Assembly (NCBI RefSeq): GCF_003634585.1
Contig: NZ_RBLG01000002.1
Coordinates: 868,001 to 932,000, forward strand
Reading direction: 5' to 3'
Origin: Gillisia mitskevichiae
GTDB taxonomy: Bacteria > Bacteroidota > Bacteroidia > Flavobacteriales > Flavobacteriaceae
Length of the DNA: 64,000 bases
Below the pieces are notes generated by a model. The model was not told where the DNA came from and made no database searches. It saw only the letters and a list, made by a program, of their open reading frames with translations. How positions within the stretch are numbered: the stretch's first letter is position 1; each line of letters starts with the position of its first letter. Position numbers and translations under genes: made by a program. Below, piece after piece: positions 1 through 64,000 of this stretch.

Positions 1-2
1 CC

Positions 3-779
3 ATATATGGAAAATTAGTGCTTAGTAACAAGTTGGAAAGCTGTGAAAAGGAGATTATTAAAATCTTGTTCGATCTCTTAAAAAATAAAAACAGATTAAA
101 TCATTCTCCCGAATATTTTTACACCTATCAAAATGCTACTGTTGTGGTAGATGCAGAGCGCTACTACAAGGCCATGTATTATGGAAGTGCAGAATCTTGG
201 AACTTAAGGGATTTTCACATGTTCTATACACTAAAATCGTTGTTGTCCTATTTTGGTCCAGAAACTAAAGCGGTAGTTTGGGCACATAATTCTCACATTG
301 GTAATGCTATGGCTACAGAAATGTATTCCAGAGGCGAAATTAACATAGGTCATTTGTGCAAAGAGCATTTTGGTTCAAAATCATACCACATTGGATTTGG
401 CACACATACAGGAACAGTTGCTGCCGCTAATAATTGGGGAGATAAAATGAAAATGATGCCAGTAAATAAATCTACGGCTGGCAGTTATGAAAATCTTTGC
501 AATAAAACTAACATCGCTAACTTCACGCTTCCTTTACGAGAAAAACATTCTGACGAGAAACTAAAAGCTTTATTAAGTATACCAAAATTGGAACGAGCTA
601 TTGGTGTAATCTATAAACCACAAACCGAACTCTTAAGTCATTATTTTCAAGCAGTTTTACCCTCACAGTTCGATGAGTATATTTGGATAAATAAAACCAA
701 GGCGATCTCCCCAATAACAACAGGAAAAACAACACCAAAACTTATAGAGCTACATCCTTTTAGCTTAGTAGATAAATAA
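3..779 (+). CDS. Erythromycin esterase-like protein, C-terminal part (cut by window edge)
   Basis: The reading frame is open to the left edge, so the GTG at 18 is an internal codon and the gene starts outside the window. About 258 residues of the C-terminal part are visible. The segment VVWAHNSHIGNA (codons around 280-310) matches the erythromycin esterase (EreA/EreB) family, where a His in this region belongs to the active site. Family members hydrolyse macrolide lactones, but most chromosomal Bacteroidota homologues have no proven substrate, so a resistance role is not established. It converges with the phosphoribosyltransferase gene with only two bases between the stops. In other Bacteroidota these families sit together or are fused, which supports the call. 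I am confident of the family and unsure of the substrate. Confidence 0.8.
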   Translation: MYGKLVLSNKLESCEKEIIKILFDLLKNKNRLNHSPEYFYTYQNATVVVDAERYYKAMYYGSAESWNLRDFHMFYTLKSLLSYFGPETKAVVWAHNSHIGNAMATEMYSRGEINIGHLCKEHFGSKSYHIGFGTHTGTVAAANNWGDKMKMMPVNKSTAGSYENLCNKTNIANFTLPLREKHSDEKLKALLSIPKLERAIGVIYKPQTELLSHYFQAVLPSQFDEYIWINKTKAISPITTGKTTPKLIELHPFSLVDK

Positions 780-781
780 AA

Positions 782-1423
782 TTATTGAGTGTACGAAGAA
801 TTAGCTTCATTTAATAATCGTGCTACAGTTGCATCGTCAACTTGTTCAAAATCTTGATAGAACTGCCCTACTGCCCTAAAGTTTTCCGGAACTAAAAGAC
901 AAACTACCTCATCTATATATTGTGAATGTTGCAATTTTTGTAAAGCATTGTTGGAAGCAACCGGAATTGCAACTATCATCTTATGAGGCTTTTCTTCAAA
1001 CAGCATTTCAATTGTAGATAGAATTGTATTTCCGGTAGCAATACCATCGTCCACTACAATTAAAGTGTGACCTTTTAACGGTAAAGGTTTTCTATTCCCA
1101 TAATATTCATGAAATCTTTTTTTAAGCTTCTCTCTAATACGCTTTGTTTCCATTTCAATATATTCTGAAGATATATGAGAAGTAACATCACTTAATACTC
1201 TATTTTTTAAAGTTACAGCCCCAATCGCATATTCTTTATGTAAAGGATGTCCAATTTTTTTTGAAAGCACCACCTCCAAGGGTAATTTTAAGGATTTTGC
1301 TATGGCATACCCCAATGGAACTCCCCCTCTTGGGATCGCTAAAACTATGGCATCGTCGTCTTTATATTTTTGCAATTTAATTGCTAATATTTGGCCAGCT
1401 TCTTTTCTGTCTTTAAATCTCAT
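782..1423 (-). CDS. Phosphoribosyltransferase family protein
   Basis: The protein has 213 residues with a type I phosphoribosyltransferase fold. The PRPP-binding loop is at about residues 122-133 (VVDDGIATGNT), and PRGGVPLG near residue 31 is the usual N-terminal PPi-loop region. Such stand-alone proteins are annotated from sequence only, and the base or other acceptor is unknown. The gene lies six bases downstream of the alpha/beta hydrolase gene on the same strand, so the two are probably co-transcribed. Homologues near erythromycin esterase-like and dienelactone-hydrolase-like genes recur in stress-associated clusters. The family assignment is firm. A purine salvage role is not supported by the context. 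Confidence 0.85.
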   Translation of the reverse strand: MRFKDRKEAGQILAIKLQKYKDDDAIVLAIPRGGVPLGYAIAKSLKLPLEVVLSKKIGHPLHKEYAIGAVTLKNRVLSDVTSHISSEYIEMETKRIREKLKKRFHEYYGNRKPLPLKGHTLIVVDDGIATGNTILSTIEMLFEEKPHKMIVAIPVASNNALQKLQHSQYIDEVVCLLVPENFRAVGQFYQDFEQVDDATVARLLNEANSSYTQ

Positions 1424-1429
1424 TTCAGC

Positions 1430-2074
1430 TTATTTTAAATACTCATTAAACCAATGAATGGTATATTTTGCTACTTCTTCTAATTTGCCGAGTTCAGAAA
1501 ATAAGTGCGTTGCGCCTTCTATTATTTCTATTTCTTTTATACCTCCAAGTTTAGCGTAGGCTTTTTTATTTAATTCTATAACATCCTGATCTTTACTCCC
1601 AATAATTAATAGTGTAGGGCATGTAACTTTATCTAAAACAGCTAAAGCAAGATCTGGTCTTCCTCCCCTAGATACTACAGCAAATATTTTATCTTTTAGC
1701 TGGACAGCTGCTTTCAAGGCTGAAGCTGCACCAGTACTCGCGCCAAAATATCCAATGTGCAAATCATTAAACTTCTCATTATTAGCAATCCAATTCGTTA
1801 CATTTACCAATCGTTCGCATAAAAGATCTATATTGAACCTATTCCCATAAAAAAGGTCCTCTTTCTCTGTTAATAAATCGAACAATAAAGATGAAAACCC
1901 TGCACCTTGAAGCAATTCTGCTACATAATTATTTCTACTACTTAACCTGCTACTCCCACTTCCATGAGAGAAAACAATTAAGCCTTTAGTATTTATCGTC
2001 TCTCTTAATCTACCTTTTAAAGTAACCTCAGCTATTGGAATTTCAATTTCTTTAAAACTATATATATGATCCAT
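1430..2074 (-). CDS. Alpha/beta hydrolase (dienelactone hydrolase-like)
   Basis: The protein has 214 residues and no signal peptide, so it is probably cytoplasmic. The nucleophile elbow GASTGA places Ser113. The acid is Asp162 or Asp164 in GSKDQD and the base is His190 in GATHLF, giving a complete catalytic triad. FSHGSGSS near residue 35 is the oxyanion-hole strand. The substrate cannot be read from the sequence. It is first in a two-gene minus-strand unit with the phosphoribosyltransferase. A Crp/Fnr-like palindrome with a -7 element lies 97-139 bases upstream and would give a leader of roughly 90 nt. Confidence 0.85.
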   Translation of the reverse strand: MDHIYSFKEIEIPIAEVTLKGRLRETINTKGLIVFSHGSGSSRLSSRNNYVAELLQGAGFSSLLFDLLTEKEDLFYGNRFNIDLLCERLVNVTNWIANNEKFNDLHIGYFGASTGAASALKAAVQLKDKIFAVVSRGGRPDLALAVLDKVTCPTLLIIGSKDQDVIELNKKAYAKLGGIKEIEIIEGATHLFSELGKLEEVAKYTIHWFNEYLK

Positions 2075-2170
2075 AGTTGAGGATTTTAGTTAATAGAAAG
2101 TTGTTAAAAAAACAAAGAAATGTACTCTTTACAGGTTTTTCTCTTTCAAAGTATATATATAATTGCATTT

Positions 2171-2213
2171 TAAAAGTAAGAGTTAAAAATCTCGATTAAA
2201 ATGATCGATATCA
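2171..2213 (-). promoter_or_regulatory. Crp/Fnr-like activator site A1 plus -7 element for the hydrolase operon
   Basis: The palindrome core TGAT-CGAT-ATCA is at 2202-2213. On the minus strand TACTTTTA (2178-2171), matching TAnnTTTR, begins exactly 35 bases from the first core base. The same geometry recurs at six other sites in this cluster. The plus-strand equivalent position (2237, TACCTAAA) fits the -7 consensus worse, so I assign the site to the minus-strand hydrolase gene. Confidence 0.65.
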
Positions 2214-2315
2214 GTTAATTTCACTAAACTATTCTTTACCTAAACCAGATTAAAATCCTTCATTTTACCCAAGAATATGAATTTTGCTCTTTATTAGATA
2301 ATAATATTTTCTTTA

Positions 2316-2358
2316 TGACATATATCATATTTAACTCATTTAAAGCGCAATACATTAG
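2316..2358 (+). promoter_or_regulatory. Crp/Fnr-like activator site A2 plus -7 element, no protein gene downstream
   Basis: The palindrome core TGAC-ATAT-ATCA is at 2316-2327, with flanks A and T. TACATTAG (2351-2358) starts 35 bases after the core start and matches TAnnTTNG. A start site near 2363 is implied. The next downstream element is the terminator hairpin at 2461-2510, with no plausible ORF between them. Confidence 0.65.
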
Positions 2359-2362
2359 CCTT

Positions 2363-2510
2363 ATAAAAGGAAAGTTCATTGAAAATATAGTACTATTTGA
2401 TTACTAACTTTTAATTTGAGGTGTTTGTAGGGTGATATTTCATTTTACTGGAAGGTAATGGGGAGTTTAGGATCATAATATGATTGTAAACTCCCTAATG
2501 AACTTTTTTT
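2363..2510 (+). ncRNA. Predicted small RNA 1 (about 150 nt)
   Basis: This is inferred from a promoter-like signal (site A2) and an intrinsic terminator with no coding sequence between them. The terminator stem is GGGAGTTTA / TAAACTCCC (2461-2469 with 2487-2495), with a second inner stem ATCAT/ATGAT, followed by seven T (2504-2510). No known RNA family was recognised. It could instead be a leader or a relic, since nothing here demonstrates expression. Confidence 0.45.
2461..2510 (+). terminator. Intrinsic terminator hairpin of predicted small RNA 1
   Basis: A nine-base-pair perfect outer stem (2461-2469 with 2487-2495) encloses a five-base-pair inner stem. A T run follows at 2504-2510, eight bases after the stem, which is slightly far for a canonical terminator. 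Confidence 0.6.
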
Positions 2511-2558
2511 ATCAAAAGAAATGCTTTTCTAAAAATTAAAGTAAACCTACTTCCTGTA

Positions 2559-2601
2559 TGATATTTATCATATAATTTAAATAAAATAACTACTAGCTTA
2601 G
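2559..2601 (+). promoter_or_regulatory. Crp/Fnr-like activator site A3 plus -7 element, no protein gene downstream
   Basis: The palindrome core TGAT-ATTT-ATCA is at 2559-2570 with A and T flanks. TAGCTTAG (2594-2601) starts exactly 35 bases after the core start. A start near 2606 is implied, and the next element is the strong terminator at 2781-2813. Confidence 0.65.
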
Positions 2602-2605
2602 TGTA

Positions 2606-2813
2606 TAATTAATAAGTTCATTGGAATAGTAATCTCTTAATCATTAGTTTTCATTGTAAAAGCAATGAGAGCTACTTAGAGGTAGTTTTAAGATTGTTGG
2701 AATAGTTTCGCACGATGCTTTGTAAAAAAAGCTGAGTAACCGAGATTTATCTTCTAATATAATATCACTATTTCTAGGAGAACAGGGATGTTTTTGGCAT
2801 CCCTGTTTTTATC
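2606..2813 (+). ncRNA. Predicted small RNA 2 (about 210 nt)
   Basis: Defined by site A3 upstream and a strong intrinsic terminator downstream. No ORF with flavobacterial character is visible between them. The arrangement copies that of predicted small RNA 1 just upstream, which argues for a tandem pair of regulated non-coding transcripts. Expression is not shown. Confidence 0.5.
2781..2813 (+). terminator. Strong intrinsic terminator of predicted small RNA 2
   Basis: A ten-base-pair stem AACAGGGATG / CATCCCTGTT (2781-2790 with 2798-2807) with a seven-base loop is followed directly by T residues. It would also work weakly on the minus strand. Confidence 0.8.
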
Positions 2814-2895
2814 TATTCTCAGTAACTATAGGAGGTTACTTAAACATATGTAAATCTAGAGGTTGAAATTGTTTTTTTGGAAGTTATCTTGAATG

Positions 2896-2988
2896 TAGTT
2901 TAGAATATAAATTGCAAATATAGATCATGAGACAAAAAAATAGATCAATATCTAGAACAGGAACAGGTGGGCTTTAGCTCACCTGTTC
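2896..2988 (+). ncRNA. Possible third small RNA (about 80-90 nt)
   Basis: TAGTTTAG at 2896-2903 with TTTGG about 17 bases upstream (around 2876) resembles a plain Bacteroidota promoter. The hairpin at 2961-2988 would end the transcript. No Crp/Fnr-like palindrome precedes it. This is weaker than the two upstream units. Confidence 0.3.
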
Positions 2989-2995
2989 TTATTTT
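2961..2995 (+). terminator. Strong intrinsic terminator hairpin
   Basis: The stem GAACAGGTGGGC / GCTCACCTGTTC has 12 pairs, one of them G-T. It has a TTTA loop and is followed by TTATTTT. It is the third terminator in a row in a stretch without protein genes. Confidence 0.75.
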
Positions 2996-3211
2996 ATGCA
3001 ATTAAATTTCCTGGTTGGTATTTAAATTTCACTTATTTATCACTAATATATTTCTATAATTACTCCAGAATTATTAAAACTCATGCCATCATAGTAATTC
3101 ATACATGAGAGTACGGAAACGCACCTTTGAAAGTGGGGAAATTCCTTGATAGCCATGGATCTAATTTTAATTCTTATTGATTTAAATTAAGAACACCTAG
3201 CCTTGATTTCA

Positions 3212-3254
3212 TGAGAATTATCATTTTTTAAGAATATCTGGAAAGCTAGATTAG
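3212..3254 (+). promoter_or_regulatory. Crp/Fnr-like activator site A4 plus -7 element for the universal stress protein gene
   Basis: The palindrome core TGAG-AATT-ATCA is at 3212-3223, with one mismatch in the left arm. TAGATTAG (3247-3254) starts exactly 35 bases after the core start. The implied start near 3259 gives a leader of about 19 nt before the ATG at 3278. Confidence 0.7.
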
Positions 3255-3277
3255 TAACTAGTATTAAATCTTCAATC

Positions 3278-4117
3278 ATGAATAAAATTCTTATTCCTAC
3301 TGATTTTTCCGCAAATGCAATGAATGCTATAAAATATGCTTTGCAACTTTTTAAAAACGAACAAAGTAACTTTTATATAATACATACTTTTGCAGATGAA
3401 GTTTATGATAATCACACCGTTTTAACCAGGGCATTATTTGAAGAATTTAGGGATATTATAAAAAAGAAATCAGAAAAGCAGTTGGGTGAACTTTTAATGA
3501 TATTAAAAGAAACCTATCCAAATCCTAAACATCATTTTGAAGCTATTTCTAAGTTTGGAAATTTAGTAGATGAAGTAAACCATTTCGTAGATAATGAAAA
3601 GATAGATGTAGTGGTAATGGGAACCAGAGGTAGGACCGACAACAGGTCTATAGATTTTGGAAGTAACACATTGCAGGTTATAAAATACATTAAATGCCCC
3701 GTGTTGGCCATCCCAAAAGCTTACACTAAATTAAATTTACAGAAAATGCTTTTTCCTACTAATTATCTTGTTCCTCTGAAACGAAAGGAATTAAAATTAG
3801 TTAGTAATCTTTCAAAAATCTTTAAAGCTCAAGTTAAGTTTCTTTACATTTCGAAATCCAAAAAATTATCTTTCAGACAACAAGATAATAAGGAATCTAT
3901 AAAACATATGATGGCGGGTAATAATACTCAGTTTATAGAAGGTGAAGGTGAAGATCTTATTAAGATGATCCACGATGAAATCGAAAAAGAAAAAATTGAC
4001 ATGCTCATTATGGTAAATTCTAGAAAATCTTATTTGGAAAGTTTATTATATCCTTCTACAGTTCAAAAATTAGGTTTGCAAATTCAAATTCCCTTTTTAG
4101 TGCTTCAAAACTTTTAA
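3278..4117 (+). CDS. Universal stress protein, tandem UspA domains
   Basis: The protein has 279 residues in two UspA-type domains (about 1-145 and 150-279). It opens with ILIPTDFS. The first domain ends with VVMGTRGRTDNRSIDFGS and CPVLAIP, the ATP-binding G-x2-G-x9-G(S/T) type region of UspA proteins. The second domain keeps the fold but its nucleotide motif is degraded (LIMVNSRKSYLESLL). Tandem cytoplasmic Usp proteins of this kind are common in Bacteroidota under oxygen or nutrient stress. The gene stands alone behind activator site A4, which is the best-placed of the seven sites relative to a start codon. Confidence 0.9.
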   Translation: MNKILIPTDFSANAMNAIKYALQLFKNEQSNFYIIHTFADEVYDNHTVLTRALFEEFRDIIKKKSEKQLGELLMILKETYPNPKHHFEAISKFGNLVDEVNHFVDNEKIDVVVMGTRGRTDNRSIDFGSNTLQVIKYIKCPVLAIPKAYTKLNLQKMLFPTNYLVPLKRKELKLVSNLSKIFKAQVKFLYISKSKKLSFRQQDNKESIKHMMAGNNTQFIEGEGEDLIKMIHDEIEKEKIDMLIMVNSRKSYLESLLYPSTVQKLGLQIQIPFLVLQNF

Positions 4118-4203
4118 GGCTGCTCATTTTTTTTTGAAGGGGTTCTATAAAACGAAAAAACCCTTTCAAATTAAATAGAACAATATCCTATTTTCATTCA
4201 TGT

Positions 4204-4566
4204 TTAACTGGTAACTAGCCTATATATTAAAATAATAATGGAAATGGTAAAAATGCCCGTGTAAATTAATTTGTTATGACGAGCTATCCAATTAGGTAAA
4301 AAGATATCGAAGTTGTCTTTGGTTGAGTTTGAATATTTTCGTGCCATAATTGTTAATGGACAAAACATCTTGAATAACACCAGAATGATGCCTTCCAACA
4401 ATACCAATCCAATACATATCCAAACCCATTTATCTATACTATTAACTATCACAGCGTATAATAAATAGAATAGTACCACATTGTAAAATGCCCAAATAAG
4501 GGTATGAATAATTTTAATAATGAATAACTTTTCTCCTTCTCGTTTATTGGAATAATCTTTAAGCAT
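4204..4566 (-). CDS. Small membrane protein, unknown function
   Basis: The protein has 120 residues with three likely membrane segments (about 18-42, 48-68 and 98-118). A conserved-looking CPLT motif lies just after the second segment (FCPLTIMARKY), reminiscent of DUF2784-type membrane proteins, but I am not sure of that assignment. The gene converges with the universal stress protein gene and lies downstream of the alcohol dehydrogenase gene with a 77-base gap, so co-transcription is possible. A function cannot be given. Confidence 0.65.
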   Translation of the reverse strand: MLKDYSNKREGEKLFIIKIIHTLIWAFYNVVLFYLLYAVIVNSIDKWVWICIGLVLLEGIILVLFKMFCPLTIMARKYSNSTKDNFDIFLPNWIARHNKLIYTGIFTISIIILIYRLVTS

Positions 4567-4643
4567 ATTTAATTCTTTTGCTTTCCAAATGCTTGCTCCA
4601 AATAGTTGTTCGTGATAATTCCTTAGAATGATTTAAAGCTGTC

Positions 4644-5672
4644 TCAGTTAATTTTTAAAACTTTAGCTCCTCTTATATTTTTATTTTTAAGATCGAATAG
4701 TGCTTTATTTGCCTCTTCCAAAGAGTACAATTGAACCTCAGGCTTTATTGAAGCTTTTACTGCCAGTTCTAGAAATTCTAATACATCCATACTGGTGACA
4801 TTGGCTACACTTTTAATTTCCTTCTCCATCCATAAATGATCCTTGTAAGAAATCTTTTGAAGATAATCTTTGTCTTTATCTTCTTTCCTAATGGCATTTA
4901 TTACTAGCTTCCCTCCCTTTTTTAGATTGCCCAAGGATTTAATTATTGGCGTCCAAACGGGAGTAGTATCAATAATTACATCTAATTTGTTAGGAGGTTG
5001 ATGAGTAATATTACCAGACCAAACAGCTCCACAATCTATAGAAAATAGCCTTTCTTTTTCATTTCTGGCAAAGACAAATACTTTTGAATTTGGATAAAGG
5101 TAGTTAAGCATTTTAAGAACAAGATGTGCGGAAGCTCCAAAACCCATTAGGCCAATCTGGCTATCATTCATTATTTGAGCTAGTTTTATCGAGCGATACC
5201 CAATAGCTCCAGCGCACAATAAAGGAGCTGCTTCGGGATCGGAAAAAAACTCTGGAATGGAATAAACGTAATTTTCAAAAGCTACCATATATTCAGCATA
5301 TCCTCCATTAACATCCTTTCCCGTAGCAACAAACTTATCACAAAGATTCTCGTTTCCTTGCTTACAGAAATTGCATTTCCCACATGCAGAAAATATCCAT
5401 GCAACACCCACACGTTCTCCTAATTTAAATTTGGTGATCTTCGATCCCACTTTCGTAATAGTTCCAATAATTTGATGGCCTAGAATTATAGGGAATTTTA
5501 TGAGAGTTATCCTTCCTTCAATTTCATCTAATTCTGTATGGCACACCCCGCAATATGAAACCTGGATAAGAACTTGATTCTCTTTTGGACTGGGAATAGG
5601 AATTTCAACCAAATCTAGTGGAGAGCTGTGCTCTTTAATGCAAGATATCTTATTAAGAATCATTGCTTTCAT
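4644..5672 (-). CDS. Zinc-dependent alcohol dehydrogenase
   Basis: The protein has 342 residues of the medium-chain dehydrogenase family. The catalytic zinc region CGVCHTELDEIEG is near residue 40, GHQIIGTITKVG follows, and the structural zinc loop with four Cys (CGKCNFCKQGNENLC) is near 95-110. The NAD(P)-binding stretch LMGFGASAHLVLK is degenerate compared with GxGxxG. Length and motifs fit the zinc-dependent alcohol dehydrogenases that accompany universal stress proteins in low-oxygen clusters. The substrate is unknown. I found no copy of the Crp/Fnr-like palindrome in the 140 bases upstream. Confidence 0.85.
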   Translation of the reverse strand: MKAMILNKISCIKEHSSPLDLVEIPIPSPKENQVLIQVSYCGVCHTELDEIEGRITLIKFPIILGHQIIGTITKVGSKITKFKLGERVGVAWIFSACGKCNFCKQGNENLCDKFVATGKDVNGGYAEYMVAFENYVYSIPEFFSDPEAAPLLCAGAIGYRSIKLAQIMNDSQIGLMGFGASAHLVLKMLNYLYPNSKVFVFARNEKERLFSIDCGAVWSGNITHQPPNKLDVIIDTTPVWTPIIKSLGNLKKGGKLVINAIRKEDKDKDYLQKISYKDHLWMEKEIKSVANVTSMDVLEFLELAVKASIKPEVQLYSLEEANKALFDLKNKNIRGAKVLKIN

Positions 5673-5813
5673 GTGTATATGCGTTTAATTATATAAAAAG
5701 ATTTACACTCCAGTTTTGAATGTAATTTAGAGGTTACTTACCTTTACTTATTAGTGGAAAGCTAATTCCACCAATAAACTAAACACCTATTTTTGAAGCA
5801 GTAGTGTGAGATG

Positions 5814-6185
5814 TTAGGAAACTTCCGATTCTTTCTTTGCCTTATTTTTAGAGAGCCTTTCAATAAGATCTGGAACCTTTTCAAATATAGCCGAAAGGTT
5901 ATTGGCTTTTCCAGCAGCTAAGAAAGAAATTTCATCTTCCCTACTCACTAAAAAACCTATTGGTTCTATACCTACCCCTGCTCCAGCACCCATGCCTTCA
6001 CCTCTACTTCCCTTTGTCATTCCACCTTCACCTCCACCAGATCCAAATCCCATTCCTACTTTAATAACTGGAACACACTTAAAATTTCCCAATTCAAATT
6101 GTTCACCTACTATCGTTTCTGTTTTAGCTTCAGACTTGATAAAATCTGTCACTCTTCCCAATAATTCTTCAAAATGTAAGTCCAT
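5814..6185 (-). CDS. GerW (YtfJ)-family protein
   Basis: The protein has 123 residues and belongs to the GerW/YtfJ family, named after a Bacillus spore germination protein but widespread in bacteria that do not sporulate. A short helical N-terminus (FEELLGRVTDFIKSEA) precedes a strand ending in PVIKVGMGFG, a Gly-rich loop (about 48-80) and GIEPIGFLV. It is cytoplasmic with unknown biochemical role. The upstream gene on the same strand starts 11 bases away and encodes a YtfI-like membrane protein, so the Bacillus ytfI-ytfJ gene pair is conserved here. Confidence 0.85.
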   Translation of the reverse strand: MDLHFEELLGRVTDFIKSEAKTETIVGEQFELGNFKCVPVIKVGMGFGSGGGEGGMTKGSRGEGMGAGAGVGIEPIGFLVSREDEISFLAAGKANNLSAIFEKVPDLIERLSKNKAKKESEVS

Positions 6186-6196
6186 AATCTTAATTT

Positions 6197-6706
6197 TTAA
6201 ATATTAATAAATGCTTTAATAATATAGATGGGTCTATTATAAATAGATAGTAATATTCGATTTCTGCCTTCAAAATTGATATTAAATTCTCCAGCATCAG
6301 AATTAATTAAATGAGCTATTGCAAACATTTTGGCATTAATAATATAATCTCCAGTATCTACATCTATCTTAAATTTCTTTATTCTAAAAGATCTCAAAAT
6401 TTTCAAACCTGTTTTTAATCTAAATCCTTTAGATTTTTGCTGGGTGCTAATCTTCTTTCTATCGATGTTCTCTTTTATCGATCTTGTACTTCTATCTTTT
6501 AAAGGGTAGAAATAGAAGTTGGCAAAAAATATGTTCAATTTTATCCTAATTATTTCTTCTTTATGTTTTTCAATATTAGCTTTTAGTAAACCTTTTAATT
6601 GAATGGAGTAAATATTAGAGTTTGTATCTACAAATAAAATAACCGGTATCCATAACATATAAATTATTAGAAGTAAGCAGATTATGGAAAGAGCATAAGT
6701 AAACAT
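6197..6706 (-). CDS. YtfI-like (DUF2953-type) membrane-anchored protein
   Basis: The protein has 169 residues with one N-terminal membrane segment (about 3-25), then a basic region and a beta-rich C-terminal half. No enzyme motif is visible. I propose the DUF2953/YtfI family because of this layout and because the next gene, 11 bases downstream, is the GerW/YtfJ partner as in Bacillus. The family call is an inference from weak similarity plus neighbour. The pair lies behind activator site A5 and probably forms one transcript with a leader of about 10 nt. Confidence 0.6.
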   Translation of the reverse strand: MFTYALSIICLLLIIYMLWIPVILFVDTNSNIYSIQLKGLLKANIEKHKEEIIRIKLNIFFANFYFYPLKDRSTRSIKENIDRKKISTQQKSKGFRLKTGLKILRSFRIKKFKIDVDTGDYIINAKMFAIAHLINSDAGEFNINFEGRNRILLSIYNRPIYIIKAFINI

Positions 6707-6720
6707 CTTTTGTTTTCAAG

Positions 6721-6763
6721 TAAAATAAATTAATTATTAGCCTTAAACATATGATTTTCATCA
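6721..6763 (-). promoter_or_regulatory. Crp/Fnr-like activator site A5 with degenerate -7 element
   Basis: The palindrome core TGAT-TTTC-ATCA is at 6752-6763 with A and T flanks. At the same 35-base offset on the minus strand the sequence is TTATTTTA, which misses the second base of TAnnTTTG. This is the weakest -7 element of the seven. It precedes the YtfI/GerW pair. Confidence 0.5.
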
Positions 6764-6791
6764 TATTACAAAATAAAGTTTGGTGTAGGCC

Positions 6792-7373
6792 TTAAAAACT
6801 TACAGCAAGTCCTATCCCAAATGAAATATACCTATGATCTATACTTTCTGTAATATTGAGATATTTGAAGTCTTTAGAAAGGGAGCGATATTTAAGTTCT
6901 GGACGTAAAGACCAGTTTTCTGCAATCAAATATTCCAATCCTACGGAAGCCTGCCAACCTAAGCCGTATCCCGTATCTTCAGATGTTTCATTTAATCTAT
7001 CCTCTACTTCCAAATTATTATAGATTCCACCTACATTTAGTACGTAGGATGTTTTTACAAAATTCAGAAACGGATCTTTAAATTTTAATCCCAAGCTAAA
7101 GCCAGTTTCTTTCACATCTCTCTCTCCATTTATAGATGTTTCCTTAGTTGTAAATTGATTCCATCCAGATGCTGCATACACATCGAATTGAGGTGAAAGG
7201 GAATATCCTCCTATCAATTCGAAACCGAAACCGGTTTCCAAATTAGTCTCTCCAATCTCTGTACTAGGAAAATTTAGTCCAGGCTTAAATTCTAAAGACC
7301 ATTTTTCTTGTCCCAGTAATGTGAAGCTAAAAAGTAATAAGCTTAAGAAAAGGCATTGTTTAGATAGTTTCAT
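6792..7373 (-). CDS. Outer membrane beta-barrel protein
   Basis: The protein has 193 residues with a Sec signal peptide (about 1-21, ending LLGQ). Alternating amphipathic strands follow, and it ends in a Phe (GIGLAVSF), typical of an eight-strand OmpA/OmpX-like barrel. No ligand can be inferred. It has its own activator site (A6) about 60 bases upstream, which makes it part of the same inferred regulon as the stress genes around it. Confidence 0.8.
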   Translation of the reverse strand: MKLSKQCLFLSLLLFSFTLLGQEKWSLEFKPGLNFPSTEIGETNLETGFGFELIGGYSLSPQFDVYAASGWNQFTTKETSINGERDVKETGFSLGLKFKDPFLNFVKTSYVLNVGGIYNNLEVEDRLNETSEDTGYGLGWQASVGLEYLIAENWSLRPELKYRSLSKDFKYLNITESIDHRYISFGIGLAVSF

Positions 7374-7401
7374 TTTAAAATAATTAAGAATTATTAGTGT
7401 T

Positions 7402-7444
7402 TAAAACTAGACAGTTATACAGCTTTTCCAAATGACAGATATCA
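7402..7444 (-). promoter_or_regulatory. Crp/Fnr-like activator site A6 plus -7 element for the beta-barrel gene
   Basis: The palindrome core TGAC-AGAT-ATCA is at 7433-7444 with A and T flanks. TAGTTTTA (7409-7402 on the minus strand) begins exactly 35 bases from the core start and matches TAnnTTTR. The implied leader is about 24 nt. Confidence 0.7.
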
Positions 7445-7474
7445 TTGATTTGAAAATTTCTCTAAATCAAATTT

Positions 7475-10003
7475 TTAGTTAAAACTAACTTGATTCGATT
7501 GAATTCTATGTTGACTTCGTTTTCGCCATTTCACCAGTTCATACCAAATAACAGAAATCAACCCGATGCTTACACTCAGTATAATTTGATAAAGATTTAG
7601 CAACTCAAATTCAAAAAACCTCGTAAAAGCTGGTATAAATAGAAGCATCGCTGTAATTCCAAGCGTTATCCCTATTATTAGTGGGATCAACTTATTTTCA
7701 TATTTAAAGGTGGTTAATGAAGAATAATAGAAAGACCGATTAACAAAGGTTAAAAATATATTTGCTGAAATAAGAGTTGTAAAAACCATCGTTCTTGTTG
7801 TAGCCTCATCATATCCAGAGCTTATGGAGAACTGATATATTCCAAGAGTACCTAAGGTGATCACCAATCCTTGTAATACACTTGTTGTTAGCTCCTTCCA
7901 ATTAAAAAATGTTGCAGAAATTGGTCTTGGTTTTTTTGTCATTATATCCTTTTCTATTGGTTCATTTTCATAAACTATAGAACAGGTGGGCCCCATGATT
8001 AATTCTAATAGAATAATATGGATTGGAGAGAAAATGTTTGGGTAGATCCAACCCAAAATTAATGGGATTGAAACAATAAGTATAATGGGAATATGGATAG
8101 AGATAATGTATTGTATTGCCTTTTTTAAATTAGTATATATACGACGCCCCATAGCGATCGCATCCACCATTTTTTCAAGATCATCTTCCAATAAGATCAA
8201 AGAAGCTGCTTGTTTGGCGATCTCTGTCCCTTTTTTACCCATTGCGATACCAATATGAGCTGCTTTAAGAGCTGGTGCATCATTTATCCCATCTCCAGTC
8301 ATTGCTACGATTTCTCCCTTAACTTTTAGTGCGTTTATAATTCTCAGTTTAGCTTCTGGAAACATTCTAGTAAAAAGCTGTGTAGTTAAGACCTCTTCTT
8401 GAATTTCGGAATCTGATAATTTCATTAGCTGATCTCCCGTCATATGTTTTTCAAAACCTTTGAAACCTGTTTCTTTGGCAATTGCCATAGACGTTTCTGC
8501 AATATCACCTGTAATTATTTTTACATTAATTCCAGCTTTATAAAATCCTTGAAAAACGTGTTCTATATTTTTCTTTGGAGGATCATAAAAAGCTACCAAA
8601 CCTTTATACTCAAACTTAAATTCTTGCTGGAGTTTCGGCCAATTTTCACCGCTAAAATCTGCAACTCCTACCCCTAAAACCCTATATCCTTTTTTTGCTA
8701 AATTCTTAATTACCTCAAGTATTTCCTCCTTCTCCCCAGAATCTAGGTTAGATATATCTAAAAATGCTTCAGGAGCTCCTTTAGCAGCTATAATTTTTTC
8801 TCCTTTGCTATTCTGAAATATATGAGTCATCATTGGTGGTTTTCCACCAAGCGGATATTCATGGATCATTTTATAATCCTTTCTCTCATCTACAGAATAT
8901 GTATTAGAATATGCCTCATGTAAAGCAACTTCCATAGGATCAAAAGGAATAGGTTCACTGGCCCACATAGAAAATCGAATAAGTTCTTTTCCAGCTTCAT
9001 TTAAAGGCTTTTTTGGATCTTGATATTCCTTAGTTCCAATCGAATAAATAGAGACCAAGCTCATTCTATTTTGGGTTATAGTTCCTGTTTTATCCACACA
9101 AATCACGGTAGCGCTGCCTAGAGACTCAACAGTTTTCATTTGTTTAACTATTACTCCCTGCTTCATAAGTCGCCAAGCACCTAATGCCATAAAAGTGGTA
9201 AATGCTACTGGGATCTCTTCAGGTAAAATACTCATTGCCAGAGTTAGCGCTTTTAAGAAACTATCTAATAGGCTTAAAGAAACTCTATAATTTAATATCC
9301 AAACAATGATAAAAAACAGGGTTCCACCCAATATCATTTTTTTTACAAAATTGTTGATCTGATTTTCTAAAGGAGTTTTTTCCTGATCTATTTCTTCTAC
9401 ACTTTTACCTATTTCACCCAATTTAGTATTAGCTCCAATAGCCGTAACAGTGGCAATAGCCAATCCCCCTGTTACATAAGATCCCATGAAGATTAAATTA
9501 TTGTCTTTATTCTGGTCTTTATAAATAGAAAAGGATTCTCCTGTAAGTAGAGATTCATTTACTAAAAAATCATTGGAATGAACAATACTAGCATCTGCGG
9601 GAATAGTGGTGCCTTCTTCTACCATTATGCTATCTCCCACTACAAGCTCCTCTATGGCTATAGTTGAAACCTCTGCTTCCCTTATAACATTACAATTAGG
9701 TTGGGTGATTTTCTTTAATTTATCTAATGCAGTTTTACTTTTTGAATTCTGATATAGAGAAATTGTTGCAACCAAAACAATTGCAACAGCTAAAAAAATT
9801 CCATCTCCAATTTCTCCTACGATAAAATAAATGGAAGATGCAGCTAGTAATAAGAGTACCATTGGCTCTTTGATCAAACTTTTTAAAGCCTCAATAATTT
9901 GATTTTTTTTCTTGAAGGCTATGGTGTTAGATCCATGTTTGAGACGGGAACTCAAAACCTCCTCTTTATTTAAACCAACTATTCCGAAAGTATTTATAGC
10001 CAT
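7475..10003 (-). CDS. Cation-translocating P-type ATPase (P2-like)
   Basis: The protein has 842 residues with the full P-type ATPase layout. The cation ATPase N-terminal region is followed by the actuator motif TGES (154-157), an ion-site helix with PEEIP (261-265), the phosphorylated Asp304 in DKTGT, and TGDGINDAP in the hinge. A C-terminal group of about six membrane helices completes it. The architecture is that of Ca2+/Mg2+/Na+ type P2 pumps, with PEEIP where calcium pumps have PEGLP, so the ion is uncertain. No heavy-metal-binding domain or CPx motif is present. It is preceded by activator site A7. Confidence 0.9.
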   Translation of the reverse strand: MAINTFGIVGLNKEEVLSSRLKHGSNTIAFKKKNQIIEALKSLIKEPMVLLLLAASSIYFIVGEIGDGIFLAVAIVLVATISLYQNSKSKTALDKLKKITQPNCNVIREAEVSTIAIEELVVGDSIMVEEGTTIPADASIVHSNDFLVNESLLTGESFSIYKDQNKDNNLIFMGSYVTGGLAIATVTAIGANTKLGEIGKSVEEIDQEKTPLENQINNFVKKMILGGTLFFIIVWILNYRVSLSLLDSFLKALTLAMSILPEEIPVAFTTFMALGAWRLMKQGVIVKQMKTVESLGSATVICVDKTGTITQNRMSLVSIYSIGTKEYQDPKKPLNEAGKELIRFSMWASEPIPFDPMEVALHEAYSNTYSVDERKDYKMIHEYPLGGKPPMMTHIFQNSKGEKIIAAKGAPEAFLDISNLDSGEKEEILEVIKNLAKKGYRVLGVGVADFSGENWPKLQQEFKFEYKGLVAFYDPPKKNIEHVFQGFYKAGINVKIITGDIAETSMAIAKETGFKGFEKHMTGDQLMKLSDSEIQEEVLTTQLFTRMFPEAKLRIINALKVKGEIVAMTGDGINDAPALKAAHIGIAMGKKGTEIAKQAASLILLEDDLEKMVDAIAMGRRIYTNLKKAIQYIISIHIPIILIVSIPLILGWIYPNIFSPIHIILLELIMGPTCSIVYENEPIEKDIMTKKPRPISATFFNWKELTTSVLQGLVITLGTLGIYQFSISSGYDEATTRTMVFTTLISANIFLTFVNRSFYYSSLTTFKYENKLIPLIIGITLGITAMLLFIPAFTRFFEFELLNLYQIILSVSIGLISVIWYELVKWRKRSQHRIQSNQVSFN

Positions 10004-10036
10004 AAAAATATTCTTAGAGATATTCCTTTGAGGTAC

Positions 10037-10079
10037 TCAATTTAAGCCAGTTATAACGTAGTTGAACTGATAATTATCA
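10037..10079 (-). promoter_or_regulatory. Crp/Fnr-like activator site A7 plus -7 element for the P-type ATPase gene
   Basis: The core TGAT-AATT-ATCA at 10068-10079 is a perfect palindrome. TAAATTGA (10044-10037 on the minus strand) starts exactly 35 bases from the core start and matches TAnnTTNR. The implied leader is about 29 nt. Confidence 0.7.
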
Positions 10080-10198
10080 TTTCTAGCCCTATTTATATGA
10101 AATCAGAATACGGTTTTCTATGCTGCATCTAGATCAAAAAGAATAATTGGGGAAAAAATTTTGATGGATTTAGCTAGTAAAATAATCTCGAACTAATT

Positions 10199-10657
10199 TT
10201 ATCTTTTAAATATCGGAAAGAATCTTCCTGTAACCTTCTTATAATGCTCATAATTTAAAAATTGCTGACTCAATTTTCTTTCCTCATACATAGATTTGAA
10301 ATAAAACAAAACACACAAAACTACAGCAACTATAAGTTTATAGATCGAGCCAGAATATATAGAATAATTAATGCTGGAGATTATAATACCACTGTAAATA
10401 GGATGACGCATATATTTGAACATTCCACCTGTGATTAATATTGTTTTAGATCTGGGTGAAGGAAAGGGAGATATATTTGTGTTGAGCTGAAGGATCGAGA
10501 TTAAAATAATTAAAACCCCAAGAATCGTAAACATCCCTGTTACTACTTCAAGCCAATAAGGAATACTAAAATTTAAAAATTGGAGATCTAAAAAATAGAT
10601 CATGAATAATATTATTTGAACTCCAACAAATGCATAATCCTTTAATTCTAATTTCAT
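10199..10657 (-). CDS. Isoprenylcysteine carboxyl methyltransferase-like membrane methyltransferase
   Basis: The protein has 152 residues with four likely membrane helices. The C-terminal pair of motifs, RHPIYSG (about 99-105) and the EER segment (about 130-132), is the cofactor-binding signature of the ICMT/NnrU-type membrane methyltransferases. Bacterial homologues have no prenylated protein substrate and their targets are mostly unknown. The gene lies beside the ATPase gene on the same strand with a 195-base gap that holds activator site A7, so it is probably transcribed separately. Confidence 0.75.
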   Translation of the reverse strand: MKLELKDYAFVGVQIILFMIYFLDLQFLNFSIPYWLEVVTGMFTILGVLIILISILQLNTNISPFPSPRSKTILITGGMFKYMRHPIYSGIIISSINYSIYSGSIYKLIVAVVLCVLFYFKSMYEERKLSQQFLNYEHYKKVTGRFFPIFKR

Positions 10658-10754
10658 TATTTAAGCTTTTAAAAATATTAAAGCCTTCAACTATGTCTCA
10701 ATAAGCTTCTTGACTAAGTTATATAAAACGAAACAAACTCGTTTCTAGCTTAAT

Positions 10755-10800
10755 CTGTAACATTTGTTACTGTTAGACTTAAGTGGTAGTTATACTTTCG
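10755..10800 (+). promoter_or_regulatory. Palindrome B1 (GTAAC-N4-GTTAC) plus -7 element for the dihaem cytochrome operon
   Basis: The inverted repeat GTAAC-ATTT-GTTAC is at 10757-10770. TACTTTCG begins at 10793, 29.5 bases from its centre, exactly the distance seen for the A-type sites. The same palindrome recurs twice in the copper cluster (55096 and 57899). Confidence 0.6.
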
Positions 10801-10855
10801 TTTGAAATATTATTTAAAATACAATCGAGATTATTATTAACCGAATTCAGTCAGT

Positions 10856-11887
10856 ATGGAAGAGTTCAAAAAACTTGTGCTTAGTCTGGTAAAACTATTT
10901 ATGGCCTTTGCTGCCTTTATAGTTATATTACTAATCGGTTTATACACTTATCAAACAGGAACTTTGACTTCCTATGAGAATATAGCTGTAGAAGCTCAAT
11001 TGGAATGGCAACCTAAAGATGTGCTATTAGAATTAGCCTCTATGCCCAAAGAGGTTAAAGAAGGCTATTTATTAATTGCTGAAACCCCACAATACTTAGG
11101 AACTAAAGTTGCCGATACATCTATGCACTATATAGGTAATAACTTAGCATGTGCGAACTGCCATTTACAAGCTGGGACTCAAGCAGGTTCTGCTTCCTGG
11201 GTCGGGGTAGCAGAACGCTTTCCACAATTTGGTGGTCGTTCTAATAAAATGGGGACTCTGGAAGATAGGATAAACGGATGTATGGAACGAAGCATGAATG
11301 GCAAAAAGCTTCCTAAAGATTCCCAGCAGATGAAAGCTATTGTGAGCTATATGAATTGGTTGGGAGAAGGATTACCAGAGGAAAAAAAGAAAGAATTTGC
11401 AGGATATGTACCTATAGATTTACCAGAGGCGGCAGTAGATCTTAATCATGGAAAAGCAGTATATACAAAACAATGCACCGTGTGCCATGGAGAAAATGGA
11501 CAAGGGGTACGCCTTGCAGATAATAAGGCAGGCTATCAATATCCACCTTTATGGGGAGAAGATAGCTACAATGATGGAGCAGGAATGCATCGGGTAATAA
11601 CCTCTGCAGAATTTATTAAAAGCAATATGCCATTTGGGCAAGCAACTTGGGACAATCCTGTTTTAACAGATCAGGAGGCATTTGATGTTGCAGGATATAT
11701 TAACAGCTTCAGCAGACCCCATAAAGCAAATACAGAGAAAGATTATCCAGACAAAAAATTAAAGCCAGTATCTACACCGTACGGACCATACGCAGATGAT
11801 TTTTCAGCAGATCAACATAAATACGGCCCTTTTAAACCAATAATTGCCTTTTATAAGGAAACATATAACATTAATAAAACCAAATAA
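10856..11887 (+). CDS. Dihaem cytochrome c, thiosulfate dehydrogenase TsdA-like
   Basis: The protein has 343 residues with an uncleaved or signal-type N-terminal helix (about 8-31) and two c-type haem motifs, CANCH (99-103) and CTVCH (207-211). Between them NGCMERSMNG (140-149) holds Cys142. TsdA enzymes have an unusual His/Cys-ligated haem, and this is the best candidate for the axial Cys. TsdA oxidises thiosulfate to tetrathionate or catalyses the reverse in the periplasm. Direction cannot be inferred. The next gene, six bases on, is an OprD-like porin. Palindrome B1 suggests control by a Crp/Fnr-type regulator. A general dihaem cytochrome role is the alternative. Confidence 0.75.
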   Translation: MEEFKKLVLSLVKLFMAFAAFIVILLIGLYTYQTGTLTSYENIAVEAQLEWQPKDVLLELASMPKEVKEGYLLIAETPQYLGTKVADTSMHYIGNNLACANCHLQAGTQAGSASWVGVAERFPQFGGRSNKMGTLEDRINGCMERSMNGKKLPKDSQQMKAIVSYMNWLGEGLPEEKKKEFAGYVPIDLPEAAVDLNHGKAVYTKQCTVCHGENGQGVRLADNKAGYQYPPLWGEDSYNDGAGMHRVITSAEFIKSNMPFGQATWDNPVLTDQEAFDVAGYINSFSRPHKANTEKDYPDKKLKPVSTPYGPYADDFSADQHKYGPFKPIIAFYKETYNINKTK

Positions 11888-11892
11888 TTTAA

Positions 11893-13233
11893 ATGCGAAA
11901 CCAGCTTCTGTTATTTTTAATTTTGGTCTCTATGTTAGGTTATTCTCAAGACACTACGGAGTTTGAAAAAAGAGGAAGCCTTTCCGGCCAGTGGAGAACA
12001 TATTATATGGCAACGGTAAATAAAGAAAAACTTAAGGATTTTCAAGCTCTTGCTACAGGAGGTAATTTAAAGTACCAATATAAGTTTAATAAAAATTTTG
12101 AAGTTGCAGCTGCCATCTACAATTCCAACAATCTTGGGTTACAAGATCTCACAATTCCAGATGCTACTACAAATAAGTTAAGTAGGTATGAAGAAGGGCT
12201 TTTTAATAGGTTAGACCTTGAGGATCCTATTCTAGTTCTTTTAGGTGAACTCTATGCAACATATACGCTGCAAAAACATCAATTTAAATTAGGTAGAATA
12301 AAGATCAACACGCCATTGATCAATCCCCAAGATGGCAGAATGATCCCAACATTAGTTCAAGGATTCTGGTATAAATTTAAGAGTAGCAAAACAAATGAAT
12401 TCCAGCTAGGAGTACTAAACAGGATAGCACCCAGATCTACTGGGAAGTTTTTTAAAATTGGCGAGAGCATAGGAACTTATCCTGTGGGCAGAAACAATTC
12501 TGGGGAAAGTAATTTATATGCTGGCAACACAAATTCTGATTTTGTGATACTCTTCAACTCAGATATAAAAGTCACTAAAGATCTACAGATCGACCTTTGG
12601 AATTATTACACAGATAATATCTCTAATTCGCTTTATATAAAACCTCGCTTGAAGATAAATAGCAATTTCACACTAGAAGGAGAATGGTTGCACCAAAATA
12701 AGATAGATGAAGGAGGAAACAAACAAGATTCTTTACGTTATTTCAATCAAAATTCATCTGATATATTAGGATTCAAAATGACTTACGGATGGAATAGATC
12801 TGAATTTTCAATTGCTTACGATAGAATTTTTTCTCAAGGAAAATTTCTTTCACCTCGGGAATGGGGAAGAGAAGATCTTTTCAGCTTTCAAAAGCGAGAG
12901 CGAAGTGAAGGAACTGCAAATAATCATGCTCTTGTCCTAAATTATAAATCCGCTGTAGCACTAAGTGAAGACATTAATTTAACCAGCATTCTGAGTGCTG
13001 GAAGGCATTGGAAACCATCTGTTTTAGATCCTGTTCAGAACAAATATGCCATGCCAGATTATACCCATATAAATGTCGACCTATTTCTAAACTTTAAAAA
13101 GTGGAGTAATTTTAAGCCGGAAGTACTTCTTACCTCTAAAATAGCTAATGGTGACTTTCCTAATAATCCAAACTTTTACTTGAACAAAACCGATATGTTT
13201 CATATTGATCTTATTCTAAATTATAATTTCTAA
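11893..13233 (+). CDS. OprD-like outer membrane porin
   Basis: The protein has 446 residues with a signal peptide (about 1-18, ending GYSQ). It has long alternating beta strands and a C-terminal aromatic residue (YNF). Segments LGELYATY and GRIKINTPLINPQDGRM resemble the OprD/porin family, where the conserved plug-forming loop follows a GRQ-type strand. OprD proteins pass small charged substrates. It is cotranscribed with the TsdA-like cytochrome (six-base gap), so I infer uptake or exit of the cytochrome's sulfur anion, thiosulfate or tetrathionate. That substrate is unproven. Confidence 0.75.
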   Translation: MRNQLLLFLILVSMLGYSQDTTEFEKRGSLSGQWRTYYMATVNKEKLKDFQALATGGNLKYQYKFNKNFEVAAAIYNSNNLGLQDLTIPDATTNKLSRYEEGLFNRLDLEDPILVLLGELYATYTLQKHQFKLGRIKINTPLINPQDGRMIPTLVQGFWYKFKSSKTNEFQLGVLNRIAPRSTGKFFKIGESIGTYPVGRNNSGESNLYAGNTNSDFVILFNSDIKVTKDLQIDLWNYYTDNISNSLYIKPRLKINSNFTLEGEWLHQNKIDEGGNKQDSLRYFNQNSSDILGFKMTYGWNRSEFSIAYDRIFSQGKFLSPREWGREDLFSFQKRERSEGTANNHALVLNYKSAVALSEDINLTSILSAGRHWKPSVLDPVQNKYAMPDYTHINVDLFLNFKKWSNFKPEVLLTSKIANGDFPNNPNFYLNKTDMFHIDLILNYNF

Positions 13234-13495
13234 GGAACTTGAAAGTCAAGGAAAAAACTTCCTTTAATTATTCTAAAATATGGAGACCACTATTCCCAAG
13301 TTTACAAAGTTTACTAAGTTGTTTTGAAAACTTTGAAATGAACATAGTATTGGAATTGACAGTAAAGAAGAGCAATTCAATAATAGATTTTATTTAACAA
13401 ACCTATCCAATTTGTTTATATAGCAATAGCTTAATAATTGATTAACTTCGACTTCGAGTTTTTAAATTGAATTTTGTAAAGAAAAATAAATAGTC

Positions 13496-14020
13496 ATGAA
13501 AACCATAGATAAAGCAAAATTGTCTCCTACTACCTCATCAGAATCAAAAAGACAATCCATCTATGATATTGCTATTAACTCAATAAATGGCAAACCGATT
13601 TCGCTTTCAGAATTTAAAGGCAAGAAAATACTTTTTGTCAATGTGGCTTCAGAATGTGGCTTTACCAAACAATATAAAGAATTACAGAAGCTTAGTGATC
13701 GCTATCCTGACGAGCTTGTTGTTATTGGTTCTCCTTGTAATCAATTTGGCAAACAAGAACCAGGAGATGCGTCCCAAATACAAGAATTTTGCGAGCTAAA
13801 TTTTAGTGTGAAATTTTTACTTACAGAGAAGATAAATGTAAAAGGAAGTAAACAACATCCTCTATATAAATGGCTTACCTCTAAAGACCTCAACGGCAAT
13901 AAAAGTTCTAGTGTTAAATGGAATTTTCAGAAATATCTAGTTAACGATCAGGGAGATTTGATCAATTATTATTTTTCAATCACTAACCCCATGAGTTCAA
14001 GAATCACTAAGCACTTATAA
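13496..14020 (+). CDS. Glutathione peroxidase family (thioredoxin-type) peroxidase
   Basis: The protein has 174 residues. The peroxidatic Cys54 lies in VASECGFT. Gln is in CNQFGKQEPG and Trp in VKWNFQKYL, together the GPx catalytic triad. Cys99 (QEFCELN) sits where the resolving Cys of thioredoxin-dependent Cys-GPx enzymes lies, so reduction by thioredoxin is likelier than by glutathione. A 20-residue N-terminal extension precedes the domain with no signal peptide. It reduces hydrogen peroxide or lipid peroxides. The next gene overlaps its stop by one base (TAATG), so the two are translationally coupled. Confidence 0.9.
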   Translation: MKTIDKAKLSPTTSSESKRQSIYDIAINSINGKPISLSEFKGKKILFVNVASECGFTKQYKELQKLSDRYPDELVVIGSPCNQFGKQEPGDASQIQEFCELNFSVKFLLTEKINVKGSKQHPLYKWLTSKDLNGNKSSSVKWNFQKYLVNDQGDLINYYFSITNPMSSRITKHL

Positions 14021-14436
14021 TGCTAATAGATATTATTCGGCTTTTATTAGATTTTGGATTAGTGGTTTTAATTTGGATCATTCAACGCATTGTATATCCA
14101 AGTTTTCTTCATTTTAACAAAGAAAACCTCGTTAGATGGCACAGAATATATACTTCCCGTTTTAGCGCTATAGTTATCCCGCTAATGTTCGGACAACTTG
14201 GGATTTCTATTTATCAAGTAATCGCAAACCCCAATTTTTATACAGTGAGTAGCCTGGTAATTCTTATCCTTATATGGATCTCTACGTTCGCGATCTTTGT
14301 TCCAATTCATTCTATTATTTCAAATGAGAATTCGAGCAAAAGTGATTTGGTTTCATTAGTGAATAAGAATTGGCTACGAACGATCTTATGGACGCTGCTT
14401 TTTATTTATAGTTTTCTAGAAGTAATGGATTTCTAA
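14020..14436 (+). CDS. Four-helix membrane protein, unknown function
   Basis: The protein has 138 residues with four predicted membrane segments (about 5-27, 48-68, 78-98 and 116-135). No motif of known function was seen. Its ATG shares one base with the stop of the peroxidase gene, a strong sign of co-expression. Similar small membrane proteins lie close to photolyase genes in flavobacteria, and here the cryptochrome gene group begins on the opposite strand a few kb away. An oxidative or light stress role is only a guess from context. Confidence 0.65.
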   Translation: MLIDIIRLLLDFGLVVLIWIIQRIVYPSFLHFNKENLVRWHRIYTSRFSAIVIPLMFGQLGISIYQVIANPNFYTVSSLVILILIWISTFAIFVPIHSIISNENSSKSDLVSLVNKNWLRTILWTLLFIYSFLEVMDF

Positions 14437-14444
14437 ATTAATCC

Positions 14445-14471
14445 AAAAAGACCCTGAAACCAGTTCAGGGT
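14445..14471 (-). terminator. Intrinsic terminator downstream of the CIA30 gene, REP-like
   Basis: ACCCTGAA / TTCAGGGT (14451-14458 with 14464-14471) forms an eight-base-pair stem. On the minus strand it is followed by a T tract (14449-14445), placing it just after the end of the photolyase-linked genes. The stem sequence resembles short palindromes dispersed in flavobacterial genomes. Confidence 0.65.
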
Positions 14472-14554
14472 GACGACAATGGTTTAACGAGCCTCATGTT
14501 GTTCCGATATCTATTTTGAATTATTCAGCATATTATCAATAGAGGATCTGAAAA

Positions 14555-15088
14555 TTACTTCAAAACAATAGATTCAATTTCTAGTTTAAAGGATTCTGCT
14601 TTTTTATTCCCGATTAGAAAAGCTATTTCCTCTATACTCTCCTTATCATAATTTGGCATATCAAGGTCACGTCCTCTAAATACAGGATACATTTCTGAAA
14701 GTTTTAATTCGATAGTTTGCCAATCCTGTGAAGTCTTAAATAAGCTTATATATGAGTAATAATCCGTAGACTTACTTTTCACTCTAAACTGATAACTCTT
14801 CCCATCTCCCTTAACTTTTATAACTACTTTGGAAAAATCTTTGGTGCTCATCTTATCAAAATCGTATCTCACAGAAGAGAATCCACCGTTATTTTCTAAG
14901 GAAACTTTACCTTCAAAAACTCCGTGACCTTCATAATTCAAATAGAATTTGCTAGATGACCTGCCTCCCATAACCACATCATCTACTACAGACCAATTAG
15001 AAATTTTTACGTTTTTATTAAATTCAAAAATAGTAGCCGTTTGCATCGTAGTTATTAATAAAATGAATATAATTATATTTTGACCCAT
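14555..15088 (-). CDS. CIA30-domain protein
   Basis: The protein has 177 residues, with an N-terminal hydrophobic segment that may be a signal peptide (about 3-18). A CIA30 (complex I intermediate-associated protein 30) beta-sandwich domain follows. DVVMGGRSSSKF near residue 37, GFSSVRYDF and the closing strand are typical. In bacteria these proteins recur next to cryptochrome/photolyase genes and their activity is unknown. It is the last gene of the minus-strand photolyase group, 27 bases after a small unknown gene, and a terminator-like hairpin follows. Confidence 0.8.
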   Translation of the reverse strand: MGQNIIIFILLITTMQTATIFEFNKNVKISNWSVVDDVVMGGRSSSKFYLNYEGHGVFEGKVSLENNGGFSSVRYDFDKMSTKDFSKVVIKVKGDGKSYQFRVKSKSTDYYSYISLFKTSQDWQTIELKLSEMYPVFRGRDLDMPNYDKESIEEIAFLIGNKKAESFKLEIESIVLK

Positions 15089-15115
15089 GACCGTGATTTT
15101 TATTAATGCTTTCTT

Positions 15116-15544
15116 TTACCCATCGTAGTACTCCAGGTTTAATGACTCATTTTTAAGATCTATCATCTTATCGAGAAATTTTTTGTTGTCTTGATAGTTC
15201 TTGTTCCGTTTTAACTTTATAAAATGCCCGTTAGCGTGAATAGTAAAGGTTCGCGTGTTATAAATAACCAACCGATAATAAGGAATTATCCAAGAATATC
15301 GTTTTGAGTCATTCCTAAAATGCACAATGACCCCCTTAGGTCTTAATACAATAGTTGCATAATTAACAGCTGATGCAAGCAGATCTTTAGGTTCCAGTTT
15401 AGCACTGAATTCCGCTACCTCTAATTTACCAGAGCTAACCCCACCCATTTTTATTTTATCTACAAAAGAGAATGCTTTACCTACAGTATTGCTAGTCTCT
15501 TCTAAATAGCTTTTGTTAGTATCGGTTGTGTTAAATAGCATCAT
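15116..15544 (-). CDS. Unknown protein, possible PH-like fold
   Basis: The protein has 142 residues, with no signal peptide or membrane segment. The central part (about 60-112) alternates short strands and ends in a Lys-rich segment (HFIKLKRNKNYQD). A helix follows, which loosely resembles bacterial PH-like domains. I do not recognise a family. It sits between the cryptochrome and CIA30 genes on the same strand, so it likely belongs to the same expression unit, although 230 bases separate it from the cryptochrome gene. Confidence 0.55.
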   Translation of the reverse strand: MMLFNTTDTNKSYLEETSNTVGKAFSFVDKIKMGGVSSGKLEVAEFSAKLEPKDLLASAVNYATIVLRPKGVIVHFRNDSKRYSWIIPYYRLVIYNTRTFTIHANGHFIKLKRNKNYQDNKKFLDKMIDLKNESLNLEYYDG

Positions 15545-15776
15545 AAATATTATTTTTATCTGTTTACATCCTCAAATTGCAGTTACCTATTTCTATTATA
15601 AAATTTTGAAAAGTTAATAATGCAAACCAACAAGTGGTTTCCGAATATACTAAGGGTTTAAACGTTTAGGCTTGTTTTTATTTATCATTTAAAATACTGA
15701 ATTATAATCACGGATAAAATAAACTCACACTTTAAAAAGTGACCTCGAATATTAAATTTTGTATGAATTGAATGTC

Positions 15777-17264
15777 TTAATCTGTTAAGTTCAATAGATA
15801 GTCTTCAGCACTCTGAAGATGTCTTTCTTGCTTTTCCACAGGCATTTTATCATACATTCTCACCAGCATCCCTAATCTTGGATTGGATAGAAAAAATTCA
15901 CGATGGGTATGCATGAATCGCCAAAACAGACCATCCCAAGTAGCTTGCCATTCTCCTTTTTTGTAATTACTCATTTTCATTAAGTAATTACTCCCGCTTA
16001 TATAAGGCTTAGTAGCCATTAAGCCTCCATCTGCAAACTGACTCATCCCATAAACATTAGTCACCATGACCCAATCGTAAGAATCTATAAAAAGCTCCAT
16101 AAACCACTTGTATACCTCATCTGGGTCAAACTCACACAGCATCATAAAATTCCCCAAAACCATTAAGCGCTCTATATGATGGCAGTACCCTGTTTCCAAC
16201 ACTTTCTTAATGGTGAGATCTATAGGCGGAATTCCTGTTGTACCATCATAAAATGAAGCTGGAATTTTCTTTTTGAAGTTCCAGAAATTGGTGGTGCGTG
16301 CTTTACTACCACTAGCTTCATAAACCCCTCTAATAAATTCTCTCCAACCAATGATCTGCCTTACAAAACCTTCGGTAGAATTAATAGGCACCTTGTTTTC
16401 TTCAGCATACAGCAAACAAGCATCTATAACTTCCCTTGGCGTTATTAAACCCACATTCAGCATTGGGGTTAAAACACTGTGATTTAATATACCATGTTCT
16501 GCAACTATGGCATCCTCATACTTCCCGAATTCCATAAAGCGATGCTCAAAGAATTGATCCAGCCAGGCTCTCGTAGTATCAAAATTCGTTGGATATAATT
16601 GATACGCAGTGAGTTTCCCTAAGTTATCTGAAAAATGAGTTTCCACATATGTTTTTGCCTCCTCATAATAGGCATTTACATCTGGAAATTGAATTGCTGG
16701 CGGTATTTTTTTGGCTTCGTACTTCTTTCTATTTTCAGCATCAAAACTCCATTTCCCACCAACTGGGGTTCCATCGGGATTAATCAAGATATTTCGTAAT
16801 TGTCGTTGCTCTGTATAAAAGGTTTTCTGAAAAAATTTCTTTTTACCGCTTTTAAAAAATGGAGCAAGATCTGCTTGAGTATTTAAAAATAAAGGGGAAG
16901 GAAATTTAGTCGATTTAATTCCGTTTTCAAGGAGCTTGTTATCCAGTCGCTTTTCAAGCCAATTATCTGTGGGATCTATATAATTAATATGCTCCACAGC
17001 CTGATCTTTTAATTTAGAAATAAGTAATCTGATATCCGAAATTTCTTCGATAGCTTCAACATAATGTACTTCTAAGTTCTTTTCCTTCTGAAGAAAATCT
17101 GCATAGCGCTTCATACTAGCTCTATGAAAAGCTATTTTTTGCTTGTGAAATTTGTACTGCTTAAAGAACAAATATTCCTCAACTAAATAAACAGGGCAAT
17201 CGTTTTCAAAAAGTGGAGATTTTTGAAATAGCTGATGCGGAAATATTAAATTGATACTTTTCAT
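15777..17264 (-). CDS. Cryptochrome/photolyase-related protein lacking the usual C-terminal Fe-S cysteines
   Basis: The protein has 495 residues of the photolyase-related (PhrB/CryPro, FeS-BCP) class. An N-terminal antenna-like alpha/beta domain (about 1-130) is followed by a helical FAD-binding domain with [16 protein letters not shown] and GMSQFADGG. Characterised members repair (6-4) lesions or act as photoreceptors and bind a [4Fe-4S] cluster through Cys residues near the C-terminus. Here the matching stretch (433-445) reads [13 protein letters not shown], without Cys. Its ATG overlaps the stop of a 42-residue zinc-ribbon gene (ATGA), so translation is coupled. Repair activity is uncertain. 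Confidence 0.85.
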
Positions 17265-17389
17265 TTATTTCTTCTACAACGTTCACTACAATATTTTACC
17301 TCATCCCAATTCTTCTCCCATTTTTTACGCCACGAAAATGTAAGCTGACAAACGGGACAAGTTTTTTGAGGAAGATGTTGTTTTTTCAT
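17261..17389 (-). CDS. DUF2256 zinc-ribbon microprotein
   Basis: This is a 42-residue protein too short for routine ORF calling. It carries two Cys pairs, CPVC (11-14) and CSERC (34-38), around a conserved [11 protein letters not shown] core, which is the DUF2256 pattern and implies one bound zinc. The stop TGA overlaps the ATG of the photolyase-related gene. Its start lies directly beside the end of the flavin reductase-like gene, so it is in the middle of a compact operon. DUF2256 genes are known neighbours of this photolyase class, but their role is undescribed. I am confident that it is a real gene. Confidence 0.9.
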
Positions 17390-17390
17390 A

Positions 17391-18017
17391 TTAAAATTCT
17401 GGGACTTCGTTCACTTTTACATAAGGGTATTTTTCAATTTTATTCAATGAGTAATAACTATTCAAGCCTGAGATCCCAACACTATTTGTGGCCTCTAGAT
17501 CGATATCATTATCTACCAAAGATGCATCTGGTAGGATAAGATGATCAATTTCTCCTATAACCAAAATAGTCCCGTTTAGTTTAATATCTATCGCTTCTTT
17601 AAATCGCATTCCCATTTTAAAGCTACTTTCTTTTACAAAAGGCGCTTTAAAATCTTTCATATATTCTTCGGAAAGATTACATCGTTTAAATTCTGAAATA
17701 TCCTCATCAAACTTGCCTGAGGTGTAATGCGCATTTTTTATGAATTCAGGATGAATATGATTAATTGTATACTGTCCATTCTCTTGAATATTAGTATAAG
17801 TATGGCCTACTTCCGAAGTTCGTGGCCTACATATAAAACCTAGAAGCGCTGGATCGCTTCCTAAATGAACCACAGAACTAAATATAGCTAGATTGGTTTT
17901 CCCGTTATTATTTGCACTCCCAATAAGATTCGCAGGCTTTATCCCAGAAACAGAATTAATGATCTTTAGCCTGGTTATTCTATCAAGCTGTTTTATTTCT
18001 TCTTTTGTGTAAATCAT
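17391..18017 (-). CDS. Flavin reductase-like (FMN-binding split barrel) protein
   Basis: The protein has 208 residues of the flavin reductase-like domain family. An N-terminal substrate region ([13 protein letters not shown]) precedes [15 protein letters not shown] and LGFICRPR, the usual FMN-binding strands. The family reduces flavins with NAD(P)H or binds FMN. In this operon it could supply reduced flavin to the two FAD proteins, which is an inference from context only. Two bases separate it from the DUF2256 gene and 114 bases from the upstream FAD-domain gene. Confidence 0.85.
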
Positions 18018-18131
18018 AATTTATTTTATAAGTATTACAACTTAAAATTCCGCCAGAAAATCCTTATTGAGCCTTGGCAATCTTGTTAGTGAATATCAAG
18101 CCTTAACCAAAATACTTTGCGTCTTGCCTTT

Positions 18132-19250
18132 CTAAAAGTCCAACCGCTTTTTACATTTCTTCCAAAAAGCGAAGAATGATGGATAATAGCCCTTCACATC
18201 AAACATCCAATCTCTGGGTTTTTCTATACCTTTATAATGATTGTTTAGAGGATGTTCTTTATAGTATATATCTGCAAAATTATGATCCTTAATAAGCTCG
18301 TTAAACTCACCTACATAGACCTGAATATTAGTAATATTCTCTTCGGCTAGTTCAATTATAAAATCCATCGTTTTTTGAGATACAGGATATTCTTTAAAAT
18401 GTGAAGACTCTAATAATAGAATTCTGTTTGCTGAAATCTCTTTTTTCCATAGAGGATCCAGATTATAGAAATTGTAGATACAGGTCGGAAGCTTTTCATC
18501 AATTACAATGGGCTGCCTATCTGGTAAAGGGGTTTTTAGTTCTAAATATTCTACCTCTTTTAAAATTTCTGGGATCTCAGATAAAGGTAAACTCTCATAT
18601 GGGACATCTAAAAAAGTATTCTGCTGATTTGTAAAACAGTAATTATTGATGTTTTCTTGATTGGCAACATATTTCTTATTTGCATTAGATCCAGCTACCC
18701 ATTGCCAGCTAAGAGCATTACTCGCCCAATCTGCATCTAATAAATGATAATACATCCATTTTGCTGGCAAATTCCAATGACTTTGCGCACTATTGCAAGC
18801 TATAGAAGCAATGTACATTCTTAAATGATTGTGAAGATATCCTGTTCTATAAAATTCCTGAATGGCAGAATCTATAGCTTCAATTCCAGTCTTTGCTTCT
18901 ACAATTGCTTTAGAGAAACCAGAATTGGAAACAGCTACTTGCGGGTGTTTTAGATCTCGGTTAATTGCATTCCCTTTTGCAATCCATACTTGCTGCCAAT
19001 AATCTCTCCAAGCTAATTCCTGAATGAATTTCCCTATTTGAGCTGGTTGATAACCTTGGTTTAAAATTTCGTCAAATACAAATTTTGTTGAAATTATTCC
19101 TCTGGAAATGTAGGGAGATAAATAAGTGACAGAGCCGTTTATATAATTTCTTGAAGAGCCATATTTAACAGGATCTATATTTCGAACACGCTGAAGAATT
19201 TCCGAATAAGAAGTTGGGAAAATAGAGACTTGTTGTTCAAATAATTCCAT
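18132..19250 (-). CDS. Photolyase-type FAD-domain protein with unusual domain order
   Basis: The protein has 372 residues. It begins directly in the helical FAD-binding domain of the cryptochrome/photolyase family (about 1-215). GSVTYLSPYISRGIIS, QELAWRDYWQQV, TGYLHNHLRMYIAS and SNALSWQWVAGS are all classic, and the Asn that contacts flavin N5 is present. The usual N-terminal antenna domain is missing. Instead about 150 residues follow that look alpha/beta (ILLLESSHFKEYP, NIQVYVGEF) and end in a basic helix. This may be a rearranged or circularly permuted photolyase. It starts at the end of the DUF2805 gene, implying coupling. Confidence 0.85.
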   Translation of the reverse strand: MELFEQQVSIFPTSYSEILQRVRNIDPVKYGSSRNYINGSVTYLSPYISRGIISTKFVFDEILNQGYQPAQIGKFIQELAWRDYWQQVWIAKGNAINRDLKHPQVAVSNSGFSKAIVEAKTGIEAIDSAIQEFYRTGYLHNHLRMYIASIACNSAQSHWNLPAKWMYYHLLDADWASNALSWQWVAGSNANKKYVANQENINNYCFTNQQNTFLDVPYESLPLSEIPEILKEVEYLELKTPLPDRQPIVIDEKLPTCIYNFYNLDPLWKKEISANRILLLESSHFKEYPVSQKTMDFIIELAEENITNIQVYVGEFNELIKDHNFADIYYKEHPLNNHYKGIEKPRDWMFDVKGYYPSFFAFWKKCKKRLDF

Positions 19251-19538
19251 TTATCCCTTGCTTATTTTGTTACCTGAGATCGCCTTTTGGCGTGAACATT
19301 TAAATCTATTGATACCTGACACACGTTTTTTCAAATGTTTCTGACTTACACCGCTATTCACACGTTTCCGCCAACGCTTAAAGCTAGATTCTTTCAAATT
19401 ACCACGCATTACCTTGATCACTTCTTTCTCGGGCAATTCAAATTGAAACTCAATCGCTTCAAAAGGAGTTCTATCTTCCCAGGCCATTTCTATAATGCGG
19501 TCTAATTCTCTCTCTGTAAATTCTTTTGTATCGTTCAT
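19251..19538 (-). CDS. DUF2805 / TIGR03643 protein
   Basis: The protein has 95 residues. It contains RIIEMAWEDRTPFEAIEFQF, EKEVIKVMR and SSFKRWRKRV, the signature of the TIGR03643 (DUF2805) family, with a basic C-terminal tail. The family has a helix-turn-helix-like pattern but no proven DNA binding. It regularly accompanies the photolyase-related genes found here. It directly abuts the FAD-domain gene and starts five bases after the DUF2452 gene. Confidence 0.88.
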   Translation of the reverse strand: MNDTKEFTERELDRIIEMAWEDRTPFEAIEFQFELPEKEVIKVMRGNLKESSFKRWRKRVNSGVSQKHLKKRVSGINRFKCSRQKAISGNKISKG

Positions 19539-19543
19539 ATAAG

Positions 19544-19945
19544 CTAGATTTTTTCCCAGACTTGTTCTGCATTCAGGTAAAAGCTTCCAATGGAATTAAA
19601 GCGGCACTGCTCTGGGGCTATAATAGAAAGGAAGTTTTCATCATTATTTCTTTTATATAGATGATATACTTCGCCTATAATAGGCTCGAAAGTGAATTTT
19701 GCATTGAAAATAAGTTTGTTATACTCAAATTCCTGCATCATCTTATCATACTCTCTTTTAAGTTCTTGATATTTTGCCGCTACCTTATGGTTTACTTTAT
19801 TAATGCTTCTATTTTTCCATGTAATAGTATCTGGAGTAGTTATAACCGGCGCTCCAACTGAGGTAGCATAAGGTTTAAGAGCCGCATCGTATTTTTGAGT
19901 TTCTGGATTAAATACTACATTATCGGGCTTTTTATCTTCTGGCAT
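19544..19945 (-). CDS. DUF2452 protein
   Basis: The protein has 133 residues from the ATG at 19945. A TTG nine bases upstream is a less likely start. KPDNVVFNPETQKYDAALKP and YATSVGAPVI are typical of DUF2452, a Bacteroidota family of unknown function. A coiled helix in the middle and a C-terminal half with GEVYHLY and SIIAPEQC complete it. It lies 14 bases after the Lacal_2735 gene and five bases before the DUF2805 gene, in the same operon. Confidence 0.85.
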   Translation of the reverse strand: MPEDKKPDNVVFNPETQKYDAALKPYATSVGAPVITTPDTITWKNRSINKVNHKVAAKYQELKREYDKMMQEFEYNKLIFNAKFTFEPIIGEVYHLYKRNNDENFLSIIAPEQCRFNSIGSFYLNAEQVWEKI

Positions 19946-19959
19946 ATTAATCAAGGGTA

Positions 19960-20127
19960 TTAGTTCAGCTTTTCAAGCTGTTTCATTACTTCATCGGCTT
20001 CAAATGTTTTCTGGTCGCTCATCTTCCTGTTTGTGGTAGATAGGCTATGGGCTTCTTTGGAAAGCTTTGCGTATTGCGCTTGCAATTTTTCTTTCTCTGA
20101 TTTCTTTTTGAATAGTCCGAACATCAT
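19960..20127 (-). CDS. Lacal_2735-family small protein
   Basis: This is a 55-residue protein below the usual ORF length limit. It starts MMFGLFKKKSEKEKLQ and is almost entirely helical and charged, with SLSTTNRKMSDQKTFEADEV in the second half. This matches the small flavobacterial Lacal_2735 family. Its function is unknown and it is probably a short coiled-coil protein. It is the first gene of the minus-strand photolyase operon, so the operon promoter should lie in 20128-20300. Confidence 0.82.
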   Translation of the reverse strand: MMFGLFKKKSEKEKLQAQYAKLSKEAHSLSTTNRKMSDQKTFEADEVMKQLEKLN

Positions 20128-20438
20128 TTTGTAATTGAAAACTTCTAGAATTAAGCTTCTAAAAGCATATTGTAAAAATACAGAATGTTTAACTATTTAA
20201 TGTTAAGGTTAAACAAAATAAATCTAAATTGAATCCCTAGCATTTTCGATTTCTGTGGAAACCATGATTTAAGTAGTGTTAATAGTCTTAGTATTTGCGA
20301 AGATTAGATGAGTAATTTTGATTCCTTAGAATCTGATTTCCCATTCCTCCTACTTCATTTACCGCTCATCATATATTCGTTTTATTGCAGTTAAAAGTCA
20401 TTTAAGTTTACATCACTAATTAAATAAACCTAAACATT
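20128..20438. other. Intergenic region with an inverted repeat upstream of the photolyase operon
   Basis: No gene was seen. GTTTAAC (20187-20193) and GTTAAAC (20208-20214) form a perfect seven-base inverted repeat 14 bases apart, about 60-90 bases upstream of the operon's first start codon. Its spacing suits a dimeric regulator. It may equally be chance in AT-rich DNA. Confidence 0.4.
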
Positions 20439-20495
20439 ATGATCGCTCTTATAATTTTAATCGTCGACTTTCTATTCAAATTAGTAACAGGTTAA
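20439..20495 (+). CDS. Putative 18-residue hydrophobic peptide
   Basis: ATG at 20439 to TAA at 20495 encodes a peptide of 18 residues, nearly all hydrophobic (IALIILIVDFLFKLVTG), the size of one membrane helix. It lies 20 bases upstream of a membrane-protein gene and could be a leader or a membrane microprotein. There is no homology I recognise and no independent sign of translation, so this is a candidate only. Confidence 0.3.
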   Translation: MIALIILIVDFLFKLVTG

Positions 20496-20515
20496 ATAAT
20501 TCAAAATCAGTACTT

Positions 20516-21013
20516 ATGAAAAATTCAAAACTTAATACTCCAGAGACCTTTCAGAAGCAATTTGAGAAATTTCATATGCTTATAATAGGTTCTAAAATGG
20601 CAAAATTATCATCCATTATTCTAATATGTATTTCCTTAATCATCATGTTCTATTCAGAAAAAAGCACACTAATTATATCCAGCTTGTTAACTGGAATTGC
20701 AGTTTTGGGAGTTTATAATTTTAAGTTTTTACCGCTTAGCAATATTGAACAAAAACCTACTACAAAGGCTTCCTTGACTTCTGGCATCTCTAAGTTTAAA
20801 ATCTATATAAAACAGCGAAAAAAGTTCGAGATCCTTTTTATTTCAGTTTGGCTTATCACCTTAATACCTGTTCTATCTTCTTATTTAGGATCTAACTACA
20901 AAGCATTAATTGTAACCATATTAGTCATCGCTATTACTGCAGTTTTAGGCCTTTTAACATTTGGAAGAGTAGAAAAAGAGCTACAAACTCTGGAAACCCA
21001 AATTCAGAATTAA
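20516..21013 (+). CDS. Membrane protein, unknown
   Basis: The protein has 165 residues with two pairs of membrane helices (about 28-48, 50-72, 105-123 and 128-148) separated by a basic cytoplasmic loop, and a charged coiled C-terminal tail. No conserved motif was recognised. It is followed 36 bases downstream by another small protein gene and then by a LytS/LytTR pair, all on the same strand. That may make these four genes one signalling unit. Confidence 0.6.
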   Translation: MKNSKLNTPETFQKQFEKFHMLIIGSKMAKLSSIILICISLIIMFYSEKSTLIISSLLTGIAVLGVYNFKFLPLSNIEQKPTTKASLTSGISKFKIYIKQRKKFEILFISVWLITLIPVLSSYLGSNYKALIVTILVIAITAVLGLLTFGRVEKELQTLETQIQN

Positions 21014-21049
21014 TAAGTTTTATAAAATTTATTTTAAAAATTAGAATTC

Positions 21050-21442
21050 ATGAAAAAGAAAATATTCTTATTACTACTTGCAATCGTTGCTTTTATTATA
21101 GTGGATACTCTAATTGTAGATGCCGTTCTAGGCAAAAATGTAGATAACTCACAGATCGCACTGGTGCTAGAAGACCAATGTGAATGCTCGGTTATAGAAA
21201 AAGGGCTAAATGGAAATGGGGTTTCCCTTACAGATGGGATTTACGGCGATTACCATAACTTTTATCTGAGCAATTGCAAAATCACTAATTTTGAAAAATA
21301 TGTAGCGGACTTAAATAAGAGCTTGGAATACTCCATTCCTAATTTTAAAGAAGCAGATCTAGTGAAATTAAGCTTTGAACTAGCTCCAAACGAGAATAGA
21401 ATTGTGAGTATTCGAAACTCTAAATTAAGCATTGAAAAATAA
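21050..21442 (+). CDS. Exported or membrane-anchored protein, unknown
   Basis: The protein has 130 residues with an N-terminal signal anchor (about 4-28). The rest is a soluble domain with a CECSVIEKG segment and one more Cys (SNCKITNF). No family was recognised. The gap of 36 bases to the upstream membrane-protein gene and 64 bases to the histidine kinase gene suggests co-expression. An extracytoplasmic ligand-binding or accessory role for the kinase is possible but unsupported. Confidence 0.6.
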   Translation: MKKKIFLLLLAIVAFIIVDTLIVDAVLGKNVDNSQIALVLEDQCECSVIEKGLNGNGVSLTDGIYGDYHNFYLSNCKITNFEKYVADLNKSLEYSIPNFKEADLVKLSFELAPNENRIVSIRNSKLSIEK

Positions 21443-21506
21443 TCCTGAGACAAATTTTACTAAGTATTAAAATGCTAAGTTTGATTTTCAGCTAATAAAA
21501 AATATT

Positions 21507-22571
21507 GTGTTTACAAAAAAAACCTCTTACTGGATTCTAACTATAGCTTTCTGGTCTTTGATAACCGGCCTGATGGCTTTTGCATATTGGATTAATGACA
21601 ATGGGTTAAATTTAGAAATTTGGCAATTTGTAATGGATTTTATCAGTGTATTTTTGCTATCCATTTTTTTTACCCATCAACTTAAAGGAGCGATTAATAA
21701 ATTTATTCAATTTGATAATTTAAAAGGAATAGATACTTTCAAAATTATGGGATTATTACTAGCTTCAATATTACTGTTTTATATCACCTATACCTTATAT
21801 ATTCAGTTCGTTTATCATTATATTTATGACAGAGCAGATGTTTTTAATCACGAATCTCAAGGCTTAAAAGGAAACCTGCTGTTCATTATTAATTATAGTA
21901 TTTATTTCCTTGTTTGGGCAGGATTTTATGTGGCAGTTAAAGGTCTGATGGAATTAAATAATGGGAGAGAAACCAGATTGCAGCTTGAGTCTAACCTTAA
22001 AGAATCTCAGTTAAATACATTAAAGGGCCAAATTAATCCGCATTTTATGTTTAACAGTTTAAACAACATTCGAGGTTTGATGTTAGAAGACGTAGATAGA
22101 GCGAGAAATATGCTTACCAGCTTATCTGAAACTTTAAGGTATTCCCTTACAAAAAGTGATTCGAATGCCATTGCTTTAGAAGATGAACTGGAAATGGTGG
22201 AAAATTATATTGAGATCTCAAAGATTCAATTCGAGGATCGGCTTCAGTTTTATACGAACATAGATAAGTCCACCTTAAACATACAAATTCCCCCAATGAT
22301 CATTCAGATGTTGGTAGAAAATGCTATTAAGCATGGAATTTCAAATTTAAAAGAAGGAGGCAAAATAAGTCTATCTACCTCATTAAATCCGAACCATTTA
22401 TTAATTGAAGTAGTAAATACAGGCGTTTTAAGTCAAAGCGAAGATAGTACGCAACTCGGATTAAAAAACATCAAAAAACGTCTTGAATTGCTTTATGGCG
22501 AAGCCGCAACCTTCAGTTTAAAGGAAATAAAAAATCAAGTAATTGCCACTATTAAAATCCCAATAGCATGA
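21507..22571 (+). CDS. LytS-family sensor histidine kinase
   Basis: The protein has 354 residues. Four membrane helices (about 8-28, 40-58, 80-102 and 123-145) are followed by a His_kinase (PF06580) domain with His179 in NPHFMFNSLNN and an ATP-binding N-box LVENAIKHG (about 266-274). The start is GTG, since no ATG occurs between the upstream stop and this codon. The partner response regulator gene overlaps its end by four bases. The ligand is unknown, as the sensor region is only the membrane bundle. Confidence 0.88.
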   Translation: MFTKKTSYWILTIAFWSLITGLMAFAYWINDNGLNLEIWQFVMDFISVFLLSIFFTHQLKGAINKFIQFDNLKGIDTFKIMGLLLASILLFYITYTLYIQFVYHYIYDRADVFNHESQGLKGNLLFIINYSIYFLVWAGFYVAVKGLMELNNGRETRLQLESNLKESQLNTLKGQINPHFMFNSLNNIRGLMLEDVDRARNMLTSLSETLRYSLTKSDSNAIALEDELEMVENYIEISKIQFEDRLQFYTNIDKSTLNIQIPPMIIQMLVENAIKHGISNLKEGGKISLSTSLNPNHLLIEVVNTGVLSQSEDSTQLGLKNIKKRLELLYGEAATFSLKEIKNQVIATIKIPIA

Positions 22572-23299
22572 TATCATTAACCGCAGTTATCGTTGAAGAT
22601 TCTAGATTGGCCCGTAATGAGCTTAAAGAACTTCTGAAGGCGCATAAGGAAATTGAACTTTTAGGCGAAGCAGCTAATGTAGATGAAGGTTTAAAGTTGA
22701 TTAATGACACAAAACCAGATCTATTATTTCTAGATATAAATATGCCAGAAAAAAATGGATTTGATCTGCTGGAACTACTAGACGATGTTCCCATAACCAT
22801 CTTTACCACTGCCTTTGATGAATATGCCATTAAATCTTTTGAATATAATGCTTTCGATTATTTACTGAAGCCTATCAACCAAAAACGATTTACCAGCAGT
22901 ATAGAAAAAGTATTTGAAACATATAATTCCAATAAACCATCAGAGTCTAAAAGTGAAGATTCGTTTAGTGTAGATAAGCAGATATTTATTAAAGATGGGG
23001 AGAAATGCTGGTTGGTTAAAATTCAGGATATTTTCATGTTTGAAATCGTTGGCAACTACACCAGAGTGTTTTTTGAAGACAACAAACCCATGATCTACAA
23101 ATCTTTAGGTCAGATTGAAGAAAAATTACCAGGCGATGTGTTTTTTAGAGCCAACAGGCAGCAGTTAATCAACATCACTCATGTTAAAAAAGTGGTGTCC
23201 TGGTTTAATGGAAAGCTAAAAATAGAAATGAATTCGGGAGACGAAATTGAGATCTCCAGAAGGCAATCTTATCTTTTTAAAGAACAACTGAGTTTATAA
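22568..23299 (+). CDS. LytTR-family response regulator
   Basis: The protein has 243 residues. The receiver domain (about 1-120) carries the phosphorylatable Asp56 in FLDINMPEKNG, and the LytTR DNA-binding domain (about 140-240) carries FEIVGNYTRVFF and FFRANRQQLIN. It forms a two-component system with the overlapping LytS-type kinase gene. Target genes are unknown and may include the two small upstream genes. Confidence 0.9.
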   Translation: MISLTAVIVEDSRLARNELKELLKAHKEIELLGEAANVDEGLKLINDTKPDLLFLDINMPEKNGFDLLELLDDVPITIFTTAFDEYAIKSFEYNAFDYLLKPINQKRFTSSIEKVFETYNSNKPSESKSEDSFSVDKQIFIKDGEKCWLVKIQDIFMFEIVGNYTRVFFEDNKPMIYKSLGQIEEKLPGDVFFRANRQQLINITHVKKVVSWFNGKLKIEMNSGDEIEISRRQSYLFKEQLSL

Positions 23300-23596
23300 T
23301 TCGCCCACTGCTAAAATATATGCTTCAAAATCTACACCCTATTTTTTTATTTCAGATAAAATTATCTCCTCTCCTCTTCACAAATAATGTCTATATATTT
23401 CAGAAGACTCACTTTTTTCAACTTTCGAAAAAAACCCAAAATGGGTGCTAAAGAAAATTTTGAACTTTTATACATAGCTCAACTAAAGCCTCCAATGAAG
23501 AAGCTTAGAATTCAATAATTTTTAAAACCTTATGCTTTTTTTATAATAGAGCTATAAATTATTTTGTTTATTAATGCCAACTGAAAAATACTAGAA

Positions 23597-24571
23597 ATGA
23601 AAGCAATTCATATAACAAAATCTGGTGGGCCGGAAGTATTAAAATTACAAGAAACCGAAAAGCCAAAACTGGATCAAAATCAAGTTTTAATAAAAGTAAA
23701 AGCAGCCGGCGTAAATCGTAGCGATGTTATAACACGTAAAAACATGAACACTTATGGCAAAGGATCTACTGAAATTATGATCCCTGGCTTAGAAGTTTCT
23801 GGTGAAATAATAGAAATTGGAGATAAGGTAACCGATAAAAAAATTGGGGATAAGGTATGTGCCCTTATTGCAAGTGGCGGTTACGCAGAATATGTTGCGG
23901 TAGAAAGCTCTCATTGTCTTCCCGTTCCAGAAGGAATAAGTTTAACAGAGGCTGCAGCAATTCCCGAAACCGTATTCACGGTGTGGTTTAATGTGTTTCA
24001 TCTAGGAAAACTTCAGCCTAATGAAAAATTACTTATCCATGGAGGTACTAGCGGAATTGGCACTATGGGCTTACAAATGGCGAAAGCTTTAGGATCTAAA
24101 ACATATACTACTGCTGGCAGTGATAAAAAGATCGATTTTCTAAAAAAAATGAATCTTGGTACAGCCATAAACTATAAAAAAGAAGCTTTTGAAGAAGTCT
24201 ATAAAGATGAAAAAATAGATGTGATCTTAGATATGGTAGGAGGAGATTATACCCAGAAGAATCTCGAAATTCTGAATAAAAAAGGTCGGCTTGTTTATAT
24301 CAATGGAATGAAGAGTATGGACGTAAATATTAATTTGCGCACCATCATGAGTAAAAATCTCACCTTAACGGGAAGTTTTCTGAAGCCCCAGTCTGCTGCA
24401 GTAAAAACCCAGATCGCGAAAGATGTAGAAAAAAATATCTGGCCACTATTTCAATCTAAAAAGATACATCCAATTATTTATAAAACCTTTCCTTTAGAGC
24501 AAGCTGCAGAAGCGCATAAACTTATGGAAAGCAGCGATCATATAGGTAAAATCTTACTAACAATGGATTAG
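23597..24571 (+). CDS. NAD(P)H:quinone oxidoreductase, PIG3-like
   Basis: The protein has 324 residues of the medium-chain reductase family without the zinc-binding Cys residues. The N-terminus has KAAGVNRSDVITRKN and GLEVSGEI. The NADPH-binding motif is HGGTSGIGTMGLQMAK (about 154-169). The family (PIG3/quinone oxidoreductase type) reduces quinones. The gene stands alone, with 297 and 158 bases of empty sequence on its two sides. The substrate is uncertain. Confidence 0.88.
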   Translation: MKAIHITKSGGPEVLKLQETEKPKLDQNQVLIKVKAAGVNRSDVITRKNMNTYGKGSTEIMIPGLEVSGEIIEIGDKVTDKKIGDKVCALIASGGYAEYVAVESSHCLPVPEGISLTEAAAIPETVFTVWFNVFHLGKLQPNEKLLIHGGTSGIGTMGLQMAKALGSKTYTTAGSDKKIDFLKKMNLGTAINYKKEAFEEVYKDEKIDVILDMVGGDYTQKNLEILNKKGRLVYINGMKSMDVNINLRTIMSKNLTLTGSFLKPQSAAVKTQIAKDVEKNIWPLFQSKKIHPIIYKTFPLEQAAEAHKLMESSDHIGKILLTMD

Positions 24572-24729
24572 GCAGGAGATTTCATTCTATTTCTACAACA
24601 TTAAAATGAATAGAAATTTAAAGTCTATCTAGATCTTAAGTGGTAAACTATTTTGGTACTTTCAGATTTATTAGCTGTATTTCTGAATGAATTTGATAAT
24701 CTACCTGTCTACATTCTTTACTGAAAAAT

Positions 24730-25887
24730 TTATACCATGTCTTTCTTTATTATCTTTTTCTTTTTTGGACTTTTCTTCATTTTGTTTAGCCAAATTAAAG
24801 TTCCTGTTATTGGCAAAGTTGTGGCTATAAGACAGGCAAGAAAATATATTATTTTAGAAAATGTCCCGTAAATTTCTCCTGTATGGATGGGCTTTATTAA
24901 GGAGGCAATTTGAACATTCATTGGCTTATCCCTAAAAATCTCTTTATTTAAAACAGTTCCATCACGATCTATTATAAGTGCATCGGCAATACTAGGAGTC
25001 CAACTATTTTCATTGGTTTTTCTAATGCTGTATAATGGATTTTCCTCATTTGGAAAAGAGATGGTAGTTGTACCACTATAATTTAACTCCTTATTGGAAA
25101 CATCGTAAATAGATGCTATAGAAAACTCTTGGTCTGGTGTGATTTCTTCGTTAGAAACGAAAGCAGGACCTCCTCCTCTATTCCCAAAAATTTGAGTACC
25201 CATTACTTTGCTTCCTGCTTCTCTATACCATTCAAAACTCCAAAAGAGTCCGGTAAGCGTCATTATTACTAAAAAGATACATGCGTAAAATCCAAGCGTA
25301 TTGTGCAGATCGTGATTAATACGTTTCCAATTTGCAGACGTTTTTACTTTAAAACCTTTTTTAATAGTATTCCATTTCACCTTTTTTGGAAACCACAGCA
25401 CTACACCGCTCAAGGCTAGAAAAAAGAAAATAATTGTGGCTGTTCCCACAATTGGTCTCCCAATTTCTGTGTCTAAAAGCAACCAACGATGCATTCTGAA
25501 ATTCCACATAAAAAATCCATCGAGTTGAGATTTTTGGGTTTTCATGTATTCACCGGAGTAAGGATTGGTATAAAATACCGTTCCACGCCTATCTTCAGGA
25601 GAGGTTTTCACTCTAAACTCATAGGCTTTCCCAGCTTCAGAAGGAATACTCACAGATGAAACATCTCCTTCTTTCTGCAATGCTTCGGTTAAGGTTTCTA
25701 TTGTCATGGGATTAGTTCCCGACACTTCAAAATCTTCAGCAAAAAAGCTTTTAATCTCCTTTTCAAAAGTTAATACAGTTCCGCTTAGACAAACCAGAAA
25801 AAGGATTATTCCGCTCCCCAATCCTAACCAAAGGTGGATATCATTTAAAAATTTTCTAAAGCTATAAGTCTTCTTTTTATTTTTCAT
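24730..25887 (-). CDS. PepSY-domain iron-regulated membrane protein (putative siderophore reductase-like)
   Basis: The protein has 385 residues of the PepSY-TM family with four membrane helices (about 16-36, 145-167, 195-218 and 345-367) and two periplasmic PepSY-type regions. Conserved His residues in the first and second pairs (DIHLWLGLGSG, MHRWLL, NHDLHNTLGFY) could hold haem. Such proteins accompany TonB receptors for siderophores and are thought to reduce ferric complexes. It lies 187 bases downstream of the DUF4374 gene with a strong hairpin between them. Confidence 0.85.
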   Translation of the reverse strand: MKNKKKTYSFRKFLNDIHLWLGLGSGIILFLVCLSGTVLTFEKEIKSFFAEDFEVSGTNPMTIETLTEALQKEGDVSSVSIPSEAGKAYEFRVKTSPEDRRGTVFYTNPYSGEYMKTQKSQLDGFFMWNFRMHRWLLLDTEIGRPIVGTATIIFFFLALSGVVLWFPKKVKWNTIKKGFKVKTSANWKRINHDLHNTLGFYACIFLVIMTLTGLFWSFEWYREAGSKVMGTQIFGNRGGGPAFVSNEEITPDQEFSIASIYDVSNKELNYSGTTTISFPNEENPLYSIRKTNENSWTPSIADALIIDRDGTVLNKEIFRDKPMNVQIASLIKPIHTGEIYGTFSKIIYFLACLIATTLPITGTLIWLNKMKKSPKKKKIIKKDMV

Positions 25888-25902
25888 TTAAAGCTAGTAT
25901 AA

Positions 25903-25937
25903 AGTTCCGGACAACATCGCGAGATGTATCCGGAACT
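25903..25937 (-). promoter_or_regulatory. Strong two-stage hairpin between DUF4374 and PepSY genes
   Basis: The outer stem AGTTCCGGA / TCCGGAACT (25903-25911 with 25929-25937) encloses the inner stem ACATC-GCGA-GATGT. It lies 16 bases before the PepSY start codon on the minus strand. The lack of a T run directly after it argues against a simple terminator. RNA processing, a stability element or a partial terminator within the operon would all fit. Confidence 0.5.
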
Positions 25938-26074
25938 GTGAAATGATTTTTCCTTTTTTAAATAAATGCATGTAATTATAAAGATTGCAAATATATGATT
26001 CGTCCTAAGAAGCCCGTTAATCAGTCATTTAAAAATTAAACCTTTATTAGAATACTTAACCTAAACCTATGAGA

Positions 26075-27421
26075 TTAAAAGATACCAATAAAGTGATTTC
26101 CTGGCTCATTTAATAATTTCGCTCCTTTGGTAACTGCACCGGTAACTTTATTAATTACATAGATATTCCCATCTTTTCCAACAGGCGAAACTGCTACAAA
26201 CACATTATCCCCATCTACCGCAAATCCTTGGTATTGGAAAAAATACATATCTGCATCGTACGGTAAATCCACTCTTTCTGCCGTGTTCGAAAAGAGATCT
26301 ACTCTGGCAAGGAAACTTTGCTGTTGCCCGCTATTAAAATTTGAAACTGACGCTCCATCATGTGTGTACATAACATATGCAATTCCGTTTCCTACATATC
26401 TCCAGCTTTCTACATAAGAATTTGTAATTCCCAAAGCATCATCTAAGCTAAGAGCGTACGAATTGTCATATTCATTAGAAGCATCGATCTTTAAGAAATG
26501 TGAACCATTTGGATCTCTTTGTGTTGCTTGATAGATGTTTCCATCCTCAGCAAGAAAGCTGTTAAAACTTCTATAACCACTAGTATCACCTTCTCCCACT
26601 GTAGAGGTAATTATTTTTGGATTTTCCAATGATGGATAATCTACAATTACCGATTTAGATCCTAATCTTTCGTAATCTGTATCATCTGTTAAACCTGTTT
26701 CTGGATCTGTTTTACGCATCCAAGTTCCTATAATTAGCTTGTCTTTACTTGCATTAAGCGTTGGAACATCTAATCTAAAAATATGGTATCCTTCTTTTTC
26801 TTCTTCTGAAGTCAAAGGAATTTCAAAAGAACTATTTCTTGAGATTAAAACATCTTCCATATCTATGGAAACTACAGAAGCTGTGCCTCTTGTATATTGG
26901 TACTCATCTCCTTCATTTACTTGCGGAGAAGTTACACTTACTGCCACTCCTGTTTGGTCTCCATCAAAAAGCTTTACCCATCTTGGTGAAGTTCCTGCAT
27001 ATTGAGAAATATTAACTACACCCCCGGTTTGCGTAAAATTATTTTCTCCTTCTACAGTATATTTAGAAAATTCTCCACCTATATCTCCACCATATGCTAT
27101 ATTAAACATGGTAGAACCATCTGCCGAAGACTGAAGCCTTGCAGTTCGCTGAGATTTTACCTGGTAACCATTTTCGAAAACATTAATTTCAAATTCTGGG
27201 TCTTGTGCATTTTCTTCAGAAACTGAATATAGGACAGTTCCCCCGTTTCCATTTCCTGGGGTTTTATCCATAATGGCACCTGCAATTGTGAACCATCTAC
27301 TTTCTGTTTCAGGTTGCGTTGGTGTTTCAGAAGGACTATCATCGCTACTGCAACTTATTGTTGCGCCGGTAAGCCCTATTAAAAATATGTAAGAAGCTAG
27401 TTTTGTTAATCTATTTTTCAT
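26075..27421 (-). CDS. DUF4374 lipoprotein
   Basis: The protein has 448 residues. The signal peptide ends in a lipobox with Cys24 (ATISCSSDD) and a Ser/Asp/Pro/Glu-rich linker follows. The rest is rich in strand repeats consistent with a beta-propeller, as expected for DUF4374, a family known from Bacteroidota iron and siderophore loci. It is probably surface exposed and assists the adjacent TonB receptor, whose gene ends 12 bases upstream in the same operon. The ligand is not known. Confidence 0.87.
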   Translation of the reverse strand: MKNRLTKLASYIFLIGLTGATISCSSDDSPSETPTQPETESRWFTIAGAIMDKTPGNGNGGTVLYSVSEENAQDPEFEINVFENGYQVKSQRTARLQSSADGSTMFNIAYGGDIGGEFSKYTVEGENNFTQTGGVVNISQYAGTSPRWVKLFDGDQTGVAVSVTSPQVNEGDEYQYTRGTASVVSIDMEDVLISRNSSFEIPLTSEEEKEGYHIFRLDVPTLNASKDKLIIGTWMRKTDPETGLTDDTDYERLGSKSVIVDYPSLENPKIITSTVGEGDTSGYRSFNSFLAEDGNIYQATQRDPNGSHFLKIDASNEYDNSYALSLDDALGITNSYVESWRYVGNGIAYVMYTHDGASVSNFNSGQQQSFLARVDLFSNTAERVDLPYDADMYFFQYQGFAVDGDNVFVAVSPVGKDGNIYVINKVTGAVTKGAKLLNEPGNHFIGIF

Positions 27422-27433
27422 TTTTTGAGTATT

Positions 27434-29866
27434 TTAAAGTTTACTAAGTGAATAATTCATTTTTAAATAAAATGCTCGTCCCGGCCTTTGGACAGCAAAA
27501 TTGTCATAAGATTGTTTGTTGAAAATATTTTTTACATCAAAACTCAACACAAGATTTTTTTCAGGAAAGACATAACTTAATCCTGCATCCTGAATAAATT
27601 GTTCAGGAACTTGAAATTGCTCTATTCCTCGTACTTCCCGTGGCACCCAGATATTATAAAAAGAATCCACATATTGTATATTGTAAAAAAGATTTAGCGT
27701 AGATTCTTTTTGCAAGAAACTATCTAGAGCATATTTTACATTTAAATTAGAGGTGAAAAACGGTTCATTTGGAATTTGTACGTTATAAAGGCTAAGCACA
27801 TTTCCATTGTTATCGTATTTGCTATTAAAGCGAGTATCGAATTTGGAAACATTAAATAAGACATCTAATTTATTATTGAAGATGTAATTTAACTCGGCAT
27901 CGAAACCTATAGATTTTGTTTTCCCTAAATTTTCAAATGGTGCAGTTTGCACAGCATCGTTAAGATTAGACTGGGTTCTACGAACTATTTTATCTTTGGT
28001 ATCTCTTAAAAAACCAGACATTGCAAAAGAGAATTTGTGGTTTTTAACTTGATACAAGCCAGCTTTGAATCCTATGTTAAGATTATTGCTTGTCTCTGCG
28101 GAGATTCCAGCATTTTCAACAATATTTTCTCCCACATCTCCAAAAACTTCATTTTCTGAAGGCAATCTCACAGCTTGCTCTGCTGAAACCAGCACAACAA
28201 ATGCAGGTTTTATGAGATAGGAAACGGCACCACCAAAACCTGATGCAGAAATTTGTTTGCTGAAATCTTTCTCTACTCGCACTCTTTCCCCATTTATATC
28301 TTCTACCACAGGATCCATTTTTTGGATGTCCTGCTTGTAATATTTCCCAAAGGCTGTCGCTTTAAACTTTTCTTCAAACAATCTCATTTCATAAGTAAGC
28401 GAAGTCACATTTTTTTGTAGATCCCTGGTTCCTATAAAGTTTCTTTGTAATCCAGAAAGTATTTCGTCGTCTTCGCGGCGTGCAATATCATAGAATAAAT
28501 GATTAACAATAAATTTATGCTTGTTGTTAATTGCATAATGTAAACCAGCTCTAAAAGAAAAGATATCTCTATCTATGTTAGCTAAAGTTGGCGCTCCCTG
28601 TTGAGCACCTTGAGGACGCAAAATTGGATTCCCGTTTAGATCTAAGCTTTTCTCGCCAAACCAGTTGTAATTATATTTCACGGTATCATTTACCACAGTA
28701 TTTCTATTGCTGTACAACCCGTGAAAATCTATATCCAGTCCTTTAGCAATATTCGTTTTGTTGTAAATAAGATTAAATACATTCGCTTTAGCCTCGACAA
28801 ATCTTCCTTTATAAGGAATAGACATATAAGCGCCATGCTGTATTTCATTATAAGAATTGGAACCAGTATAACCCACAGAGATCTTATCTGCCCATTTAAC
28901 CTGTTTAAATCCAACTTCTGTAATAGCTCCGAAAGATCTATATGCATCGTTAAACCTCTTAGCACGCACATAATCGTACCGACCATTAGGAAGAATATTC
29001 CGGACAAATTTTCCCCAAACCTCATAATCATTATCAGAATAATTATAAAAACCTGAAGCCTTTACAAAAAGTCCGGATTTGTCATTCTGGTAATGGGCAT
29101 TAAAGTTGGTTTGAAACGTATTAAAAGAACCATAAGAAAGAGAGGCATTTATCGCGTTTCCGATATCTTTTTTTAGAATAATATTTATTGCGCCTCCAAG
29201 AGCATCATCTGAAAGTTCTCCAGGCACAACTCCCTTATAAACTTCAATTCTCTCAATCATAGCAGGGGAAATACTATTTAAATCGAAAGAGGAACCATAA
29301 GTAGAAATTGGAATTCCATCTATAAAGATCTTAATAGAATTTCCAGACATCCCATTGAGGTTATAATCTACTGAAGATCCTAAACCTCCGTTTCGGCGCA
29401 CCTTCACTCCTACAGATCTATTTAAAAGTTCATTTGTTTGTAAATTTCTAAAAGAGGACTCTTCTGTTTCAATTACATTTACAGCAAAGCCTTTTTTCTC
29501 AATTTCAGATTTAATAGATGTGACTTTAAGCAATACTTCGTCCAGACTTTCAGAATCTTCTTTAAGTACAAACTGCATATTCACCTCTGTAACAGGAATA
29601 CTTATTTCAATAGATTTAGTTAAGCTTTTATAACCTAGAAAGGATGCTGTGACCTCATAAGTGCCAGAAGGAATATTTTGGAAGGTGAAATTCCCATCAA
29701 TATCTGTGGTAGTACCAATTTTTAACTTAGGAATAGTTATAGTTGCCCATGCTAAAGACTTATTTTCAGAATTCACCACCTTGCCCTCAAAGATTACATT
29801 TTTAGTAGCCTGTGGAAATGCCGAAACAGAAATTAAAAACAAAAAGATTATTTGGAGTTTATACAT
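27434..29866 (-). CDS. TonB-dependent receptor, probable siderophore uptake
   Basis: The protein has 810 residues. A signal peptide (about 1-18) is followed by a carboxypeptidase-regulatory-like domain (about 24-110), a plug domain with NGMSGNSIKIFIDGIP and a 22-strand barrel ending in YSLSKL. It forms the head of the operon TonB receptor - DUF4374 - PepSY. The divergent AraC-type gene is likely its regulator. This layout is typical of xenosiderophore uptake in Bacteroidota. The actual siderophore cannot be inferred. Confidence 0.9.
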   Translation of the reverse strand: MYKLQIIFLFLISVSAFPQATKNVIFEGKVVNSENKSLAWATITIPKLKIGTTTDIDGNFTFQNIPSGTYEVTASFLGYKSLTKSIEISIPVTEVNMQFVLKEDSESLDEVLLKVTSIKSEIEKKGFAVNVIETEESSFRNLQTNELLNRSVGVKVRRNGGLGSSVDYNLNGMSGNSIKIFIDGIPISTYGSSFDLNSISPAMIERIEVYKGVVPGELSDDALGGAINIILKKDIGNAINASLSYGSFNTFQTNFNAHYQNDKSGLFVKASGFYNYSDNDYEVWGKFVRNILPNGRYDYVRAKRFNDAYRSFGAITEVGFKQVKWADKISVGYTGSNSYNEIQHGAYMSIPYKGRFVEAKANVFNLIYNKTNIAKGLDIDFHGLYSNRNTVVNDTVKYNYNWFGEKSLDLNGNPILRPQGAQQGAPTLANIDRDIFSFRAGLHYAINNKHKFIVNHLFYDIARREDDEILSGLQRNFIGTRDLQKNVTSLTYEMRLFEEKFKATAFGKYYKQDIQKMDPVVEDINGERVRVEKDFSKQISASGFGGAVSYLIKPAFVVLVSAEQAVRLPSENEVFGDVGENIVENAGISAETSNNLNIGFKAGLYQVKNHKFSFAMSGFLRDTKDKIVRRTQSNLNDAVQTAPFENLGKTKSIGFDAELNYIFNNKLDVLFNVSKFDTRFNSKYDNNGNVLSLYNVQIPNEPFFTSNLNVKYALDSFLQKESTLNLFYNIQYVDSFYNIWVPREVRGIEQFQVPEQFIQDAGLSYVFPEKNLVLSFDVKNIFNKQSYDNFAVQRPGRAFYLKMNYSLSKL

Positions 29867-29911
29867 TTTAACCTGGAAAAATTAAAGCTTATTTAGATTG
29901 AATAAAAATAA

Positions 29912-29930
29912 TTACCTTTGGCAAAAGTAA
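29912..29930. promoter_or_regulatory. Face-to-face -7 elements forming a 19-bp palindrome
   Basis: TTACCTTTG-G-CAAAAGTAA is a near-perfect inverted repeat with one mismatch. Its left half contains TACCTTTG on the plus strand (29913-29920), pointing to the AraC gene. Its right half contains TACTTTTG on the minus strand (29929-29922), pointing to the TonB receptor. Both match the Bacteroidota -7 consensus. Confidence 0.6.
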
Positions 29931-30027
29931 CAGAGCAAGTAGCGATTTGGATAACGCGAAAGGAATTTAATCCTACGCAAAAAGAATAATTAGCTATATA
30001 ATAAAATTTAACTCAGGATAAGCCTTC

Positions 30028-31017
30028 ATGGAATTTAAGTTGGAAAGCAACATTTTAGAAGAAAAACCACTGGTAAAAAGCTTTAGCAAGGACTTCCGAG
30101 TAGAAACGCTTTCCGAAGAAACTTTAGTTTTAAATAAATCTGATATCAGCGGGACTATTAATCACATTCACTTGGATGGCTTTTGTTTAATTATAAAAAA
30201 CATACAGAGTAGCGTAGACCATACCATTAATATTTCTAGTAAAGCCTCCCTTTTTAAGCTGCATTTTGAATTGGAAGGAGATTATAGCTATGCTCCAGAA
30301 AATATCACCGAGCCAAAAATGACGGTTTCAGGCGGACACTTTAATATTTTTTATTTTTCTGAAATAAAAGGAAAGCTACAGTATAATAACACTTCGAGGA
30401 AAACTGTAGAAATACTCTTTACCGAAGATTTTCTTGAAAAAGTAGCAGGAAAAGATCTAGACGAAACCTTCAAGGATTTACGAGAGAGAATAAATAAGAA
30501 CCAAAGTTTCTTGCTCTGGGAAGAAAGTAGACCAATTCCTCCCGATGTGCAGCAAACTATTCGAGAGATTACCAATTGCCACTATTGCACACATATTAAG
30601 AAAATCTATCTAGAAGCAAAGATCACTGCCCTTCTCCTTAATTTTCTAGTAGACAGTGAGCAAAAGTCATTTTCCGAAGACAAGGAAGTTTCAAAAAATG
30701 ACTTATTAGGAATACAAAAGGTGGAGACATATATAAGAGCACATTTTAAAGAAAGTATAAGTATTGCGGAACTTGCCCCTATTGCCGGTTTAAATACATC
30801 CAAACTAAAACAAAGTTTTAAGAAGGTGCATTCCACCACCATTTTTAAATTCATTACCCGCTTAAGAATGGAAATGGCAAAAGAAATTATAAGTGTTGAA
30901 AAGCGCAGTGTTTCTGAAGCTGCTTATGAGGTTGGTTATAAAAATCCGCAACATTTTACTGTGGCATTTAAAAAATACTATGGTTATCTACCGAGCTCAC
31001 TTTTGTCTGAGAATTAA
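30028..31017 (+). CDS. AraC-family transcriptional regulator
   Basis: The protein has 329 residues. The N-terminal part (about 1-215) is a ligand-sensing domain of the kind seen in siderophore-responsive AraC regulators. The C-terminal part (about 225-327) has two helix-turn-helix units, including SIAELAPIAGLNTSKLKQSF and AAYEVGYKNPQHFTVAFKKYYG. Divergent transcription from the TonB receptor operon makes that operon the likely target, with the ferric siderophore as the likely inducer. Both points are inferences. Confidence 0.9.
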   Translation: MEFKLESNILEEKPLVKSFSKDFRVETLSEETLVLNKSDISGTINHIHLDGFCLIIKNIQSSVDHTINISSKASLFKLHFELEGDYSYAPENITEPKMTVSGGHFNIFYFSEIKGKLQYNNTSRKTVEILFTEDFLEKVAGKDLDETFKDLRERINKNQSFLLWEESRPIPPDVQQTIREITNCHYCTHIKKIYLEAKITALLLNFLVDSEQKSFSEDKEVSKNDLLGIQKVETYIRAHFKESISIAELAPIAGLNTSKLKQSFKKVHSTTIFKFITRLRMEMAKEIISVEKRSVSEAAYEVGYKNPQHFTVAFKKYYGYLPSSLLSEN

Positions 31018-31178
31018 TTTCTATTACTCGGTATTCTGAATTATTAAATTTAGAGAGTGTGTAACTGTTTAAGGTCATTAAATTTTTATAAAACTTTAGT
31101 TTCGATATAACCAGTTCTATCGTGATAAGTGAAAAGAAAAATACAGCTAATGTTAAACCAGAAGTATATTATAAAATC

Positions 31179-31607
31179 TTAGTTGTTAGAACGTATATCA
31201 TTTTTTCTCATGGGCATGGAATCTATTAGGTCTACTATCTTGTCTAAAGAAATACAAGTATGATCCTGTAATTTAATTTTACCATCTAGGCCTATTATAT
31301 ATATCTCAAACGGAGTTCCATTTGTATCGAATTTCTTATATAAATTGGTAGCCACTGTCCATTCGGCGTCTTTATCCAGACCCAATTTCATTTTATACTG
31401 GAATACTCGATAAACGAGTACTTTTCGTTCTTCCAGATCTTTTAAACCTGTTTCAAGTTCTAGAAGTTGGCTAGTGAAATTATCATTTTTAAGATCATCG
31501 GTGAGCAATAAAATTAACCTGTTTTCCCAATGATGCTTAGAAAGATCTTGAGATTGTGCTGAATTCACACAAAGGAATAACACTATAAAAAAATAAATAA
31601 TTTTCAT
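31179..31607 (-). CDS. DUF4174 exported protein
   Basis: The protein has 142 residues from the ATG at 31607. The reading frame extends 66 bases further upstream from a TTG, but only the ATG gives a clean signal peptide (KIIYFFIVLFLCVNSAQS). The mature part has a thioredoxin-like outline (NRLILLLTDD, EIYIIGLDGKIKL) without the CxxC pair, matching DUF4174. It is probably periplasmic and its role is unknown. It ends 97 bases after the divergent intergenic of the channel gene on the same strand. Confidence 0.75.
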   Translation of the reverse strand: MKIIYFFIVLFLCVNSAQSQDLSKHHWENRLILLLTDDLKNDNFTSQLLELETGLKDLEERKVLVYRVFQYKMKLGLDKDAEWTVATNLYKKFDTNGTPFEIYIIGLDGKIKLQDHTCISLDKIVDLIDSMPMRKNDIRSNN

Positions 31608-31769
31608 TCTTAATGATACGATTTTTTGCCGCAACCAACTAGTGAGTAGTACTCCAATTTGACTTATAACCAATTACTGCTTAAGTATAAATATGCATTA
31701 AATCTTTAAATCCTGAACAATTTGGAAACCCAGACCAAATCAACACGATGGTACTGGTATTATTCATTT

Positions 31770-33479
31770 TTAGACATGTTCCCTATAAATTTCATTGAAT
31801 TTATTTCTCATTTCAGTATTCCCAAGCATAACTATTTCAGCTCCTGGGGGAAGAAGGGTATCTGATGTTAATAATGTAAGCACTTTTGAATTCTCTTTTA
31901 TAGCAATCACTGAAAGCCCTGTATTAGCACCAATACCAGATTCTGCTAGGGATTTACCTTCTAAAGAAGATGGCGTTGGGGTAATAAATAAGCTTATACC
32001 TTCACCTAATACAGTAAGTTCATGACCTTTGGAAATAGCCAAAACTGCTTCAGATCCCAAAGTAGCATAGCTCAATACAAAGTTGGCTCCTGCCCTATGG
32101 ATAATATCAATATTTCGAGCTTCCGATATCCGGCTCACGATTCTCAACTCCTTGTTTAGTTGGCGGCAATAGGATGCGATATGAATATTCATAGTATCAT
32201 CATTGGTAGATAGCAACACCGAAGGAGCTTCCAATATGCCAGCTTTCTTTAGCAGTTCGTAATCTGACGCTCGCCCAGCGAATACTTTATTACAAACATG
32301 TCTTGCTTTTTCGCATATCTCCGGGTCTTTATCAATTAGATTCACTACTACATTGTTCTTATTTAATAATTCTATAGCTGCCAGCCCTACTTTACCCCCG
32401 CCAATTACCAAAACTGGATTTGGGTTTATTTTATGATCGTAAAAGATCTCATCAATACTTTGGAGTTGTTCTTTATTACCAATTATAACCAAAACACTTT
32501 CAAATGTTAGTTTTTCCTTACCATGCACTGGTTTCAATCTACCTCTCTCCCAAATTGCAACAATACTAACCCCAAATTTTTGTCTCAATCCGGCCTCTCT
32601 AATAGTTTTAGAAGCCAAATGTGTATATAGTACAGGCAATTCAGCGATAAATAGATCTTCATATTGTCCAATTGGTTGTGATCTTGCATGTTGCGCATTT
32701 ACTCTGTTCGCCAATTGTTCTCCAAGCCATCTTTTTACAGGAAGCACATGATCTGCTCCACTTAATTCCTGTACATGAACAGATTCAATATCTGTAGCGA
32801 TAGCAACAATAGGTACTGTAGAAGTTATGTTGCGTATAGTAAGTATGATCTTAGTGTTAAGAATATCATCCCTATTAACAACAATCATTTTCGCATTCTT
32901 AATATTGGCAAGGATAAAGGTCTCCTGGTTATCCAATTCTCCAAAAAGTATGGGAACACGCTCATCAAAATATTCAAGGGCTTTTGGCAGTTCGTTTTCT
33001 ATAACATAAAAAGGAGTCTTCTCTTGTTTCAATCGTTCCGTTAGTTCTCTTGCAATAACATCATAAGAACATATTAAAATATGATCTTTTGTTCCTTGAG
33101 GAACTTGACGAGGAACCCTGTTTTTGTCTTGGGACTCTAAAAGCGGAACATAAAAATGTCTAATAAATGCAAAAGGCAAAACAATTAATAGCATTATAAT
33201 TCCAGACACTAAAACTAGTATGCTAAATAGCCTACCTAAATCTGATTGGAATGTAATATCTCCAAAACCAAGCGTACTCATCACCGTAAGCGTCCAGTAA
33301 AATCCGGTGATCCAAGAATGATCTTGGCCTTCAACCTGTGCCATAATAATATGGAAAAGAACAGAATAAATAATGATGACAATTCCCAGAAGGGCCAGAT
33401 ATCTAAGCAATATACTTGAGTTTCTTTTAAATTCTCTATCTCTCAAATAATATACTAATTGACTACCTACAAATTTCAT
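31770..33479 (-). CDS. Two-helix ion channel with duplicated RCK (TrkA) domains
   Basis: The protein has 569 residues. Two membrane helices (about 25-47 and 85-107) flank a pore loop with the filter TLGFGD (69-74), close to the potassium-channel consensus TVGYGD. The cytoplasmic part has two TrkA-N Rossmann domains (about 132-240 and 350-470; VIGGGKVGLAAIELL in the second) and two TrkA-C regions. Such RCK channels are gated by nucleotides or divalent ions. The first Rossmann motif is degraded (ILICSYDVIA). Potassium is the likely ion. Confidence 0.88.
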   Translation of the reverse strand: MKFVGSQLVYYLRDREFKRNSSILLRYLALLGIVIIIYSVLFHIIMAQVEGQDHSWITGFYWTLTVMSTLGFGDITFQSDLGRLFSILVLVSGIIMLLIVLPFAFIRHFYVPLLESQDKNRVPRQVPQGTKDHILICSYDVIARELTERLKQEKTPFYVIENELPKALEYFDERVPILFGELDNQETFILANIKNAKMIVVNRDDILNTKIILTIRNITSTVPIVAIATDIESVHVQELSGADHVLPVKRWLGEQLANRVNAQHARSQPIGQYEDLFIAELPVLYTHLASKTIREAGLRQKFGVSIVAIWERGRLKPVHGKEKLTFESVLVIIGNKEQLQSIDEIFYDHKINPNPVLVIGGGKVGLAAIELLNKNNVVVNLIDKDPEICEKARHVCNKVFAGRASDYELLKKAGILEAPSVLLSTNDDTMNIHIASYCRQLNKELRIVSRISEARNIDIIHRAGANFVLSYATLGSEAVLAISKGHELTVLGEGISLFITPTPSSLEGKSLAESGIGANTGLSVIAIKENSKVLTLLTSDTLLPPGAEIVMLGNTEMRNKFNEIYREHV

Positions 33480-33760
33480 AAGTTGTGTTTCTGAAAAGAG
33501 TTAACGAATTGACTGTACTAAATTCTTGTACATACAATTTACGTCATGTTTTTCTTAATTCCTCGTGCCGATATTAATTCTGCGTACCGATAACTTTAGA
33601 GATGTATCAAAGATTAACAAAAGAGCGCCGATCTTAATTAACTTACTACCCTTCCTTCACACAAAAGGTCTTAGAATAGAATTGTTGTAGCTTTCTTAAG
33701 TTAAAAAAACAGATAATATATTATATTCAACCAATATTTAAAATACACAAAAACCTACTT

Positions 33761-34222
33761 ATGAAAAAACCATTTTTACTAATTAGTATGTCTTTATTAA
33801 TACTATCATGTTCTACAGATTCTGAACCAAAAACTGAACCTGACGATAAAATTATAGGAACATGGCAATTCTATGGATCTAAATATTATGCTACAGATGG
33901 TTCAACCTTTGAAAGAGAAGCAAATTCTTGTACAGGACAAAGCACTATTACATTTCGACGAAATGAAACTATGTCCTCTATGACTTACATGGTGGGCGGA
34001 ATGCAGGAATGCCTTATAAACGAAACTGCAAATGAAAATAGTGAAAATATCCCTTGGGAAAATTTATCTGAAGGAAAATATAAGATTGGAATCCGAGTAC
34101 GTGATTCCATATTTTTCCCTGACCAGGATACTATGGAAATGATGATATATCAAAATTCTTATGATAATATTAATGAAATTGAAATAGATAAGAAAAGTGA
34201 TGTTTACACTCGTGTAGATTAA
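33761..34222 (+). CDS. Lipocalin-like lipoprotein
   Basis: The protein has 153 residues. The signal peptide ends in a lipobox with Cys17 (LILSCSTDS) and a short acidic linker follows. The next segment, IIGTWQFYGSKYY, is the GxW start of lipocalin-like domains common in Bacteroidota, with a beta-rich remainder. Ligand and function are unknown. It is monocistronic, between a 280-base gap and the phosphatase gene. Confidence 0.72.
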   Translation: MKKPFLLISMSLLILSCSTDSEPKTEPDDKIIGTWQFYGSKYYATDGSTFEREANSCTGQSTITFRRNETMSSMTYMVGGMQECLINETANENSENIPWENLSEGKYKIGIRVRDSIFFPDQDTMEMMIYQNSYDNINEIEIDKKSDVYTRVD

Positions 34223-34394
34223 TTCAATAGAGCTAACGGTTAGCAAACCTTAATAGATAATTAATTATTTAATCCGAATTCTCTTAATCTAATTCTCTTG
34301 TTATAATAGTTTGGATATTAAACTTTTAACAACTCAATAACTAATAGAAACCGCTACATTAGTTAATTAATATTAGTTGTAAATAACAAATGTT

Positions 34395-35306
34395 ATGATA
34401 GACTTCATTGGAGATATACACGGGCATGCAGATGAACTGGAAGAGTTACTATTAAAATTAGGGTATAAAAAAATCGCTGGGGTTTATGTACATCCCACAA
34501 GAAAAGTGCTATTTGTTGGAGATTATATAGATCGAGGCCCTAAAATTAGGGAAACCCTGCAAATAGTTAGAGCAATGGTAAAAAGTGGAAACGCCATTGC
34601 TTTAATGGGCAATCACGAATACAATGCATTATGCTTCAATTTCGAGGATCCCAAAGGTGGTCATCTTAGAAAACATACTGTTCAAAATATCCTTCAACAT
34701 TGCAAAACTCTCAAGGCTTTTGAGGGATTTAAAGATGAATATTTAGACTATATAGATTGGTTTAAAACTTTGCCTCTTTACTACGAAACCGACAATTTTA
34801 AAGCTGTTCACGCCTGTTGGGATAATAATAACATTGAATTTTTGAGAAAGACATTAGTTAAAGACAAATTGACTGATGAGCTTATTTACGAATCGGTAAA
34901 GAAAGGAACAGCACTAAATGAGGCCATTGAGCAGACATTAAAAGGGAAAGAAATGCAAATGCCAAAGGGACTTTGCTTTAAAGACAAAGACAATAATAAT
35001 AGAACTGAATTTCGAATAAAATGGTGGGAAGATCCATCTAAAATGACCTACAAATCCATAAGTGTATTACCATTGGAAATTCTACCCGAGCATCCAATTC
35101 CACTTGAAGAATATAAACCACTTGACTTTTATAGCGCTGCCGATAAAATGGTGTTTTTCGGGCATTATTGGCTGCAAGGAGAACCCTCCCTGTATAAGGA
35201 TAATATATGCTGTATAGACTATAGCATTGCAAAAGAGGGGAAATTAGTAGCCTACCGGCTTGATGGGGAAAGCAACTTGGAAAGTGGAAATTTGATTTAC
35301 GTGTAA
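34395..35306 (+). CDS. PPP-type metallophosphoesterase
   Basis: The protein has 303 residues with the metal-binding motifs of the PPP phosphatase family: GDIHGH (6-11), GDYIDRG (42-48) and GNHEY (72-76). Further conserved His residues lie in KAVHACWD and VFFGHYW. Relatives act as protein Ser/Thr phosphatases or as diadenosine tetraphosphatases, and the sequence does not separate these. It is cytoplasmic. Confidence 0.88.
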   Translation: MIDFIGDIHGHADELEELLLKLGYKKIAGVYVHPTRKVLFVGDYIDRGPKIRETLQIVRAMVKSGNAIALMGNHEYNALCFNFEDPKGGHLRKHTVQNILQHCKTLKAFEGFKDEYLDYIDWFKTLPLYYETDNFKAVHACWDNNNIEFLRKTLVKDKLTDELIYESVKKGTALNEAIEQTLKGKEMQMPKGLCFKDKDNNNRTEFRIKWWEDPSKMTYKSISVLPLEILPEHPIPLEEYKPLDFYSAADKMVFFGHYWLQGEPSLYKDNICCIDYSIAKEGKLVAYRLDGESNLESGNLIYV

Positions 35307-35646
35307 AGAAATTAAATCCTACTCTTTTGGTTTTTATAGCTATAAGGCTTAAAGGAATTGAAAAATGAAATTTCCATCCAAACGCATCATTTAATAAATC
35401 TTACTTACACAAGACTTTGATATGTCTAAAAGAAAAACTGAGTACTCCTGAAATGTTATTAATAATTGCCTTAAATTCAGAAATAAAACTTTCAATTTAG
35501 TAAAGAAATAAGCTAAGTTTGATATTGAAAATGCCGAGAGCCCTACCCTTTTGGAATTCTACTTATTATTTATGTAATCTATGGTTTTAATCTCGAATGA
35601 AATTGGGATGAAAGAATAATATAATTAGTTAGGCAAAATTTTTATT
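35307..35646. other. Intergenic region, nothing recognised
   Basis: 340 bases between the phosphatase and a membrane-protein gene. I see no ORF, strong hairpin or recognisable promoter palindrome. Confidence 0.6.
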
Positions 35647-36174
35647 ATGAAAATATTCAAAATTTATTTAAAATATTTAATAGTAGTATCATTTATCTAT
35701 ATGATTTCAATGATAATATTAGATTTGGTAACATCGAGAGAGATGACAATAAATAATCTGGTTATTAGAATCTTGATTTTTGGATTTGGTATAACAATAA
35801 TGCTAGTTACATTTCATATTAATCAAGTTAAGAGTATTGCAAAAAAGTATGGAGTTGAAAACCCTGATTATGATGTAAGTCAAAAAAGAGATTTTTATTC
35901 TAATTTAAACCCAGAGAGTATATTTAATTCAGTTGATAAAAATAATAATTATTCAAAAGTAGTTTACGATAAAAAGGATGAAACGATCAATATTAAAACT
36001 GAATTTACCGGGAAATCGTGGGGAGATAAGCTTACAATAACATCTCAAAAAAATAAGGACGGATATAATTATGAGATTATAAGTAAACCAATTTTCCCAT
36101 TGACTATTATAGATTTCGGACAAAATTTGGAGAACATTTCAAAGTTAGAGAATTACCTAAAAAACTTAGCCTAA
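35647..36174 (+). CDS. Membrane protein, unknown
   Basis: The protein has 175 residues with two N-terminal membrane helices (about 8-28 and 38-60), followed by a soluble beta-rich domain with many Asn and Lys. No family was recognised. The gene is isolated, with over 300 bases of empty sequence on both sides. Codon use is as AT-rich as its neighbours. Confidence 0.6.
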   Translation: MKIFKIYLKYLIVVSFIYMISMIILDLVTSREMTINNLVIRILIFGFGITIMLVTFHINQVKSIAKKYGVENPDYDVSQKRDFYSNLNPESIFNSVDKNNNYSKVVYDKKDETINIKTEFTGKSWGDKLTITSQKNKDGYNYEIISKPIFPLTIIDFGQNLENISKLENYLKNLA

Positions 36175-36556
36175 AATCGGTTAAACGCAAATAGTAGGTA
36201 TTCCTGAAAAAAGTGATTTTGATAATTCTTGTAGGAACAATTAACTATAATTAAGTAATTGTGCTATTTACCAAAGCATATTTTTAATTGTTTAAGAAAC
36301 CAAGCTTTTAGAAAGCAAATAATAAAAAAGCAGCTATATTAGTTTAAATCGGAAGAAATAACATATAAGCTTTTAGGGATTAATTATTTAGCTAAGAGCC
36401 TTTTATAATTAATACTAGAAGAGGTATCAAACAATTATTAAAATTTCCGATTTTATTAAAAAACCCTCTAAAAACAAAAAAATATAACTTCGTTGAGAGT
36501 TTTCCATTGCAATGTAATGAACTTAACAACTTAGCATATATTTGTACTTTTACTTT
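36175..36556. other. Intergenic region, nothing recognised
   Basis: 382 bases before the second LytTR regulator gene. No ORF or strong hairpin was seen. The promoter of the regulator and kinase genes should lie here. Confidence 0.5.
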
Positions 36557-37309
36557 ATGATAAAAGCAGTAATTATTGATGACGAAATCAATGCACAAGA
36601 TTTATTGGAGAAAACCCTAAATAGGTATTTTCCAAATAAATTTAATATTGTTGAAAAATGCAATTCTGTAGATTCGGGTGTGCTTGCCATTAAGAAATAT
36701 GAAGCTGAATTGGTGTTTCTAGATATTCAAATGCCTGAAAAGAACGGATTTGAGTTGTTCAAGTATTTTGAGTATATAAAATTTGAAGTCATCTTTACCA
36801 CTGCTTATAATCAATTTGCTATTAAAGCAATTAAGCGCAGTGCACTGGATTATCTTCTGAAACCAATAAATCATCTGGATCTAGCTGAGTCTATTAAAAG
36901 GTTTGAAAACCGAAATAAAGGGAATTTTGCTCATAAAAAATTATCCCTATTACTCGAAAATCTGAATGTAAACGACCAAAACGTTAGTAAAATAGCTTTT
37001 CCAACCATTGATGGTTTTGAACTCATTCATTCAAACCAAATTTTATACTGCAAAGCAGAAAGCAATTATTGTTGCATTAAAAAAATTGACGGCATTACTA
37101 AAACGGTTACCAAAACATTAAAATATGTGGAAGAAATACTTCCCGCCACTTCCTTTATAAGGATTCATAAAACCTACGTCATTAATCTAAATTATGTGGT
37201 TAGGTACAACAAGATCAACAAGGAAGTTGAATTAACTAATGGAGAGAAGCTTCCAGTTTCTTTTCGAAAAGAAGAAGAATTTATAAATGCCATCTTGCAA
37301 AACAATTAA
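36557..37309 (+). CDS. LytTR-family response regulator
   Basis: The protein has 250 residues from the ATG at 36557. A TTG 15 bases upstream is less likely. The receiver domain carries Asp56 in FLDIQMPEKNG. The LytTR DNA-binding domain (about 140-245) carries YCKAESNYCCIKK and FIRIHKTYVIN. The kinase gene overlaps its end by 23 bases, so the two are translated together as a two-component system. Confidence 0.9.
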   Translation: MIKAVIIDDEINAQDLLEKTLNRYFPNKFNIVEKCNSVDSGVLAIKKYEAELVFLDIQMPEKNGFELFKYFEYIKFEVIFTTAYNQFAIKAIKRSALDYLLKPINHLDLAESIKRFENRNKGNFAHKKLSLLLENLNVNDQNVSKIAFPTIDGFELIHSNQILYCKAESNYCCIKKIDGITKTVTKTLKYVEEILPATSFIRIHKTYVINLNYVVRYNKINKEVELTNGEKLPVSFRKEEEFINAILQNN

Positions 37310-40271
37310 ACTTTTCCTCCTCTTTTTTTTGTGGGCTACTATCGCCTTCACCCAGAATTATCCGAGCAAAAATTTTTCTGCATCCAAGGATTTGCCAAAC
37401 AATACCGTTAGATCTTTACTTGTAGATAGTAATAATATTCTATGGATAGGTACTGAAAATGGAGTTGTAAAAAAGGAAAATGATGTATTTACAAACTTTT
37501 TTGAAGAGGACGGACTGGCATTAAACAGCTGCTGGGCCATTGCAGAGGATAAAAATAAAAATTTATGGTTTGGAAGCTATGGCGAAGGAGTTAGCATATA
37601 CAACGGTAACGATTTCAAAGTAATTTCCGAAGAACAGGGATTAGTTCACGGCGAAATAACCAAACTCTTTACTCATGGAAATTATATGTATGTGGGTACC
37701 AGTGATGGGGTCTCCATTATAAACATTAATAGCTTTGAAGTACTTTCTTTAAATAATCATTCAGATGATGACCTATTTAGAGTTCAAGACTTTTTTAAAT
37801 ACAGGGATGAAATTTACGTGGTTACCTACAATACTGGAATCTTCAAAATTGTATCAGAGGATGACCAACCTGCTTTGCTAAAAGTGAATGACATTAAATA
37901 CAATTATTCCGTTTTTGTAGATAATGATAGTATTTACAATAGCAATAAAGGTTTTTTTACAAAAAATAGTATTGGGGATTTTGCAAATGGAAGAGATACC
38001 ATTCAATCAAAGAAACTTGGAGTTTCCATTATTTGGGATCATGTTAAAAGTAAGGACTATAAAATTTTTGCTGCAGCTTGGGGAATTTACGATACGAATG
38101 GAGGGATCTATGAAATTGTAAATAATACCCTTATATCCAGAGCATCGGATTTTAATATTAGCAGTAAAAAAGTAATTTCCTTAGCCTATGATGCCCGCTT
38201 CGAGAAATTATATGTTGGAACCAAGGATGCCGGACTGTTTGAGGTCAAGCTAAATCCACAAATAAAATTCAATGAAATTCAAGGTAAAAACGTCCTTGGA
38301 TTTGCAAGAACAAATAATTCTTCAGCTGTATTATTAGACGATGGTATTCTTTTAAAAGACGCTGGAAAGCAACGCACAATCAACTTAGCTCAACTTAAAA
38401 AATGGCAAGAAGAATATGTTTTAAATACCAAATTAGCATTGCCAAAACATCAGGATTCTTTTTATGAACTGGACTATAGCACAAAGGCAATAGACATCAG
38501 TTTTTATGATATTAAAGTATCACAGAACAGATATTGGGTAAATACCAATATAGGCGTATTTGCTATAAAACCTTCAGGAGCATTGGATAGGTATTTACCC
38601 CTACATTCAGAAGAAATAAATTTTACGGAAGCCGGAGATCTAATAGAAACAAATCCTTATGGAGGACTTAGAATTTATAGTGATCTGGATACTTTTAAAT
38701 ACACTCATTTTAAACAAGAAGACCCCGAAACTCCCACCATGGTGGTAAATAGCTTACAAAAGGATCTTAAAACCTATTTTTTATCTGTGTTTTCGGGCTT
38801 ATATGTTTTGGAGAATAAGGAGTTTAAATCCTATTTACATAATGGGATATGGAAAGAAAAGAAGTTAAGACATATCACCACCTTAGGTAAAAATATTGCG
38901 ATTTCCAGTGAGTTTGGGGATGTATTCATTTTAAATGATGAAGGTTCCTTTAAGCTTTTAAATAAAATACCCCGGGCTAAGATTCAAGGGAATACTATTT
39001 CCTTTTTAAAGGAATATAAGGGCTACTTACTAATAGGAACAGAAAAAGGCTTAACCCTGTATAAGAACGAGCGTTATATATTCTTAGATGAAGAACAAGG
39101 ACTAAAACAAGTTTTATTAAGTGCAGAGGTAGATGAAAACAATTTGAAGATTGGAAGTAAAAATGGTTATTACAGTATCGATCTGGAAGCAATTAGCGAC
39201 CCTAAGCTTTTGGTAAGTCGATTAAAACTCGAAGAGATCTTTATAAATAATAATAAATTTCCTTTTGAACATTTAGCCGACAAAGGGAAAGTAAAATTAT
39301 CGTACAATGAAAATACCGTACTGCTTAAATTTAGTACGAACGCACATCCTAATCCGCATAAATTAAGTTATCAATACCGATTAAATGCGAACGATAGCTG
39401 GAATCTCCCCACTTCTAAACCCGAGATCTTCCTGCCTTTTTTGCCAGCAGATAAATATAATGTAACCGTAAGAGTGATTGATGCCAGCACCGGTTTAAAT
39501 TATACTCAAACATTGCTGAAATTTACTATACTTCCTCCTTTCTGGAAAACTTGGTGGTTTATATTATTGATAATAGGATTAGTAGGTTTGGTAGTTTATA
39601 GCGCTTATAATTATGAAATAAGGCAAACCAGAAAATTTCAAGAACAAAAAAGTTTGATCCAGAAGCGTTTTGAAGAAACCAAAATGGAAGCTTTATTGGC
39701 ACAAATGAACCCGCATTTTATTTTTAATGCCATGAATTCTATTCAAAACTATATCATGGACAGTGATGTAGATAATGCCAGCATTTTTCTAGGCGATTTC
39801 GCTAAATTAATTCGGCTAAACCTTGATCACTGCACAAAGCCAACAATTTTATTAGTGGAGGAAATTGAATATTTAAGCTCTTATATTCGGGTTGAAAATA
39901 CACGTTTTAGCAATAGGATCAAGGTGATAATAGAAATAGATCCTTCAATAGATGTTTATGAGTTGGAGATCCCCACTATGATACTACAGACTTTTGTAGA
40001 GAACGTATTCGTACATGCTTTCCCTCCAAGTATCACTAAACCTTCGTTAACAGTGACTTTTAAATTAATGTCGGAAAATGTCTTGCAATGCAAAATTGCA
40101 GACAATGGGATTGGGTTTTCACCTAATTCAACCAATTCATTACACAATTCTAAAGGAGTTAATTTAGTAAAGGAACGATTATTATTACTTGGGCACAATA
40201 TAGATCATGCAGTACAAATAGAATCTACCAAAAATAAAGGTACTGTTGTCACCATTTCTCTAAAGGTTTAA
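37287..40271 (+). CDS. Large sensor kinase: two-component propeller, Y_Y_Y and LytS-type kinase
   Basis: The protein has 994 residues. A signal peptide (about 1-22) precedes a long periplasmic sensor of Reg_prop propeller repeats (for example NNILWIGTENGVV, KNLWFGSYGEGV, YMYVGTSDGVS). A Y_Y_Y domain (about 690-750), one membrane helix (about 756-775) and a coiled linker follow. The His_kinase domain has the phospho-acceptor in QMNPHFIFNAMNSIQ and the N-box QTFVENVFVHAF. This is the sensor of hybrid-like carbohydrate systems but with a LytS-type kinase. The ligand is unknown. No glycan utilisation genes lie nearby. Confidence 0.9.
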   Translation: MPSCKTIKLFLLFFLWATIAFTQNYPSKNFSASKDLPNNTVRSLLVDSNNILWIGTENGVVKKENDVFTNFFEEDGLALNSCWAIAEDKNKNLWFGSYGEGVSIYNGNDFKVISEEQGLVHGEITKLFTHGNYMYVGTSDGVSIININSFEVLSLNNHSDDDLFRVQDFFKYRDEIYVVTYNTGIFKIVSEDDQPALLKVNDIKYNYSVFVDNDSIYNSNKGFFTKNSIGDFANGRDTIQSKKLGVSIIWDHVKSKDYKIFAAAWGIYDTNGGIYEIVNNTLISRASDFNISSKKVISLAYDARFEKLYVGTKDAGLFEVKLNPQIKFNEIQGKNVLGFARTNNSSAVLLDDGILLKDAGKQRTINLAQLKKWQEEYVLNTKLALPKHQDSFYELDYSTKAIDISFYDIKVSQNRYWVNTNIGVFAIKPSGALDRYLPLHSEEINFTEAGDLIETNPYGGLRIYSDLDTFKYTHFKQEDPETPTMVVNSLQKDLKTYFLSVFSGLYVLENKEFKSYLHNGIWKEKKLRHITTLGKNIAISSEFGDVFILNDEGSFKLLNKIPRAKIQGNTISFLKEYKGYLLIGTEKGLTLYKNERYIFLDEEQGLKQVLLSAEVDENNLKIGSKNGYYSIDLEAISDPKLLVSRLKLEEIFINNNKFPFEHLADKGKVKLSYNENTVLLKFSTNAHPNPHKLSYQYRLNANDSWNLPTSKPEIFLPFLPADKYNVTVRVIDASTGLNYTQTLLKFTILPPFWKTWWFILLIIGLVGLVVYSAYNYEIRQTRKFQEQKSLIQKRFEETKMEALLAQMNPHFIFNAMNSIQNYIMDSDVDNASIFLGDFAKLIRLNLDHCTKPTILLVEEIEYLSSYIRVENTRFSNRIKVIIEIDPSIDVYELEIPTMILQTFVENVFVHAFPPSITKPSLTVTFKLMSENVLQCKIADNGIGFSPNSTNSLHNSKGVNLVKERLLLLGHNIDHAVQIESTKNKGTVVTISLKV

Positions 40272-40380
40272 CGATAACTAAGCAATTCCATACGATTACT
40301 AAACGACTACTCATTGCTTTAACATAAGGTTTAGTTTCACATCAAATTAGGAGAAGTTACTGCTATTTTAATAGTATATA

Positions 40381-40449
40381 GTTCCGGAAAAACATATTTT
40401 AGGTAGGGCTTTAATATTTTTTAAGGGCTATAACAACTGTAATTTCTCC
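40381..40449 (+). repeat. Dispersed 69-bp repeat, copy 1
   Basis: The 69 bases starting GTTCCGGAAAAACATATTTT and ending in TAATTTCTCC match copy 2 at 45242-45310 without gaps and with five mismatches (about 93% identical). A further 24-base block (40519-40542) also matches (45313-45336). In this copy a 69-base insertion separates the two blocks, where copy 2 has two bases. Confidence 0.85.
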
Positions 40450-40536
40450 AAAGTTGGAAACATTAACCGTTTTTATAAATCGGTTACTTGTTAAAATACA
40501 AGACCACTTTCGAACTTAGGTTTGCTGGTGGTTTTT

Positions 40537-40797
40537 TTATGAGATGTCTTCATCTTGAAACCACCAAATAGAATTGGTGATATTTTCGGTTAACTCACAC
40601 ATAAATTCAATTGGTGGCTTTCCTCCCTTAAGATTGGCAAGAACCATCTGATGCACTTCACCTATAAACTTGTAGTAAGTATATGTAAATTCATGAATCC
40701 ATAATCCCGTTTTAATATCTGTATTTAGTAAAAGGTAGGGATCATTAAAATCTACTTTATTTCGTTTTCTGAAATTTTTATAAATAATAAAACATTT
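40537..40797 (-). pseudogene. Orphan coding remnant without a start codon
   Basis: On the minus strand an open frame of 86 residues reads like real protein (LNTDIKTGLWIHEFTYTYY, MVLANLKGGKPPIEFMCEL, SIWWFQDED). It has no ATG before residue 51, and a TAG bounds it upstream, beyond which the same frame continues for a few codons. I do not recognise the family. The likely explanation is the 3' end of a decayed gene. Its stop codon lies within the second conserved block of repeat copy 1. Confidence 0.5.
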
Positions 40798-40896
40798 CTA
40801 ATAGCTTCGAAATAATTCAATTATCCCATGCTATACATTCTCATTTTATCTAGTTAATGTGAACTAGTTCCAGAACTTATATAATAGATTATCATT

Positions 40897-42708
40897 CTAA
40901 ATTTCATTGTCCTCGTATAATTCTGTCATTTTTTCTACCGCTACATCAATTTCGTTTTTTGAAAGTGCAGCGAGCCAAACTTCTGCCAAGATCTTGCTGG
41001 TAGCACTGCAAGCTTGCAAACCATAGGAATAAGGACGGCATCCAGAAGTATGCGTAAAACTAATGTCATAAATATTATCATTAGGATTTCCTGAACTATC
41101 AATTAACCTATATGCGGCATCTATATCTACACCACCGGTAAAAAGAAGCAGCTCATTTTTCTCCTCTAAGATCGAGTCCTTATCAACATTTTTCGGCAAT
41201 TTCTTGAGTTCACTTATGGTTTCAAACTTGGCCCTGGCCTTCCGTACATTCCCGTCTTTAATTAGAGAAGGAAACGGAAACTGCTCTAATTCTAGATTTT
41301 TCTGCCCTGCGCAGTTTACAAACATTTTATAATTAAATGATTCCAAAGTTCCATCCTCCTTTTCCACCTGAATAGCGGTTTGTTCTGGTTTATCTTGATC
41401 TTCCAAGATTTCAACTTTACCAGCAATTAATTCTATACAGTCCGCATCGTAAAGTGCTAATAGGATATTGGCAGAAGATAATGGTAGCGCAGCAATTACA
41501 TTCATAAGAAAAGACATTACTTCTTTCCGCAGAAATAAATGATCTTCTGCCGGCAAAAGCTCGGCATGAAAATTAAGACAATACATCAAATCATCTAAGG
41601 TCTCTTTCCAATGTATTGGTTTGTTTTGATTTACAGAATTACGCGCTTCGATTCGCTCTTTGCGCATCCCTTCAAAGGAATCTGAATATTCATGATCTTC
41701 AGACATCAGCTTAATAAATTCTTTGAAATTGATCTTCTCCTGTTCCAATTTCTCTACCATATGCTCCATTCTATCTTTTCGAAAAGCTTGGATTAGTGCC
41801 GGTCTCCCTATTTTATCAAAGAAGCTGTGAATTCTTAAAAATCCATCGGCATCAATAAGGTCCAGCATTTCTTCGCGGCTAGTATGACGGTATATTTCAC
41901 GGATGGCATATTTTTGTTCGTATTGTAAATGAGGAAGCCAACCTTCAAAAGAATGCATCACGATTTTAAATCCTTTCGCCTTCGCGTGTAATTCAAAATT
42001 GAGTTCCTCTCCTTTTTGCATAAAAGAACCATGCCTATGAGCAAGAGAGCTCACCACATCAAAAGCGCTTAAAGATGCACCTAAAGTTCCTATAGCATGA
42101 TTGTAATATTCCCCTGGAGCTGGCAATAATTTATGGATGGGCCAGGGAGATGCATAATATCCATTTTTCTCATTATCATCTTCAAACCAATGATGTCCTG
42201 TTGCGATGATCACCTTATCAAATTTCTTCTCGCTTGCCTTAGAAGTTTTTAAAAGCACATTGCCGGTCTTCTCATTATATATTATATCTCTAACTTCTTC
42301 TGAATTTATTTGATGCACAGTAATACCTTTTTTGGTAAGCTGGTGGATAAGGCTGTGGTACTGATCCTGGAAATAAGAACCCAAAGAAATTCTACTATAA
42401 ACTGCAGAATCATCTATAGGAAGATCTTTCACATTTAAAGATTCCAAGGTTTCAGCATCTTGTTTCCTTAGCCAGTCCCCAAAGGTTTCAGGTAATTCTG
42501 GGAGCTCTTCAGAAGAAATATTGGCAAGGTTATATTTATCTGTTGTTTCTGGATTATAAGGCATCCCCATTCCCATATTCACGCCTTTTTCAAAAATGCT
42601 TATCTCATTGAACATACTTGTTAGCAGTTCTAAGTGATCATTTATGTGTTTCAGTAAATAAATGGCTGTAGCTCCGGAGCCAATTATTGCAATCTTCTTT
42701 TTATCCAT
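40897..42708 (-). CDS. FAD/NAD(P)-binding protein (NAD_binding_9 type)
   Basis: The protein has 603 residues. It begins with a dinucleotide-binding fold (IAIIGSGATAIYLL, about 6-19) and contains the second typical motif VIIATGHHW. This matches the FAD-NAD(P)-binding family PF13454, whose members resemble hydroxyacyl or amine monooxygenases but are mostly uncharacterised. The C-terminal half ends with SGCRPYSYGLQACSAT, close to a flavin-site closing segment. Substrate unknown, cytoplasmic. It is the last gene of the minus-strand block bracketed by the two repeats. Confidence 0.82.
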   Translation of the reverse strand: MDKKKIAIIGSGATAIYLLKHINDHLELLTSMFNEISIFEKGVNMGMGMPYNPETTDKYNLANISSEELPELPETFGDWLRKQDAETLESLNVKDLPIDDSAVYSRISLGSYFQDQYHSLIHQLTKKGITVHQINSEEVRDIIYNEKTGNVLLKTSKASEKKFDKVIIATGHHWFEDDNEKNGYYASPWPIHKLLPAPGEYYNHAIGTLGASLSAFDVVSSLAHRHGSFMQKGEELNFELHAKAKGFKIVMHSFEGWLPHLQYEQKYAIREIYRHTSREEMLDLIDADGFLRIHSFFDKIGRPALIQAFRKDRMEHMVEKLEQEKINFKEFIKLMSEDHEYSDSFEGMRKERIEARNSVNQNKPIHWKETLDDLMYCLNFHAELLPAEDHLFLRKEVMSFLMNVIAALPLSSANILLALYDADCIELIAGKVEILEDQDKPEQTAIQVEKEDGTLESFNYKMFVNCAGQKNLELEQFPFPSLIKDGNVRKARAKFETISELKKLPKNVDKDSILEEKNELLLFTGGVDIDAAYRLIDSSGNPNDNIYDISFTHTSGCRPYSYGLQACSATSKILAEVWLAALSKNEIDVAVEKMTELYEDNEI

Positions 42709-42900
42709 GAGAAATATTAGGCATTAGATAATAAAGATATCCATTCCCAAAATCCAATAGAGTTATAGAAATTATAATTTTTAATGCGATCTGCTTTCAA
42801 TTGTAGAATCCCAATTCTGAATTAAAACAGATCTCCTAGAAGTAAGAGATAGAATTTGTAAGTTAAATCTTATTTATAGTATTTAAGGGAGTTAAGTTGT

Positions 42901-43152
42901 TTAACCTTCCTTATTTCTAAGTCGTATAGGACCTTTTAAATCTGATGGCAATTTTTGCTGAATTAAACCTTTTTGAAGTACCACTAGTTCTCCAGCTTCA
43001 ACCAGTATATCTGCTTGTTTTCGCACAAGATCCATTTTGTCTCTCCAGCAATCTGGATATAGCAGTCGTGCAACTTCCGAAGGACAATAGGTTTTATCTT
43101 CACCTCGTTCTTGGGCAAATTTCAAGAGATTCCGTTTTATTTCTTCAGGCAT
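42901..43152 (-). CDS. DUF3253 protein
   Basis: The protein has 83 residues. CPSEVARLLYPDCWRDKMDLVRKQA followed by GELVVLQKG is the DUF3253 signature, a small winged-helix-like family of unknown role that is often found near DUF2256 or oxidoreductase genes. It lies 76 bases downstream of the DUF421 gene and 192 bases upstream of the FAD-protein gene, on the same strand. DNA binding is possible but unproven. Confidence 0.85.
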   Translation of the reverse strand: MPEEIKRNLLKFAQERGEDKTYCPSEVARLLYPDCWRDKMDLVRKQADILVEAGELVVLQKGLIQQKLPSDLKGPIRLRNKEG

Positions 43153-43228
43153 TCTTTAAATAATAAGTCAAAATCATGCTTATCTAATATAGAACCAGAA
43201 TTAGCAACATTTCGGATTAGGGAAGTTG

Positions 43229-43795
43229 TTAAGAATTATCTCCTAAAACTTCTTGGATCAAATTTAATTTGGAGCCTTTTTTATCAGCTTCAAACTTAAA
43301 AACACTTAGCTCTCCGGAGCGTTCTAGAAAAGCACATTCCACAGCTCCAAGATCCCGTATTCCTTGAACTCTAAGCATACCATAAAGTTCTTCTTCTCGC
43401 ACTCTAGAATCCTTTAAACCTGCACTTTGTAATTCTCCGTTTTTAATAAGTATAATAGGCTTTCCGTCTAAAAAGGTGTTTAAACGTTTTATTTTTACTT
43501 GTAAATATTGAATTAACCTAGAGATCCCTACAATTATAAGGATCACCAAACATGCATACATTAATGGTACTTTGGGATAAAACATGGAATCTCCAATAGC
43601 AGAACCTAAAGCAATTATCAAGACATTCTCAAACATAGATAAACTTCTATTCCCTCGCTTACCCATAAAGCGCAATATAAGCACCGCGAATAGGTAGATA
43701 AAAGCTACTCTAAAACCAATTTCTAATAGAAATAAGGCATCGTTCTCCCTTCCTAAAAAAATTCTATACCAATCAAAGGGTTTTATTTTTTCCAT
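43229..43795 (-). CDS. DUF421 (YetF-like) membrane protein
   Basis: The protein has 188 residues. Two or three membrane helices (about 23-43, 55-72 and 77-97) are followed by a soluble YetF-type domain with LDGKPIILIKNGEL and REEELYGMLRVQGI. Members are found across bacteria, with a suggested but undefined role in membrane stress. It lies between the DUF3253 and ion channel genes on the same strand with 60- to 76-base gaps. Confidence 0.88.
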   Translation of the reverse strand: MEKIKPFDWYRIFLGRENDALFLLEIGFRVAFIYLFAVLILRFMGKRGNRSLSMFENVLIIALGSAIGDSMFYPKVPLMYACLVILIIVGISRLIQYLQVKIKRLNTFLDGKPIILIKNGELQSAGLKDSRVREEELYGMLRVQGIRDLGAVECAFLERSGELSVFKFEADKKGSKLNLIQEVLGDNS

Positions 43796-43855
43796 ATCTA
43801 TTTAATAAAGCTATTTTGTGTGAATGTTTAATTTTCTTGATTTGAAAGATTACTT

Positions 43856-44878
43856 TTAAAATCCAAGTGATATGCTATCTGTATTTTCTTCTACGTCTTC
43901 CCACTCCCAGCCATCATTTTGAATATAAGCCAGTAGCAGCTTTCTTCGTTTAGAGAGGTCTTCCTCATGCCCTGTTCCACGTTGTGAAGTTTCTTTAGAT
44001 ACATTTTTAAGATTCGAAGTATTTGGGCGTTTGGGCTCATCATCTCCGGGTTTTATAAATGCACTCGCCAAGGTAGATAGATAGTAGGTTGTGGCTCCAT
44101 AAGCCCTTTCTAATGCGTGAATATCTGATAGGTTTTCTTTATCTACACTATAGAGAAGTATAGACATAGTTTCATCTAAAGTTACCAATTTTACGGAAAG
44201 TGACTCGTGTAAATTTTCTGAATGGAAATAGTGAATTACTGGATATGCAAGATGCTGTTGAGCCAATTTTAATAAGGAAGGTTCCAGTTCGTTGAGAACT
44301 TGAAGAAGTTCTTTGAAATTGTTTTCTTCATAACGCTTAATTATTTCACTAGGTGTTTTTCCCAATTGATGAATGCGCAGGCTAATTTGACGTTTTAAGG
44401 TAATTGCATCTACTACAGGAATTAGGAAAGAGATGCCTAAACTTATAAAAACAACTCCTGTGTAGGATATAAAACCTGTGTAGATCATCCACCAACCGTT
44501 TCCCGGGGTGTAATCCCCATTCCCCATAGAAGATAGAACATAAGCTGTGAAATACATCTTTTCTACAAAACCAGTAACATAAGCGTTCTTACTGGAAGAC
44601 CATAAAGCTTCGGCATCTGAATATACAATAAATGTATTTCCGAACCATAATAATAAGATCCATGTAAGAACAATAATGAGCAATAACGCAGGGCCAACGA
44701 TATTAAGGAATTTCTTTCGCCCGTCTCTATTACATGCCATTAGGCAGGCTCTCCAAATTCCTCTTGAAATCCTATCTGCGATAAATCCGGCACCTCTTGG
44801 GGAGAGGATCGTAGAGATCATATCAAAGATGGTGACTAAGGTGATCACTAATCCAAGTATAAATAAGGCAATATTCAT
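43856..44878 (-). CDS. Potassium-channel-like membrane protein with altered filter
   Basis: The protein has 340 residues. Membrane helices lie at about 3-23, 60-82, 105-117 (pore) and 128-152. The pore loop carries SSMGNGDYTPG (116-126), where K+ channels have TVGYGD. The Gly-x-Gly-Asp frame is kept but Tyr is replaced by Asn. The C-terminal cytoplasmic half (about 165-340) is helical and has no RCK or cyclic-nucleotide domain. It belongs to the two-helix ion channel family. The ion preference is open. Confidence 0.78.
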   Translation of the reverse strand: MNIALFILGLVITLVTIFDMISTILSPRGAGFIADRISRGIWRACLMACNRDGRKKFLNIVGPALLLIIVLTWILLLWFGNTFIVYSDAEALWSSSKNAYVTGFVEKMYFTAYVLSSMGNGDYTPGNGWWMIYTGFISYTGVVFISLGISFLIPVVDAITLKRQISLRIHQLGKTPSEIIKRYEENNFKELLQVLNELEPSLLKLAQQHLAYPVIHYFHSENLHESLSVKLVTLDETMSILLYSVDKENLSDIHALERAYGATTYYLSTLASAFIKPGDDEPKRPNTSNLKNVSKETSQRGTGHEEDLSKRRKLLLAYIQNDGWEWEDVEENTDSISLGF

Positions 44879-45241
44879 TTGTACTAAATTTTCCTTTAAT
44901 TGCTTACACTATGTAGAATAGGATTTCACTCCTCTCCTATTTGCTGGTATAATGAACTAATTCTTTAGCCTTGTAGCGATATTTTTAATTCATCATAAAT
45001 TATAAGTGAATAGGCTTTTCTATTCTTAACAAATTAAAGTAACAGGTGAAATCTTCACTTTTCAAAATAAAGTTATTTGGAGTAATTAATTGGAGGCTAT
45101 GACATTTATTTAACATCTTAGAGGCTAGTTGAGGGTTAGAATGAATTCGATATAAATTCCAACTTTTAAAAAAAACTGAAAAAATGAGGACAATCTATCC
45201 ATTGAAATATTACCCAGTTATACATCTACTTCAATAATATA
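44879..45241. other. Intergenic region upstream of the channel block
   Basis: No gene was seen. The stretch holds the putative promoter of the minus-strand channel gene and ends at repeat copy 2. Confidence 0.5.
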
Positions 45242-45336
45242 GTTCCGTAAAAATATATTTTAGGTAGGGATTTAATATTCTTTAAGGGCTATAATAACTG
45301 TAATTTCTCCGAGGTATGCTGGTTGTTTTTTTGTGA
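45242..45336 (+). repeat. Dispersed repeat, copy 2 (contiguous)
   Basis: Contains the 69-bp block (45242-45310) matching copy 1 with five mismatches. After two bases, the 24-bp block follows (45313-45336, starting GGTATGCTGG) with three mismatches. Both copies are in the same orientation and flank the 40.5-45.2 kb minus-strand gene block. Confidence 0.85.
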
Positions 45337-45559
45337 TACTATAGCGCTAAACAAGAATAAATAGATCGATACTATTTAGTTTTCGAGTTCCAATTCTGAA
45401 ATTTATTTGTATACTCGATTACTGTCACAAGTAAGTCTAAGTCCCGATACCTCTCGTGAGTGTCCTAATTCCGGTTTTTTCATAAACTCTCTAGCATTAA
45501 CGTCAAAGCAAATATCCAGATGAAGTTTTTATGCTACATTTGGCGCTACTCAATGCAAT

Positions 45560-46675
45560 ATGAAAAGAGCTTTAGTAAAATATAGAAAAAGTGCTTTTGG
45601 AAGGTATCTTATTCGCAATCAAAAGTACGCTCCCATTCTTTTTTTTATTGGTGGTTTTATTTTTGACACGTTGACTTTAGGGCGAATAGATCGTGTTTAT
45701 GATACGGTGGTACTTTGCTCGCATATGTGCTTACTTTCTATAACGCTTTATTTATATAATACAGTGAATGATGATAAGTGGGAAGGTACTTTTATCAGTC
45801 GTCATTCCGAATATTTGCCGCTTGCTATACAGTTCTTCTTTGGTGCACTTTCAAGCGCTTTTGTCATCTATTTTTTCAGAAGTGTGTCCATGTCAAAAAC
45901 CATGGTTTTTTTCATATTGCTGGTTCTGCTCTTATTTGCAAACGAGTTTCTTAAAAAGAAAATCTCCAATAAATACCTTCAGTTTAGTGTTTATTTTTTT
46001 ATAAGTTTTACCTTTTTCGCCTTTATGATTCCTACGCTCATCAGGAAAATGAATACCTTTATTTTTATCATTTCGGGCCTTGTAAGTTTATGGTCTACGC
46101 TGGTACTAATCAGGTTTATTTACAGGTCAAGCCCAGGCACAAGAGCTGAGATAAGTTTAAAAAAACTGATTAGTATTATCCTTTCTATTTATATAACAAT
46201 TAATGTTTTTTACTATTTCAATCTTATTCCACCAGTGCCACTAGCTTTGGATACCGGGTTAGTGGCTCATGATGTGCGGAAAATAAATAATGAATACATC
46301 GTTACTTACGAGAAAGATCAATGGTATGTATTTTGGCGTAAACATAATATCAATTTTCATCGTCAAGCAGATCAAAGAGTGTATGTGTTCACTTCTGTTT
46401 TTGCACCTACAGATTTAAAAAAATCCATTTTTCATAGGTGGAAACGCTACAATCCTGAAACCGGTAAATGGGAAGTAACTGATGACCTAGGATTTGAAGT
46501 TGCCGGTGGGCGTGATCAAGGTTTCCGTGGATATACTTATAAAAACAACCTTAAAGAAGGCCAATGGAAAGTTGATGTAATCACAGAAGAGGGACTCGTG
46601 CTTGGGGTCGTAGATTTTGTGATTAAAAATACTTCTGAACCTTATAAAGAAGGAGTGGTAAAGAAAGCATTTTAA
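45560..46675 (+). CDS. DUF2914 membrane protein
   Basis: The protein has 371 residues. About six membrane helices fill the first 220 residues (between 26 and 220). A soluble C-terminal domain (about 260-365) follows, with RVYVFTSVFAPTDLKK and EGQWKVDVITEEGLVLG, which match DUF2914. DUF2914 domains are extracytoplasmic and of unknown function. The gene stands alone between two long non-coding stretches. A TAnnTTTG-like -7 element (TACATTTG, about 45534-45541) lies 18 bases before the ATG. Confidence 0.82.
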   Translation: MKRALVKYRKSAFGRYLIRNQKYAPILFFIGGFIFDTLTLGRIDRVYDTVVLCSHMCLLSITLYLYNTVNDDKWEGTFISRHSEYLPLAIQFFFGALSSAFVIYFFRSVSMSKTMVFFILLVLLLFANEFLKKKISNKYLQFSVYFFISFTFFAFMIPTLIRKMNTFIFIISGLVSLWSTLVLIRFIYRSSPGTRAEISLKKLISIILSIYITINVFYYFNLIPPVPLALDTGLVAHDVRKINNEYIVTYEKDQWYVFWRKHNINFHRQADQRVYVFTSVFAPTDLKKSIFHRWKRYNPETGKWEVTDDLGFEVAGGRDQGFRGYTYKNNLKEGQWKVDVITEEGLVLGVVDFVIKNTSEPYKEGVVKKAF

Positions 46676-47670
46676 ACTGTTTCCTCGATAATATTTAATG
46701 CTCTAAACATCATTAATAAAGCGCTTCAGAATCCTAGATCGACTTCCGGTGAGTTTGGTATAATTGTGCTTGTGGTTATTGGAATTTTTATTACCGAAAA
46801 CTAGCCCCCATGTTGTGCAAAGTCTTACGACATTGAGCTCCGCAAGCGTCCCGAATAAATGGTTGGCTCTGCAAGCAAATCAGTATTCTACACGTTTCTT
46901 CAATTAAAATTACCTCCGGATATACCAGCCATGCCCGTTCCTCTACTTGAAAGCCTCTCTGAGCCTATGCCTCTAAAAGGATCCTCCATTTGCAGCTTAG
47001 CATACTCCTTCTTTTTGTTGAATTAAAGTTTATTAGGGCATTTAATTGATAATTTAAATCGAGATTTGATTAGTAGACGTGGAGACATATATAATTTTAA
47101 AAAAGTAATCTTACAAGCTTTGCATCTTCTTTTGGTTTGATCACGATGAGATAAAGGTATTTTTGAATCTAATTTATGATAAACATTTGTCACACAAACT
47201 CGTAAAGACAGCTCAAATCCGCCAAAACTTTCTCCTTCTAGATGAATTCGATTGTTATATTTATCTCTTCTTGTATATGTTGGTATTATTCTTCGGTAAG
47301 TTTAATCTCTAATTTTTCTCATCTTTCTAATTTGATAATTAAAGATCACAATTGAACAGACAAAGAAGGTCGAATAAATATTAGACGCAATTAATTACTT
47401 AATTTCTTCACTTGATTATGCCTCTACAATCTGGTGTTAAACACGAAATTTTTCCTTCTTCTTGATATTTTTAAACGTACCCACTTTTTGTAATACTACC
47501 TATTATATTTTAAGGGAATTGACCCATATGCGCATCATGTAGAAATTAGTAATTTCTATTCTTAACAAGAACATTGTTTTGATAACCTACTTGTTTATTT
47601 CACCCTTCACCTAGCTGAACAAATTACTCCTTGGAAGTACTATTTTATTTATTAACTAATAAATAAGTTT
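46676..47670. other. One kilobase of probable decayed sequence
   Basis: No intact gene was seen. On the minus strand, 47023-47310 and 46900-47022 are open in the same frame, separated by one TAA, and encode protein-like text (HLEGESFGGFEL, KRRCKACK; then MEDPFRGIGSERLSSRGTG) without proper starts. The 46800-46980 part is clearly richer in GC than its surroundings. This may be the relic of one or more lost genes, but I cannot name a family. Confidence 0.4.
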
Positions 47671-49233
47671 ATGAAAACAATTACACGTTATCTAGCTTTT
47701 ATGGTTCTATTATCACCACTATTTTCAAGTTGTAGTAAAGAGGAGGAAGAAGTCGCTGTAAATATCGAATCTTTCACACAAAGCATTTCCCTGGAATTTG
47801 GCGCAGTACTCAATGATCTATCCAATAAGATGATCAGTAAAGAAAATTTTAGTCAGATTCCCGATTGTGTTAATGATGCAGCACCAGCAGTGGCAAGGCT
47901 TAGCATTAGCTTTAACGGGGAGACTAAAACCATGGATATAGACATCCTCACTAATGGAACTAATTATTATACTGATTATTCTGACGAATTGAAAATTCCG
48001 GTAGTAGTTAGTGATGATGGTAATAATGAGAATGATTACACTACAGTGACCCTTTCCAAATTTCTGATCTATGATGGTGATCCCGATGGTGCAGGAAATT
48101 TAATTTGGGTAGCTCCCACTGGAGATGGTGACTTTCTAGGATATGTAGACAAGCCGCTACCTTTGGATATCATTGTTCGACCCGGCACCAAAAAAAATGA
48201 GGTAATAGAGGTTTTTTGTTTTGACCAGCAAATAGTTAATGAATATGGATATTCGTTTTTAGAGCTAATGCCACAAAAACTTTATAAGCTTTGCTTCTTC
48301 GCAAACTATTGTCATTCCGATGGCAGGCACTATCCAGGTAATTATAGTTTAGATCTTTTTGTACAGGATGCTAATGGTATTCGTGTTCAATTATACAACA
48401 ATGAAGATACCAATGCCAAGCCAATAACCGGTCAATATGAGAATGGTGAATATTTTTCCCAATTACTCTGTTTGGTAATTCCCGGCCCACCAGAAAAGGT
48501 AGAAAATGATCAAGATTATCTGTTCTATACTATTACCCCTGAAAATTCAGACGCTTATGGAGATATAGATAACACTGCACTAGCAGAAGAAGGATTAAGT
48601 TGGAATGATATAAATGTCTTGTTCAATGATAATAACACCATGGAATACATACATATATTTATTAATTGTGACACTCCATCCGACTGTGGGGAGTTTGTAG
48701 CCATCCCCGAATCATCCTTTTATAATGAAATCATCCCGAAAGATCCAGTAGATTATTTCGAAATAGTGAATTATTTGGATGAGATTTTATTTAGTTTTTC
48801 CCAAGGAGAGTTATGTGCAGATGCTGTAGATATGGTCGCATGCATCAACGAATTTAATAATCTCATTGCTGAAGAGGGTTTTTATATTAGTTGTCTTCCT
48901 GCAGGTTGCTATACGTTCATTAGGCACCAAACAGATGGTGTAAATCAGTTAGTTTCTACCGATGAAGAACTGCTGGATTTTTTAGGAAGCATAGATTCTA
49001 AAGGCGATGCTTTGTTATTAGCATTGTCTAACGATTACTATTGGAGTACAAACAATATGGAAAACGGAGCCATAAAAGAGGCCTGCACTGGTTACGAATT
49101 AATTGTGAATAAAATAGTAAGTTATTGCACGCCTTTACAGATAGACAGATTTCATTTAAGTATTACCCCATCTGCTGAGATCATAATTTTGGATCAAGAA
49201 GTGATCGAATTTGAGGAAAATCTATGTATATAA
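47671..49233 (+). CDS. Large lipoprotein, unknown function
   Basis: The protein has 520 residues. The signal peptide ends in a lipobox with Cys21 (FSSCSKEEEE), and an acidic linker follows, typical of surface-exposed Bacteroidota lipoproteins. The mature part is acidic, rich in Asp and Asn, with many Cys (about 14). GDPDGAGNLIWVAPTGDGD resembles a calcium-binding loop. No family was recognised. It is monocistronic after one kilobase of empty sequence, suggesting an accessory origin. Confidence 0.65.
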   Translation: MKTITRYLAFMVLLSPLFSSCSKEEEEVAVNIESFTQSISLEFGAVLNDLSNKMISKENFSQIPDCVNDAAPAVARLSISFNGETKTMDIDILTNGTNYYTDYSDELKIPVVVSDDGNNENDYTTVTLSKFLIYDGDPDGAGNLIWVAPTGDGDFLGYVDKPLPLDIIVRPGTKKNEVIEVFCFDQQIVNEYGYSFLELMPQKLYKLCFFANYCHSDGRHYPGNYSLDLFVQDANGIRVQLYNNEDTNAKPITGQYENGEYFSQLLCLVIPGPPEKVENDQDYLFYTITPENSDAYGDIDNTALAEEGLSWNDINVLFNDNNTMEYIHIFINCDTPSDCGEFVAIPESSFYNEIIPKDPVDYFEIVNYLDEILFSFSQGELCADAVDMVACINEFNNLIAEEGFYISCLPAGCYTFIRHQTDGVNQLVSTDEELLDFLGSIDSKGDALLLALSNDYYWSTNNMENGAIKEACTGYELIVNKIVSYCTPLQIDRFHLSITPSAEIIILDQEVIEFEENLCI

Positions 49234-49493
49234 ATATTGAGTTAATAAATAGAGTTTTAGATTTCTAATGTTAACGCAAAGATGAAGGAAGCGTTTACAG
49301 ATGAAAGAAACATAAACCTGGTAACCAAATTGCCTGACATTGATGCATGTAAGGCCTTTAATAAAAAATAAATGCTAGGACTGTTTTTTAAAGCAATTAT
49401 AAAAACACGGTTTGGAGAATATGTTGGGAGTTGAACATGATTACAATTTGTAATAAGGAAAAATACTTCCAACTACCCTAATATCAGTTTACA

Positions 49494-50318
49494 TTATCTT
49501 CTTTTCGAAGAAAATTCAAACTCTGCCCACACGGGAATATGATCTGATATTCGTCGTACTGCTTGCATATTGGGAAAGCTTTTATAGATTAATACCACCC
49601 CAAAATTCAATAAGTTAATTTTTTTGGAATTGAAAAAAATATTATCATATTCTGAAGCTAGGCATTCCTCCCCCACACATTCCATTTTCATTGTGGTCTT
49701 TTGATTCTCCAAAAGTGGGAGATACCCAATCTTTTTCAGCGGATTAAACACCGTGTGGCTTTGTGGAACATTGAAATCGCCCAAGAAGATCAAATTTTTA
49801 TCAGGGTATTTTCCGGGAAGGAACTTGAAATATTTGATCTCGGTTTCGGGCTGTTTCTTTTTAGGGATCGCGTGAAAGTTTACCAAAGTAAATGGCTGAC
49901 CATTATAGATAAAGTCTAGCATATAAGGTTCTCTGTCAATTTCGTCTCTATAATGCGGCTCTAACCAACCCTTGCCCTTCTGTTTCACCTTACTCGTTTT
50001 CCATAAATAAGCATAACGCTCTGTAGCATAAGGAGTGCTCTGGGTAGGCTCACTTATTACATATCCCCATTTGCTGCCTTTCCTATTTAAAGCGTCTGCC
50101 AGTTTCGCCACAGCCTGAACTCCACCATACCCTGCCACTATTTCCTGTAGTGCCACCACATCAAATTCATTTAGCACATCTGCAACAAAATTAATTTCAG
50201 ATTCTGATTTCGTTTTTCCGAAGTTTTGCAGATTCCAAGAGGAGATCTTTACCTGCGCGACAACGAGTTCACTAAAGAGGAAAAGAAATAAAAATAATAG
50301 GATGTAGGGTTTTAACAT
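49494..50318 (-). CDS. Exported endonuclease/exonuclease/phosphatase family protein
   Basis: The protein has 274 residues with a signal peptide (about 1-21, ending VVA). The DNase I-like fold carries the usual motifs: SSWNLQNFG, VALQEIV (catalytic Glu), NFHAIPKK, FLGDFNVPQ (Asp, Asn) and SDHIPVWAEF at the C-terminus (Asp-His). Export suggests an extracellular or periplasmic nuclease, perhaps for phosphate scavenging. A phosphoesterase on another substrate is also possible. The residues for catalysis are all present. Confidence 0.88.
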   Translation of the reverse strand: MLKPYILLFLFLFLFSELVVAQVKISSWNLQNFGKTKSESEINFVADVLNEFDVVALQEIVAGYGGVQAVAKLADALNRKGSKWGYVISEPTQSTPYATERYAYLWKTSKVKQKGKGWLEPHYRDEIDREPYMLDFIYNGQPFTLVNFHAIPKKKQPETEIKYFKFLPGKYPDKNLIFLGDFNVPQSHTVFNPLKKIGYLPLLENQKTTMKMECVGEECLASEYDNIFFNSKKINLLNFGVVLIYKSFPNMQAVRRISDHIPVWAEFEFSSKRR

Positions 50319-50432
50319 GGGAATTTAAATTATGACGTGGAACTGCTCGCGGTTATAGAATGATGTAATTGTCCTTAGGAATAAAATAGTAAAGATTTAT
50401 TTTTATTGACAGTTATAATTCAGGTTATAGAA

Positions 50433-50462
50433 TAAAAAGACTCAGGTTCTAACACCTGAGTC
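50433..50462 (-). terminator. Intrinsic terminator of the VWA/TerB operon
   Basis: GACTCAGGT / ACCTGAGTC forms a nine-base-pair stem with a six-base loop. On the minus strand five T follow. It lies about 130 bases after the last gene of the three-gene operon. Confidence 0.8.
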
Positions 50463-50589
50463 TGTTGGTAATATTAGAAATTTTTCAGTTTATTTATCTA
50501 CTTTGACTGTGAAATGCAAAGGTAATATATTACAAAGCACAACAAATAAATTGTTCTTCCTCTCTAAAAAATATACTCTTCTGCTTCTA

Positions 50590-51531
50590 TTATTTATTTA
50601 TAAAATCTAGAATTACACCTTCCATATTAGAAGGAATTACTGCATTTTTAATTTTATAATTACCCTCTGGAATTCCCATTTCTCTAAACCATTGGCTCCA
50701 GTATTCCTGAATGATATCTAAAGTATAAGGATTGTCATCATTCAAACTATTTATCCCTATCACTAATACTTCCAGATCTTCCAGATCTTTAGCTGCCGGT
50801 ATGAAACCTAGATCTTGCTTTTGCATTTCTTCTCTCCAATTACTCTTTTTTAAATTCAGTTTAGATAGATATTTAGGAGTTAAATAAGATGTTCTTCCGC
50901 CCTCTTTCATTTCAGTTTTATCAAAATACATATAACCATCAGTTAGGATTACTAGAATATTTCTATGACAGTTATCCATACTATAATCCCTAACATTGTC
51001 CTTAAAAAATCGCCAAATATCAGAACCTGGATAATTCTCTTTAATTCCTTTAGCATCATTTTTAGCAAATTCATAAAGTTTGATTGGCTCAGTTTTGTAA
51101 AGCTTTTGGGTTTGCTCAATTAATTCCTTTGGAGTGTTTTTAGTAAAGGAAATTTTAAGTTTTTCTGCTATTTCATTTATTTTACTACTTGAGGGTTCAG
51201 GGTTAAAGAATAGCTGAATGCGATCTTCCAATAAAACCAATTTTTTGGTCTTGATATGATTAGTGAAAGCCTTGGACAAACTGCCCAAATATGCCACGTC
51301 CTTTTCAATAGATTTTGGCTGTTCAATCCTGTCTGAAAGGTCAAGAAGAATACTGATATTTAAATTATTCGGTTTGTTTTTATTAATATATGCGGGACAA
51401 TCTATGCTGCCTTCCGCTTGTAAAATAGCTGTTGATTCCACTAAATTTTTTTCCTCTTTAGGGTCTTGGCCACAGGAGATAAATGCGAAAGAGAAAATTG
51501 CTACGTAGTATATTGAAGATTTAAAATTCAT
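50590..51531 (-). CDS. VWA-like lipoprotein
   Basis: The protein has 313 residues. The signal peptide ends in a lipobox with Cys20 (FAFISCGQD). The mature part looks like a von Willebrand factor A fold. ISILLDLSDRIE (59-70) stands where the MIDAS DxSxS motif lies, but only D64 and S66 are kept, with Arg at the fifth position. ILVILTDGYMYF is a typical TDG strand. LEVLVIGIN is a further core strand. It is the third gene of a tight operon (two-base gap). Metal-dependent ligand binding is possible but unproven. Confidence 0.7.
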   Translation of the reverse strand: MNFKSSIYYVAIFSFAFISCGQDPKEEKNLVESTAILQAEGSIDCPAYINKNKPNNLNISILLDLSDRIEQPKSIEKDVAYLGSLSKAFTNHIKTKKLVLLEDRIQLFFNPEPSSSKINEIAEKLKISFTKNTPKELIEQTQKLYKTEPIKLYEFAKNDAKGIKENYPGSDIWRFFKDNVRDYSMDNCHRNILVILTDGYMYFDKTEMKEGGRTSYLTPKYLSKLNLKKSNWREEMQKQDLGFIPAAKDLEDLEVLVIGINSLNDDNPYTLDIIQEYWSQWFREMGIPEGNYKIKNAVIPSNMEGVILDFINK

Positions 51532-51533
51532 TT

Positions 51534-52793
51534 TTAAACGGATTTTAGGTAAATTTTATTTGGTATATGAGAATCGTTCAAGCCAAGATCAACTATATGT
51601 AGATCATATTCTTCTCTGCACTTTTGTAATAATTCATCTTTATGCTTTTGGCCCATGGATAATTCTGAAGCAATAAAATGTTGCCAGCCTTGCAGATATT
51701 GTGAGGAATTGTTTTTATAATTTTTAATTGGAAATATAAAGCCATCAATAATATTGTCCAGTTCCGTACCTCTTACTTTTAGTTTATCCATCTCTTCTTT
51801 AATATTCTCAATTTTTAAGGAATGGGTCTCTAACAATTTCTTTTTATTAAATATTTCAGCATTTAAACTGGAAAGAAATACCTGTATTTTATCACGGTCT
51901 GCATGCTCTTTCATTATAAAATCGAATACTAAACCCCAAATTAAATAGGATACAAATCCTGCAAATATTATCACCCAAAAGCCTGGACTTGTTAAAGCAT
52001 AAGAAACAGAGAAAGGAGGATCCCCATATACCTTATCTAGATCATACAACTTACCTTCTATTAAATAGGCCAATATGGCATCGAAAACAAATGTTATGAT
52101 AAATAACATCGTAATCTTAAAGATGTTAAGTATTCCTTTTTTGTGCTGAAACATGTGTATTAAATAGCCTAAGCCAAAGAAGACAAAAGGTATAAAAACT
52201 ATAAATCCTAATTCCAACATTCCATCTCTATAGGCTTCGGTTAATGCCTGAGGATAAAATATACCTCCAAAAAGATCTATGGAAGGATCAAAATTTCTAA
52301 AAAATCCAGAATAGGAGGTTGAGATATAAAAAATAAAAATATAAGCGCTAATAGGAAGCAATAAAAACAATCCTATCCAAAATTTTACTGAGGACTTGGC
52401 ATCAACTTCAATTCCGTAATCTATAGGATTCTTTCTAACATTGATCTTATCTTGTTGAAGTTTTTCAATTTGACTCTCCAATGTAGATTTATGATCTAAT
52501 AGGCCACCCAGAGTTTCAGACTTATTCAATAATGAGGTATTAATGCCTTTCTGTTCTGCAATATAAGGTTGCTTAAGCCTACGCTGTTCCTCTTCTTCTT
52601 CTCTACAATCCTTCTCAAATCTATGGAACAAGGCTTGCAAAGAAGTTTTTAAATTATGAAAGTTTCCTAGGCATGACTTTGAACCACCATGTCCTTGATT
52701 ATGATAAGTTAACCTTTGATCGTATAGGATTTCATTTTTAGACTCTTCAATTTTAGGAGTCTTTAAAGCAGATAAATTTCTTAATATACTCAT
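51534..52793 (-). CDS. Four-helix membrane protein with long coiled coils
   Basis: The protein has 419 residues. A soluble N-terminal part with a charged coiled coil (about 58-118) precedes four membrane helices (about 138-158, 196-216, 228-248 and 274-294). A second long coiled coil (about 300-350) and a short C-terminal domain follow. No family was recognised. It sits between a TerB-like and a VWA-like gene with gaps of five and two bases. The layout suggests a membrane scaffold linking a cytoplasmic TerB-like protein to an outer lipoprotein, which is inference. Confidence 0.65.
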   Translation of the reverse strand: MSILRNLSALKTPKIEESKNEILYDQRLTYHNQGHGGSKSCLGNFHNLKTSLQALFHRFEKDCREEEEEQRRLKQPYIAEQKGINTSLLNKSETLGGLLDHKSTLESQIEKLQQDKINVRKNPIDYGIEVDAKSSVKFWIGLFLLLPISAYIFIFYISTSYSGFFRNFDPSIDLFGGIFYPQALTEAYRDGMLELGFIVFIPFVFFGLGYLIHMFQHKKGILNIFKITMLFIITFVFDAILAYLIEGKLYDLDKVYGDPPFSVSYALTSPGFWVIIFAGFVSYLIWGLVFDFIMKEHADRDKIQVFLSSLNAEIFNKKKLLETHSLKIENIKEEMDKLKVRGTELDNIIDGFIFPIKNYKNNSSQYLQGWQHFIASELSMGQKHKDELLQKCREEYDLHIVDLGLNDSHIPNKIYLKSV

Positions 52794-52798
52794 ATAGA

Positions 52799-53203
52799 TT
52801 AATTATTAAGTTCATTTAAAAATTCAGTTTTAGATTTATTTTCTTTTGCACTTTCTAATAAGTATTCTGCTAAGGCATCTACATTTTCATCTAAAAACTC
52901 AAACTTTCTACAATACTTTTTAAGTGTAATTAACTCATCTTCGGTGATTTTTTGATCTGCCCAAATCATTACAGCAAAATCATATAAATATTCCATTCTT
53001 TCTTCAAGGGTATCCGGGATGGTTATTTCTCCAATGGATCCACTTAAAATCTTATCCAATTCTTCACTTGAAACATTCCGTTCTTCAGCAAATTTATAAA
53101 GAAGCTGCATCTCTAAATGACTAAAGTTTTCATCTGAAAGAGCAATTTGATAAAGTCTAAGAAAGTGGCTTTTTAACTGTGCAGTAATCTCTGTTTTTTC
53201 CAT
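52799..53203 (-). CDS. TerB-like protein
   Basis: The protein has 134 residues and is all helical, with acidic turns in the TerB/DjlA pattern. ALSDENFSHLEMQLLYKFAEE and MIWADQKITEDELITLKKYC are the two repeats in which TerB proteins place metal-binding acidic residues. It is cytoplasmic. It is first in a three-gene operon with a coiled-coil membrane protein and a VWA-like lipoprotein. TerB and VWA proteins occur together in tellurite-type membrane stress systems. Confidence 0.68.
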   Translation of the reverse strand: MEKTEITAQLKSHFLRLYQIALSDENFSHLEMQLLYKFAEERNVSSEELDKILSGSIGEITIPDTLEERMEYLYDFAVMIWADQKITEDELITLKKYCRKFEFLDENVDALAEYLLESAKENKSKTEFLNELNN

Positions 53204-53590
53204 TGTTCGTTTTTAAATTTGGTTACATAATTTTTAAAATATATAGGGAGTTAAGTTTCGTTAAGAAGAATTTTCCAACATAAATTATGCTATCTGTGGC
53301 GGCTCTTTAATGTTAAAAAATATGGAATGAAAATAAAAAAGAATAGGGATTCTCTTATAAGCAATATAAGTTTGGGACCAAATTAAAATAGGCTTAAAGC
53401 CTTTAATTAAATAATTTTTGAAGTATGAATACATATAGAAGACCTAATTAAAAAAAAGCTCTTCCGGTAGGGCAGAAAAATAAATTATGATGATCAATAT
53501 ATAACATAAATTTTAATTATTTATGATAAGGGCTTGAAATACATTGATATATATAAACATTTTTAAAGAAAATATTAATAAAATGTTCCC
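53204..53590. other. Intergenic region, nothing recognised
   Basis: Upstream of the three-gene operon. Very AT-rich, with no ORF or terminator. It must contain the operon promoter. Confidence 0.5.
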
Positions 53591-54097
53591 TTAGAATATT
53601 AAAAGTGATTTCTCCATTATATTAAACTCAGGAGCATTTATATATCTATCTACAATGGCTTCCTGTTTAATGATCACTACAGAATTCCCATTCGCTATAT
53701 AACAATAGATCAGACCATGGTAAGATTCCCGTAACAGATCGAAAAAGTAAGAATGTAATATATTCTGTTCTTCACCTGAGTTTCAATTTTTAGCTATTTT
53801 GAATACCCAATTTGAATTGACATAACTCATTTTGGATTCCAAACTTTCTCTAACTGAACTTAATAAAATATTTAGTTCAACTTCTTTAATCCAACCAACC
53901 ATCAATTTGGTCCCCGTAACATTTTCTTTCTCTAATTCTATAAAATATCCAATATCTCCTAATTCTTCTTCATTAACAATATCCCATCCCACAAGGTATT
54001 TAATTAAAAGCTTAGATTTTTCTAAAGTTGTTACAGTTGAATTTCTGTTGCAACCGCAAATAATAAATAAGAGGTAAAGAAAGTTTAATCGTTTCCT
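53591..54097 (-). pseudogene. Lipoprotein gene with lost start codon and internal stop
   Basis: One frame carries a complete lipoprotein of about 168 residues. It starts with a signal peptide RKRLNFLYLLFIICGC (lipobox Cys) and continues through EEELGDIGYFIELEKENVTG to KIAKN, where TGA (53785-53783) interrupts it. It then resumes NSGEEQNILHSYFFDLLRES and ends at TAA (53591-53593). There is no ATG, GTG or TTG before the signal peptide. Only a GTG start at 53992, after the signal peptide, gives a short ORF. Two lesions suggest a pseudogene. Sequencing errors or a non-standard start cannot be excluded. Confidence 0.65.
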
Positions 54098-54169
54098 GGT
54101 ATTTAAGGTCTTGCAGTGTAATTAAAAAAGCAAGTGTAACTGTTGCAAATGCCAAAACCTGTCAATACT

Positions 54170-54198
54170 AAAAAAATGGCCTCAGAAATCCCGAGGCC
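54170..54198 (-). terminator. Intrinsic terminator
   Basis: GGCCTC / GAGGCC stem (54178-54183 with 54193-54198) with a nine-base loop. On the minus strand seven T follow. It ends the lipoprotein gene at 54223-54732. Confidence 0.8.
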
Positions 54199-54222
54199 TT
54201 TTAATATTTCCAAAAAATGTTT

Positions 54223-54732
54223 TTAAAGATTTAAAGTACTTTTAAATGTTTCTGGACTCGTATCTTTAATAATCCCATCTTTCATGTCTAAATATTCATC
54301 TTCCGTGATTTCTGAAATCTCCTTAATTTCTCCATTTCTATCCAAGGTGGCAATAGAATACTCTGGCATCTCAAAAGTAGTAGCTAATGCAGGATCTATT
54401 AATGGAGTACCTTCTACTATAATTTTTGTTTGACCATAAACAATAGCCCACCAAGATTTAGAGTAAACTACACCATCTACGAGCGCTACTGCCCCAGGAG
54501 TGGCCTCTATAGCTCTATCTATGGCTTCTTTTAAATTAGGCCTTCCAAAAGGAATTGTAAGAATTATATGGGCTTTATCTACTCCTTCGTTTCTAGCCTT
54601 ACCTCTTGTAAAAGTACTGGCTTTAGACAAGTCTACATTTTTAGTTGAAATAATGGTAAAGTCTGTAATTCGATAAGCACAACTTGATAAAAGAAAACAA
54701 GCAAGTAATAATAGTGTAATTTGTTTTTTCAT
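54223..54732 (-). CDS. Lipoprotein, unknown function
   Basis: The protein has 169 residues. The signal peptide ends in a lipobox with Cys18 (FLLSSCAYR). The mature part has short strands and a helix (PNLKEAIDRAIEATPGAVALVDGVVY), then a Trp-rich segment (SKSWWAIVYGQTKIIVEG). No named family was recognised, but the pattern recurs in small Bacteroidota lipoproteins. It has its own terminator 25 bases downstream, so it is monocistronic. Confidence 0.7.
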   Translation of the reverse strand: MKKQITLLLLACFLLSSCAYRITDFTIISTKNVDLSKASTFTRGKARNEGVDKAHIILTIPFGRPNLKEAIDRAIEATPGAVALVDGVVYSKSWWAIVYGQTKIIVEGTPLIDPALATTFEMPEYSIATLDRNGEIKEISEITEDEYLDMKDGIIKDTSPETFKSTLNL

Positions 54733-55095
54733 AAATAATAATTAATTAATCCATTTCAATCTCAAAAATGGCATAAAGTTTAAAACGTGAGATTGTAATT
54801 TCTAATTTAATTTTTCACTTAAAATTAAAAATTAACGTTTTTCGAAAAAACAAACCTAATCAACATATTAGACAAAGTTTTACGGTTTACCGTAATGCGT
54901 TTAAAATAAATAGGATGGACTAAATAATATTAAAATGTAGAAAACAAAATTCTGTATAAATTAAGTTTACGAAGCACTTTGCGGAGAATGAGGATTACAA
55001 AAAAATGTGATCCCATAAAGGGGATTCCGGAGCATTTATATAAATCCACCCTAGGCTGGATAAAAACCTAAATATAAAATTCACATAATTTTTAT
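54733..55095. other. Intergenic region, nothing recognised
   Basis: Long AT-rich stretch between the divergent lipoprotein gene and the copper cluster. No ORF, hairpin or palindrome was seen before the regulatory site at 55096. Confidence 0.5.
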
Positions 55096-55141
55096 ATGTA
55101 ACATTGGTTGCATTTAAGAAAGCTAGCTCTCATTATTTTTG
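55096..55141 (+). promoter_or_regulatory. Palindrome B2 plus perfect -7 element at the head of the copper cluster
   Basis: ATGTAAC-ATTG-GTTGCAT (55096-55113) is an inverted repeat with one mismatch. TATTTTTG (55134-55141), a perfect TAnnTTTG, begins 29.5 bases from its centre. The implied start lies at or within a few bases of the ATG at 55146, so the transcript may be leaderless. Confidence 0.65.
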
Positions 55142-55145
55142 TAAA

Positions 55146-55520
55146 ATGAAGTACCTAGTATCCATGTCTTTATTAATAATGGTCTTGAGTAATAGCCTAA
55201 AAACCACTCTGGTCTATACTTGGTATTTCACAGATATAAATAGCTTTATAGAGCAATTATGTGAGAACAAGGAAAAGCCTGATTTACAATGTAATGGGAA
55301 ATGTCACTTAAAAAAAGTTTCTGAATCTCAGAGTAATGAAAAAAGGACACCTGCCAGCATTATTGATCTTAAAGAAATTTTATTTTTCACAAACGCCATT
55401 GAAGAAAATAATATTTTGAATCTTGTAGATCTTGTAAATACCAAAAAGCAACCTTTTATATATTCTAATTTATATAAGTCCCTTGAAGTTTCTCTTCGAG
55501 ATCATCCTCCACGAATTTAA
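55146..55520 (+). CDS. Small Cys-motif protein of the copper cluster
   Basis: The protein has 124 residues from the ATG at 55146. A TTG 42 bases upstream would lie before the predicted transcription start. An N-terminal hydrophobic segment (about 3-20) may be a signal anchor. The motif QLCENKEKPDLQCNGKCHL has three Cys and a His and could bind copper. Such proteins precede TonB receptors in Bacteroidota metal loci but have no known function. It is the first gene of the copper cluster, 73 bases before the receptor gene. Confidence 0.7.
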   Translation: MKYLVSMSLLIMVLSNSLKTTLVYTWYFTDINSFIEQLCENKEKPDLQCNGKCHLKKVSESQSNEKRTPASIIDLKEILFFTNAIEENNILNLVDLVNTKKQPFIYSNLYKSLEVSLRDHPPRI

Positions 55521-55593
55521 TTATCCACATTACAAACTGTTACAGTATTCATGTAACTCCCATTAAAAAAATAGATAATTATAAAATTTCGAA

Positions 55594-57696
55594 ATGAAAA
55601 CTTTTTATAGTGTGCTTTTATGTGCACTTATTTCGGGAATGTCTTTTTCTCAAGAAAAAAACAAAATCCCACAAGACTCTATATTACCAAAACAAGAAAA
55701 ATTAGACGAAGTATTGATTATTGGAAATATAAAAACAGATCCAATTCATACTCAAATTTCAAATCAAACAGATAAAAAAATAGTACAACCAAAAAATGTA
55801 GCAGATCTATTTAATGACATAAATGGTTTTTCAGTTATAAAACGTGGTAATTATGCCATAGATCCATCGTTTAGAGCATCTCAATACGAGCAATTAAACA
55901 TACAATATGATGGTGGTACTAAAGCTATGCATGCTTGTCCAAACCGTATGGATCCCATCACCACACATATAATCCCTGAGGAAATATCAAAAATTGAAAT
56001 TATAAAAGGTCCTTATACTGTGCGCTATGGTGCTACTTTTGCTGGAGTTGTTAATCTGGTGACCCAAAAACCCGACTACGAGGATTATGGGTTGCATGGA
56101 AAGGTCTCCACCGGCTTTGAAAGTAATGGTGGTTCTTTTGTTACGATGGCACAACTTCAATATATTCAAGAAAAATATGATGTAGTTGCCAATGCCGGTT
56201 ATCGTGATTTTGGAAACTATAAAGATGGTAATAATGTTGAAATTCCTTCATCTTTTAGAAGTACCGATTATGGTGTTAAACTAGGATATAATTTTACAGA
56301 AGATCAACGCTTGCAGGCACATTGGAGACAATCTTTTGGTCGGGATGTGCTACATGCTGCAATACCAATGGATACAGAATTTGATAATTCCAGTATTTTA
56401 TCCCTGGACTATAAAATTTCTAATCTTGGGGGAATAGCTAAAAGTTTAAGCTTTAAGACCTATTACAGCTATGTAGACCACTTAATGCATAATTTTAACA
56501 GACCTTCTTTTATGTCTACGAAAGCCGAGTCTGCTGTTAACGCCACAACTTCTGGTGGAAAAATCGAACTAAAATGGCAGCCACTTAAAAAGCTGATTCT
56601 ATATAGTGGTTTCGACGCTATGCAAATTGCGCGTGAAGGAGAACGAACACGTATAGTAAAAGTTATGAATGGCAATACCCTCCCAATGCCCATGACATAT
56701 AATGATAAAGTTTGGCAAGACTCTTACATAAATGATTATGGGGTATTTACTGAAGCTAAATGGGCTGTAAATGCAACAACAAATATTACTGCTGGTTTAC
56801 GTAATGACGTGGTGATTTCAAACATTAAGGATCCGGAGGAGGATTTTGCTGCTATGTACAATTTAGAGAAACGTACCGAAAATAACGTTAGCGGTACTGT
56901 TTCAATTAAAAAACAAATTGCCGGCAACTTTGTATTAGAAGCTGCATACGGTCGTGGTGTGCGCTCTGCAAATATGATAGAACGTTATATCAACCACTTT
57001 TCTGTTGGACAAGATCCTTATGAATATATTGGAAATCCAAATCTGGATGCCGAAGTAAATAATCAGTTTGAAATAGGTTTTAAGGGTTTTGAAAAATTTG
57101 AAAACGGATTGGATAAATTTAGTTTTTCCACTTCTTTTTATTATTCGAAATATGAAAATTATATAGTTGGAATTGTAGATGAAAGCTTAAATAGAAAATT
57201 TATGCCAATGCTGGAACCTAAAAATCCAAAAGTATTCAGAAATCTAGACAATGCATATAAAACTGGTTTTGAAGCTATGACAAGATTAGACTTTTTGAGG
57301 GAGTATTTCTTTAAAGCAGAATTCGCTTATGTGTATACTAGAAATCAAGATCAAAATGAGGCCCTACCCCTAACACCTCCCTTCACCACAAGATTTGTTT
57401 TGGGGCTGGAAAAGGAGAGTTTTTGGTTTAATGCTCAATATAACTTGGTTTCTCAACAAGACAATATTTCAAGAAGTTTTGGAGAAACAAAGACTGATGG
57501 CTACCAAACCTTGGACCTGCGTTTAGGGGTAAATCCTTTGAATAATGTAACATTGGGCATTGCTGCTTTAAATGTTTTCGACAAGGATTATAACAATCAT
57601 TTAAACTTTTCCTTTACCAATCAATCAGATTTTAATCGTGTCCCAATTACTGAACCCGGAAGAAATATTTCTGCCTTTTTACAGTATAAATTTTAA
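55594..57696 (+). CDS. TonB-dependent receptor, OprC/NosA-like, probable copper
   Basis: The protein has 700 residues. A signal peptide (about 1-19) precedes a plug domain and a 22-strand barrel ending in LQYKF. The plug contains ACPNRMDP, giving Cys115 and Met119 (CxxxM). The barrel contains YVDHLMHN, giving His296 and Met298 (HxM). As I recall, OprC of Pseudomonas binds copper with a CxxxM-HxM set, so the complete set here supports copper. Neighbours are a CusA-type pump and CusB. It likely imports or senses copper at the outer membrane. Metal specificity is untested. Confidence 0.85.
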   Translation: MKTFYSVLLCALISGMSFSQEKNKIPQDSILPKQEKLDEVLIIGNIKTDPIHTQISNQTDKKIVQPKNVADLFNDINGFSVIKRGNYAIDPSFRASQYEQLNIQYDGGTKAMHACPNRMDPITTHIIPEEISKIEIIKGPYTVRYGATFAGVVNLVTQKPDYEDYGLHGKVSTGFESNGGSFVTMAQLQYIQEKYDVVANAGYRDFGNYKDGNNVEIPSSFRSTDYGVKLGYNFTEDQRLQAHWRQSFGRDVLHAAIPMDTEFDNSSILSLDYKISNLGGIAKSLSFKTYYSYVDHLMHNFNRPSFMSTKAESAVNATTSGGKIELKWQPLKKLILYSGFDAMQIAREGERTRIVKVMNGNTLPMPMTYNDKVWQDSYINDYGVFTEAKWAVNATTNITAGLRNDVVISNIKDPEEDFAAMYNLEKRTENNVSGTVSIKKQIAGNFVLEAAYGRGVRSANMIERYINHFSVGQDPYEYIGNPNLDAEVNNQFEIGFKGFEKFENGLDKFSFSTSFYYSKYENYIVGIVDESLNRKFMPMLEPKNPKVFRNLDNAYKTGFEAMTRLDFLREYFFKAEFAYVYTRNQDQNEALPLTPPFTTRFVLGLEKESFWFNAQYNLVSQQDNISRSFGETKTDGYQTLDLRLGVNPLNNVTLGIAALNVFDKDYNNHLNFSFTNQSDFNRVPITEPGRNISAFLQYKF

Positions 57697-57898
57697 TTAT
57701 TGATCTTTAAATTATCTTAATGAGGCTATCTAATTAATAAGCTTTTTGATTTTCTGAAACTGGTTCTATTTGAAATTAAAGTAGCTAGTTTAGCTACATG
57801 ATTCCGAAACAGTTTTAGAATGTAGTTCGTTTATTTTTTAGATAGTCTTTTTAGTAATGATAAAAATGGTTTTAAATCTGAATATAAAACTATCTCCA

Positions 57899-57943
57899 AT
57901 GTAACCTAAGTTACATATAAATAACACCTATTCAGTAAATTAG
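57899..57943 (+). promoter_or_regulatory. Palindrome B3 plus -7 element before the His-rich gene and pump
   Basis: ATGTAAC-CTAA-GTTACAT (57899-57916) is a perfect inverted repeat. TAAATTAG (57936-57943) begins 28.5 bases from its centre. The implied start lies within two or three bases of the ATG at 57950, again suggesting a leaderless transcript. The pump operon probably starts here. Confidence 0.65.
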
Positions 57944-57949
57944 CAGAGT

Positions 57950-58348
57950 ATGTATCGTTTTACTCTCATATGGCTATCATCAACAATTCTTTTTCAAAGT
58001 TTTAACTTTGGGCTGGTTGATGTTTTTCGAATTGATGAATTAATTGAACATAGATCTTTCCATTTTGATGAATATGGAGATAACTTTATAGTTTTTCTAT
58101 CAAAGCATTATGGGGAGTTAAAGCAAGAACATTCTAAAAAGCATCAGGAAGAAAAAGAAGATCACCAAAAATTACCTTTTAAACACCAATTAGGTGCCTC
58201 TTCCAGCCTTGTTTTCTTCTTAGATCAAGCTCCAATCCAGATACTGAAGATAGAAGTATTTCTCGATAGGAATTCTAACTTCTTTTACAAAGAACCTTAC
58301 TCATTATTTGAAAAACCAAGAGTTTTTCAACCTCCAAAGTTGGCATAA
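57950..58348 (+). CDS. His-rich small protein of the copper cluster
   Basis: The protein has 132 residues with a hydrophobic N-terminal signal or anchor (about 3-24). A charged His-rich segment follows (EHSKKHQEEKEDHQKLPFKHQ, shown in parts, about 60-80), which could bind metal. The C-terminal half is soluble. No family was recognised. It precedes the CusA-type gene by 71 bases on the same strand and is likely co-transcribed. A periplasmic metal-handling role is suggested by context. Confidence 0.65.
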   Translation: MYRFTLIWLSSTILFQSFNFGLVDVFRIDELIEHRSFHFDEYGDNFIVFLSKHYGELKQEHSKKHQEEKEDHQKLPFKHQLGASSSLVFFLDQAPIQILKIEVFLDRNSNFFYKEPYSLFEKPRVFQPPKLA

Positions 58349-58419
58349 TCACAACTGACCTTAGTCATTTTTTAATAAGCTATTTCACTTTAGCTTTCCT
58401 CTTCTTTTAATTTCAGATT

Positions 58420-61400
58420 ATGCTATCAGCTATTATAAAATTCAGTATCAATAATAAGTTCATTATTCTCTTATTCACAGCTTTTATAATAGGCTTCGGA
58501 ATTTATTCACTCACTCAAATCCCAATTGGTGCAGTGCCAGATGTCACTAATAATCAAGTACAGGTTATCACAACATCTCAAAATCTTTCTACACAAGATA
58601 TGGAGCAGTTTATCACTTATCCTGTGGAACTGGAAATGGCCAATCTTCCCGGAGTAATTGAAATACGTTCGGTTTCAAAATTTGGTCTTTCTGTTGTTAC
58701 AATTGTCTTCGACGACAAAATAGGCACCTATCTTCCCAGGCAACTTATTGCCGAAAAAATAAAATCGGCATCTCAGAAAATCCCGGAGGGTTTTGGAACT
58801 CCTGAAATGGGACCTATAACTACCGGTCTTGGAGAAATTTACCAATATATTCTCGACATTAAACCTGGTTATGAGGACACCTATTCGGTGATGGATTTGC
58901 GGACTATCCAGGATTGGATCGTAAAACGACAACTTTCCGGAATCCCCGGAGTTGTAGAAGTAAATACCTGGGGTGGGAATTTAAAACAGTATGAAATCGC
59001 CATAAATACAGAGAAACTTAATGCAATGGATATCTCTACAGGGGATATATTCACAGCCTTAGAAAAGAACAACTCTGTTACGGGAGGTGGTTATATAGAA
59101 AAAGTGAATCAGGCGTATTTTATACGGGGAGAAGGTCTTATTTCTTCCCTTGACGATATTAAAAACATAGTGGTACAAAACAAGAATGGGATCCCCGTCT
59201 ATATAAATGATGTGGCGAAAGTTGGTTTTGGTAGCGCCACGCGTTTTGGAGCAATTACCGGTAATGGCGAAGGAGAAAAAGTTTTAGGGCAAGTAATGAT
59301 GCTTAAAGATGGAAATTCCAAGAAGGTAATAGATGCTGTTAGAGAGCGGGTGGCCTCAATTTCAAAATCCCTGCCTGAAGGAGTTTACATCAATCCATTC
59401 CTGGACCGAAGTGTATTGATAGGCAAAACCACATTTACAGTTGCAGAAAACCTGATTCTAGGTTGTTTGATCGTGATTTTTGTAGTGGTTTTATTATTAG
59501 GAAATCTACGTTCTGGATTAGTGGTCGCTTCCGTAATTCCATTATGTCTTTTGTTTGCTTTGTCTTTTATGTATCTCTTTGGTGTAGATGCAAATTTAAT
59601 GAGCCTGGGCGCTATAGATTTTGGGATAATTATAGATGGTGCAGTTATTATTGTTGAATTTATAGCTTTTCAAATAACTGCAAAGAGTGCACATCTTGCC
59701 ACCTTATCCCCTTCTGAAAGACAAATAACTACAGATGAGATCACCTATAATGGAGCCTCAAAAATGATGAACTCTGCTATTTTTGGTCAGCTTATCATTC
59801 TTATAGTATTTATCCCTATTCTTTCTTTGAGTGGTGTAGAAGGAAAAATGTTTAAACCAATGGCCCTTACTTTCAGTTTTGCTTTGATTGGAGCCATGAT
59901 CTTTTGTTTTACCTATGTGCCCGTTGTAGCTTCCATATTTTTAAAACCCGCAAAGCTTTCAGAAAAAAACATCTCCGTACGATTGATGAACTTTTTAAAT
60001 CGCGTGTATGAACCCAGCATTAAATGGGCCTTAGCTAGCAAAAAATTGGTTTTAGGGATTGCAATAGCTCTTTTGGCATTTTCCATTTATCTATTTTCTA
60101 CAATGGGAGGAGAATTTGTTCCCACTCTTGATGAAGGGGATTTTGTGATTCAACCCGTGCTAAAAACTGGGACCTCCTTGAGTAATACCATAGAGATCAC
60201 GACTAAAATTGAGCAGATCCTCATCGATAAATTTCCGGAAGTAGACCAGATCGTAAGTCGGATTGGTGCTGCTGAAGTTCCTACAGATCCTATGTCTATG
60301 GAAGAAAGTGATGTTATTATTATACTGAAACCTAAAAAAGAATGGGTTTCGGCTAAAAGTAAAGATGAATTGGCAGATAAGTTCAAGGAAGCATTAGCAA
60401 TTATTCCAGGAATGGAAGTGGAATTTACTCAACCTATTGAAATGCGATTTAATGAATTGATCACAGGGGTACGCGCAGATATTGCCATAAAAATATTTGG
60501 AGAGGATCTGGATATCCTAAATAAAAAGGGCAATGAAATAAAGAGATTAATTGAAAATGTGGAAGGTGCTGCCGATATTACAGTTGAAAAAATTGCCGGT
60601 TTACCACAAATGAATGTAAAATTTGACCGTTCTAAAATTGCCCGCTATGGTCTTAATATTGCAGATTTAAATGATCTTATTTCCATGGGATTTGCCGGCA
60701 CTTCTCTCGGTAGTGTTTTTGAAGGGGAAAAAAGATTTGACCTGGTGTTACGTCTGGACGAAGAGAATCGGAAAGATATCTCCAATTTGGAGAATATGTA
60801 CGTAGATATTCCATCAGGAAATAAAATACCCTTGCGTGAACTTGCCCGGATAAGCTATACAAAAGGAGCTGCGAAAATATCCAGAGACGATACAAAAAGA
60901 CGAATTGTGGTTGGTATTAATGTGCGTAATCGTGATTTACAATCTGTGGTAGATGATGTCCAAAATTTAATTGAAAGCAAGATAACACTACCTGTAGGCT
61001 ATACTATTACTTATGGGGGACAATTTGAGAATCTGCAAAGTGCTAAAGAAAGATTGAAAGTAGCTGTACCAATTGCTTTGGTCTTAATTTTCATTATGCT
61101 TTATTTCGCATTTAGTTCCGTAAAAGAAGCTCTAATAATATATACTGCCATTCCATTAGCTGCGGTGGGTGGTGTCCTTTTATTATGGATTCGGGATTTA
61201 CCGTTTAGTATCTCTGCGGGAGTTGGATTTATAGCTTTATTTGGAATTGCGGTGCTTAATGGTATTGTATTAATTGAACATTTTAAAGAACTGAAACATC
61301 TAAAAGCTCATGAAAATAAAGATGAGCTTATTATAAAAGCAGCTAAAAGCAGATTGCGTGCAGTGCTCTTAACAGCATCTGCTGCTGCCTTAGGTTTTTT

Positions 61401-62760
61401 ACCAATGGCAATTTCAACAAATGCCGGGGCCGAAGTTCAACGCCCATTGGCCACTGTTGTTATTGGTGGTCTTGTTACCTCCACACTTTTAACTTTGGTG
61501 GTATTACCTGTTTTGTATTCTATGTTTCACAATATAAAAGGAAAGAGAAACTCTAAAAAAAATAAAAATACAGGCATCACAACTCTACTAATCATTCTAT
61601 TAGTTTTATTCTCTTCACAAAGCTACGCGCAACAACCTAAGAATCTGGAAGAACTTCTTGTGCTAGCCATAGAAAATAATACAGAACTAAAGGCCTCCAC
61701 ACTTAAAGTGAAACAAGCTGATGCCCTTATAGGCAGCGCATTTAGTATTGATAAAACTGAGATCTATTATAATTACGATGAAAGCAACCTTGCCGTTAAT
61801 AATGAGATCCTTCAAACCTTTGGGGTTCAGCAAAATTTTCAATTCCCTACTGTTTACTTTGCCAATAGAAAAGTACAGCGGGTAAATTATAAGTTGGAGA
61901 TAAATTCTCTGGAAATCATAAAAAATGCTATAAAGCGCCAGGTCACTACTGCCTACTATCAATATCTTATAGAAAAAGAAAAGGAGTATATATTTAAGAG
62001 ACTTGATAGTTTATATGGCCACTTCGCAACTTCTGCTCAACGCCGTTTTGAGTTGGGAGAAACAAATTATTTAGAGAAAATTACGGCCACCTCCAAGCAG
62101 AGACAAATCGGTATTCAATATGAGCAGGCGCAATTGGAGGTTGAAGTAGCTCACAGCAATCTTTTAAAAGTGGTACAAGTGGAAGACAGCCTATATATTG
62201 AAACAGTACCAATTGAAAAAATTCCTTTAAAGGGTGTTGAAATGAGCGCTAGTTCTGAACTGGATTTCTACCGGAATAGAGTTGAGCTGCTCCAAGCTCA
62301 GAACTTTTATGAAAGGCAACGACTATTACCGGATTTCAGTCTTGAATATTTTCAGGGATCGAACGCACAACTTAATAAAAATCTGTATGGTTATCAATTG
62401 GGCTTGAAAATCCCATTGTTATTTGGAGGTCAATCCTCCCGCATAAAAGCCTCGAAATTTGCCAGAGAAGTAGCGGTTGAAGAATCAAAGAATTATGAAA
62501 TTCATCTTACTGCGAGATATAAAGAGCTTAAAGCTAAATTGATGAAATATGAAAAGGCATTAACTTATTATGAGCAAGAAGGCAAGGCATTATCAGATGA
62601 AATTCTTAAAACAGCTGAATCCGGATTCAAAAATGGGGAGATCGATTTCTTTCAATATATAATGAGTTTAGAGAACGCTTATGAAATTAAGATCGGTTAT
62701 CTGGAACAACTCAATTTATACAATCAAACTATTATTTCGATTAATTATCTAACTCTTTAA
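58420..62760 (+). CDS. CusA/CzcA-family RND pump fused to a TolC-like outer membrane protein
   Basis: The protein has 1446 residues. Residues 1-1045 are a heavy-metal RND pump with GAIDFGIIIDGAVIIVE (proton-relay Asp residues in helix 4) and 12 membrane helices. A membrane-like segment (about 1052-1067) ending SYAQQ follows, which looks like an internal signal peptide with a cleavage site after Ala1070. Residues 1071-1446 are an outer-membrane-factor (TolC-like) domain with repeated long helices. Fusion of pump and channel is known in Bacteroidota. The likely substrate is Cu(I)/Ag(I), given the OprC-like receptor. The family also includes Zn/Co/Cd pumps. Confidence 0.88.
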   Translation: MLSAIIKFSINNKFIILLFTAFIIGFGIYSLTQIPIGAVPDVTNNQVQVITTSQNLSTQDMEQFITYPVELEMANLPGVIEIRSVSKFGLSVVTIVFDDKIGTYLPRQLIAEKIKSASQKIPEGFGTPEMGPITTGLGEIYQYILDIKPGYEDTYSVMDLRTIQDWIVKRQLSGIPGVVEVNTWGGNLKQYEIAINTEKLNAMDISTGDIFTALEKNNSVTGGGYIEKVNQAYFIRGEGLISSLDDIKNIVVQNKNGIPVYINDVAKVGFGSATRFGAITGNGEGEKVLGQVMMLKDGNSKKVIDAVRERVASISKSLPEGVYINPFLDRSVLIGKTTFTVAENLILGCLIVIFVVVLLLGNLRSGLVVASVIPLCLLFALSFMYLFGVDANLMSLGAIDFGIIIDGAVIIVEFIAFQITAKSAHLATLSPSERQITTDEITYNGASKMMNSAIFGQLIILIVFIPILSLSGVEGKMFKPMALTFSFALIGAMIFCFTYVPVVASIFLKPAKLSEKNISVRLMNFLNRVYEPSIKWALASKKLVLGIAIALLAFSIYLFSTMGGEFVPTLDEGDFVIQPVLKTGTSLSNTIEITTKIEQILIDKFPEVDQIVSRIGAAEVPTDPMSMEESDVIIILKPKKEWVSAKSKDELADKFKEALAIIPGMEVEFTQPIEMRFNELITGVRADIAIKIFGEDLDILNKKGNEIKRLIENVEGAADITVEKIAGLPQMNVKFDRSKIARYGLNIADLNDLISMGFAGTSLGSVFEGEKRFDLVLRLDEENRKDISNLENMYVDIPSGNKIPLRELARISYTKGAAKISRDDTKRRIVVGINVRNRDLQSVVDDVQNLIESKITLPVGYTITYGGQFENLQSAKERLKVAVPIALVLIFIMLYFAFSSVKEALIIYTAIPLAAVGGVLLLWIRDLPFSISAGVGFIALFGIAVLNGIVLIEHFKELKHLKAHENKDELIIKAAKSRLRAVLLTASAAALGFLPMAISTNAGAEVQRPLATVVIGGLVTSTLLTLVVLPVLYSMFHNIKGKRNSKKNKNTGITTLLIILLVLFSSQSYAQQPKNLEELLVLAIENNTELKASTLKVKQADALIGSAFSIDKTEIYYNYDESNLAVNNEILQTFGVQQNFQFPTVYFANRKVQRVNYKLEINSLEIIKNAIKRQVTTAYYQYLIEKEKEYIFKRLDSLYGHFATSAQRRFELGETNYLEKITATSKQRQIGIQYEQAQLEVEVAHSNLLKVVQVEDSLYIETVPIEKIPLKGVEMSASSELDFYRNRVELLQAQNFYERQRLLPDFSLEYFQGSNAQLNKNLYGYQLGLKIPLLFGGQSSRIKASKFAREVAVEESKNYEIHLTARYKELKAKLMKYEKALTYYEQEGKALSDEILKTAESGFKNGEIDFFQYIMSLENAYEIKIGYLEQLNLYNQTIISINYLTL

Positions 62761-62771
62761 AAGCACTCGTT

Positions 62772-63920
62772 ATGAAACGACACCTATATAACTTTGTCTC
62801 TTTATTCCTCCTAATAACACTGGTAAGTTGTGGTAATTCTGAAAATAATACCGACAATGATGCAGCAAATGAGTCAGTTGTAGTAGATGAGCGAATTCAA
62901 ATCACAAAAGCTCAATTTCAACAAAATGGAATGCAAATAAATAGTTTGGAGGAAAAACTTTTTCCTGAAACCATCCAAACTACCGGAATGATCGATGTGC
63001 CACCTCAGAATAAGGCAGTTATAAGTGCGTCCATGGGTGGCTATATTAAAAATACCGCATTACTTTTAGGCGATCGCGTAAAAAAGGGGCAGGCATTAGT
63101 AACAATTGAAAACCCAGAATTTGTAAGCCTTCAACAAAACTATCTTGAGGTAAGTCAGCAAATGGCATACTTGAAATCTGAATATGATCGACAAAAAATA
63201 TTGATTGAGGAAAATATCACTTCTCAGAAAAGCTTTCTAAAAGCTGAAAGCGATTATAAAACAGCGCAAGCCAGGTTTAACGGTTTGAGAAAACAACTCA
63301 CTATGTTAAACATCTCTCCTAAGAATGTGGAGAAAGGGGATATAAGATCGGTTACTACCATATATGCTCCTATAAGCGGATACATTACGAAAATGAATGT
63401 GACTATGGGAAAGTACGTTTCAGCAGCTACAGAAATACTGGAAATTATAGATAATGAACATATTCATTTAGAGCTTAGTGTTTTTGAAAAGGATATTATG
63501 AAAATTCAAAAAGGACAAGTAATTGAATTTAAAATACCGGAAGCCTCTTCAGAAAAATATAAAGCGAAAGTCCATTTAATAGGGACTTCAATAGAAGAAA
63601 ACAGAACTATAAAAGTCCACGGGGATATTGAAGATGAAGAACAGCATAATTTCTTAACGGGGATGTTTGTGGAGGCAGGAATTATAACCAGCAACAGCTT
63701 GGCAAAAGCCTTACCTGAAACTGCGATCGTTGAACTTAATGATAAATTTTATGTGTTAATCTTAGAGGCTGAAAACAGCGAAGGATATTCCTTTAAGCAG
63801 GTTGAGGTTAAAATAAACCATCTAAGAAATGAATATGTTGCTATTGAAGATGCAGAACAATTTAATGCGGATTCTAAATTTTTAACTAAAGGGGCTTTTA
63901 ATCTCATAACAGATGAATAA
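62772..63920 (+). CDS. CusB-like RND adaptor lipoprotein
   Basis: The protein has 382 residues. The signal peptide ends in a lipobox with Cys20 (TLVSCGNSE). Adaptor (membrane fusion protein) domains follow: a lipoyl half-motif (VISASMGGYIKNTALLLGDRVKKGQ), a helical hairpin (about 110-185) and beta-barrel regions. The gene starts 11 bases after the pump gene. It bridges the inner-membrane pump and outer-membrane channel in the periplasm. It is complete at its 3' end, and only 80 bases of empty sequence follow to the window edge. Confidence 0.9.
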   Translation: MKRHLYNFVSLFLLITLVSCGNSENNTDNDAANESVVVDERIQITKAQFQQNGMQINSLEEKLFPETIQTTGMIDVPPQNKAVISASMGGYIKNTALLLGDRVKKGQALVTIENPEFVSLQQNYLEVSQQMAYLKSEYDRQKILIEENITSQKSFLKAESDYKTAQARFNGLRKQLTMLNISPKNVEKGDIRSVTTIYAPISGYITKMNVTMGKYVSAATEILEIIDNEHIHLELSVFEKDIMKIQKGQVIEFKIPEASSEKYKAKVHLIGTSIEENRTIKVHGDIEDEEQHNFLTGMFVEAGIITSNSLAKALPETAIVELNDKFYVLILEAENSEGYSFKQVEVKINHLRNEYVAIEDAEQFNADSKFLTKGAFNLITDE

Positions 63921-64000
63921 TGATTTGAAAACCTATTCTTTTAATAGCGCATAATATCCGCAAATTTTCATTTCATAAATTTTCCAAATACTATTACTTC

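Follow-up and report, generated by a model that had tools for sequence, protein, structure and literature searches.

This locus raises the question of which regulator reads a series of Fnr-type palindromes at one end of the 64,000-nt stretch of DNA analysed here (the window, whose position 1 is C2:868001), and what these sites switch on. The reading that we regard as probable is that they are class II sites read by two kinase-paired receiver-Crp (REC-Crp) proteins, which would control a low-oxygen regulon and boxA-led untranslated RNAs.

As the preliminary description had it, a TAnnTT-like box starts 35 bases from the core start at all seven palindromes, and the sites point toward the downstream unit (Table 1). 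The strict pattern, TGAY-N4-RTCA-N23-TAnnTT, fits five of them (2213-, 2316+, 2559+, 7444- and 10079-). The other two sites are degenerate, with a core reading TGAG at 3212 and with TTATTTTA at +35 of 6763-. Within positions 1-10100, the strict pattern was found five times and the loose pattern seven times, versus means of 0.05 (maximum 1) and 0.105 (maximum 2) in 200 dinucleotide shuffles; the co-occurrence of palindrome and +35 box withstood this control. The motif had been reported as absent from the rest of the window, but a further TGAY-N4-RTCA palindrome lies at 35871 and an eighth site, complete with a +35 box, at 58356.

Table 1 Features of the window. Positions are numbered within the 64,000-nt stretch.
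Feature	Position	Strand	Remark
Phosphoribosyltransferase	782-1423	-	PF00156
Alpha/beta hydrolase-like protein	1430-2074	-	Pfam matches under cut-off
-7 TACTTTTA of site 2202..2213	2171-2178	-	
Fnr-type palindrome TGATATCGATCA	2202..2213	-	Upstream of hydrolase/phosphoribosyltransferase genes
Palindrome TGACATATATCA	2316..2327	+	For noncoding RNA 1
-7 TACATTAG	2351-2358	+	Of noncoding RNA 1
Predicted noncoding RNA 1	2363..2511	+	Start predicted at core+47; ends predicted
boxA-like GTTCATTGA	2374-2382	+	In RNA 1
Hairpin and T-run	near 2505-2511	+	Of RNA 1
Palindrome TGATATTTATCA	2559..2570	+	For noncoding RNA 2
-7 TAGCTTAG	2594-2601	+	Of noncoding RNA 2
Predicted noncoding RNA 2	2606..2811	+	Ends predicted
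boxA-like GTTCATTGG	2616-2624	+	In RNA 2
Terminator CAGGGATG..CATCCCTG-TTTTT		+	Of RNA 2
Second terminator-like hairpin AACAGGTG..CACCTGTT	2955..2995	+	Past RNA 2, by eye; read-through end or separate unit
Degenerate palindrome TGAGAATTATCA	3212..3223	+	ATG at core+66
-7 TAGATTAG	3247-3254	+	Of site 3212
Universal stress protein (usp)	3278..4117	+	PF00582
Spore_YtfJ protein	5814-6185	-	PF09579
Protein without Pfam match	6197-6706	-	
Degenerate -7 TTATTTTA of site 6752..6763	6721-6728	-	TATTTTAC one base further
Palindrome TGATGAAAATCA	6752..6763	-	
Outer membrane beta-barrel protein	6792..7373	-	PF13505
-7 TAGTTTTA of site 7433..7444	7402-7409	-	
Palindrome TGATATCTGTCA	7433..7444	-	
P-type cation ATPase	7475..10003	-	PF00122, PF00689
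-7 TAAATTGA of site 10068..10079	10037-10044	-	
Palindrome TGATAATTATCA	10068..10079	-	
Eighth site, palindrome TGACCTTAGTCA	58356..58367	+	ATG at core+64; overlooked earlier
-7 TAGCTTTC of eighth site	58391-58398	+	At +35
AcrB/AcrD/AcrF-type RND transporter, 1446-aa ORF	58420..62760	+	PF00873 in the first 512 aa, the part scanned

Core-to-ATG distances were 59-70 nt in 170 of 222 mRNA-type sites; at site 2202..2213 the ATG lies 139 bases from the core start, above the usual distance. Together with the +35 spacing, fixed both here and in relatives, these start codon positions agree with an activator whose centre lies at -41.5. The case for class II, Fnr-type geometry is thus strong for the window sites, which have a TGA-N6-TCA palindrome near -41.5 as counted from a predicted start site.

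Only the end of a larger cluster falls within the window. Genome-wide, TGAY-N4-ATCA-N23-TAnnTT had 24 matches, versus 4 for a reversed-pattern control, and 17 of the 24 fall within 93 kb at C2:785-878 kb, a block that ends inside the window. The grouping of sites "in under 8 kb" was therefore an edge effect of where the window starts. Within this genome's cluster, the box stood at +35 in 24 of 54 readings of the palindrome, compared with 0-3 at the other offsets from 14 to 60. The same spacing prevailed in relatives: across 20 stretches it accounted for 79 of 200 readings (other offsets at most 6), and across 57 named loci that are Flavobacteriaceae-like for 158 of 386 (other offsets with a mean of 5.8 and a maximum of 16). 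Of these 57 loci, 56 have at least one site; all but L106 were picked by REC-Crp and not by sites. Among 23 REC-Crp loci from outside the Flavobacteriaceae, a +35 site occurred in only 9, and the count at offset 35 (10) did no more than equal the highest at any other offset (10). Across 36 family members, 465 pattern matches were found versus 63 reversed-pattern controls. The palindrome flanks read (A/C)TGAT..ATCAT.

By gene content (Usp, cbb3 oxidase, Hsp20), the stress regulon of the preliminary description is plausible as a stress/low-oxygen regulon, but it is not compact. A gene labelled YtfI/GerW in that description is Spore_YtfJ according to Pfam.

Five cNMP-domain (PF00027) proteins are encoded in the genome, and none of them carries the CxxC of Fe-S Fnr. 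Two are paralogous receiver-cNMP-HTH_Crp proteins within the cluster, each adjoining a PAS-HisKA kinase; each combines in a single receiver-cNMP-HTH_Crp_2 protein what FixJ and FixK do as separate proteins. An Fnr-type activator had been proposed, which holds for the site geometry, but the regulator is probably a two-component receiver-Crp fusion and not an Fe-S Fnr. The REC-Crp recognition helix ATESLIR resembles ATESAIR of CxxC-type Fnr proteins in site-rich relatives that lack REC-Crp at E 1e-40, and the sequences suggest that a fused receiver-Crp protein can take the place of Fe-S Fnr at an unchanged DNA site.

Alternatively, the promoters could be Fnr-type but read by another of the genome's cNMP-domain proteins, of which there are three besides REC-Crp, or by both kinds, with REC-Crp tuning only a part of the regulon. 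We regard this as unlikely. It is favoured by the presence of five PF00027 proteins and by relatives in which sites are abundant in the absence of REC-Crp at E 1e-40 (G018, G023, G032), so that promoters of this class are not confined to genomes with REC-Crp. In favour of REC-Crp, sites are more numerous in those family relatives that encode it (mean excess 14.2 versus 7.4 without it, p 0.010, for 20 versus 16 genomes that are not independent of each other). G017 and G027 possess a CxxC Fnr-like protein and few strict sites. One of the three candidates, of 195 aa, ends in the helix PESLSR, which keeps the Glu and Arg positions of Fnr-type helices, and it could therefore also read TGA half sites; however, it has no HTH_Crp_2 match. 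The helices of the two remaining proteins differ (TRAVVNR, TSRVVISR), CxxC is missing from all three, and within the genome the ATES/AAES-LIR helix and the cluster location are limited to the REC-Crp proteins.

In 77 of 80 REC-Crp loci, the locus also included a kinase-like ORF in the same orientation. For the kinase PAS domains, the best matches among solved structures were FixL and DosP, and the proximal His and distal Arg of FixL-type haem kinases were aligned beside HisKA-HATPase: to FixL (1d06) for the C2:812736 kinase and to DosP for the C2:846855 kinase. In the named loci, the anchors were His in 53 of 69 and Arg in 41 of 69, some of them spurious. An earlier His count (34/77) was dropped as circular, as the search pattern itself required His. 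The His of this PAS column is also present in 10jx_A, which may count against the haem reading. Overall, the kinase probably senses oxygen through haem, in the manner of FixL or DosP.

In the REC-Crp reading, each site would act as a class II, Fnr-type activator site at -41.5, and the -7 box TAnnTT of Bacteroidota would begin at -12. The most likely readers of the sites would be the two paralogous response regulators, with each adjacent PAS kinase phosphorylating its partner. If the kinase is indeed such a haem oxygen sensor, the regulon would be turned on by low oxygen or a related redox signal. The predicted output is a persistence/micro-oxic regulon comprising Usp proteins, cbb3 oxidase, P-type ATPase, Hsp20, YtfJ, the phosphoribosyltransferase/hydrolase pair and, where a loose site is present, one of the two operons that encode kinase and regulator. 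We computed the geometry, clustering and conservation of the sites, the domains of the regulators and their pairing with kinases; from these we infer binding, phosphorylation, haem and the oxygen signal.

A distinct subset of the promoters would yield structured untranslated RNAs headed by an rRNA-type boxA. Two non-coding units had been proposed in the window, and both carry a terminator-type hairpin and a boxA-like motif, the latter previously unnoticed. Including the terminator hairpins, the folds of RNA 1 and RNA 2 had MFE z-scores of -6.2 and -6.9, and the longest ATG-started ORFs were 10 and 8 aa. GTTCATTGA also occurs in the 16S leader of this genome and again ~640 bases past the 16S gene, and GTTC(A/T)TTGATATATTG was found in 11 of 11 rRNA leaders examined, so the motif is identical to rRNA boxA. 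The clade's rRNA boxA lies 14-29 nt after the -7 element start in 15 of 30 ORF-less sites, versus none of 222 mRNA-type and none of 16 intermediate sites (p 3e-16 for 30 versus 222, overstating independence because the 15 sites form about seven homologous groups by eye). In the other half of the ORF-less sites there is no strict boxA, and 10 of the 30 lack even GTTCNTT.

All RNAs examined fold strongly. With RNAalifold on three sequences, 4 of 140 pairs changed on both sides, one within the DNA palindrome, and no covariation is claimed. A 33-aa ORF in the C2:853742 RNA, also the longest in G002, was rejected as coding, since most of the substitutions in it are non-synonymous and it runs through a hairpin (by eye). 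A DNA search of 60 genomes with window positions 2280-3270 gave a 94-base match to RNA 1 in G002, whose counterpart lacks boxA, a weak match to RNA 2 in G015, and a 64-base match in G004 that corresponds to the usp promoter stretch; the remaining matches were short and probably due to chance. A sequence-only model from promoter to boxA (R1) matched at least 244 of 299 family genomes, and many of the matches listed end before or within boxA, so this count supports the promoter and not the RNAs. Strict boxA was present in 9 of 30 loci selected by R1, a set chosen with a boxA-containing model and including four boxA loci already used (L226, L228, L229 and L227, the last identical to L184 over the bases compared).

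The likeliest role of boxA would be the recruitment of NusB-NusE to the nascent transcript, by which the untranslated RNA would escape premature termination and fold properly, as in rRNA. The boxA-led RNAs themselves would be regulatory RNAs of the response. Here the boxA match to rRNA leaders was computed, and transcript ends, Nus recruitment and RNA function are inferred. A bolder version, which we consider improbable, is that low-oxygen-induced RNAs of Flavobacteriaceae use ribosomal boxA to bind NusB-NusE, tying oxygen supply to rRNA synthesis or processive antitermination. If true, the RNA arm of the hypoxia response would be built on the rRNA antitermination machinery.

It is quite improbable that the RNAs are decoys which titrate NusB-NusE (S10) and throttle rRNA synthesis as oxygen falls. 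RNAs of only ~85 nt (G036 L105, Zhouia L184) would hardly need protection from Rho, and strict boxA was limited to ORF-less sites among 268, both as expected for decoys. However, the predicted structures of RNA 1 and of the C2:853742 RNA in its long form place most of boxA in pairs (mean unpaired probability, 0.21 for both); in the other nine folds this value was 0.43-0.67. We give slightly less credence still to the view that the units are not separate RNAs but belong to long 5' leaders or to read-through from adjacent genes, with boxA incidental. Some do lie upstream of same-strand coding genes such as usp at 3278, but usp is served by a separate site at 3212, and hairpins with T-runs follow the window units and several others, some of which the automatic finder missed. 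Furthermore, boxA was present at 15 of 313 sites versus 0.68 expected in 70-base windows and none in an equal upstream control, and the C2:853742 unit is conserved in two relatives (93% over 432 bases and 85% over 417 bases). Chance palindromes beside AT-rich -7-like strings have a negligible probability: TAnnTT is common at the 33% G+C of the window, but shuffle means of 0.05 and 0.17 against 5 and 24 observed, and the peak of the offset spectrum at +35, refute such an origin.

The analysis predicts, for a large bacterial family, a regulon together with its pair of regulators and a rule for its promoters. A term search of the main text of a flavobacterial transcriptome paper (PMC9723704) found no mention of Fnr/Crp. 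Our literature search, covering titles and abstract openings and few subscription papers, returned nothing on boxA-led RNAs or receiver-Crp control in Flavobacteriaceae. The boxA of the non-coding units is the most unusual part of the system, and a structured RNA class with rRNA boxA makes Nus action on non-ribosomal RNAs in Bacteroidota testable.

The FixL-FixJ-FixK cascade of rhizobia and Burkholderia relies on separate FixJ (receiver-LuxR) and FixK (Crp) proteins. The cluster shares with it a FixL-like PAS kinase, a Crp/Fnr-type output protein, TGAT-N4-ATCA-type boxes and a site upstream of the cbb3 oxidase operon. Here, in contrast, receiver and Crp output are joined in one protein, which saves one transcription step, and there are two paralogous pairs and a Bacteroidota -7 promoter; the cluster likely follows FixL-FixJ-FixK logic with J and K fused. 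Fnr/Anr regulons use class II sites and have the palindrome and the -41.5 geometry in common with our sites, but differ in that no CxxC exists among the five cNMP proteins here and in the flanks, (A/C)TGAT..ATCAT. FnrS and other Fnr-induced small RNAs are short RNAs from Fnr-type promoters, as predicted here; unlike FnrS, our RNAs have a boxA leader, and no Rfam match over the gathering threshold, FnrS included, was found in the window and eight loci.

The lxa locus of Burkholderia cenocepacia is one low-oxygen gene block with many Usp and a small heat-shock protein (PMC6127331). Our block resembles it and the DosR dormancy regulon in the kinds of genes only; phylum and promoter type differ, and boxA RNAs are not mentioned for lxa in the parts of PMC6127331 consulted. 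A boxA upstream of CRISPR arrays raised precursor-crRNA ~10-fold along the array (PMC7862264, citing Stringer et al.), a precedent for boxA heading an untranslated non-ribosomal RNA; the RNAs described here, in contrast, are short, structured, non-CRISPR and under an Fnr-type promoter. Leaders with boxA are known for rRNA and suhB (PMC5725501), in a study that states that non-coding RNAs were left out of its search. As in the clade's rRNA leaders, GTTC(A/T)TTGA stands shortly past the promoter, but here it heads separate untranslated RNAs.

All seven Crp/Fnr-type palindromes of the preliminary description were recovered, each followed, at +35 from the core start, by a TAnnTT-like element. Five matched the strict pattern, TGAY-N4-RTCA-N23-TAnnTT; the exceptions were 3212 (TGAG half site) and 6763- (TTATTTTA element at +35). 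A shuffle control bore them out: window positions 1-10100 held 5 strict and 7 loose sites, versus shuffle means of 0.05 and 0.1. Two of its claims fell, namely that the motif is absent elsewhere in the window and that the grouping is compact, under 8 kb. An eighth site shares the geometry (see table), and 17 of the 24 matches to TGAY-N4-ATCA-N23-TAnnTT in the 3.585 Mb genome (4 with a reversed-pattern control) fell at C2:785450-878079 (C2, contig coordinates; window, C2:868001-932000). This cluster had 30 sites with the looser pattern (three palindromes counted in both directions), mostly directly 5' of ORFs, and the remainder of the window had one. At the seven strict matches beyond the cluster, the ATG lay 46-188 bases away; one of them (ATG at +62) opens a Usp-like protein, as judged by eye. 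The loose site C2:864830 (locus L034; TTATTTAG box), 167 bases 5' of an ORF resembling exonuclease III, perhaps marks another leader or RNA.

Coordinates of predicted RNAs, the additional site and candidate regulators
Feature	Position	Location	Context
RNA 1 (site 2316)	2363-2511	window	
RNA 2 (site 2559)	2606-2811	window	
Third non-coding unit	C2:853742	outside window	no nearby ORF behind promoter; hairpins then T-runs
Eighth site	58356	window	upstream of RND-type ORF
REC-Crp (receiver-cNMP-HTH_Crp_2)	C2:813999-815042	cluster	adjoins PAS-HisKA-HATPase kinase
REC-Crp (receiver-cNMP-HTH_Crp_2)	C2:845794-846849	cluster	adjoins PAS-HisKA-HATPase kinase

TAnnTT was scored at each offset from 14 to 60 behind every TGAY-N4-RTCA palindrome, in stretches and loci picked by regulator gene and not by sites (exception: L106, a DNA match over the usp promoter). 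Offset 35 took 24 of 54 palindrome readings in the cluster (any other offset, 0-3). In DNA of relatives, it took 79 of 200 readings over 20 stretches (≤6 at any other offset). For 57 Flavobacteriaceae-like named loci its share was 158 of 386, against a mean of 5.8 and a maximum of 16 at the other offsets. The signal was weak in 23 more distant loci, where offset 35 (10 readings) tied the highest other offset (others' mean, 1.0). An ATG ORF followed within 130 bases at 222 of 268 unique sites, and 170 of these mRNA-type sites had the ATG 59-70 bases from the core start. The -7 box of Flavobacterium psychrophilum sigma-A promoters is described as spanning -12 to -5 (PMC9723704); if so here, the palindrome would be centred at -41.5 and the 59-70 sites would have leaders of ~12-23 nt.

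The two units described as non-coding (2316, 2559) indeed had no nearby ORF behind the promoter, and had hairpins followed by T-runs. Matches to the third unit were found in 3 of 99 genomes, its own included, with 93% identity over 432 bases (G013) and 85% over 417 (G002). The 11 predicted RNA sequences that were folded, among them some homologous to one another and some that are one RNA taken at two lengths, were more stable than their shuffled versions, with z from -4.1 to -7.3 when terminator hairpins are counted in; none held an ATG-started ORF >33 aa. Neither the window nor any of 8 loci gave an Rfam match.

GTTC(A/T)TTG(A/G) occurs in all three units, 22-28 bases after the -7 box start, and also at the genome's own 16S gene, both in its leader and ~640 bases past its end. 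GTTC(A/T)TTGATATATTG was present in 11 of 11 rRNA leaders from six genomes (taken from 10 of 15 search matches); five had a second copy (GTTCTTTAA or GTTCATTAA) 32 bases behind a TACATTTG/TATATTTG box, and two more had GTTCATTGAG 52 bases behind TACATTTG. We take the motif to be boxA. Counted without selecting sites for it, the motif lay downstream of 15 of 313 sites versus 0.68 expected (70-base windows), whereas an equal window upstream had it at no site. Strict boxA was confined to ORF-less sites (15/30, starting 14-29 bases after the -7 box start; mRNA-type, 0/222; in-between, 0/16), and the looser GTTCNTT reached 20/30. These 15 sites form ~7 homologous groups (by eye) and are thus not 15 independent events. 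The -7 extension TTAG marked 16/30 ORF-less versus 19/222 mRNA-type sites. The usp promoter (3212-3278) serves a protein-coding gene, yet has a TAGATTAG box, which elsewhere is most frequent at ORF-less promoters.

Four loci (L169, L171, L174, L198; two titled Lutibacter, two unclassified Flavobacteria MAGs) share a conserved boxA-led RNA of ~220 nt, whose body is its own and by eye unrelated to the window's. Compact ~85-nt members (L105:11938, L184:4994) comprise boxA, one small hairpin and a terminator. By eye, a TTCTAGGA-like motif directly precedes the terminator hairpin of RNA 2 (2770-2813) and that of boxA-led RNAs at L096 and L102 (G015, G026). Two more boxA-like motifs, GTTCGTTGA and GTTCTTTGA, stand 21 bases apart at 44287 and 44308; the strict and loose site lists have no entry near them.

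The predicted RNAs are untranslated, with boxA at their very start. We favour a reading in which boxA would act on the RNA while it is being made, like the boxA of rRNA with Nus factors (PMC5725501) and that of CRISPR arrays; there, adding boxA is reported to have raised precursor-crRNA ~10-fold, a Rho block being one proposed cause (PMC7862264). A bolder and rather improbable alternative, that boxA-led RNAs are decoys, better fits the 85-nt members; the boxA of RNA 1, mostly paired in the predicted fold, speaks partly against it (unpaired probability 0.21, as in the long form of the C2:853742 RNA). BoxA was partly open in the other nine folds (0.43-0.67).

Five cNMP-domain proteins exceeded the cut-off in the genome, all without CxxC. 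A loose site (C2:848081-, TTATTTTA) stands 5' of one of the two kinase genes; none in the strict and loose list for the cluster points at the other kinase/REC-Crp pair. Four site-rich relatives (G018, G023, G024, G032) lack REC-Crp at E 1e-40 and have CxxC Fnr-type proteins, whose recognition helix, ATESAIR, is nearly identical to ATESLIR/AAESLIR. A further own cNMP protein (195 aa, C-terminal PESLSR) might conceivably read such sites, to judge from its sequence. A tree built from 29 Crp/Fnr proteins of 12 genomes placed all seven of its receiver fusions in one clade (96/97), separate from the main CxxC clade (99/99, 8 rows). Among the best 80 of the matches listed, receiver-Crp proteins occur across Bacteroidota, and 77 of these 80 loci had a kinase-like ORF no more than 3 kb away on the same strand. 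Mean site excess was 14.2 in 20 family relatives with REC-Crp (E 1e-40) versus 7.4 in 16 without (p 0.010), with 14 of the 20 belonging to one genus and genome completeness uneven. In the receiver-Crp at L055 (G004, a genome with few sites, 8), the phospho-acceptor Asp motif usual in receiver domains is gone (YNKSNP instead of CDIMMP), with the Crp part intact.

Compared with solved structures, the two kinases' PAS domains gave FixL (E 4.7e-15) and DosP (E 1.3e-14) as best matches. In the alignments both keep the His column of the haem ligand; the C2:812736 kinase also has the distal Arg column of FixL, and the C2:846855 kinase the Arg column of DosP. Given the pairing of kinase and regulator and these PAS features, we take the system to follow FixL-FixJ-FixK logic, but with J and K fused in one protein; oxygen would be its signal.

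Pfam-supported products in the cluster include Usp, cbb3 oxidase (COX1+FixO), two P-type cation ATPases, Hsp20, PPDK, acetyl-CoA hydrolase, LigD-type primase, YtfJ, PRTase, an erythromycin-esterase/PCMT fusion, ADH and others, not every gene having its own site. In its kinds of genes the cluster resembles the Burkholderia cenocepacia lxa locus, described as a low-oxygen block of 50 genes whose products include six Usp proteins and one heat-shock protein (PMC6127331).
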